The notes beneath the pieces are model-generated. The model was not told where the DNA came from, made no database searches, and worked only from the letters and a program-made list of their open reading frames with translations. From a virus, in the IMG/VR virus record IMGVR_UViG_3300031749_000031, positions 1 through 25,951 of that record: a stretch of DNA of 25,951 bases. One strand, given 5' to 3'. Shown here piece by piece: positions 1 through 25,951 of this stretch (position 1 is the stretch's first letter; each line of letters begins with the position of its first letter). Made by a program: the position numbers and the translations under genes.

Positions 1-1071
1 GTGGACCGGCGGGGCACCATGCCCATTCTCAGCCATTTCCTCCTGGAAGCCAAAGACAATCAGGTATCGGTGGCGGCCACCGATCTCGAAGTGAGCTTTC
101 GGGGGTTCTTCCCGGCCGAGGTTCTGGAACCCGGCTCGCTGACGCTCCCGGCCCATTACGTTTACAATCTCATCAAGGAACTTCCCGGCGACACCCTGGA
201 CCTGACCAGCACCGAAACCTCCAACGTCAAAATCCAGATGGGTGAATCCCGCTACCAGCTCATAGGGTTGCCGGGGGACCAGTTCCCGCCGGTCCCGGAG
301 ATTGCCGATCTGCCCCTGGTGGAGGTGGAAAGCCCGCTGCTCCGGGAAATGATCGAGAAGACCATTTTCTCCGTATCCGGGGATGACCTCCAATACTACC
401 TTTCGGGGATCTTTTGGGAACGCCGCCAGGAGCCGGACGGCTACCAGTTGCGTTTGGTGAGCACCGACGGCCACCGCCTCACCCTCATTCAGCGGCCCCT
501 GCCGGCCAGCGAACAGTTCGCCATTGAGGAGGGCATTCTCATCCCCCGGAAAGGGGTGGCGGAAATTTCCCGGATGTTGGGGGAGGAAGAGAAAGTGGGC
601 CTGGGCCTGAGCAAGAAAAGCCTGGCCCTCCAGGCCGACAACAAGTACCTGTTCATCCGGCTTCTGGAGAAAAAGTTTCCCGACTATCGGCGCATTGTGC
701 CTGAGAGTTTTGCGTTTCGCTTCGCCCTGTCCCGCCAGGGCTTGTATGACACCATTCGCCGCATTTCTCTCCTGTCCACGGAGCGCTTTAAAGGTGTGGT
801 GCTGACCCTTGGGCCGGACATCCTGGAAGCCACCTTCCAGAACCCGGAAGTGGGCGAAGGCCGGGAGGTTATGCCTCTTAGCCTGGAGGCGGGCGACGAA
901 GGCCTGCTTCCCATTCAAATCGGCTTCAATGCCCGCTATTTTTTGGAACCCCTGAGTGCCATGACCGGCGACACGGTATTGCTGGAGCTGAACGACAAGG
1001 ACCGGCCCTGCCGCCTGATGCCGGCCGATGACCCCAACTATTTCGGTATTATTATGCCGATGAGTTTGTAA
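1..1071 (+). CDS. dnaN: DNA polymerase III beta subunit (sliding clamp), 5' end cut by window
   Basis: This encodes the ring-shaped processivity clamp that tethers replicative polymerase to DNA. The reading frame is open from base 1. Its first recognisable motif, RGTMPILSHFLL, corresponds to about residue 22 of a normal clamp (RPTLPILGNLLL in E. coli), so only about 20 N-terminal residues lie outside the window. The family C-terminus is intact as YFGIIMPMSL, matching the usual YVxMPMRL ending, so all three clamp domains should be present. It is followed on the same strand by the excisionase-like and integrase genes, with only 58 bases between. Host dnaN normally sits between dnaA and recF. 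Here its neighbours are phage genes, and the complete-looking attP downstream suggests it is phage-carried, although a chromosomal fragment cannot be excluded. Identity is secure; ownership is inferred. Confidence 0.95.
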   Translation: MDRRGTMPILSHFLLEAKDNQVSVAATDLEVSFRGFFPAEVLEPGSLTLPAHYVYNLIKELPGDTLDLTSTETSNVKIQMGESRYQLIGLPGDQFPPVPEIADLPLVEVESPLLREMIEKTIFSVSGDDLQYYLSGIFWERRQEPDGYQLRLVSTDGHRLTLIQRPLPASEQFAIEEGILIPRKGVAEISRMLGEEEKVGLGLSKKSLALQADNKYLFIRLLEKKFPDYRRIVPESFAFRFALSRQGLYDTIRRISLLSTERFKGVVLTLGPDILEATFQNPEVGEGREVMPLSLEAGDEGLLPIQIGFNARYFLEPLSAMTGDTVLLELNDKDRPCRLMPADDPNYFGIIMPMSL

Positions 1072-1080
1072 AGAGGAAAT

Positions 1081-1176
1081 ATGGCTCGCATCGGCATCAT
1101 GACCTGCTCGAATGACCTGGAGGAAAAAAATGCTCCTGACCGTGAGAGAAGTCGCAAAAAAACTTGCAATCTCTGA
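1081..1176 (+). CDS. 31-codon ORF between dnaN and the HTH gene, doubtful
   Basis: This short frame starts nine bases after the dnaN stop, with AGAGGAAAT just before its ATG. It encodes MARIGIMTCSN followed by an acidic and basic tail that overlaps the next gene in another frame. The first eleven residues resemble the N-terminus of CGGC-domain proteins as I remember them, and the resemblance ends abruptly. It could be a truncated remnant, a leader peptide coupling dnaN to the next gene, or chance. Confidence 0.2.
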   Translation: MARIGIMTCSNDLEEKNAPDRERSRKKTCNL

Positions 1177-1450
1177 AAAGACGGTATATAAACATTGGCA
1201 CCTGCTGGGAGGTTTCTATATTCCTGGCACAAAATGTCTGAGATTCGAGGAGGATGGCATCCGTGACCGTCTACAGAGGGCACAAAGGGACATACCGCTA
1301 TCACTTCATGAAAGACGGCAAGCGGTACACCAAGAGCGGCTTCCCGACCAAGAAGGCCGCGCGGGACGCAGAGGCCGACCACCGAAAAAGTCTACAGACA
1401 GCCGGGAGGAGCGCGCCAGAAACCTTGGCTTTAAGCTCCCTGATGTTTGA
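1130..1450 (+). CDS. Excisionase/AlpA-like helix-turn-helix protein
   Basis: The product is 106 residues. Its N-terminal 50 or so residues have the MerR/excisionase-like layout: LTVREVAKKLAISEKTVYKHW, then a short wing region (GGFYIPGTKCLRFEEDGI). Proteins of this type bend att-site DNA to favour excision, or regulate the integrase promoter. The start is the ATG preceded by GGAGG six bases upstream; an upstream in-frame ATG at 1112 lacks such a site. The C-terminal 45 residues are highly charged and low in complexity and overlap the integrase gene in another frame for almost 190 bases, so they may simply be run-on until the first stop. The position directly before int supports a role in recombination control. 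The HTH call is fairly good; the xis role is inferred. Confidence 0.65.
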   Translation: MLLTVREVAKKLAISEKTVYKHWHLLGGFYIPGTKCLRFEEDGIRDRLQRAQRDIPLSLHERRQAVHQERLPDQEGRAGRRGRPPKKSTDSREERARNLGFKLPDV

Positions 1451-2273
1451 GTACCTTGAGGCAAACCGGAGGCGGCTGAACCCGAAGACCTGGAGCTACA
1501 AGAAGTTTGTCTTCGAGAATTTTCTGGCCCATGCCGGTGATATCCCGGTGTTGGAGGTCTCCCCCCTGGTGGTGGATGGATATCTCCAGACCCGACCCTC
1601 GGCCTACAATGCCAACTTCCACAGGAAAGACCTGGGGGCCCTGTTCAATTGGGGCCGGAAGCACGGTCTGTGTGCCTCGAATCCGGCCCTCATGGTCGAC
1701 AAGTTTCAGGATGATGTGCGCCGCCGGGAGGTGCCAACCCCCCAGGAAGTCGCCAAAATCTTTCTGGCGGCTGGTAAGGATCGCCCCTTCCTCAAGGTGG
1801 TGTTCTACACCCTTGCCCGAAAGAGTGAAGTCCTGACCATGCGGTGGCGGGACATCGACTTCAAACGGCGCGAAGTCACCCTCTGGACTCGCAAGCGGCG
1901 TGGTGGCAACCTGGAGCCTGACCAGTTTCCCATGCATGAGGAATTGTATAAGATTTTGGTTGACTTGTGGGCCGGAAGAGTGCAAGATGAATGGGTGTTC
2001 ATCAACCCGGAGACCGGCACCCGATATATGAACCGGCCCAAGCTCATGGGCGGAATATGTAAGAGGGCCGGAGTGCGCCACATCACTCTGCACCAACTGC
2101 GCCACTATGCGGCAAGCTGGCTCTATGACAACGGGGTGTCGATGAAGGCCCTCCAGCACCTCCTGCGGCACCAGAGCATTGCCACCACTGAGCGGTATCT
2201 GCACCGCATGGACGGCAATCTCCACGATGCAATCAGCATCCTACCCAACCCGGAGGAGATGGCACATGGATGA
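1263..2273 (+). CDS. int: Tyrosine recombinase (phage integrase)
   Basis: This is a site-specific recombinase of about 336 residues. The order is an N-terminal arm-binding segment (VYRGHKGTYRYHFMKDGKRY), a SAM-like core-binding domain (about residues 55-150) and a C-terminal catalytic domain. Catalytic residues visible, numbered from the GTG start, are Arg186 in LARKSEVLTMRW, the HQLRH box (His277, Arg280), His303 in LLRHQS and the nucleophile Tyr312 in TTERYLH. An in-frame ATG at 1254 abuts AGGAGG with no spacing. The GTG at 1263 has that site nine bases upstream and is the better start. The gene lies 216 bases upstream of a tRNA-Lys-derived core with repeat arms, which is the expected position relative to its own attP. 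The frame overlaps the preceding HTH gene. Confidence 0.95.
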   Translation: MTVYRGHKGTYRYHFMKDGKRYTKSGFPTKKAARDAEADHRKSLQTAGRSAPETLALSSLMFEYLEANRRRLNPKTWSYKKFVFENFLAHAGDIPVLEVSPLVVDGYLQTRPSAYNANFHRKDLGALFNWGRKHGLCASNPALMVDKFQDDVRRREVPTPQEVAKIFLAAGKDRPFLKVVFYTLARKSEVLTMRWRDIDFKRREVTLWTRKRRGGNLEPDQFPMHEELYKILVDLWAGRVQDEWVFINPETGTRYMNRPKLMGGICKRAGVRHITLHQLRHYAASWLYDNGVSMKALQHLLRHQSIATTERYLHRMDGNLHDAISILPNPEEMAHG

Positions 2274-2427
2274 ACAAAGACGCATACATGGTTTAAGCCT
2301 CGATGAGCAATGGGTTCGGGGACAGGTGGTTGAAAAGGCGGCGCGAGAAATCGTGGACAACATCTTCACTCCGCTTTGTGCTAATCGTTGTGTTAATTCC
2401 TGTCCAAAACAGGGCGAAAGGGGGTAG
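2266..2427 (+). CDS. Small hypothetical protein coupled to int
   Basis: A 53-residue frame overlaps the last eight bases of int. GGAGGAG stands seven bases before its ATG, so translational coupling is likely. The product begins MDEQRRIHGLSLDEQW, is mainly helical in composition, and ends with three spaced cysteines (CANRCVNSCPKQ). The Cys segment is encoded by the DNA that also carries the attP-arm repeats, so the C-terminus may be shaped by the DNA site and not by protein function. I do not recognise a family. It might be a small accessory recombination factor because of its position. Confidence 0.45.
   Translation: MDEQRRIHGLSLDEQWVRGQVVEKAAREIVDNIFTPLCANRCVNSCPKQGERG
2375..2396 (+). repeat. 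attP left arm: paired TTTGTGCTAA repeats
   Basis: TTTGTGCTAA lies at 2375-2384 and a diverged copy, GTTGTGTTAA, at 2387-2396, twelve bases apart. The same decamer in the same orientation and spacing occurs on the other side of the tRNA-derived core. This arrangement fits arm-type binding sites of the integrase N-terminal domain. Binding is inferred; the repeat itself is seen. Confidence 0.55.
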
Positions 2428-2436
2428 GCCATAGAA

Positions 2437-2473
2437 AAAGGCCCCGTCAACCATGCGGGTTTCCGGGGCCTTT
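2437..2473. terminator. Bidirectional intrinsic terminator between int and late operons
   Basis: A perfect 10-bp inverted repeat (AAAGGCCCCG and CGGGGCCTTT) encloses a 17-base loop. Read on the minus strand, the stem runs into five T residues, so it should end the late transcript; on the plus strand the tract is shorter (TTTCG). It lies beyond the end of the small gene after int, where the two operons converge. Confidence 0.75.
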
Positions 2474-2489
2474 CGTATATGATTTTAGC

Positions 2490-2534
2490 CTTTTAAGCAG
2501 AGAGTCGTTGGTTCGAATCCAACACGGCCCACCA
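2490..2534 (+). other. attP: attP core: 3' half of a tRNA-Lys(TTT) gene
   Basis: The segment holds an anticodon loop CTTTTAA (anticodon TTT), the 3' stem GCAGA, a five-base variable region, a perfect T-arm (GTTGG, loop TTCGAAT, CCAAC), the acceptor strand ACGGCCC, discriminator A and an encoded CCA. The bases upstream of the loop do not pair with GCAGA and no 5' half exists, so this is not a functional tRNA. Phages that integrate into tRNA genes carry exactly such a 3' portion, to restore the gene on integration. The flanking integrase gene and the decamer arms on both sides support attP. The core probably extends to GC at 2488. Confidence 0.85.
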
Positions 2535-2537
2535 CTT

Positions 2538-2559
2538 ACCGCCACTCGGCGGTTTTTTT
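2538..2559 (+). terminator. tRNA-type intrinsic terminator beside the att core
   Basis: The stem ACCGCC/GGCGGT with loop ACTC is followed by seven T residues, three bases after the tRNA CCA. A compact hairpin like this is typical just downstream of a tRNA gene, so it may belong to the captured tRNA-Lys 3' region and would terminate the host tRNA after integration. Confidence 0.7.
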
Positions 2560-2595
2560 GTGCTAAGATTTGTGCTAATTTCTTTTTTGCGCTAA
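2557..2595 (+). repeat. attP right arm: three TTTGYGCTAA repeats
   Basis: TTTGTGCTAA occurs at 2557-2566 and 2569-2578, twelve bases apart, and TTTGCGCTAA at 2586-2595. Orientation and spacing match the pair on the left arm. The last copy overlaps the stop codon of the membrane protein gene on the minus strand. These are candidate integrase arm sites; their presence on both sides of the core is the main argument that this is attP and not attL or attR. Confidence 0.6.
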
Positions 2596-2807
2596 CGGGG
2601 GATGCTGTCTACCCAGCAGTATACCCCATAGGTTGCCCCGCCCAGGGCCAGAGTGATGGCAGTCATCCAGGCCACCCTCGCCCACCAGGACATCTCCTCG
2701 GCCCACAGGAAGCCCAGGAAAGCCCCGATCCACCCCAACACCATGCTAAAGGTGAAGAGGGCCTTCTGGCAAAACTTTCTGATCTGCTCCTGGCTAAACA
2801 GGCTCAA
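2592..2807 (-). CDS. Small two-TM membrane protein at end of lysis cassette
   Basis: This encodes about 71 residues. After MSLFSQEQIRKFCQKALF come two hydrophobic stretches, roughly MVLGWIGAFLGFLW and VAWMTAITLALGGATYGVY, separated by EEMSWWAR. The chosen start is TTG overlapping the upstream TGA as TTGA, with GGGGTG before it; a GTG or a TTG further upstream is also possible. It is the last gene of the late operon and follows lipoprotein genes. Its position and topology fit a holin, antiholin or other lysis factor, but I do not recognise a family. Confidence 0.55.
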   Translation of the reverse strand: MSLFSQEQIRKFCQKALFTFSMVLGWIGAFLGFLWAEEMSWWARVAWMTAITLALGGATYGVYCWVDSIPR

Positions 2808-2926
2808 AACTTCACCCCGCCGCACCCGGAAGCCAGGATGGTAGCACAAAAAAAAGCACAAAGAAACAATCCTCTGAGAGGCCGCAGGACAGGAGATTTC
2901 AGAGGGGGAAAGGGTTTCCTATTCAT
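2804..2926 (-). CDS. Mini-lipoprotein, possible o-spanin-like lysis protein
   Basis: This is a 40-residue peptide with a basic N-terminus (MNRKP, then RPLRG), a hydrophobic core (LFLCAFFCATI) and the lipobox LASGC. After lipidation on Cys35 only about six residues (CGGVKF) would remain. Its ATG overlaps the stop of the preceding lipoprotein gene, and its stop overlaps the start of the next. Outer-membrane spanins are short lipoproteins encoded in lysis cassettes, but a mature part this short is unusual. It could instead be a toxin-like membrane peptide or a decayed spanin. The lipobox is clear; the function is inferred. Confidence 0.5.
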   Translation of the reverse strand: MNRKPFPPLKSPVLRPLRGLFLCAFFCATILASGCGGVKF

Positions 2927-3314
2927 GCACAATTCCCAGTTCGGCCTGGGCGGCCTGGGCTTCAGCCGCGGCCTTTTCTGCGGCCATAACTTCCGCCTCA
3001 GCGGGGCAGATGGTGTCATAGTATAACTTGCCAAGTTTGTCCAGGACCGCGTCAATCACCGCAACGTTGGTCAGGATCATTTGACCGGAGGGCACCTTGT
3101 CGGCAACCCCGGCCATGCCCACCACGAGGTCATAACCGACCTGGGCAGAGGTCAGGGCCACCTTGATTTTGTCCTTGGCGATTTTGACATCAGCCATGTA
3201 GGGACACGGGGCCTGGGCGATCTCCTTGGTCTTGGCCATAAAACCGGCGCAACCGGACATGGACACCACCAGGACACCTGCCACCAGAAATTTACCTACC
3301 TTATTCCACTGCAT
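2919..3314 (-). CDS. Lipoprotein in lysis cassette
   Basis: The product is 131 residues. It has a type II signal peptide (MQWNKVGKFLVAGVLVVSM) and lipobox SMSGC, followed by a helical region containing a second Cys near CPYM and a third in TICPAE, and an alanine- and glutamate-rich tail. The start is fixed by GAAAGGAG six bases before the ATG at 3314. The frame stays open upstream to a TTG at 3443, but that would bury the signal peptide. The neighbours are a holin-like gene and a mini-lipoprotein, so an outer-membrane role in lysis (o-spanin) or superinfection exclusion is plausible. I do not recognise the mature domain. Confidence 0.75.
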   Translation of the reverse strand: MQWNKVGKFLVAGVLVVSMSGCAGFMAKTKEIAQAPCPYMADVKIAKDKIKVALTSAQVGYDLVVGMAGVADKVPSGQMILTNVAVIDAVLDKLGKLYYDTICPAEAEVMAAEKAAAEAQAAQAELGIVHE

Positions 3315-3443
3315 AAACATCTCCTTTCGGGAAGAATGATTCCACGCGCTCGCACTCGATCTCCTGATAAGAGAGGATCGCGTGGGTGTATTCGTGGGCA
3401 GGACTCTTTCGTCTTTGGTGTAGACGGAAATGAGCCGCGCCAA
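3301..3443 (-). pseudogene. Small gene split by an apparent -1 frameshift
   Basis: Directly after the holin-like gene, AGGAGGT precedes a TTG start at 3443 that reads MARLISVYTKDERVLP. Near 3391-3402 this frame loses protein-like character, while the -1 frame becomes convincing (HEYTHAILSYQEIECE, then RVESFFPKGDVYAVE) and stops at 3301, overlapping the lipoprotein start as coupled genes do. Joined, they give a sensible 47-residue acidic protein. The cause could be a true frameshift mutation, an assembly indel or recoding; no canonical slippery heptamer is present. An ATT start in the second frame is a weak alternative. Function unknown. Confidence 0.35.
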
Positions 3444-3445
3444 TG

Positions 3446-3646
3446 TTATTCGACCTCCTCCTTGTGTTCCTCCTTGTATCTCTTAATAGCGCGCTGAACA
3501 ACCTGGAGGATGCCAGTGGCAATCATTACCGTGCCAACCTTGGCTGTGATATCACCTGTGAGGATGGCAATGCCTGTGCCAACGGCGGCCTCCAACACGC
3601 CGATAACCATGGTATTGCTTTGGAAAAACCACTTCAAAAATTTCAT
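3446..3646 (-). CDS. Holin-like two-TM protein
   Basis: A 66-residue protein with a short amphipathic start (MKFLKWFFQSN), two hydrophobic segments (TMVIGVLEAAVGTGIAIL and VGTVMIATGILQVVQ) and a strongly charged tail (RAIKRYKEEHKEEVE). This is the layout of class II holins, which open the inner membrane at lysis. Its ATG overlaps the upstream stop as ATGA and GGGAGG stands before it. The lysis-cassette neighbours support the call. A small membrane-scaffold protein is the alternative. Confidence 0.6.
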   Translation of the reverse strand: MKFLKWFFQSNTMVIGVLEAAVGTGIAILTGDITAKVGTVMIATGILQVVQRAIKRYKEEHKEEVE

Positions 3647-3906
3647 TTATTCCTCCCGTATTCTTTCATGTCGGCACGCAGGTCCTCGATTGTTTTTTCC
3701 AATGTCGTGATCCGCTGGTCGTCCCTGGCGTTTCGTTCCCGCATGATAGTCATGTTGTGATTGAGGTTTGCTACCCCCTGGTTCAGCCGATCAATCGATT
3801 TATCCAGCCCGTTGAGGGTGTAAGTGCCAGCCCCCAGGAGCAATGCGATGATCAGCTTCGCCACCCAATCTTGCCACGGCGCCCCGATGCCATATCTCTT
3901 CGTCAT
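3643..3906 (-). CDS. Membrane-anchored coiled-coil protein, i-spanin candidate
   Basis: The product is 87 residues. One membrane segment (about WVAKLIIALLLGAGTYTL, residues 15-32) is followed by a heptad-rich region (LDKSIDRLNQGVANLNHNM and onward to EKTIEDLRADMKEYG). An N-terminal anchor with a long periplasmic coiled coil is the plan of Rz-type inner-membrane spanins. The ATG overlaps the stop of the giant protein gene as ATGA. It precedes the holin-like gene. A hemolysin XhlA-like protein has the reverse order, so it fits less well. Confidence 0.5.
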   Translation of the reverse strand: MTKRYGIGAPWQDWVAKLIIALLLGAGTYTLNGLDKSIDRLNQGVANLNHNMTIMRERNARDDQRITTLEKTIEDLRADMKEYGRNK

Positions 3907-6900
3907 TTCCTCCTCTCTTTTTCGGAATTTTTCACCACCTCTTCGAGGTAGAGATTGCGCTTTTGAATCCACAACTCAAGCAGATCGCGCTTCAAGATTG
4001 GTAAATTGTTCCACGCCTCGCTCTTCATTATCTTGTAGATGGGCTTGGAGAATTCCTTGTCGTGCGCCAGGGTGGCGGCATACTTTCGGGTGGTTTCCAG
4101 GTCTGGCATATAGATGATGTCCAGCATCTCGCGACGGTAGCTCTGAACCACCTTTTCCGCCTTGGTCAGGTATTTGTACTCCTGGTTGTCAGGGGAATTT
4201 TCAAGCTCATCGGCATAGCCAGTCCTGTAAGTGCGATCCATCTCGCGGATGGTGCGCCGTGCTTCGTTGGCGTTTTTGACCATGTCATAGAACATGGTTT
4301 CATATTTGGTGTGACGGGAAGGTTCCTGGCGGTAGAAGGATGCAATTCCTGGGTAGTCCTCCACCCGCAGGGCCGGGACATCGTCGAAGAACATCCCGTC
4401 AGCGATCTGCAACCCAGTTGCCGCCCAGCTATTGAAGAACCCCCGGAGAAGGGCCTCCAGACGGGCCGGGGAAATCTGTAGGCCTTTTGGCAGTTGGCGG
4501 ATGCCCTTCTCCCCCACCCACCGCAGAGTCCTGCTGTTGTAGGGCCCACTCCTGGCCCACGGTTCCAGTTGCTGCATGTCGGGGGTTTCAATGGGGCGGT
4601 TGAAAAACGACAGGTTGTTGCTGTACTGGTCAAGGAGTATCTGCCCCCCAGCCGGGAGCACATCGTATCTTAACATCTGCCAAACAAGCCGAAGCATATT
4701 GGCACTCCACTCCACCGGCTTGCCCTCCAAGAACCCTTCCATGGTGCGCTCCGCCATGCTCCCCATAATGCCCACCTCCCATGGCTTAGGTAGTCGGAAG
4801 TGGTGGTAAAGGTCTTCTGGGTTGCTGGAGGGAAGACTGCCAGTTTGGATCATGGTGGTCAGGGCTTCCTTGGTAGGGATGAATAGGTGCCAATAGGAGT
4901 CCTTGTCCCAATCCTCCAGGCGTTGATACAAGGGATTATCCCGGTTGTGCAGGTAGATGATGGTGGAAGCCGCCGCCAAAGCCGCAACCTTGGCGGCGAC
5001 AACGGCACGATTGGTCTGGGTGGTCAGCCCACGGTAGACCCTGTCGATCCCCTCGATGCCAGCCTTAAGGAAGGGCACAGTGTCATAGAGGAACCCAAGG
5101 TATGCCTGATCGCCACGCAGGGCAAAGTCGGTGCTGATCTCCCGGCTTTCCAGAGCCGCGGTGGAGGACTTTAGGCCCTGCTTGATCCCCCGCTGGAACT
5201 CGCCAAGCCTGGTGCCGACCTCCACCACTTCTCCAACTTGGCTCAAAAAGGTAAACATCTTGGCCGGGGTGTCGATGACCATCTTCCCAACGATACCCCG
5301 TTGCCGGTAGAATTTGTCCAAGTCCCTGGTGGAGTTGCGGGTTTCCTCGTAGATCGACGCAAACCCTCCACCATTGGCCAGCCACTCATGGTAATAGGGG
5401 TCTTCGGTAAGGCGCGACACAATGCCCCTGACAGAGTCAACGTAGGGCTTGTGCCCCAGCTTCGACATGGTCAAGGCCATCATGGGGTCACGCACAAAGT
5501 TCCGTATCATAAACCCCAGGCTATTGGTGATGGTGCCCCGGATCACCTTGAACGGCACCGACAGGACTCTCTTCACAATGTCCTGCCTGATGGGCCGCGG
5601 CAGGGCCTGGAGGGCCCGGAACAGGAGGGGGTCTGCCACTTCGTAATACCCGGCCTTGCCGTCACGCATGACGGCAATCACGTTTTCGCCATGAGGTTCC
5701 TGGCCGGTCTGCCAGAACTTCACGAAGGGTTCAATGGCAGCAAAGTGGGAATCCACCAAATCCTCGATCTGGGCGTACTCTTCAGCCCCGATCATCTCCT
5801 TGAGATTCTTGGCAAAATTCCTCTTTAGTTGCTCCCGCTCAATGCTTACGGACTTTATGTCTGTGGGGATTTTGGCAAGGAAGCGGGCCGACCCCTGCGA
5901 CTCCATAATCTCATCCACCACCTGTCTCCGGGCATGGTTCATCACCGCGGTGCGGAGCAGGAGGGTGGAATTCTTGAAGATGTTTTCAATGGGGTTGCCG
6001 ATGTTGGAAGTCCCGCCAAACAGGCGTTTGATTGGCTTAAAAATTCCCTTGCCCTTGCCGCCGGACCCCAACTGCTTGTCGGCCCTATAGAAGGGGATGT
6101 AGACCCCGTTGTCGTAGAGCTTCCTGGTTTCCGGGTTGATCACCCCGGCATCCTGGGCGAAGTCCAGCATCTGTTTGTTGAACTTGTTCCAGTTGTCGAA
6201 GACCTCCCTGAATACCGGGGTTTCCAGGGCCAGACCGGCCTTAATCTCCGCGTTGGTAAAGAGGTTTTCCCGGCCCTCGGCCTTGAGTTTCTCTGCCCTC
6301 CGGGCGACAGCATAACTGCCCCAGTTGGCAACGTCGTCTCTGACAGGCTCAAAGATCTGCTTAAGCCCCCACGGCTTGTATTTGGGGTTGGACTGCAACT
6401 CGATCTTCCCGTCTGGCTTGACAGTCTGGAGGACAGAGGGGTTGCCGTCCTTATCCAGAAATACGATGCGCCCACCTGGCAAACGCTTCGGGGCCCCGAT
6501 CTCCACCATGCCCTTCATGACCTTGCCCAAACCCCTGGTGAGCCGTGCGGTTTCGTACATACCCCCAGGTTTGGTGCTCCCCTTCAAGGTTGTCTCAGCC
6601 ACGGCGATGCCCCACAGATCGTCGAGAACCGACTGCCGGAACTTGTCACTGTAGGAGTTGAGGAAGTCGTTTACATCTTCCTGGTAGCCCTGCTTGGAGC
6701 GCATCCGGGTGAGGGCATCCTGTTCATACCACTCGGTCATGCTCTTCTGCGCTTCCCTGAGGGCCTTCCCGTGGGGCGACTTATCCAGGTAAGCCTCAAA
6801 CCTGGAGTACATCATGGGGGCCCTGGCCAGGGCCTCTTTGGGTTGGGTCATCCACAGGCGCACGAATTCGGCCCCACCCTCGTGGATCTTCCTATCATCG

Positions 6901-9344
6901 TAAGACAGGGCCCGCACCTCTTGGGTGACGTTGCGGGGCACCCCCTTGCCGATGTAGAGGCCGGTAAAGGCAGGGTCGCGGTCTTGCAGCAGGTGGGCAA
7001 GCTCGTGGGAGGTGACCTCCAGGTCAGACATCTTCTTGACCCTGACCTCTTCCTTCTTGGGCCGGTAGAACCCCAGGCGTTTACTGCCCCTCACCCTCCC
7101 CTGGTATAAGGGCACCCCGAAGTGCTTCAGGAGGGGTTTCAAGATAGACTCCCTGGTCTTGGGCGGGGGAAGATTTTGCGCCGCCTCACTCACCGCGACG
7201 GGGTTGTAGACATCAACAATCATGCCCTGGTAGTTTGCGCCGGGGGCATTTTGCGGGGGCTGGACTTCTGGCAGTTGGAGGGCCCCAATCATGCCATCCT
7301 CACCTAATGCTCCCCGAGTGCCGCCACCGGCATCCTCCAGGGCAGACCGAGTCTCATTGAGCTTAGGATCAAACTCAGCCCTGGCGATAGTCCCCTGCTT
7401 GCCCTCGGAATCGACCATGTCCTCCGGCTGGTACTTGGTTTCCGGCAAAACCTCAGGGGTCATCACCCCACCACCGGCAACGGCTTCACCAGACGGCGCA
7501 GGAGGGCCGATTTTGTCTTGCAAGGGGTTTTGTGCCGCCTGCCCACCGGCAACCTCGTCTTGTGCTTGGCCTCGCACAACCTCATGTGAAGTTTTTGGCT
7601 GTTCGCTACCATCCAAAATCGCCCTGGCGGCATCCAGGTTTTCCTTGGCAACCTCCTTGTGTTCAGCGACAAACTTCTTCCAGCGGTTGTCTATGTACCT
7701 CTGAAACTGCTCCTCGGTCATGTTCGGCTTACCAGAGGTCAGGGCATGAAGGCCGAAACCCGTCAGGAAGCTCACCGCCAGCGCGCCGGGGTCGGTGTCG
7801 CCCCCCACTAGGGCATGAGTAGCGGCGAAAGCACCGCCGGTGCCGACAGACTCCAATGCCTTGGTGAGGTAGGGGCTGTTGACCAGCTTGTCATAGGGCA
7901 GGGACTGCGCCACAGTGAACAGGGCCGCAGTGGGGACGGACTTGATCACCGCACCCTGGACATCCTTCATGGTGCCGCCCTCACCGGCAGTGCGCAGAGC
8001 GTCGGTAGTGGAGAAGGTCAGTAGGTTGCTCCCAAACCGCTGGAGGGTGGTGGCCATGGGCAAGGGAGCCCCCAGTTTTCCCATAATCCCGCCGGGGAGC
8101 ATATAACTTGCCAGGCCACCAAGCAGACCACCAAGGTATTGATTGATGGGGCTGGACTCCTGTATTAGCTTGTCCGGGGAACCCAACTCCTTGAGCTTCC
8201 CGGTTGCGGCAGTGAGGGGGTGGATGGCGGCACGGTCGTCGCCGGTGGCAAGCTGGACCGGGAGATTGAGGACCCCCTCCAGCGCCCGGGCGAAGCCATG
8301 CACCACATCGAGGATTGGCCGGTTGGCGTTGGCGGCAAACCTGTTGAGGGTGTTCAGCACCCCCGGTTCTGCCAGTTCCTGGGGGGTGGGGGCATTAGCG
8401 GCTTGCACTTCTTCCGGCGTGGCGGCAGAGATGGTCGGGGGTTTCTGGTCCCCCGCAGAAATCTCGGCATACCCCGGCTGGCCTGGGAAGGGCCGTGGGG
8501 TGAAGGGCTTCGGCTCGGCATACTCGGGCGGCGCACCCAGGCCCTGCATCACCTGGACTTGCCGAAAGGAATCCTTGATAGCATCAAACACCGCGGCACC
8601 GTCGGGTTGAGCCGGGACAGTGTCTTGCGGAGGGTTCACGAAGTCGGCAATGGTTTGGTCTGTGGCCCCCATCGCCACATCCCCAGGCTCGGCAGACTGG
8701 GGCTGATATCCTGGAATGTCAAACACCTCCGCGTCTTGATAATTAGGGATGTCAAACACCCCACTCTGCTCATCACTGGCTTTATAGCCAGGAATATCAA
8801 ACACTTCAGCCTGTCTCGGTGGAACTTCTGCGGCATGGGCCTGGGAGGGGCCAACCAGTTTGCCAATGGCGGCAAGCACCCCGCCCTCGGACTCACCCTT
8901 GTAAAAGGGGTTTGCGGCCCGTGCGTTGTATCCCAAGGTCTTGATATACTTGGGGGTAATCTCCTTCCACAGGATGCCCTTGCCAGCCGATTTTGAGGCG
9001 ACCATCAGCCTACCGTTCTCCGGGTTGATCATGGTCATCTCGGCATGGTTGGGGCCGAACTCCCGCCCGTAGTCGTTTTCCCCACGGTCATAGGCAATAA
9101 CCGTTCCCGGCCCCAGGGCCTTGAGGATCTCCGGGGTAATCTTGTCCTTGGACAGGACGGGCACCCCGTACTTCTCACCAAGGAAGTTTGGGATGCCCAC
9201 CCCCAGGTTTTCCTCCGGCAACAGGTGTTCGAATCCAGCCTCGGCCAGGTAGGCATTCATTTGTCGGGTGACGTACTGGCCGCAGTTATCACCGATCCTC
9301 AGAACACAGTTGCTTTTGTAGTTCGGGATATCGAACTGTTCCAT
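3903..9344 (-). CDS. Giant virion/ejection protein with Cys-peptidase-like and zinc-peptidase domains
   Basis: The product is 1813 residues. Residues 10-145 look like an NlpC/P60- or CHAP-like peptidase, with Cys21 in DNCGQYV and His100 in GPNHAEM; such domains cut peptidoglycan during DNA injection. A linker (about 180-340) holds three FDIP(G/N)Y repeats, and a fourth copy lies at residues 4-9. Residues 400-540 have several glycine-rich hydrophobic stretches. A zincin motif HELAH lies at 780-784, followed by HEGGAEF at 821-827. The remaining 950 residues are mostly helical and resemble, from memory, the large polyvalent-protein-associated regions of phage giants (for example MIRNFVRDPMMALTMSKLG). 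Its ATG overlaps the upstream stop as TAATG. The place between two internal-protein candidates and the lysis genes suits a protein ejected into the host envelope. Peptidase fold assignments are motif-based. Confidence 0.8.
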   Translation of the reverse strand: MEQFDIPNYKSNCVLRIGDNCGQYVTRQMNAYLAEAGFEHLLPEENLGVGIPNFLGEKYGVPVLSKDKITPEILKALGPGTVIAYDRGENDYGREFGPNHAEMTMINPENGRLMVASKSAGKGILWKEITPKYIKTLGYNARAANPFYKGESEGGVLAAIGKLVGPSQAHAAEVPPRQAEVFDIPGYKASDEQSGVFDIPNYQDAEVFDIPGYQPQSAEPGDVAMGATDQTIADFVNPPQDTVPAQPDGAAVFDAIKDSFRQVQVMQGLGAPPEYAEPKPFTPRPFPGQPGYAEISAGDQKPPTISAATPEEVQAANAPTPQELAEPGVLNTLNRFAANANRPILDVVHGFARALEGVLNLPVQLATGDDRAAIHPLTAATGKLKELGSPDKLIQESSPINQYLGGLLGGLASYMLPGGIMGKLGAPLPMATTLQRFGSNLLTFSTTDALRTAGEGGTMKDVQGAVIKSVPTAALFTVAQSLPYDKLVNSPYLTKALESVGTGGAFAATHALVGGDTDPGALAVSFLTGFGLHALTSGKPNMTEEQFQRYIDNRWKKFVAEHKEVAKENLDAARAILDGSEQPKTSHEVVRGQAQDEVAGGQAAQNPLQDKIGPPAPSGEAVAGGGVMTPEVLPETKYQPEDMVDSEGKQGTIARAEFDPKLNETRSALEDAGGGTRGALGEDGMIGALQLPEVQPPQNAPGANYQGMIVDVYNPVAVSEAAQNLPPPKTRESILKPLLKHFGVPLYQGRVRGSKRLGFYRPKKEEVRVKKMSDLEVTSHELAHLLQDRDPAFTGLYIGKGVPRNVTQEVRALSYDDRKIHEGGAEFVRLWMTQPKEALARAPMMYSRFEAYLDKSPHGKALREAQKSMTEWYEQDALTRMRSKQGYQEDVNDFLNSYSDKFRQSVLDDLWGIAVAETTLKGSTKPGGMYETARLTRGLGKVMKGMVEIGAPKRLPGGRIVFLDKDGNPSVLQTVKPDGKIELQSNPKYKPWGLKQIFEPVRDDVANWGSYAVARRAEKLKAEGRENLFTNAEIKAGLALETPVFREVFDNWNKFNKQMLDFAQDAGVINPETRKLYDNGVYIPFYRADKQLGSGGKGKGIFKPIKRLFGGTSNIGNPIENIFKNSTLLLRTAVMNHARRQVVDEIMESQGSARFLAKIPTDIKSVSIEREQLKRNFAKNLKEMIGAEEYAQIEDLVDSHFAAIEPFVKFWQTGQEPHGENVIAVMRDGKAGYYEVADPLLFRALQALPRPIRQDIVKRVLSVPFKVIRGTITNSLGFMIRNFVRDPMMALTMSKLGHKPYVDSVRGIVSRLTEDPYYHEWLANGGGFASIYEETRNSTRDLDKFYRQRGIVGKMVIDTPAKMFTFLSQVGEVVEVGTRLGEFQRGIKQGLKSSTAALESREISTDFALRGDQAYLGFLYDTVPFLKAGIEGIDRVYRGLTTQTNRAVVAAKVAALAAASTIIYLHNRDNPLYQRLEDWDKDSYWHLFIPTKEALTTMIQTGSLPSSNPEDLYHHFRLPKPWEVGIMGSMAERTMEGFLEGKPVEWSANMLRLVWQMLRYDVLPAGGQILLDQYSNNLSFFNRPIETPDMQQLEPWARSGPYNSRTLRWVGEKGIRQLPKGLQISPARLEALLRGFFNSWAATGLQIADGMFFDDVPALRVEDYPGIASFYRQEPSRHTKYETMFYDMVKNANEARRTIREMDRTYRTGYADELENSPDNQEYKYLTKAEKVVQSYRREMLDIIYMPDLETTRKYAATLAHDKEFSKPIYKIMKSEAWNNLPILKRDLLELWIQKRNLYLEEVVKNSEKERRK
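8706..8804 (-). repeat. Tandem-like FDIP(G/N)Y coding repeats in giant protein
   Basis: Residues 181-213 of the giant protein contain VFDIPGY, VFDIPNY and VFDIPGY, spaced 15 and 11 residues apart. The protein also begins MEQFDIPNY. The repeated DNA is similar but not identical, and the hexapeptide is kept while the spacers vary, which suggests selection on a short linear motif. Confidence 0.7.
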
Positions 9345-10243
9345 TATTGCCCCGCGTACCTTCCCTTCTTCTGGCCGGTTTGGGGATCGATCACATAAAG
9401 CCCGTCAGGGAACCGACCAACAGCGACACCGTTGACCATGACAGCCTTTCCAGGTGCGAGCTTGGAAAGGTCTACCCCCCCCCCGGCCTGCCCAGCCGCC
9501 ATGGTCTTTAAGATGACTTCCTTGTTTTCCTTGATCTTCTGTTCCTTGTACGTCGCGTCGCGCTGATCCCAGCGGGGGTCACTCTTGGAGAGCTCGATGG
9601 CCTTGCCGAGCGCAAAGCGATCCAGGTCGCCGCCATTGTTGTAGAACTTTTTGTTGAGCTTTTCTAGATTTTCCATGGTGGGCTTGATGCCGAAGTCAAT
9701 CGCCATCAGACGCAGATCTTTGTACCGGCCAGAGGGCTGGTTGGCTTGCCCCATGAGGAATTTTTTGTACTCGGCATCCAGGGCAAGTCGACGCTCGGCT
9801 TGGTCGGCCTTGATCTTTTCGGCCTCGGTCATCGGGGCCTGGGGTATCTGGAAAGGTTCGCGCCCATCGCCAGGGACAACATAGTCGCCGGGGCGGTATC
9901 TTTTGGGGCCAAGCGGCACCTCGGCAACCTTCTCGGAGCCACGGAAAATGTAGGAACCTGGGGGCCCAACCTTTATCTTGTCCTGCTCCATTGCCTTTTG
10001 GGCCAGAACTTGGTTCAGCAACCCCACCCCTTCCGGGGTCTTCATGGCCTGGACATACTGATCCAGGGCCTCGGGGGTCAGCTTCCCGGCAATCAGGTCC
10101 TTCAACGCCTGCCCTATCGTGCCCTGGTCTTCAATCTTGGCTTGGTTCTCCCATCTGTCAGACAGAGCCTTGCCAAGAATCCCTATGGCATCGCCAACCC
10201 CGGCAAGTGGATTGGGACGGAAATCATAAACCACCTGTGCCAT
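9344..10243 (-). CDS. Internal virion / ejection protein candidate
   Basis: This is a 299-residue soluble, largely helical protein with an N-terminal segment (VVYDFRPNPLAGVGDAIGIL), charged helices in the middle, and a compact C-terminus that looks like a small beta motif (GKAVMVNGVAVGRFPDGLYV). I do not recognise a named family. A perfect AAGGAGGT precedes its ATG. It lies directly upstream of the giant protein and directly downstream of another candidate internal protein, which is where podophages keep DNA-ejection proteins. A run of ten G residues inside the gene (9475-9484 on the opposite strand) encodes Gly-Gly-Gly and is a likely slippage spot. Confidence 0.6.
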   Translation of the reverse strand: MAQVVYDFRPNPLAGVGDAIGILGKALSDRWENQAKIEDQGTIGQALKDLIAGKLTPEALDQYVQAMKTPEGVGLLNQVLAQKAMEQDKIKVGPPGSYIFRGSEKVAEVPLGPKRYRPGDYVVPGDGREPFQIPQAPMTEAEKIKADQAERRLALDAEYKKFLMGQANQPSGRYKDLRLMAIDFGIKPTMENLEKLNKKFYNNGGDLDRFALGKAIELSKSDPRWDQRDATYKEQKIKENKEVILKTMAAGQAGGGVDLSKLAPGKAVMVNGVAVGRFPDGLYVIDPQTGQKKGRYAGQ

Positions 10244-10252
10244 GCTACCTCC

Positions 10253-11038
10253 TTACAAATACTTTTTGATGTACGCGCTGCCCAACATCGCCCCGCCCTT
10301 GAGAATGTCCCCAAGAATACCGGGGGTCTGACGCTGGGTGATCACGTTCTCATAAGCGCGAGTACCCAAGGAGGTGCCAAACAGTCCGGCCAGCTTGGCA
10401 AGTTGGGAGTTCGGCAGGGCCTGTAGCCAATCCTGATATTTCATTGCCAAATCGTTAGCCCTATCCTGATACTCGAACATAGCCGGTGCCTGTAGAACAT
10501 TTGCCAGAACCTGGGCCATGTTAGACCCCATTCCGGCGGCCTGCATTGCCCTGTTATCATAGGCATTTTTGTCGTTGAAGAGCACCTGAGCCAGAGTGGC
10601 ATTCAAGTTAGTGTGCAAGTTCTTGGCCGCCTCGGCTTGAGCGTTGAGGAAGGCCCCTGAGTCAATTGCGTCCAGGCCACCATAGGTGGTGGCAATGGCC
10701 TTCATGGTGTCGTCGAAGCCCTCCAGGGCCGGTTGCTTGATGGCATCGGCCCAGTAGTTAAGGGCCGCGTCTTTACTGTATGGCTGCATGGCCCCCAGGA
10801 GGGTGTTTGTTGCCCCCTGCCAAAGCGGATTATTGGGCATATCCTGGACATCAGCGATCCATTCCCTGGTCAGGGGTGTGATACCTGGGGTGAATTCCCC
10901 ATAATACTGCGGCCCCCAGGCCCCGATCTGATTCTGTAGGTAGCCGGACAGGGCGTCAAGATTGCTCATCTGGGCACCAGTGAGCAAAGGCATTCGTTCG
11001 GCACTGGTTTTAGAACTCCCAAACAGGATGCTGCCCAT
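10253..11038 (-). CDS. Internal virion / ejection protein candidate
   Basis: The product is 261 residues, rich in Ala, Gln, Asn and Leu. It begins MGSILFGSSKTSAERMPLL and has long helical segments (for example AFLNAQAEAAKNLHTNLNA). It ends in a glycine- and alanine-rich, mildly hydrophobic stretch (DILKGGAMLGSAYIKKYL). Short, helical, Ala/Gln-rich proteins with such a tail are common among the small ejection proteins of podophages. GGAGGTC precedes the ATG. No family is recognised with certainty; the call rests on composition and on the adjacent giant protein. Confidence 0.55.
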   Translation of the reverse strand: MGSILFGSSKTSAERMPLLTGAQMSNLDALSGYLQNQIGAWGPQYYGEFTPGITPLTREWIADVQDMPNNPLWQGATNTLLGAMQPYSKDAALNYWADAIKQPALEGFDDTMKAIATTYGGLDAIDSGAFLNAQAEAAKNLHTNLNATLAQVLFNDKNAYDNRAMQAAGMGSNMAQVLANVLQAPAMFEYQDRANDLAMKYQDWLQALPNSQLAKLAGLFGTSLGTRAYENVITQRQTPGILGDILKGGAMLGSAYIKKYL

Positions 11039-11039
11039 C

Positions 11040-11558
11040 TTAGACCTCCATCAGTTTGACGTGAGATTCACGAAATCCCATCCTTCTCCAGGCCCTGTCC
11101 CGGTTGGTGAGAAACCAGATCTTTCTGGCCCCCAGCTTTTTCTGCATCTTGCGGAGGGCAGGAACCACCAAGTTTTTGACCACAGCGTGGTCGGCCCCCT
11201 GGATGCTCTTGTCCAGAGTGCAGAAATTTACAATCATGGTGTGGGTCAGGACTACGTAGGTCGACCACACGGCCCCAACGATCTGGTGTTCCTTGTTGAC
11301 AATGGCCCACAGGTAGCTGGTGGGCTGGCCACGAAAACCGTTCCAAAGCTGGATCAAATCATCAATCTCATACTCCCCGGCCCCCCTGAGTTGCTCCAGG
11401 AGTGGCCAGGGGATGATCTCAATGTCATCCACCGGGATGATTTTGAGACCCTTAATACCCCCAGGCTTTGAGGGTGCGGTATGCTTGCTCTGCCCTCTTG
11501 CCACAGTCGGTTCGGTATTGGAGATTTGCTCCGACTCTAAGTTTTTTGCAGGTTCCAT
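11040..11558 (-). CDS. GNAT-like acetyltransferase
   Basis: This encodes about 172 residues. After a poorly conserved 35-residue lead come GLKIIPVDDIEIIPWP, a helical region, LWAIVNKEHQIVGAVWSTYV (the usual beta4 area), a segment with VKNLVVPALRKMQKKLGARKIWFL (helix and beta5), and WRRMGFRESH near the end, resembling the common GF motif of N-acetyltransferases. The acetyl-CoA loop (R/QxxGxG/A) is not obvious, so activity is uncertain. The ATG at 11558 is one choice; it makes the gene overlap the ATP-grasp gene by 107 bases, and a later non-ATG start would reduce that. The close pairing with a ligase suggests joint action on one substrate. It may equally be a structural relic. Confidence 0.55.
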   Translation of the reverse strand: MEPAKNLESEQISNTEPTVARGQSKHTAPSKPGGIKGLKIIPVDDIEIIPWPLLEQLRGAGEYEIDDLIQLWNGFRGQPTSYLWAIVNKEHQIVGAVWSTYVVLTHTMIVNFCTLDKSIQGADHAVVKNLVVPALRKMQKKLGARKIWFLTNRDRAWRRMGFRESHVKLMEV

Positions 11559-12777
11559 AAACTTTCCCCACTGCCTCTCCAATTTGTTTTCCCACCCCGG
11601 TCACCACCCCCAGGATGCCATCAGCCCCGTTACAGGCTAAGTACCCGGAATCATCCTGGTAAACGTCCTCCCACCAAACATTTTGAAAATCGCCAATGCG
11701 GTGCTTGATCGGCACATCCTTGGCATAATCCTCAAGTAGCTGGGGATCGGAGTAAGGGTAGGGTGGAATTGAAATCCTAACGCTGGCGGCCACTCCAGTG
11801 AACCGGCCAGCAAAGTTATCCAGAAAGAAGTCCCCCAGCTTGCCATCCAACATGGACAGCAGGAGATAGAGGGCATCCCAGCCAAAACGGGGAGTCCACT
11901 CTAAAAAATATGGCCGGTGGTCTTTGCTACTCACAATGCAGTTGACATCGACAGGCCCCACATATCCACACTCTTTCAGCCTGGGGGCCAGTTTCACCAA
12001 GTGCTGAAAGATCTGGTTCTGGTGAAACACCGGCACCACCACGTTGTTTGCCGACCCCACCCCCGGCCCCAGGTGGCCGGTAAGAAACTTCTTGTCTTCA
12101 AAGGTGTGGTTGTAGTGCAAGAAGGTGTCGCCGTTCCACCACGCTTCACTGGAGACCTCCACCCCGTCAACCTTGGCCTGGAGTATATAATCAATCTTGT
12201 CACCCCCCACCCGGACAGGCAGTTCGTGTTCGAACTTGTCGGCAAGCTCCCCGGGGTAGGACTCCACATAGGTCAGGTCGAGATCGAGATTCCCGTGAGG
12301 TTTAAACACCCACAGACGATCAGAGTTCTTGCCAAGAAATTTGGCACCTTTTCGTAGAGAGTCAAATTCATGGGTCTCGGCTACCTCGAAGCCACAATCC
12401 TTGGCTACCTCACTGCCAAGCATTCTGTCCAACTCAATTTTGGCAGTCCAGGCGGATGCGCCGATTACCCTGGTATAGGGCCGGATCGCATTGCCAACCA
12501 CCCCGAAAACATCCTCGCTCTTGGTCGGAAGTTTGAAGGTCTTCAACAGGGCAAGGTCTTGCTTAGTGCGCCGGTTTGGCCGCGCCCCGTCAAACACCAC
12601 CACATCGGCCCGGGCGGCAGTCTTTTTGAGCAACGAAAGTGGGATTGACGAGACAATACCCCGGTAATTGTTTTTATATCCGCTGATATGGAGGTAGACG
12701 CTTACAGGGTAACCTTCCTGTTGGATGCGCCACGCCAGGGGGAGCGATTCTCCGGAGGCTGAAATAAAGAGAATCAT
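11452..12777 (-). CDS. PurD-like ATP-grasp ligase in the tail module
   Basis: A 441-residue protein with the plan of phosphoribosylamine-glycine ligase. It has a Rossmann-like start (MILFISASGESLPLAWRI), an ATP-grasp core with a lysine in WVFKP (about 159), a VDGVEVSSE strand (about 204-211), HLGPGVGSAN in place of the GMG loop, and metal-binding residues in DVNC (about 278-280) and FLEWTPRFG (about 291-299). The PurD C-domain signature is present as VVTGVGKQIGEA and YRTDCGKRA. ATP-grasp enzymes join a carboxylate to an amine or thiol through an acylphosphate. The canonical PurD glycine-rich segments are changed, so the substrate may differ. It stands between a fibre gene and the GNAT-like gene, away from any nucleotide genes. 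Fold confidence is high; the reaction is unknown. Confidence 0.75.
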   Translation of the reverse strand: MILFISASGESLPLAWRIQQEGYPVSVYLHISGYKNNYRGIVSSIPLSLLKKTAARADVVVFDGARPNRRTKQDLALLKTFKLPTKSEDVFGVVGNAIRPYTRVIGASAWTAKIELDRMLGSEVAKDCGFEVAETHEFDSLRKGAKFLGKNSDRLWVFKPHGNLDLDLTYVESYPGELADKFEHELPVRVGGDKIDYILQAKVDGVEVSSEAWWNGDTFLHYNHTFEDKKFLTGHLGPGVGSANNVVVPVFHQNQIFQHLVKLAPRLKECGYVGPVDVNCIVSSKDHRPYFLEWTPRFGWDALYLLLSMLDGKLGDFFLDNFAGRFTGVAASVRISIPPYPYSDPQLLEDYAKDVPIKHRIGDFQNVWWEDVYQDDSGYLACNGADGILGVVTGVGKQIGEAVGKVYGTCKKLRVGANLQYRTDCGKRAEQAYRTLKAWGY

Positions 12778-12778
12778 A

Positions 12779-13534
12779 TTAGCCCAACTTGGTGATCCAC
12801 ACCTGTGTGAAGATATTGGCCCACGCTGCTGCTACGCCACCCCCAAGGGAGTTGGTGGTGGTTACGGCACCCTGGAGTACGAAGGTCTTTGTCGCAGTTA
12901 GCTTAATAATTTCGTCGAATTCTGAGAACGCAGAGGTGATATATGCCCTCACGGTGGTTCCGTAGATGTTTACCCCAACCTCGTTCTGCTGTACAGCCCC
13001 ATCAGTGACGTTGTAGAGCCTCGCCTGAGACGCGTCGGTGCCAATAAAATACACCTTCGCCCGAATGCGATACCTGCCCGCTCCCAGGGTGAACTGGTTG
13101 TTAGACAGGCTCACAATGCCATCGGGATCGTACAGTTTAGTATTGAGTGTCCGGGTCACCCAACTACCTGCGGTAAGGGAACCGCCGTTGACCCCCCCGG
13201 CAGTGGTGTGCTGTAGCAGAGCACGAGACTCTACCACCTTAGGCCCCTCTATCACCTGGGCACCGTTGTCACCATAAACCAAACGGTATTTGGGCGGAGT
13301 AACGGAAGTGTCTTTCCAGACAGAAAATTTTCCGTTTGCCGGGGTTGGGGCAGAAGTGCCCTCGCCATACTCAGGGTTGAGGTTGATCACCCCAGCTACA
13401 AACTCCAAGTGGTCTTTGAGGGCCGTGTAGAAGTCGTTCAGTGCTTCCCAAAGTTGCTCAGGTTCGCCACTCTTTATCTTGACCTCATCCAAGGGGAGGA
13501 TAAGGCCCTCGGGAACATGGTTGTATCCTTGCAT
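12779..13534 (-). CDS. Tail fibre/receptor-binding protein with C-terminal jelly-roll domain
   Basis: The product is 251 residues. The N-terminus (MQGYNHVPEGLILPLDEVKI) is followed by a helical stretch (EQLWEALNDFYTALKDHLEF) that could trimerise. A linker comes next, then from about residue 110 a beta-rich domain with TAGSWVTRTLNTKLYD, NNQFTLGAGRYRIRAKVYF and a repeated aromatic/glycine pattern. This resembles the C1q/TNF-like jelly-roll domains on phage tail proteins. The ATG at 13534 overlaps the preceding stop as TAATG; an upstream ATG in the same frame would run into the previous gene. A host-recognition role is inferred. Confidence 0.65.
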   Translation of the reverse strand: MQGYNHVPEGLILPLDEVKIKSGEPEQLWEALNDFYTALKDHLEFVAGVINLNPEYGEGTSAPTPANGKFSVWKDTSVTPPKYRLVYGDNGAQVIEGPKVVESRALLQHTTAGGVNGGSLTAGSWVTRTLNTKLYDPDGIVSLSNNQFTLGAGRYRIRAKVYFIGTDASQARLYNVTDGAVQQNEVGVNIYGTTVRAYITSAFSEFDEIIKLTATKTFVLQGAVTTTNSLGGGVAAAWANIFTQVWITKLG

Positions 13535-15348
13535 TAGTAGTAAATCTCCCCGGCTGGTGTGAACCACAGCATCATGGCATGGAGTTCAAACCGTTGGTTT
13601 GGGGCAAGATGGGACAACCTGACTCGATGGAAATTTGCGACTTCGCCGCAATACACCCGCACCCAAACCTTCTCGTCTGCGTTGCCGTCGCAAACGACGG
13701 TCTCGGTGTAATAGGGTGCGGTATTGTAGTCAATGGACAACTCGACCTTAAACGAAATATTGGGATCACGAGTCACCAGGAGGTCAACGTACCCGAGCCG
13801 CGCTCGCTGACCATCGGTAATGAAGGGGTTCATCCAACCGGTGGCGGCGGCGAACCCGATGGCGGCACCGTTGTCTGTGCCGTCTGTCTCGTCCATTTTC
13901 CAGATGTACCCGCTGGTATCCCCGAAGATTTGCAAGGGAAAACCCGCCTGGGCACTGCGCTCGTCCCAAACCCGTTCCCACTCATCCCAGGTAATCTCAC
14001 CGCATTCATCCCAGGAGATATCCGGGTCTTGAACCGAGTAATACCCCCAACAGGTGAAGCCGAAGTTCGCCTTGGAGTACGAGAAATCCTGGTAGTTGAT
14101 CAGCAATGTCTTGTTGTTGTAGGTGTAACCGGCTTCCGGGTAACTGATCAGAATAAGCCTAAACTCTTCATTCACCCCGGCATACGCCCGAGTAAGCAGT
14201 CCCTGATCGACCTCATACACAAAGTCGGGCACCTGGTCGCTAAGTGGGTAAACCTTATTGCCATCACACCCAATCAGGTTGGTGGGCCCAAGGGCGATGA
14301 TCTCGTCGCTCATGTCGACCACAGCCATCTGCGCCATGGCACCGTCCTGGATGGCCAGCCTCTGCCACCGAAAAGGCATCCGTGAGTCGCCAGTAAACTT
14401 GATCACCCAAATTGACCGTTCAAAAAACACAATGATATCGTTCCGCAAATACGCCGCACCGACGATAAACTCATGGGTGTCTGCGTCGGCATAGTCGTTG
14501 GGAGACCAAGTAGAAGGGTTGGCTGGGTTGCTCCACCTCATGCGCTGTGGCTGGAGGGTGCCCTTTTCCTGGGTGTGTAGGAGGATCAGGTACCCTTTAT
14601 GGGCAAAGACCATCTTGGCAAACCCAACGTCGTTGGGGTTGGTATCCAGATGGATATTGAAAGGGGAGAAGGTGACACCGTCGAAGGTGTAAAGTTGATC
14701 CTTACCGTTAGCGATGTAGGCAACATTCTGCCAGTTACAAACCCAAAAGAAGTCGCTCTCCCCGCCGCTGAACACGTCTGTCCCGCCGGTAATGTCCTTA
14801 AATAACCTATTGACATCGTCGTAGACGAAGACCCGTTTGGTGTCGAAGGCCATCAGCAACTCTGAACCACCGGCATTGACGTAGTTCCAGAGACCCATCA
14901 CCGGCAGGCCGGCGTAAAAATTGTAAGTTGCCAGGACAGCCGCACCGCTCTTGACCGCGGAGTTAAAGGTGACGCTGACCCCACCCGTGCTATAATTGAT
15001 GGTGCCGGTGCCATCACCCGTCAATACACCGTTACCGTTGTCGGTAACGGTCATCGTCACATTAGAAGTGTTCGAGGCATTGATGACCACACTACCTGGG
15101 GCAATGGGGGTCTTGACCAGGGTTTTGGTAAAGGTGGTCTGAGACCCGTTACCAGTACCGATATTTTCATTATTAACCAGGTGGGGCAGACGGGCAAACT
15201 GAGAGTACCCATTCCTTTTCCGCACAACCCCGCGGAAAAGGAAGGCATCAGTCAGTTCAGTCCAGGCATCCTTGGGGATCATCCAGGTAGGCATCCCCAA
15301 TTCGAGGCCAGTTTTATAGGGGGCGATCAGGAAGGGCTTGTAAGGCAT
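13534..15348 (-). CDS. Propeller-type tail protein (tail tube B / stabilisation-like)
   Basis: The product is 604 residues, starting MPYKPFLIAPYKTGLELGMP. Beta-rich repeats run through most of the protein (for example LLMAFDTKRVFVYDDVN, YIANGKDQLYTFDGV, IIALGPTNLIGCDGNKVY), which fits a beta-propeller tail component such as the P22 gp10 or T7 gp12 class. Residues about 62-145 form a separate inserted module (from GTGNGSQTTFTKTL through GTINYSTGGVSVTFN), an Ig-like beta domain common in phage baseplate and tail proteins. An acidic, Trp-rich part has repeated WDE motifs (ISWDECGEITWDEWERVWDE). The start with GGGGATTCC before it at 15348 is preferred to an upstream frame that overlaps the previous gene by much more. 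Family placement is by fold pattern. Confidence 0.65.
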   Translation of the reverse strand: MPYKPFLIAPYKTGLELGMPTWMIPKDAWTELTDAFLFRGVVRKRNGYSQFARLPHLVNNENIGTGNGSQTTFTKTLVKTPIAPGSVVINASNTSNVTMTVTDNGNGVLTGDGTGTINYSTGGVSVTFNSAVKSGAAVLATYNFYAGLPVMGLWNYVNAGGSELLMAFDTKRVFVYDDVNRLFKDITGGTDVFSGGESDFFWVCNWQNVAYIANGKDQLYTFDGVTFSPFNIHLDTNPNDVGFAKMVFAHKGYLILLHTQEKGTLQPQRMRWSNPANPSTWSPNDYADADTHEFIVGAAYLRNDIIVFFERSIWVIKFTGDSRMPFRWQRLAIQDGAMAQMAVVDMSDEIIALGPTNLIGCDGNKVYPLSDQVPDFVYEVDQGLLTRAYAGVNEEFRLILISYPEAGYTYNNKTLLINYQDFSYSKANFGFTCWGYYSVQDPDISWDECGEITWDEWERVWDERSAQAGFPLQIFGDTSGYIWKMDETDGTDNGAAIGFAAATGWMNPFITDGQRARLGYVDLLVTRDPNISFKVELSIDYNTAPYYTETVVCDGNADEKVWVRVYCGEVANFHRVRLSHLAPNQRFELHAMMLWFTPAGEIYY

Positions 15349-15637
15349 TGGAATCCCCGCCCAGCAGTTCCGGCATGGCGAGTGTAGCCAGAGTAGCAAA
15401 ACCCTTGGCAATCTCGTTGCGGGTTGACTCAATGGCCGCGGCGGGACGGTTGCTGGCCTTGATAACCTCGACCATGAGCTTTGGTAGGGCCTGAAAGATG
15501 CACTCGCCTACCGTTTTTTCCTCACCGCTATTGTTGCTCCAGGTCATGATAATCCAGCACGGGCACCCGTTTTTGCCGTTGTTCTCGGGGCACTCGCCTG
15601 TCTTGCCACAGGCAAAGGCCCCCCTAAAGTCTGCCAT
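15314..15637 (-). CDS. Cys-rich small phage protein of unknown function
   Basis: The product is 107 residues. The N-terminal third holds five cysteines (FACGKTGECPENNGKNGCPC, then VGEC), arranged like a small metal-binding knuckle. The rest is helical, with ASNRPAAAIESTRNEIAKGF. GGAGGGAG precedes the ATG. The gene sits between a collar-like tail protein and the propeller protein and overlaps the latter by 35 bases. It could be a minor tail factor or a small regulator. I do not recognise a family. Confidence 0.6.
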   Translation of the reverse strand: MADFRGAFACGKTGECPENNGKNGCPCWIIMTWSNNSGEEKTVGECIFQALPKLMVEVIKASNRPAAAIESTRNEIAKGFATLATLAMPELLGGDSNALQALPDRPL

Positions 15638-15655
15638 AATCTCCCTCCGGTTGGC

Positions 15656-16276
15656 TTAGTCTTTGGCCCCGATGACAACATCGATATAGGCTGGTCGCCA
15701 CGTACCATTTGATGCTGCTGTACTGCTGATATTATGACTGTGCCATCCTGTGCCGATACCGGTGACGGCGGTAGTGGAACCGGGGGCGAAGGTTGCAGTG
15801 CTTGATACCCAAACACTCTGTGACTCCGTACTAGCCGAGCTACTCACGCTGATCCCAGAGATTGTCCAGCTACCCCCTGACCCACCACCGGTTCCAGAGA
15901 CGACCCGGAGTACCTTGTCGTTTACCGAGGTGTCCTGCGTCCAGCCGGTGGGAACGCTGGCCTGGAAAAATGCCATCTTGGTGCCAGCCGGGATCAGGGT
16001 GCGCCAAGCCCCATTGCTATACCAATTAAGCAGATTGTTGGCGATGGCCAGCCGCCCCTCGTACCCTGAGGGGTTACTGTTGCCCACCGGGACTTTGTGG
16101 ATTCCAGCATCGACCCCCTCAGTTCCGGGGAAGATGTGCTCCCTGTTCAAGGCATCGGCCAGGGCCACCCAGTTATCCCGGATTTCCTCGTCGGACAGCC
16201 TGATCTTCTGACTACCAGCCGGTTTGGCGGCATCCCAGGTCAGGGCTACTCGTACCAAGGCGCGTTTAATGCTCAT
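15656..16276 (-). CDS. Tail collar/fibre-type protein
   Basis: The product is 206 residues. The N-terminal part resembles an attachment segment (MSIKRALVRVALTWDAAK). The middle includes WRTLIPAGTKMAFFQASVPTGW, the usual tail-collar signature in which a PTGW motif follows a short beta strand. The C-terminal half is Ser/Gly/Thr-rich (SGTGGGSGGSWTISG) and ends with WHSHNISS and WRPAYIDVVIGAKD. This HSH plus WRPxYxxVxxA ending is typical of collar-like fibre tips. Its ATG overlaps the upstream stop as TAATG. A role in adsorption is inferred. Confidence 0.7.
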   Translation of the reverse strand: MSIKRALVRVALTWDAAKPAGSQKIRLSDEEIRDNWVALADALNREHIFPGTEGVDAGIHKVPVGNSNPSGYEGRLAIANNLLNWYSNGAWRTLIPAGTKMAFFQASVPTGWTQDTSVNDKVLRVVSGTGGGSGGSWTISGISVSSSASTESQSVWVSSTATFAPGSTTAVTGIGTGWHSHNISSTAASNGTWRPAYIDVVIGAKD

Positions 16277-16923
16277 TACCATTTCCCCACTGGTTCCTGA
16301 TTGATCAGAGAAAGTATGGTCTCCCGGTTGGCAAAGTTTAAGAGGGTGGTGTAGACGTTTGAGATTGTTTGGGCGGCTTCAAAATCGCCCCCGTCCAGCA
16401 GGATGTCAATCGCAGTACCGAAGGCAATCAACCTGCCGAACCTCCCGAAACCGTAGGTCTGGAACTCAGCATCGTCCACCCCATACGGTACCAGGGGGTA
16501 AATCGGGATGACGATCTCCTCGCCGCCAACAGCCGGTGGCATCCAAGTAAAACCTGTGCCATAGAAGAGGATGTCAGTTGGGGTGGAATTCTCGTAGGAC
16601 TGACCCTGAGGGAACCTCTCATAGAAGAAGTCCCGATCATGGTGCAAGGTCATCGGCACACCGTCACAGGTGGGGTTCCCACGGATGTAGAGAATGCTTC
16701 CAATGGGAGATTCATCCTGGGTTGTCTGCCCCGCAACAGTGGTGATCGTGATGAAAAAGACCTCATTGATCCGGTGGCCGGGAAGCTCCACGGCCATGGT
16801 ATTTTTGAGGTACTCGTTGATCGCCTTGTCCAGGTCGGCATCACTGAGGTTGCCGGTAGTTTTTCTCCCTGTCAACTTCCTTACCCGATCCCTGACATCC
16901 TGCTGAGTCCAGATTTGAGGCAT
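16276..16923 (-). CDS. Head-tail connector / head completion candidate
   Basis: The product is 215 residues. The first 45 residues form a helical pair (MPQIWTQQDVRDRVRKLTGR, then LSDADLDKAINEYLKNTM) typical of adaptor proteins that dock on the portal. A beta-rich middle follows (VFFITITTVAGQT, SILYIRGNP) and a final helical segment (FEAAQTISNVYTTLLNFANRE). This mixed layout and the place just after the head genes fit the gp11-like or gp4-like adaptor class of podophages. No named family is certain. Confidence 0.5.
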   Translation of the reverse strand: MPQIWTQQDVRDRVRKLTGRKTTGNLSDADLDKAINEYLKNTMAVELPGHRINEVFFITITTVAGQTTQDESPIGSILYIRGNPTCDGVPMTLHHDRDFFYERFPQGQSYENSTPTDILFYGTGFTWMPPAVGGEEIVIPIYPLVPYGVDDAEFQTYGFGRFGRLIAFGTAIDILLDGGDFEAAQTISNVYTTLLNFANRETILSLINQEPVGKW

Positions 16924-16926
16924 GGT

Positions 16927-17232
16927 TTATTTTCCTACAGCATCCTTGAGGGACTTCTTCTCGCCGGGACGCACGGGAACACAGGAAAAGCGGGGCCGCA
17001 CTCCAACCACCTTGGTGACAAACTGGCCCGTCTTGGAGTCCACCTCAGTTACAGTTTCGGGGATCTCCAGGGAATTCAGGTGGTCAGACATCCACACGCC
17101 AAGGTTCTCGTCGAACTGGTCTTGGTAGACCTTACCGTCCTCAAGGCGCAGGAGTTTTTTGTTGAACACAAAATCGATGTACGCACGAGGGGTTTCGATA
17201 TTGGTAAATTTGAAAAAGTCGCCTTGCGGCAT
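16927..17232 (-). CDS. Small head-associated protein, unknown function
   Basis: The product is 101 residues with alternating charged and hydrophobic residues, a segment NIETPRAYIDFVFNKKLLRL and a basic end (RPGEKKSLKDAVGK). GGAGG stands before the ATG. It is the first gene after the major capsid gene, separated by 63 bases with a strong hairpin. A head decoration or completion role is plausible by position only. Confidence 0.55.
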   Translation of the reverse strand: MPQGDFFKFTNIETPRAYIDFVFNKKLLRLEDGKVYQDQFDENLGVWMSDHLNSLEIPETVTEVDSKTGQFVTKVVGVRPRFSCVPVRPGEKKSLKDAVGK

Positions 17233-17252
17233 ATTATCCTCCAGAGAGAGTA

Positions 17253-17280
17253 GGGGGACGGTTCTGGAGTCCCGCCCCCC
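17253..17280 (-). other. Intergenic hairpin downstream of the major capsid gene
   Basis: On the minus strand GGGGGGCGG and CCGTCCCCC pair over nine positions, including one G-U, around a ten-base loop. It lies between the capsid stop and the next ribosome binding site. There is no T tract, so full termination is unlikely. It may stabilise the capsid mRNA 3' end or lower downstream expression. Confidence 0.45.
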
Positions 17281-17295
17281 AGGCAGCGAGGTTAA

Positions 17296-18252
17296 TTAGG
17301 TACCAGCTTTGTTGGTGCAGTTGACCCGCACCAGAAAGCTGTCGTTCAGGATGCGCGCGGTGTGGAAGAACTTCCAGCCCGCGGTAGCACGCTGGTTGAG
17401 AGGGTCAGCAGTACCGGCAGACCCGAAAGCCTTTACCACAGACTTCAGGTTGCCGGCCGCCAGATCGGTGACCCCGTAGGCGTTTTTGCCCACCACGGGC
17501 ACCTTGTAGGTGCTCGGTGTGCCAGTGGTTTTGTCGCAAGCGGTGGACACCAAGAACCGCACGTTCTTCACCGCACCCCACTCGGCCTCGGTCACCGGCC
17601 CCTGCGCCGCATACTCGGCAATGGACTTGAAGCCAGAGCAAGCCTCAATGGCCGGGATGAGGTCTGTGTGGGCCATGGCGAAATACGCGGGGCGGATCGG
17701 CACAGTGCCAACCCCGGTGCTGGCCGGGATGATCTCACTGATCATCTTGGCGTTGGCACCCAGGAGGGTCTGCACCACGTTCTGGAGGTCAGAGTCGCTG
17801 ATCTCGGTGGGGGTCTTACCATTGCTACCGCCAGAGCAATTGTACTGGGTGGCGGCAGCGGCGAGAACCACTCGGGTCAGGTAGTCCCAGGTCTGACCGG
17901 CCTGCTCACCAAGAATCTCGTTGGCCTCGGTGAGAACGGCATCCTCAACAGTCAGGTCGACGACATCGGTGATGGTCACATAGTCACCATACTGCTGAAT
18001 TTGAGCAGTCAGGTCGGTCTTGGCAAGTTTCTGGCCGTCCGGGGTCACACCCTCAGTGATGGGGGTGGTGGCCAGGGTCAAAGCGGAATACCGCCGGAAC
18101 TTGATGGTATTGCCGCTTTTTGACGGGATTGGCCGCTTCTGGGCGAAACGGTCATGAATGAGTTCGGGGGTGGCGCGCTCCAGAAGGACGCGGTCATAAA
18201 AAGTCGCCACCGCAGGATCAACTTGGGTTGTGGTCGTAATTTGAACAGCCAC
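17296..18252 (-). CDS. Major capsid protein, N4-gp56 family
   Basis: The product is 318 residues. The N-terminus has the family hallmark: DPAVATFYDRVLLERATPEL, HDRFAQKRPIPSKSGNTIKF and RRYSALTLATTPITEG VTPDG, then QQYGDYVTITDVVDLTVED and EILGEQAGQTWDYL. These are typical of N4-gp56-type HK97-fold capsid proteins. The start is GTG (encoding MAVQITTTTQ), with AAAGGAG nine bases upstream; the scaffold gene is just before it. It assembles the icosahedral shell around the scaffold and portal. Confidence 0.93.
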   Translation of the reverse strand: MAVQITTTTQVDPAVATFYDRVLLERATPELIHDRFAQKRPIPSKSGNTIKFRRYSALTLATTPITEGVTPDGQKLAKTDLTAQIQQYGDYVTITDVVDLTVEDAVLTEANEILGEQAGQTWDYLTRVVLAAAATQYNCSGGSNGKTPTEISDSDLQNVVQTLLGANAKMISEIIPASTGVGTVPIRPAYFAMAHTDLIPAIEACSGFKSIAEYAAQGPVTEAEWGAVKNVRFLVSTACDKTTGTPSTYKVPVVGKNAYGVTDLAAGNLKSVVKAFGSAGTADPLNQRATAGWKFFHTARILNDSFLVRVNCTNKAGT

Positions 18253-18279
18253 AGGCGTATTCTCCTTTTAGGGGTTTTT

Positions 18280-18966
18280 TTAGCGCCCCCCACGCTTCAC
18301 CTTCTCCACGTACGCCCGAAATTCTTCGCGAGACATATTCGCGATCTTGTCACGAGCATCCTGCCCAGTATTCCCGGCCACCTGGGATGGGCTTCCAGGT
18401 TTCCTGGCGTTTTCCTGGGCAATTTTGCCCTTGTCATCCTGGGCGATTTTTTCCTTGGCCTTCTTGGCTTTGTAACTGGGGCTGTTCACACCCAGCTCGT
18501 AGGCCAGGACAGGGTCAGGGTGGCGTTGGAGTCTGGCCAGCAGTTCGGGCTTTTGCTCGAACAGCTTGGGGAGGTGTTGAGTAATCACCTCGTAGTAGTC
18601 GGGGTGACGTGCCAGGAAGGCGGCCTCGTCACTCATGGCATTCGTGCGGGCCTCGATCCGCTGGGAAAGCCCTTTGAACGCCTTGGCGATCTCCTTTTTG
18701 GTCAGCGGTTCGTCGGGGTCAATGCCAGGAAGGAAATCATCATCCTCTTCCTGAGTCTGCCCCCGGTTTTGCTGGCCATTCTGAGCCGCCAGGCCCATGC
18801 GAAGCTGGGCGAGGTAAAGCTGGTTTTGTTCCTTGACAGTCTTCAGTTCCTCTCTGATTGCCTGAAGAGCAGACAGGGGAACCATTTTGTCGCCGTCTTG
18901 GTTCTGGCCCCCGGCGGCAGGGTCTTGTTCGCCCGTTTCCAGGTTGTCAAGTTCATCAAATTCCAT
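18280..18966 (-). CDS. Capsid scaffolding protein
   Basis: The product is 228 residues. It has a very acidic N-terminus (MEFDELDNLETGEQDP), a coiled-coil stretch (about SALQAIREELKTVKEQNQLY), an acidic patch (TQEEDDDFLP), and a basic, lysine-rich C-terminus (EEFRAYVEKVKRGGR). This charge pattern is characteristic of scaffolds that bind capsid subunits through the C-terminal helix. TTGGAGG precedes the ATG. It directly precedes the capsid gene. The 156 bases upstream hold no convincing gene. Confidence 0.8.
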   Translation of the reverse strand: MEFDELDNLETGEQDPAAGGQNQDGDKMVPLSALQAIREELKTVKEQNQLYLAQLRMGLAAQNGQQNRGQTQEEDDDFLPGIDPDEPLTKKEIAKAFKGLSQRIEARTNAMSDEAAFLARHPDYYEVITQHLPKLFEQKPELLARLQRHPDPVLAYELGVNSPSYKAKKAKEKIAQDDKGKIAQENARKPGSPSQVAGNTGQDARDKIANMSREEFRAYVEKVKRGGR

Positions 18967-19122
18967 AAATCCTCCAATCGAGTGGTTTTACGCCCGTGGC
19001 AGACAGGGAGTATGCGCGGCACCCGCGGTACTGCATAGCCCGGACTCCCCATATGCGCCCCCGGCGGCGGGATTTTCTTGCACGGTGGTATTCAGGAAAG
19101 TGGTTTGGCAGCTGCGCTGGCA

Positions 19123-19569
19123 CTATCCGGTGGGCTGACAGACAATGGAAATGACGGCATTCGCCCCGGTGCCGCCCGCGGTTTCATTGATGGTGAAAAT
19201 GTTGGATTCATTAGCGGCAACTGGGATGTTCATGTTTACCCAACAATTCCAAAGATTTGTGTCTGCAACCGTAACGGCATAGATGCCTTTGATCTTGAGA
19301 GTGACAGTTTTACCGCTCCCCGGTGCAGTGCCCAACGTCAAATGGACAGTTTTTACCACGAAGGGAACGGGAATTTTTGGGTATGCGGCCTAGACACTCC
19401 CCAAATTTTGGTAAGTCCCGTCCTTTGTCCAGGTGGGGATAACCGGGAACGTGACGACAAAAACAGAGCGCGCCAGCATCGCATCATTCAGATTGTGGAT
19501 GGCATCGCGGTTGTGGGCGGGGAAGGTACTGTTGATTAAATCTCTCACATAGTTACGTACAATACCCAT
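19123..19569 (-). CDS. Virion-type protein interrupted by an in-frame amber codon
   Basis: A near-perfect site (AAAGGAGGT, six bases before ATG at 19569) opens MGIVRNYVRDLINSTF and so on. At codon 60 (19390-19392) the frame meets TAG, then continues in the same frame through AAYPKIPVPFVVKTVHLTLG, with clear beta-strand pattern, to a stop at 19123. The second half has no usable start: its first candidate, a GTG at 19359, has no ribosome binding site. Together the two parts make a 147-residue protein with a helical N-terminus and a beta-rich C-terminus, as in small capsid or fibre proteins. TAG is a genuine stop in TerL and in the gene at 22198-22443, so it is not reassigned throughout. Nonsense mutation, readthrough or recoding are all possible. 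Confidence 0.6.
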
Positions 19570-19590
19570 TTGAAACCTCCTTTAATTTGT

Positions 19591-19636
19591 TGGCAGACCC
19601 CACAGGGATCGAACGCTGGGTTTTGGAGACCCTGCA
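19591..19636 (-). tRNA. tRNA-Trp-like remnant (degenerate)
   Basis: On the minus strand GGGT, then the loop CTCCAAA (anticodon CCA), then ACCC resembles the tRNA-Trp anticodon arm. It is followed by TTCGATC as T-loop, CCTGT as 3' T-stem, an acceptor strand GGGGTCT, discriminator G and CCA. About seven bases of variable loop and 5' T-stem seem lost, and no matching 5' acceptor strand (AGACCCC) or D-arm is present. It is best read as a decayed phage tRNA. It sits 21 bases upstream of a gene start. The remaining bases up to the gene ending at 19760 show only a 6-bp hairpin (stem GCGCAT) and no gene. Confidence 0.35.
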
Positions 19637-19759
19637 CTTATTTGGGGGGGGAACAACTAGCGCATCAGCACCAATGCGCAAAAAAGAAGTTGTCAGAGAC
19701 CACAAGGTAGATTTGGCAGTCGGGGCGGTGGGATGGGGGAACCCTCAAACCAAATCATT

Positions 19760-20110
19760 TTAATTCACCAGTGGCATTCTCAGTTTTCTGGCCCCCTCTT
19801 CGATCTCCCGGCAGATGGAGTCCTCGTCGCGGCACTTGTCGGAGATCAAATAATTGTCTCGGGGCAGGATGAAAACCTTGTGCAAAATACCGTTTTTTAC
19901 CAGATAACAACAAGTCCCAAGCATCGGGGGCGGCTCATCCTTCAACAGGATGATGCGGGTGTGAAGCTCGTTGCCATTTGCCCAGGACGCATACACCAGA
20001 ATGTAGTAGTTGTCCTTGCCTTCAGCCGCCTTCCGTGCCATGATATCGGCCAGGTTGTCTCGCAATTTAGCCTCAAGCTCGGCCCTGATGTCGCCAATCA
20101 GCACGCTCAT
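19760..20110 (-). CDS. Small hypothetical phage protein
   Basis: The product is 116 residues, MSVLIGDIRAELEAKLRDNL, with an early helix followed by YYILVYASWANGNELHTRIIL and alternating strands. It contains cysteines in LGTCCYLV and SDKCRDEDS. The ATG at 20110 is preferred because GGAG lies a few bases upstream and because it overlaps the stop of the 28-residue ORF before it (ATGA). It follows the portal in the operon. A head-completion or neck role is possible by position. I do not recognise the family. Confidence 0.6.
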   Translation of the reverse strand: MSVLIGDIRAELEAKLRDNLADIMARKAAEGKDNYYILVYASWANGNELHTRIILLKDEPPPMLGTCCYLVKNGILHKVFILPRDNYLISDKCRDEDSICREIEEGARKLRMPLVN

Positions 20111-20193
20111 ATTACGCTCCAATTAACCCACGCCTCATATCCGGGGTCGTAAACTCGTGTCGAGATTTGGTTGGATTCTTGCCCATTGTCCAT
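20107..20193 (-). CDS. 28-residue coupled ORF after the portal gene
   Basis: A short frame starts two bases after the portal stop, with AGAGGT just before its ATG, and ends with an ATGA overlap onto the next gene. It encodes MDNGQESNQISTRVYDPGYE followed by AWVNWSVI. Start and stop are both tied to its neighbours, so the ribosome must pass through it to reach the next gene. It may be a true microprotein or mainly a coupling device. Confidence 0.4.
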   Translation of the reverse strand: MDNGQESNQISTRVYDPGYEAWVNWSVI

Positions 20194-20195
20194 GC

Positions 20196-22193
20196 TTACC
20201 TCTTCGTAATGCCCCGGCGTCGCTGGTCAGGCTTTGTGGCAGAATGGAAGGTACTCAGGGCCTTTAGAATCTCGGCAATGCGCTTCGCGTCCAGACCACT
20301 TATCTCGGCCTTGATCTTCTCCATCTCCCCGATTGCCTTCACCCTGTCGAGCAGGGCCTGGGCGATCTCCGTCTCCACCTTCTGGTCGTTTAGCTTGGCC
20401 GAAGAAATCCTGGCCTGGGCCTCGGCCATCGTCAAATACTGGACAACCTGTTGTGCCTCAAGCTGGGCCTTGGCCATTTCGGCATTGGCCTGTTCCTCCC
20501 GCGCCACCACTTCCTTCAGCCGATTCTTGCCCTCCAGTGGTGCTGTGTCGATAATCTCACTCCAGGGGATCGGCGCACCCTGCGCCTTATACTGGAGCAG
20601 TTGGAAGTGGTACATCTCCCGCTGGCTGTCGCTCAAGACCCCCTCGGTGATGTTGACGTTCATCCGGGGAAAAGTCTTGTCGAAGAAGCTGGGGGTCGGT
20701 TCCTCGTTGATGATTTGGGCAATCTTGGACGATTGGTAGTGCTTCTGAATCGCGGCAATCAGCTTGTAGCCCAACATCCGCTTAGATTCCCGGTAGTTAT
20801 CAAAAATGTCCTGCAACACCGTGAGACCCGCCGCCTGCCGCAACTTCGACAGCACCCCAGCCACCTCGGTCTGTGGCGAGGAGGGGTCGCCCAGGAGTTC
20901 GTCTGTCACCATGCCGGAATCGAGAAGCATCTTGTCAGCAAGCTCCAGCACCGCAAACAGGCCCTGCGGGATCTGTGGCATCTGGCGGTCTTGGACAGAA
21001 CTCGGATCTTTACCGGCCCTGATCCACAACGGCAACCCGTGGCCCACCTGATAGGCTTGTTCAGGGTTTACCAGGGCATCCTCGGTCAACTTGAGACCAC
21101 CGTAGGCCAATTTGTCGAGAATGTCCTCCAGCTTGGAATACCGCTGGTTGACGATCACCTGGGGGTCGCGCATGGCCCTGATCAGCCCCTGCAACTTCTC
21201 CTCGTGCTTGTCATGCTCCGGGTCAAAATACGCCCATACCGGCACGAAGGGGTAGTCGTCGATCCCCAGGATATCCGGCCCATCGTACATCAACTCCTCC
21301 TCCACCAGGACAATCTGACGCATGGTGGGGATGGGCCGGGAAATGACGGTCATCAACTCAGACATCGGTAGGTTAGTTTTGGGGTCGATGGACTGCATCC
21401 ACTCAGCAAGCTGGCGCCGTGTGCCTCGCCATACAAAATGATCCCCGGTTTGACGATCCACCACCACCTTGCGCTGTTTGGTGTCCCAACGATAGAAGGT
21501 GTCATAGCGCAGAAGGTCTTTCCCATCAATGCCACGCACCCTCGGTGCATAGATGAACTTGCCATCGTTGAACCCCTTGGGGCGGAGCTTGTCAATCTCA
21601 TTGGCCCTGTCTGGCAGGAGTTGTTTACAGGCCCCAGGGGATAAGAACTTGCGCTCGATAATGTATCCGCAATCCTCCAGGGACAGCTTGGTTGTCGAGG
21701 GGTCAATCACAAACTCGTTGTGGGCCTTCCTGGCAAAGCGGAGGTCGCCGGAGATGAGGTCGTCCTTGTAGTCAACGTAGATCTCCACCAAGTTGAGACC
21801 AACCTTCAAGGCACCCGAGAAAGCCTGAGACATAGTGAGGTAGCCGCCATACCGCTTCGACATCTCGAACTGTAGAACGGCCGACATCTGGCTGGCAGTC
21901 TTGGCCTCCAACTCACTCAGTTGGTTCATGGCCAGGGCAATGGGGTCTGCCTTTATGGCCAGCCGGTGCTTCCTCTGAAAGCCCTCGACCAGCTTAATGA
22001 CACGCCTCACCTTGTTGATGGTCTTCAACTCCCGGCGTGTGTTTTGAGCAAACTGCCTGTCAGATGCACTCCACTGGTCGCCCACGAAATACTTCATATC
22101 AGTCCTGGCTTCCAGCATCCACCGGCCCCAGTGCTGAATGGCATTGTCGTAGGCTTGATTGAATTCCTGAACGATTTCCTTGTTACTCGACAA
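20196..22193 (-). CDS. Portal protein, P22-like
   Basis: The product is 665 residues. It has the portal opening typical of the P22-like class: FNQAYDNAIQHWGRW, KYFVGDQWSASDR, then NKVRRVIKLVEGFQRKHR and later YVDYKDDLISGDLRF. The C-terminal third is a long Gln/Ala/Glu-rich helix, as in the P22 barrel region. The start is a TTG at 22193, five bases after the upstream stop, with AAGGGG upstream; an in-frame ATG at 22250 would overlap the previous gene and add an unrelated segment. It forms the dodecameric DNA channel and docks with TerL and the neck proteins. Confidence 0.9.
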   Translation of the reverse strand: MSSNKEIVQEFNQAYDNAIQHWGRWMLEARTDMKYFVGDQWSASDRQFAQNTRRELKTINKVRRVIKLVEGFQRKHRLAIKADPIALAMNQLSELEAKTASQMSAVLQFEMSKRYGGYLTMSQAFSGALKVGLNLVEIYVDYKDDLISGDLRFARKAHNEFVIDPSTTKLSLEDCGYIIERKFLSPGACKQLLPDRANEIDKLRPKGFNDGKFIYAPRVRGIDGKDLLRYDTFYRWDTKQRKVVVDRQTGDHFVWRGTRRQLAEWMQSIDPKTNLPMSELMTVISRPIPTMRQIVLVEEELMYDGPDILGIDDYPFVPVWAYFDPEHDKHEEKLQGLIRAMRDPQVIVNQRYSKLEDILDKLAYGGLKLTEDALVNPEQAYQVGHGLPLWIRAGKDPSSVQDRQMPQIPQGLFAVLELADKMLLDSGMVTDELLGDPSSPQTEVAGVLSKLRQAAGLTVLQDIFDNYRESKRMLGYKLIAAIQKHYQSSKIAQIINEEPTPSFFDKTFPRMNVNITEGVLSDSQREMYHFQLLQYKAQGAPIPWSEIIDTAPLEGKNRLKEVVAREEQANAEMAKAQLEAQQVVQYLTMAEAQARISSAKLNDQKVETEIAQALLDRVKAIGEMEKIKAEISGLDAKRIAEILKALSTFHSATKPDQRRRGITKR

Positions 22194-22197
22194 TGGC

Positions 22198-22443
22198 CTA
22201 ACCCCTTGGAAGAGCGTGAAGCCGATACGAGACAACCTGCCCCGTGTCAACCATCACCTCAAGTCCCGCGTAGACATCCCGTCGCAAATGCCGGGAGGTC
22301 ATCGTAGACAGGTGCATTTTTCGGTGGTCGAATGGGTTGATCCAGTACACAAAAACTCCCCTCTCCGGTAACATTCCCGAAACCATCGCAACCGGCATGG
22401 GGGTAAGGGAAGGAACATCTTGCTGGGGGTGGCCATTGCTCAT
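22198..22443 (-). CDS. Small hypothetical protein between TerL and portal
   Basis: The product is 81 residues, MSNGHPQQDVPSLTPMPVAM, with a patterned middle (MLPERGVFVYWINPFDHRKM). It ends in EVMVDTGQVVSYRLHALPRG. GAAGGAG stands ten bases before the ATG. A different minus-strand frame across the same region, starting by GTG at 22516, lacks such a site. The gene runs into the portal start with a four-base gap. Function unknown; a packaging or head accessory is plausible from its place. Confidence 0.6.
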   Translation of the reverse strand: MSNGHPQQDVPSLTPMPVAMVSGMLPERGVFVYWINPFDHRKMHLSTMTSRHLRRDVYAGLEVMVDTGQVVSYRLHALPRG

Positions 22444-22515
22444 AATGGCAACACTCCTTCGAGCGCAAAACAGACCCCTTCACAGAGGCCCAAGGCGTGT
22501 AATGTGGGCAACGCA

Positions 22516-23859
22516 CTATCGTCTTGGCGGGGAATAGCGTTCATCAAGGTTTCGAACATCCTCGATGGTCATGCGATGGCGCGGGTCAGAAACGCGGAGA
22601 CCCATAGCCAAGGTGCGGAACGCATCTGCTCCGTGAGAGGACGCATCGTGGACGGGGCGGGATTTGTAACACCCCCGTTTCTCGTCCCATTCTTTCCGAT
22701 ACTGCTCCAGGTGGTCGATCCCCTCAAGGCACTTTTGTTCGTTGAACCAGCAGAGGGGCAGTAAGCCGCGGACAGCCTCAATGCCGTCCATCAGGTCGTG
22801 CCGGGGCACCACCTGAAAAAAGATGCCAAGGTCAGAGGCAATTTCCAAACGAGTCTTCCCGGTGCCCAACTCCCGCACCTCGATATCGTGCGGGGCATAG
22901 TGGGTTCCATACAGGTAGCCGCCAGCACGCCTCTTCTCCTCCAAGACATTGGCATAGTGGGCAAGACCCTCGCCTGAGGCCTCATAGTAGTCAATCACCC
23001 ACACTTCTCTCCCGACAACCTGTACAAACCAGATTGCAGTGCTGTCGTGCATCCCCAAGTCCCAGGCAGTGTGAACGGGGAGATTCTTGTCAACCGGGAA
23101 GTCCCGGATACGCCCGTCGTGTCTGGCCTTGTCCATCAAAGCCCCATAGTACGCACCAGTCAAGGGTGCATTCCAACTGCAAAAAAACTCCTGTTGAATC
23201 AACTCCTCAGACATCCCGGCATCACGCTCTTCCTGAATGTCCTGGGCGGTCAGCACCTTGGTGTCAAAGACCGTCAACATTTCGCAAAACCACGCAGGAT
23301 TGCTCTTCGCCATGTTGAACAGCTTGTAACCGTGGTTCTTGCCGCGTGGGGTGTAGAGGAACACAGCCCATCCATCGTTCTCCCTGAGGATCGGACGAAC
23401 GTAATCCCAAGCCTGTGGGTGCTGGAGAGAAAACTCAGAGAACACGCACCCCACAGGGTTGGTGCCTACAATGGAGTCAATGTCGTCTGTCCCAACCACC
23501 TGAAACAAGGAACCAGAAGTGGTCTCAATCTTCATCTCCTGGTTGTTCCTGGTGGCAATGGCTTCGGGGGGAATGTAGTCGAGGAACCTGCGCCCCGTCT
23601 TGTCACGCCCGTCCCAAATGATCTTCCGGCCCTGTTTATACGTCGGAAGGAAATGGTAATAGACACCGGGGCGGCGCAACATCTCGGGAACTAACAGCCC
23701 AGCCAGGGCTGTAAGATCCTTCCCGGCCCGCCGGTGCCAAACCGCCACCCCCCTCTTCGTGCCGCCAGGGAGACCAAGCACCCCCCTCCCCATGGCAGTA
23801 AGAAAGGGGACTTGGTAAAAGCGCGGCTCAAACAGGTACGGGACTTTGATTTTTGCCAT
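22516..23859 (-). CDS. Terminase large subunit
   Basis: The product is 447 residues. It is the DNA-packaging motor with ATPase and nuclease domains. The Walker A-like WHRRAGKDLTA lies at about 41-51, Walker B with catalytic Glu in GCVFSEFSL at about 137-145, and the coupling motif YTPRGKNH at about 169-176. In the RNase H-like nuclease part, acidic residues lie at Asp267 (HTAWDLGMHDS), Asp290 and in HDASSHGADAF (about 404-414). Its size and the absence of an intein or split are normal. It ends in TAG, 72 bases before the next gene. No strong ribosome binding site precedes the ATG, and the six-base gap to the upstream gene suggests coupling. Confidence 0.95.
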   Translation of the reverse strand: MAKIKVPYLFEPRFYQVPFLTAMGRGVLGLPGGTKRGVAVWHRRAGKDLTALAGLLVPEMLRRPGVYYHFLPTYKQGRKIIWDGRDKTGRRFLDYIPPEAIATRNNQEMKIETTSGSLFQVVGTDDIDSIVGTNPVGCVFSEFSLQHPQAWDYVRPILRENDGWAVFLYTPRGKNHGYKLFNMAKSNPAWFCEMLTVFDTKVLTAQDIQEERDAGMSEELIQQEFFCSWNAPLTGAYYGALMDKARHDGRIRDFPVDKNLPVHTAWDLGMHDSTAIWFVQVVGREVWVIDYYEASGEGLAHYANVLEEKRRAGGYLYGTHYAPHDIEVRELGTGKTRLEIASDLGIFFQVVPRHDLMDGIEAVRGLLPLCWFNEQKCLEGIDHLEQYRKEWDEKRGCYKSRPVHDASSHGADAFRTLAMGLRVSDPRHRMTIEDVRNLDERYSPPRR

Positions 23860-23865
23860 GCGGTC

Positions 23866-24366
23866 TTACTTGTTGATGTCCACCCAGCCATTGGTATCAG
23901 ACACATACTTCACCAGAATCCCGACCCGGATGTCATTGTTGGGGCCGGAGGCGTCGTCGATCGTGTGGTCGTCGACGATATACATGGCGCTCCCTACCAT
24001 GGCCTGGGTGATGCTGAGGGCGTCGAATTCAAAAATGCCAGTGCGGGCAACGGTGATCCATTTGTCACCATTGGCCCCGCCGGTGTTATCCATCACACCG
24101 TCACCATTACTGGGGCACCAGGCCACGCCCAAAAACTTCAGACCAACGGCGTCCGCGCCAGGTATCGCGTAGCCATTAGTGTTAGCGCATACCAAGGCAC
24201 CATGGTAAATCTTCGCATTCGCGGCCATCGGGAAATGGAAAAACTCACCATTGGTGCACTGAAAATCCCTCTTTGCTGTTAAGCCGCCATGACCATCTCC
24301 TCTCGCACCGCCACGTGGCGGCATCAAAGGTTTATTTGACCCTGACTTCCCTTGGGTCATCTTCAT
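23866..24366 (-). CDS. Capsid cement/decoration protein (DUF2190-like)
   Basis: The product is about 166 residues. Its core matches the small beta-rich capsid cement proteins I know as DUF2190-like: AANAKIYHGALVCANTNGYA, then VGLKFLGVAW, NTGGANGDKWITVARTGIFE, and VGSAMYIVDD, ending IRVGILVKYVS. These proteins clamp the outside of HK97-type shells. An N-terminal basic stretch (GKSGSNKPLMPPRGGARG) may be a linker. The start is uncertain between ATGs at 24366 and 24360 and an internal one; the first has GGGGG upstream. The gene lies before TerL and not beside the major capsid gene, which is uncommon. Confidence 0.7.
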   Translation of the reverse strand: MKMTQGKSGSNKPLMPPRGGARGDGHGGLTAKRDFQCTNGEFFHFPMAANAKIYHGALVCANTNGYAIPGADAVGLKFLGVAWCPSNGDGVMDNTGGANGDKWITVARTGIFEFDALSITQAMVGSAMYIVDDHTIDDASGPNNDIRVGILVKYVSDTNGWVDINK

Positions 24367-24523
24367 CTGGGTAAAACCCCCAGTTGAAATAAAAAAACTC
24401 CCATATGAGCGACTTCCACTCGGGAAATGCCTCGGCAAACTGACTTGCCTGATGACAAGCAGTGCTAAGGCAATTCTGAATGACCAGGATCGGTGCAAGA
24501 GCAGCGACTTCCTTGAGGGTCAT
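24332..24523 (-). CDS. Small acidic protein, ATGA-coupled
   Basis: The product is 63 residues, beginning MTLKEVAALAPILVIQ and ending with an aromatic and acidic stretch (IWEFFYFNWGFYPDEDD, then PREVRVK). The ATG at 24523 overlaps the upstream stop as ATGA and has a GGAG-rich lead (GGGAGTGTGGGGGA). A longer frame beginning at 24649 overlaps the previous gene much more and is less likely. Function is unknown. It is one of three coupled small genes between the tRNA and the cement gene. Confidence 0.55.
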   Translation of the reverse strand: MTLKEVAALAPILVIQNCLSTACHQASQFAEAFPEWKSLIWEFFYFNWGFYPDEDDPREVRVK

Positions 24524-24777
24524 TCCCCCACACTCCCTACAAAACCAGACATCTTCATGGCAGTCGTGGGCACCCTCTTCCACTTCGGCAAAGCCTCTAC
24601 GGTGGCTCTGTAAATGGCCGTTACGGCACAGTGGAGACAGTTCATGCAAATCTCCAGGGAAGGCGCAACAGGAGTCTTGATCACCGCAACACTACCCGGT
24701 TCACCGCACAGGGCACAGCAGGTGTCGTTCTCAAACCTACCCCCTACCCACCGGTTGAGCTTGGCACCAAAACTCAC
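24520..24777 (-). CDS. Small zinc-ribbon-like protein, GTGA-coupled
   Basis: The product is 85 residues from GTG at 24777, whose TGA overlap with the previous stop (GTGA) decides the start; a frame from 24825 is longer but has no good site. It has two Cys pairs, CCALCGEP and EICMNCLHC, spaced as in a zinc ribbon. The helical remainder (AVTAIYRATVEALPKWKRV) carries basic residues. Nucleic-acid binding is a reasonable guess; the family is not recognised. Confidence 0.6.
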   Translation of the reverse strand: MSFGAKLNRWVGGRFENDTCCALCGEPGSVAVIKTPVAPSLEICMNCLHCAVTAIYRATVEALPKWKRVPTTAMKMSGFVGSVGE

Positions 24778-25226
24778 TCGGCCATCCCAGGAATCGGGTA
24801 CTTGCATATGTTCAGAATATTGCACCGGGGAATGCGGATCAGATTCCGCACATATGGTTCATACTCCTGCTCAGGGCAATAGCAACGCGCCAAACACACC
24901 ACCCGCTCGGTCTCGTGCAACAGGATGCCAGCCGAATGGATTAGCATCCCAGGTTCCTCCTCCACATCTTCCAGATAGTGCTGACCATCCACCGAGAACG
25001 CATCCATCCAAGTTACACAGGCGAAATGCGTCGGAAGGCCAACAGGTTCCTTCCCGGCAGCACCAGCCCCGCGCAACTCATTGTCACGGACACAGTCAAA
25101 CGTGTCCTGCGCCGCCTTAATATCAGAGGCAGCGACCCGCTGCCCTGGATAGCAACCAGGGCAATACCTGGTCAAATATTGGCCGTGCTGGGGGCAATCG
25201 CGAACACCAAAACTGGGATTTGGCAT
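24774..25226 (-). CDS. Hypothetical phage protein with N-terminal Cys/His cluster
   Basis: The product is 150 residues. It starts MPNPSFGVRDCPQHGQYLTR, then YCPGCYPG, giving a C-x2-H and C-x2-C pattern that suggests one zinc. The main body contains THFACVTWMDAFSVDGQHYL and AGILLHETERVVCLARCY, followed by PYVRNLIRIPRCN. This second part resembles small phage proteins often found near early or head genes, but I do not recognise a named domain. Its ATG lies 11 bases after the CCA end of the tRNA-Tyr, with CAGGAG in that gap. Operon position suggests a late-gene role. Confidence 0.6.
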   Translation of the reverse strand: MPNPSFGVRDCPQHGQYLTRYCPGCYPGQRVAASDIKAAQDTFDCVRDNELRGAGAAGKEPVGLPTHFACVTWMDAFSVDGQHYLEDVEEEPGMLIHSAGILLHETERVVCLARCYCPEQEYEPYVRNLIRIPRCNILNICKYPIPGMAE

Positions 25227-25237
25227 GGGAGCTCCTG

Positions 25238-25321
25238 TGGTGGGTCGGGAAGGAATCGAACCTTCAAGCTCATGCAACCTCGGGGTTACAGCCCGGTGCC
25301 TTACCTTTCAGCCACCGACCC
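25238..25321 (-). tRNA. tRNA-Tyr(GTA)
   Basis: An 84-base gene. Acceptor strands GGGTCGG and CCGACCC pair perfectly, discriminator A is followed by encoded CCA, and the T-arm is GAAGG, TTCGATT, CCTTC. The anticodon loop is CTGTAAC (anticodon GTA) on a stem with four Watson-Crick pairs and one mismatch at the base. There is a long variable arm, as in class II tRNAs, which fits Tyr. The D-arm is short with wobble pairs. It is embedded in the late operon, only 11 bases before the next start codon. It likely supplements host tRNA for late translation. Confidence 0.88.
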
Positions 25322-25480
25322 TTGTGAAGTTGTGAAGAACCAAAATGTGTCCGGGGGAATTTTGGGAGGGGCCCCAGTGCGCCCCCCACCCCCCTCGAAT
25401 GGGGGAAGCGGGGGCACGGCAGGGGCAAGCTGGTGGCTGATTTTTTCCACCTTTTCCTGGTAACCAAGCAAATCTTCCAA
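25301..25480 (-). CDS. Doubtful 59-codon Pro/Gly-rich ORF upstream of the tRNA
   Basis: From a TTG at 25480 the frame reads MEDLLGYQEKVEKISHQLAP, then a Pro- and Gly-rich stretch (VPPLPPFEGGGGRTGAPP), and ends inside the tRNA. The first part looks protein-like, but there is no ribosome binding site. The region also has very C- or G-rich DNA at about 25372-25420. Together with the repeats at 25485-25506 it makes up the otherwise gene-free stretch between the tRNA and the gene ending at 25524. Confidence 0.2.
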   Translation of the reverse strand: MEDLLGYQEKVEKISHQLAPAVPPLPPFEGGGGRTGAPPKIPPDTFWFFTTSQGSVAER

Positions 25481-25484
25481 CAGA

Positions 25485-25506
25485 TAAGCACAAAAATTAG
25501 CACAAA
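25485..25506 (-). repeat. Distant pair of attP-arm-type decamers
   Basis: On the minus strand TTTGTGCTAA (25497-25506) and TTTGTGCTTA (25485-25494) stand twelve bases apart, the same sequence and spacing as the pair on each attP arm, in the opposite orientation. The site is non-coding, between two late genes. Confidence 0.5.
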
Positions 25507-25523
25507 AGAAAAGACAAGTATTG

Positions 25524-25862
25524 CTAACTGTCTGATAAGACTATTATTTCGTCGTCAGGCATTCTGCTACCTAAGCAGGTTGGTTCTTCTGGCAAGGGCT
25601 GGGGCAAGGGCTGGCCGTCCTGACCAAGGACAAACTGTTGCTCACCAACTTGGTAAACCAGAGCGAAGGAAACTCCCTCAGACGCAGACAATTCCACAGG
25701 TTTGGGAATTACTCTGGGAAGTAGGCCGGTGTAAAACTCCCTAGGGTTTTCCTTCGCCCAGTTAACAAGAGAATACGGCCTGCCATCCTCTTGTAACTCG
25801 TTGAAAGTTCGAAAGATTGCGTCCCTGAGCGCCTGTGTCTGCTCTCTTGTAGTCTTTTTCAT
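25524..25862 (-). CDS. Possible terminase small subunit
   Basis: The product is 112 residues. The N-terminal half (MKKTTREQTQALRDAIFRTF, then YSLVNWAKENPREFYTGLLP RVIP) resembles the short helical phage proteins that carry NP-x-FY-x-LL-x-K/R-xx-P and often precede large terminases, where they recognise the packaging site. The C-terminal half (VELSASEGVSFALVYQVGEQ and a Pro-rich acidic end) is not familiar. It is the first gene of the visible late operon, ahead of TerL. A short HTH-like regulator is the alternative. Confidence 0.5.
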   Translation of the reverse strand: MKKTTREQTQALRDAIFRTFNELQEDGRPYSLVNWAKENPREFYTGLLPRVIPKPVELSASEGVSFALVYQVGEQQFVLGQDGQPLPQPLPEEPTCLGSRMPDDEIIVLSDS

Positions 25863-25905
25863 AATAATTTCAACACCTTACCCAACTTGTTCACAAGTGC
25901 ACAAG

Positions 25906-25947
25906 AGCATAACTTTTTCATAACTTTGACCAAAAATTCCATAACTC
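25906..25947 (-). promoter_or_regulatory. Candidate late promoter with phased operator repeats
   Basis: On the minus strand TTGGTC and TATGCT are separated by 16 bases, giving a plausible sigma70-type promoter 44 bases upstream of the small-terminase-like start. AGTTATG-type octamers recur at 25908-25915, 25919-25926 and 25940-25947, spaced 11 and 21 bases, about one and two helical turns. That phasing suggests operator sites for a protein on one face of the DNA. A further short inverted repeat (CTTGT...ACAAG) lies at about 25887-25906. Confidence 0.35.
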
Positions 25948-25951
25948 CACA

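Follow-up and report, generated by a model that had tools for sequence, protein, structure and literature searches.

A gene in the virion module of a virus contig probably encodes an ATP-grasp carboxylate-amine ligase that is derived from PurD but forms a family of its own, in which the active site is rebuilt and the substrate is a different one. PurD is normally a housekeeping enzyme with one job. The same replacements in the active site are found in relatives from phages and from cells, and the ATP-binding core is conserved in all of them.

The ligase gene and its neighbours in the window

The record is a virus contig of 25,951 bases, and this whole stretch of DNA is called the window in the following. 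The ligase open reading frame (ORF) lies on the minus strand, opens with ATG at 12777, and closes after 441 codons with a TAA that ends at 11452; the TAA of the upstream tail fibre-like gene (12781-12779) ends 1 nt before the ligase ATG. The features of the module that are needed here are as follows.

3903..9344, minus strand: LPD38 'polyvalent' protein, 1813 aa, candidate injected protein (PF18857, 3.7e-22)
10253..11038, minus strand: 261-aa protein, placed where other ligase-bearing phages have the gp7-like ejection protein (position only)
11040..11432 (ORF 11040-11582), minus strand: GNAT-like acetyltransferase candidate directly downstream of the ligase (low-confidence model)
11452..12777, minus strand: PurD-like ATP-grasp ligase (P0001), 441 aa (sequence, HMM, and fold model)
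12779..13567, minus strand: tail fibre-like protein, 262 aa (phrog_24210, 8.7e-13)
13534..15432, minus strand: head-closure Hc3/stabilisation-like virion protein, 632 aa (phrog_3287, 8.9e-31; phrog_578, 6.7e-10)
15656..16282, minus strand: 208-aa protein with homologues in the ligase-bearing phages L059 and L103 (cluster c59, HMM 7e-65)
16276..16923, minus strand: 215-aa head-tail gene, adaptor-like by position, with a homologue in L266
17296..18252, minus strand: N4-gp56 family major capsid protein (TIGR04387, 286 bits; phrog_1357, 1e-60)
20196..22250, minus strand: P22-like portal protein (PF16510, 1.7e-59)

The large terminase of the module is phrog_2, and the 632-aa gene, the next one upstream after the fibre gene, is Hc3/stabilisation-like rather than a fibre gene. 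An earlier note on this DNA had placed the ligase inside the tail gene module of an N4-gp56 phage; the capsid match and the fibre, Hc3-like, and portal genes around the ligase agree with this. The same note had put the ligase between a fibre gene and a GNAT-like gene. The fibre gene stands by its phrog_24210 match. The downstream ORF, which probably starts near GTG 11432 rather than at 11582, has no Pfam, NCBIfam, or PHROG match; profile comparison leaves the GNAT identity unsupported, and it is the low-confidence model (pLDDT 56), with acetyltransferases among the Foldseek PDB matches listed, that points to GNAT. The 261-aa protein that follows had no HMM match.

The ligase ORF is a real gene, since its dN/dS against the copy in L001, a 97-99% identical virus, is about 0.08 (of 16 differing codons, 13 are synonymous and 3 are not). 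For other pairs of family members the ratio was 0.04-0.10, and the family is under purifying selection. Whether the near relatives of the window phage conserve this locus was examined on this one near-identical contig, as L266, the next relative, ends before the locus; the search for closer relatives gave only near-identical contigs and one truncated contig. Two more IMG/VR contigs of the window virus (L273 and L274, with 99% identical portals) contain only the terminase-portal end.

LPD38 is a phage-type polyvalent domain (PMC5512222). The 1813-aa protein has a possible peptidase-like stretch and is likely injected together with the DNA. The left end of the window (1-2273) has a tyrosine integrase, an HTH-like ORF, and a dnaN gene truncated where the contig begins; it may be a provirus boundary, or the clamp may be encoded by the phage. 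A search of the window for att-type direct repeats of at least 20 bp found none; a tRNA-Tyr (gta) gene near the right end (25238-25321, minus strand) is a possible integration-related site.

Fold and active site

The AlphaFold model of the ligase, built from 53 aligned proteins, has a full-length PurD fold (mean pLDDT 83.9, pTM 0.86), in which only residues 65-97, an insertion, are poorly modelled. In the Foldseek comparison with the PDB, ranks 1-15 are all GAR synthetases (E 1e-24 to 1e-21, TM 0.63-0.72), followed by PurK and biotin carboxylases; the fold thus resembles PurD more closely than PurK. D-Ala-D-Ala ligases and RimK peptide ligases are absent among the best 50 PDB matches, and BFVD gave no comparable viral protein, its best matches aligning at a TM of about 0.4. 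A GAR synthetase was also the best PDB match of the window ligase with phmmer, and the profile match had E=3.5e-25. Judged as a member of the ATP-grasp superfamily, the protein has both the fold and the conserved ATP-binding Lys and Glu residues. The earlier note had named two findings that would speak against its proposal, a model lacking the ATP-grasp fold and a closest match to a canonical PurD with an intact active site; structure prediction gave an ATP-grasp fold of the PurD type, and no canonical PurD with an intact site came out as the closest match. Its statement that the PurD-like signatures are kept holds for the fold, which is retained in the N-terminal, ATP-grasp, and C-terminal parts, but not for the N-terminal sequence signature.

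To locate the differences from PurD, we compared residues in 14 cellular proteins, 23 phage proteins, and the window ligase with those in 9 canonical PurDs, using the numbering of Salmonella PurD. Four replacements (K105R, E187Q, D214E, and N288T) are fixed in both the cellular and the phage rows, and the window has all four, as R118, Q200, E227, and T295. In place of PurD D293, the window ligase and almost every phage protein have W, and the cellular proteins mainly Y. The signature R[LF]GDPEx[EQIM] (PS00184, E. coli 290-298) is lost, the window having RFGWDALY with W300 for the RFGDPE Asp; the phage and cellular relatives in the comparison also have another residue instead of this Asp. The N-terminal GGREHA loop is gone (G9 and R11, present in 9/9 PurDs, are retained in neither the window nor the relatives), as is the PGN motif. 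The GPNTGGMG loop of PurD is TGE/DMG in the relatives and GPGVGSANN in the window, and PurD G229 is E or D in every cellular and phage row, whereas the window has S. The earlier note had remarked that the nucleotide-binding and substrate loops are altered, and the alignment confirms this. With the GGREHA loop and the RFGDPE signature, whose residues define GAR synthesis, exchanged for a different set of conserved residues, phosphoribosylamine and glycine are probably not the substrates.

These losses also bear on the reading that the protein is a functional GAR synthetase, an auxiliary metabolic gene boosting purine synthesis, which we regard as very improbable. The PurD fold and the weak PurD HMM matches are consistent with it, as is an ocean virus survey in which K11787, 'phosphoribosylamine-glycine ligase', was virus-enriched (PMC11360552); that 'GART' gene may or may not belong to the ligase family. 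However, the TIGR00877 scores of 40-112 bits are far from the cut-off of 288 bits: the window ligase has 39.9 bits (E=2e-10, residues 102-429) with weak Pfam GARS_A/GARS_C matches, and its phage and cellular relatives have 96-112 bits. Loss of the RFGDPE Asp was the criterion behind the non-GARS call for two haloarchaeal proteins (PMC3261824), and GGREHA is lost as well. As the earlier note had observed, no other purine genes are near: none was seen in the window, and PurM, PurN, PurH, and PurL probes had no match in 143 ligase loci (1.84 Mb). Canonical purD is also present in 10 of the 11 assemblies with phage-type copies, one of the ten being a contig-end fragment above the cut-off and several of the assemblies being MAGs. 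A true PurD was rejected on grounds of score, signatures, gene context, and the purD of the hosts. Several PurD records labelled 'phage' (MT837619, MT838306, and the CAKLQ, AGRM, and AFYI records) were rejected as family members because they are purine loci or bacterial contigs, and they served as canonical controls; the presence in the phage collection of bacterial purine genes on MT837619, MT838306, CAKLQH020000004, and AGRM01000005 indicates mislabelled or contaminant entries.

The ATP-site residues K145, E194, K216, E286, and R290 (PurD numbering) are unchanged across the family, and in the window K159, E207, K229, E293, and R297 are invariant across phages and cells. The window ligase also retains E115, G299, R422, and D424, and has gained D277; in PurD numbering, the C-terminal R416/D418 are among the residues kept. 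Gly40 is a new invariant of the family, and most of the re-tooling is common to the window. From ATP-grasp logic, Mg-ATP is predicted to bind between the two ATP-grasp lobes (K159, E207, K229, and E293). In ATP-grasp biochemistry, ATP activates a carboxylate, which is then attacked by an amine; if the ligase is catalytically active, as we infer, it would form an acyl phosphate from its carboxylate substrate before the attack of the amine.

The metal-ligand pair E-x-N is E-x-T in 54/54 viral rows, as well as in the 14 cellular rows, the 23 phage rows, and the window. N288T is not a selection artefact, because the patterns that found the 54 viral rows did not contain that motif. E-x-T at this place is unusual, but the E-x-N pair is common rather than universal in ATP-grasp enzymes, and PurT and PurK, which are active enzymes, appear to resemble the ligase in having no metal-ligand Asn at this position. 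The window copy has further changes: it has no TGEMGT loop (VGSANN instead) and no K166, both of which nearly all others keep, and in place of the two new N-domain Trp residues of the phage and cellular relatives it has L50 and R56. Of the features by which we define the family here as 'ExT', the window has R118/Q200/E227/T295 and lacks the TGEMG(T) loop and the N-domain Trp pair. Because of these losses, the window copy is an outlier and a divergent member of the family, whose activity is the least certain of all; this copy could be altered or inactive. For the family, it is unlikely that the PurD fold has lost catalysis and now serves in virion structure or assembly. Such a role would suit the loss of the metal-ligand Asn in every member, the missing TGEMGT loop and K166 of the window copy, and the location among structural genes, but not the five invariant residues K159, E207, K229, E293, and R297, nor the cellular members, which have no virion to build.

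Phage and cellular branches

A full-length relative with 24% identity to the window ligase is encoded in MW202796, a Manatee Spring phage genome. IMG/VR searches starting from this relative gave 49 loci, then 271, and then at least 575 stretches, IMG/VR being a fixed collection; bacterial genome contigs were scanned with short patterns. The carriers are mostly uncultured short-tailed phages, and prophages with the typical ligase arrangement are found in Paraburkholderia rhynchosiae, P. tropica, P. phenoliruptrix, and others.

The genes typically follow the order adaptor, stabilisation/Hc3, a GNAT, 2OG-hydroxylase-like or cupin-like gene, gp7-like ejection protein, coiled protein, large putative ejection protein, ligase, fibre, and lysozyme. 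Among the 97 loci having 8 kb upstream, the gp7-like ejection gene lies upstream of the ligase in 86 (57/65 after dereplication at 90%), and a GNAT, 2OG-hydroxylase-like, and/or cupin-like gene in 72 (46/65 after the same dereplication). According to HMM clusters, the large putative ejection protein, a label that is mostly positional, is directly upstream of the ligase in 38/97 loci. The upstream GNAT (42 loci) and cupin/adhesin-like (28 loci) genes never co-occur among the 97, where about 12 co-occurrences are expected by chance with relatedness uncorrected, and the count is still zero after dereplication at 60-90%; the 2OG-hydroxylase-like gene co-occurs with either of them. The 'ubiquitin' of MW202796 was considered as a partner of the ligase and rejected, since it is a CxxC-containing c12-type protein common in these phages and not ubiquitin.

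This position in phages favours something made or used during virion assembly, and the ligase, encoded in the virion module, would most likely act in the infected cell. It is also conceivable, if rather unlikely, that the ligase modifies host proteins, as other protein-modifying enzymes of phages do, and is either produced late or enters the cell together with the ejection proteins. The ligase often adjoins the large putative ejection protein, the window module contains the LPD38 polyvalent protein, and phage R2K ATP-grasp ligases have been proposed to modify host proteins (PMC4431377, PMC7824862); on the other hand, an export or packaging signal was not identified in the ligase, and a late gene position is odd for host take-over.

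In the trees, canonical PurD is split from all other sequences at 100/100. When cellular sequences are included, the window copy joins the cellular branch (100/95 and 97/88) on a long branch, and a tree constrained to place it in the phage clade is worse by 7 log units (AU p=0.044). A position of the window copy closer to the cellular than to the common phage branch is thus favoured by the trees, though not settled. The capsid of L096, the only one tested from the phage clade, gave no match to the N4-gp56 family, and the separate placement of the window copy fits the different capsid lineage of the window phage. Divergent and nearest to the cellular branch, the window copy may have its own substrate.

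The cellular branch was found in L150 (Ca. Uhrbacteria), where the gene is located among chromosomal genes with no phage genes nearby; the Uhrbacteria genome additionally has a canonical purD. Proteins of the L150 type (50-66% identical) occur in about 10-11 of 240 genomes of the same phylum. In the phylum of the Elusimicrobia MAG, 5 of 150 genomes have a cellular-branch protein, with scores of 441-641 bits where canonical PurD has roughly 70-115. A distant member is present in one genome of a Burkholderiales sample. The genes are stand-alone in the Patescibacteria and Elusimicrobia MAGs, with examples adjoining ribosomal-protein or housekeeping genes, and no conserved operon was found across these two groups. 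Methyltransferase or SAM-synthetase (metK) genes adjoin the ligase in some genomes. In the Burkholderiales contig L278 (7830-10072), a methyltransferase gene overlaps the ligase by 4 nt in a two-gene unit with no phage genes around; in L239 (Patescibacteria, 6238-8946), two tandem ligases about 55% identical to L150 are followed by a methyltransferase; and in L241 (Patescibacteria, 4215-11326), saccharopine dehydrogenase/homospermidine-synthase-like, PLP decarboxylase, and M29 peptidase genes lie near the ligase, making a polyamine or amino-acid link possible.

The cellular branch favours a substrate that is present in cells. One possible role is that of a small-molecule ligase, which would couple an amine metabolite (e.g., a polyamine or a cell-surface precursor) to a carboxylate such as an amino acid; phages would then have taken the gene from cells and would alter host chemistry late in infection. 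The stand-alone chromosomal genes of Patescibacteria and Elusimicrobia, the methyltransferase, metK, homospermidine-synthase-like, or decarboxylase genes near some copies, and the grouping of the window copy with the cellular branch are in line with this possibility. It is weakened by the lack of a conserved cellular operon and by the location of the phage gene in the virion module, apart from the metabolism genes of the opposite strand.

Possible targets and comparison with known systems

Our tentative guess at the target is a protein or peptide of the ejection or tail apparatus, a small molecule or a host molecule being almost as likely. It is likewise only possible that the gene belongs to a peptide- or protein-modifying system of the podophage virion module, in which the ligase, commonly with the GNAT, 2OG-hydroxylase-like, or cupin-like gene, would modify ejection or tail proteins, with a sister branch in cells. 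A purely phage-specific target is disfavoured because the cellular branch occurs without phage genes and the window copy is nearer to that branch. If the ligase does modify virion proteins, it would carry out an enzymatic step that is new to the assembly of podophages or to the ejection of their DNA. As Paraburkholderia prophages carry the gene, tests in cultured hosts become possible. Moreover, the family falls under every curated cut-off, so its members would be annotated as PurD, as hypothetical, or as purine auxiliary metabolic genes, an error that naming the family avoids.

The ligase resembles PurD (TIGR00877; PDB 2ip4, 1vkz, 5vev, and 1gso) in fold, length, domain order, the ATP-binding Lys/Glu core, and a C-terminal YRxDIG-type motif. 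It differs from PurD in the loss of GGREHA, PGN, and RFGDPE, in the replacements K105R, E187Q, D214E, N288T, and D293W, in a score 7-fold under the family cut-off, and in having no purine context. The haloarchaeal PurD-like proteins rrnAC0307 and Hlac_1553, in which the RFGDPE Asp is not conserved and the N-terminal P-loop is divergent, were judged not to be GARS (PMC3261824). Going by this description, they resemble the ligase in these two features; they are archaeal, with no phage context reported.

Other ligases of phages include the R2K clade of ATP-grasp enzymes (PMC4431377) and sets of an amidoligase and a GATase (Iyer et al. 2009, as cited in PMC10580990). As far as the accounts in these sources extend, they are like the ligase in their ATP-grasp or amide-ligase chemistry and in the proposed modification of peptides, the cell wall, or host proteins, and they are set apart by being described as other ATP-grasp or glutamine-synthetase-like families; no GATase partner gene was noticed near the ligase. 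The suggestion of the earlier note that the system is undescribed agrees with our searches, as PHROGs and PADLOC had no model for or match to the family, and no description of its phage or cellular members was found in the open-licence literature. ATP-grasp ligases in phages and haloarchaeal PurD-like proteins other than GARS were thus known already; what appears to be new is the PurD-like 'ExT' sister family shared by phages and cells.
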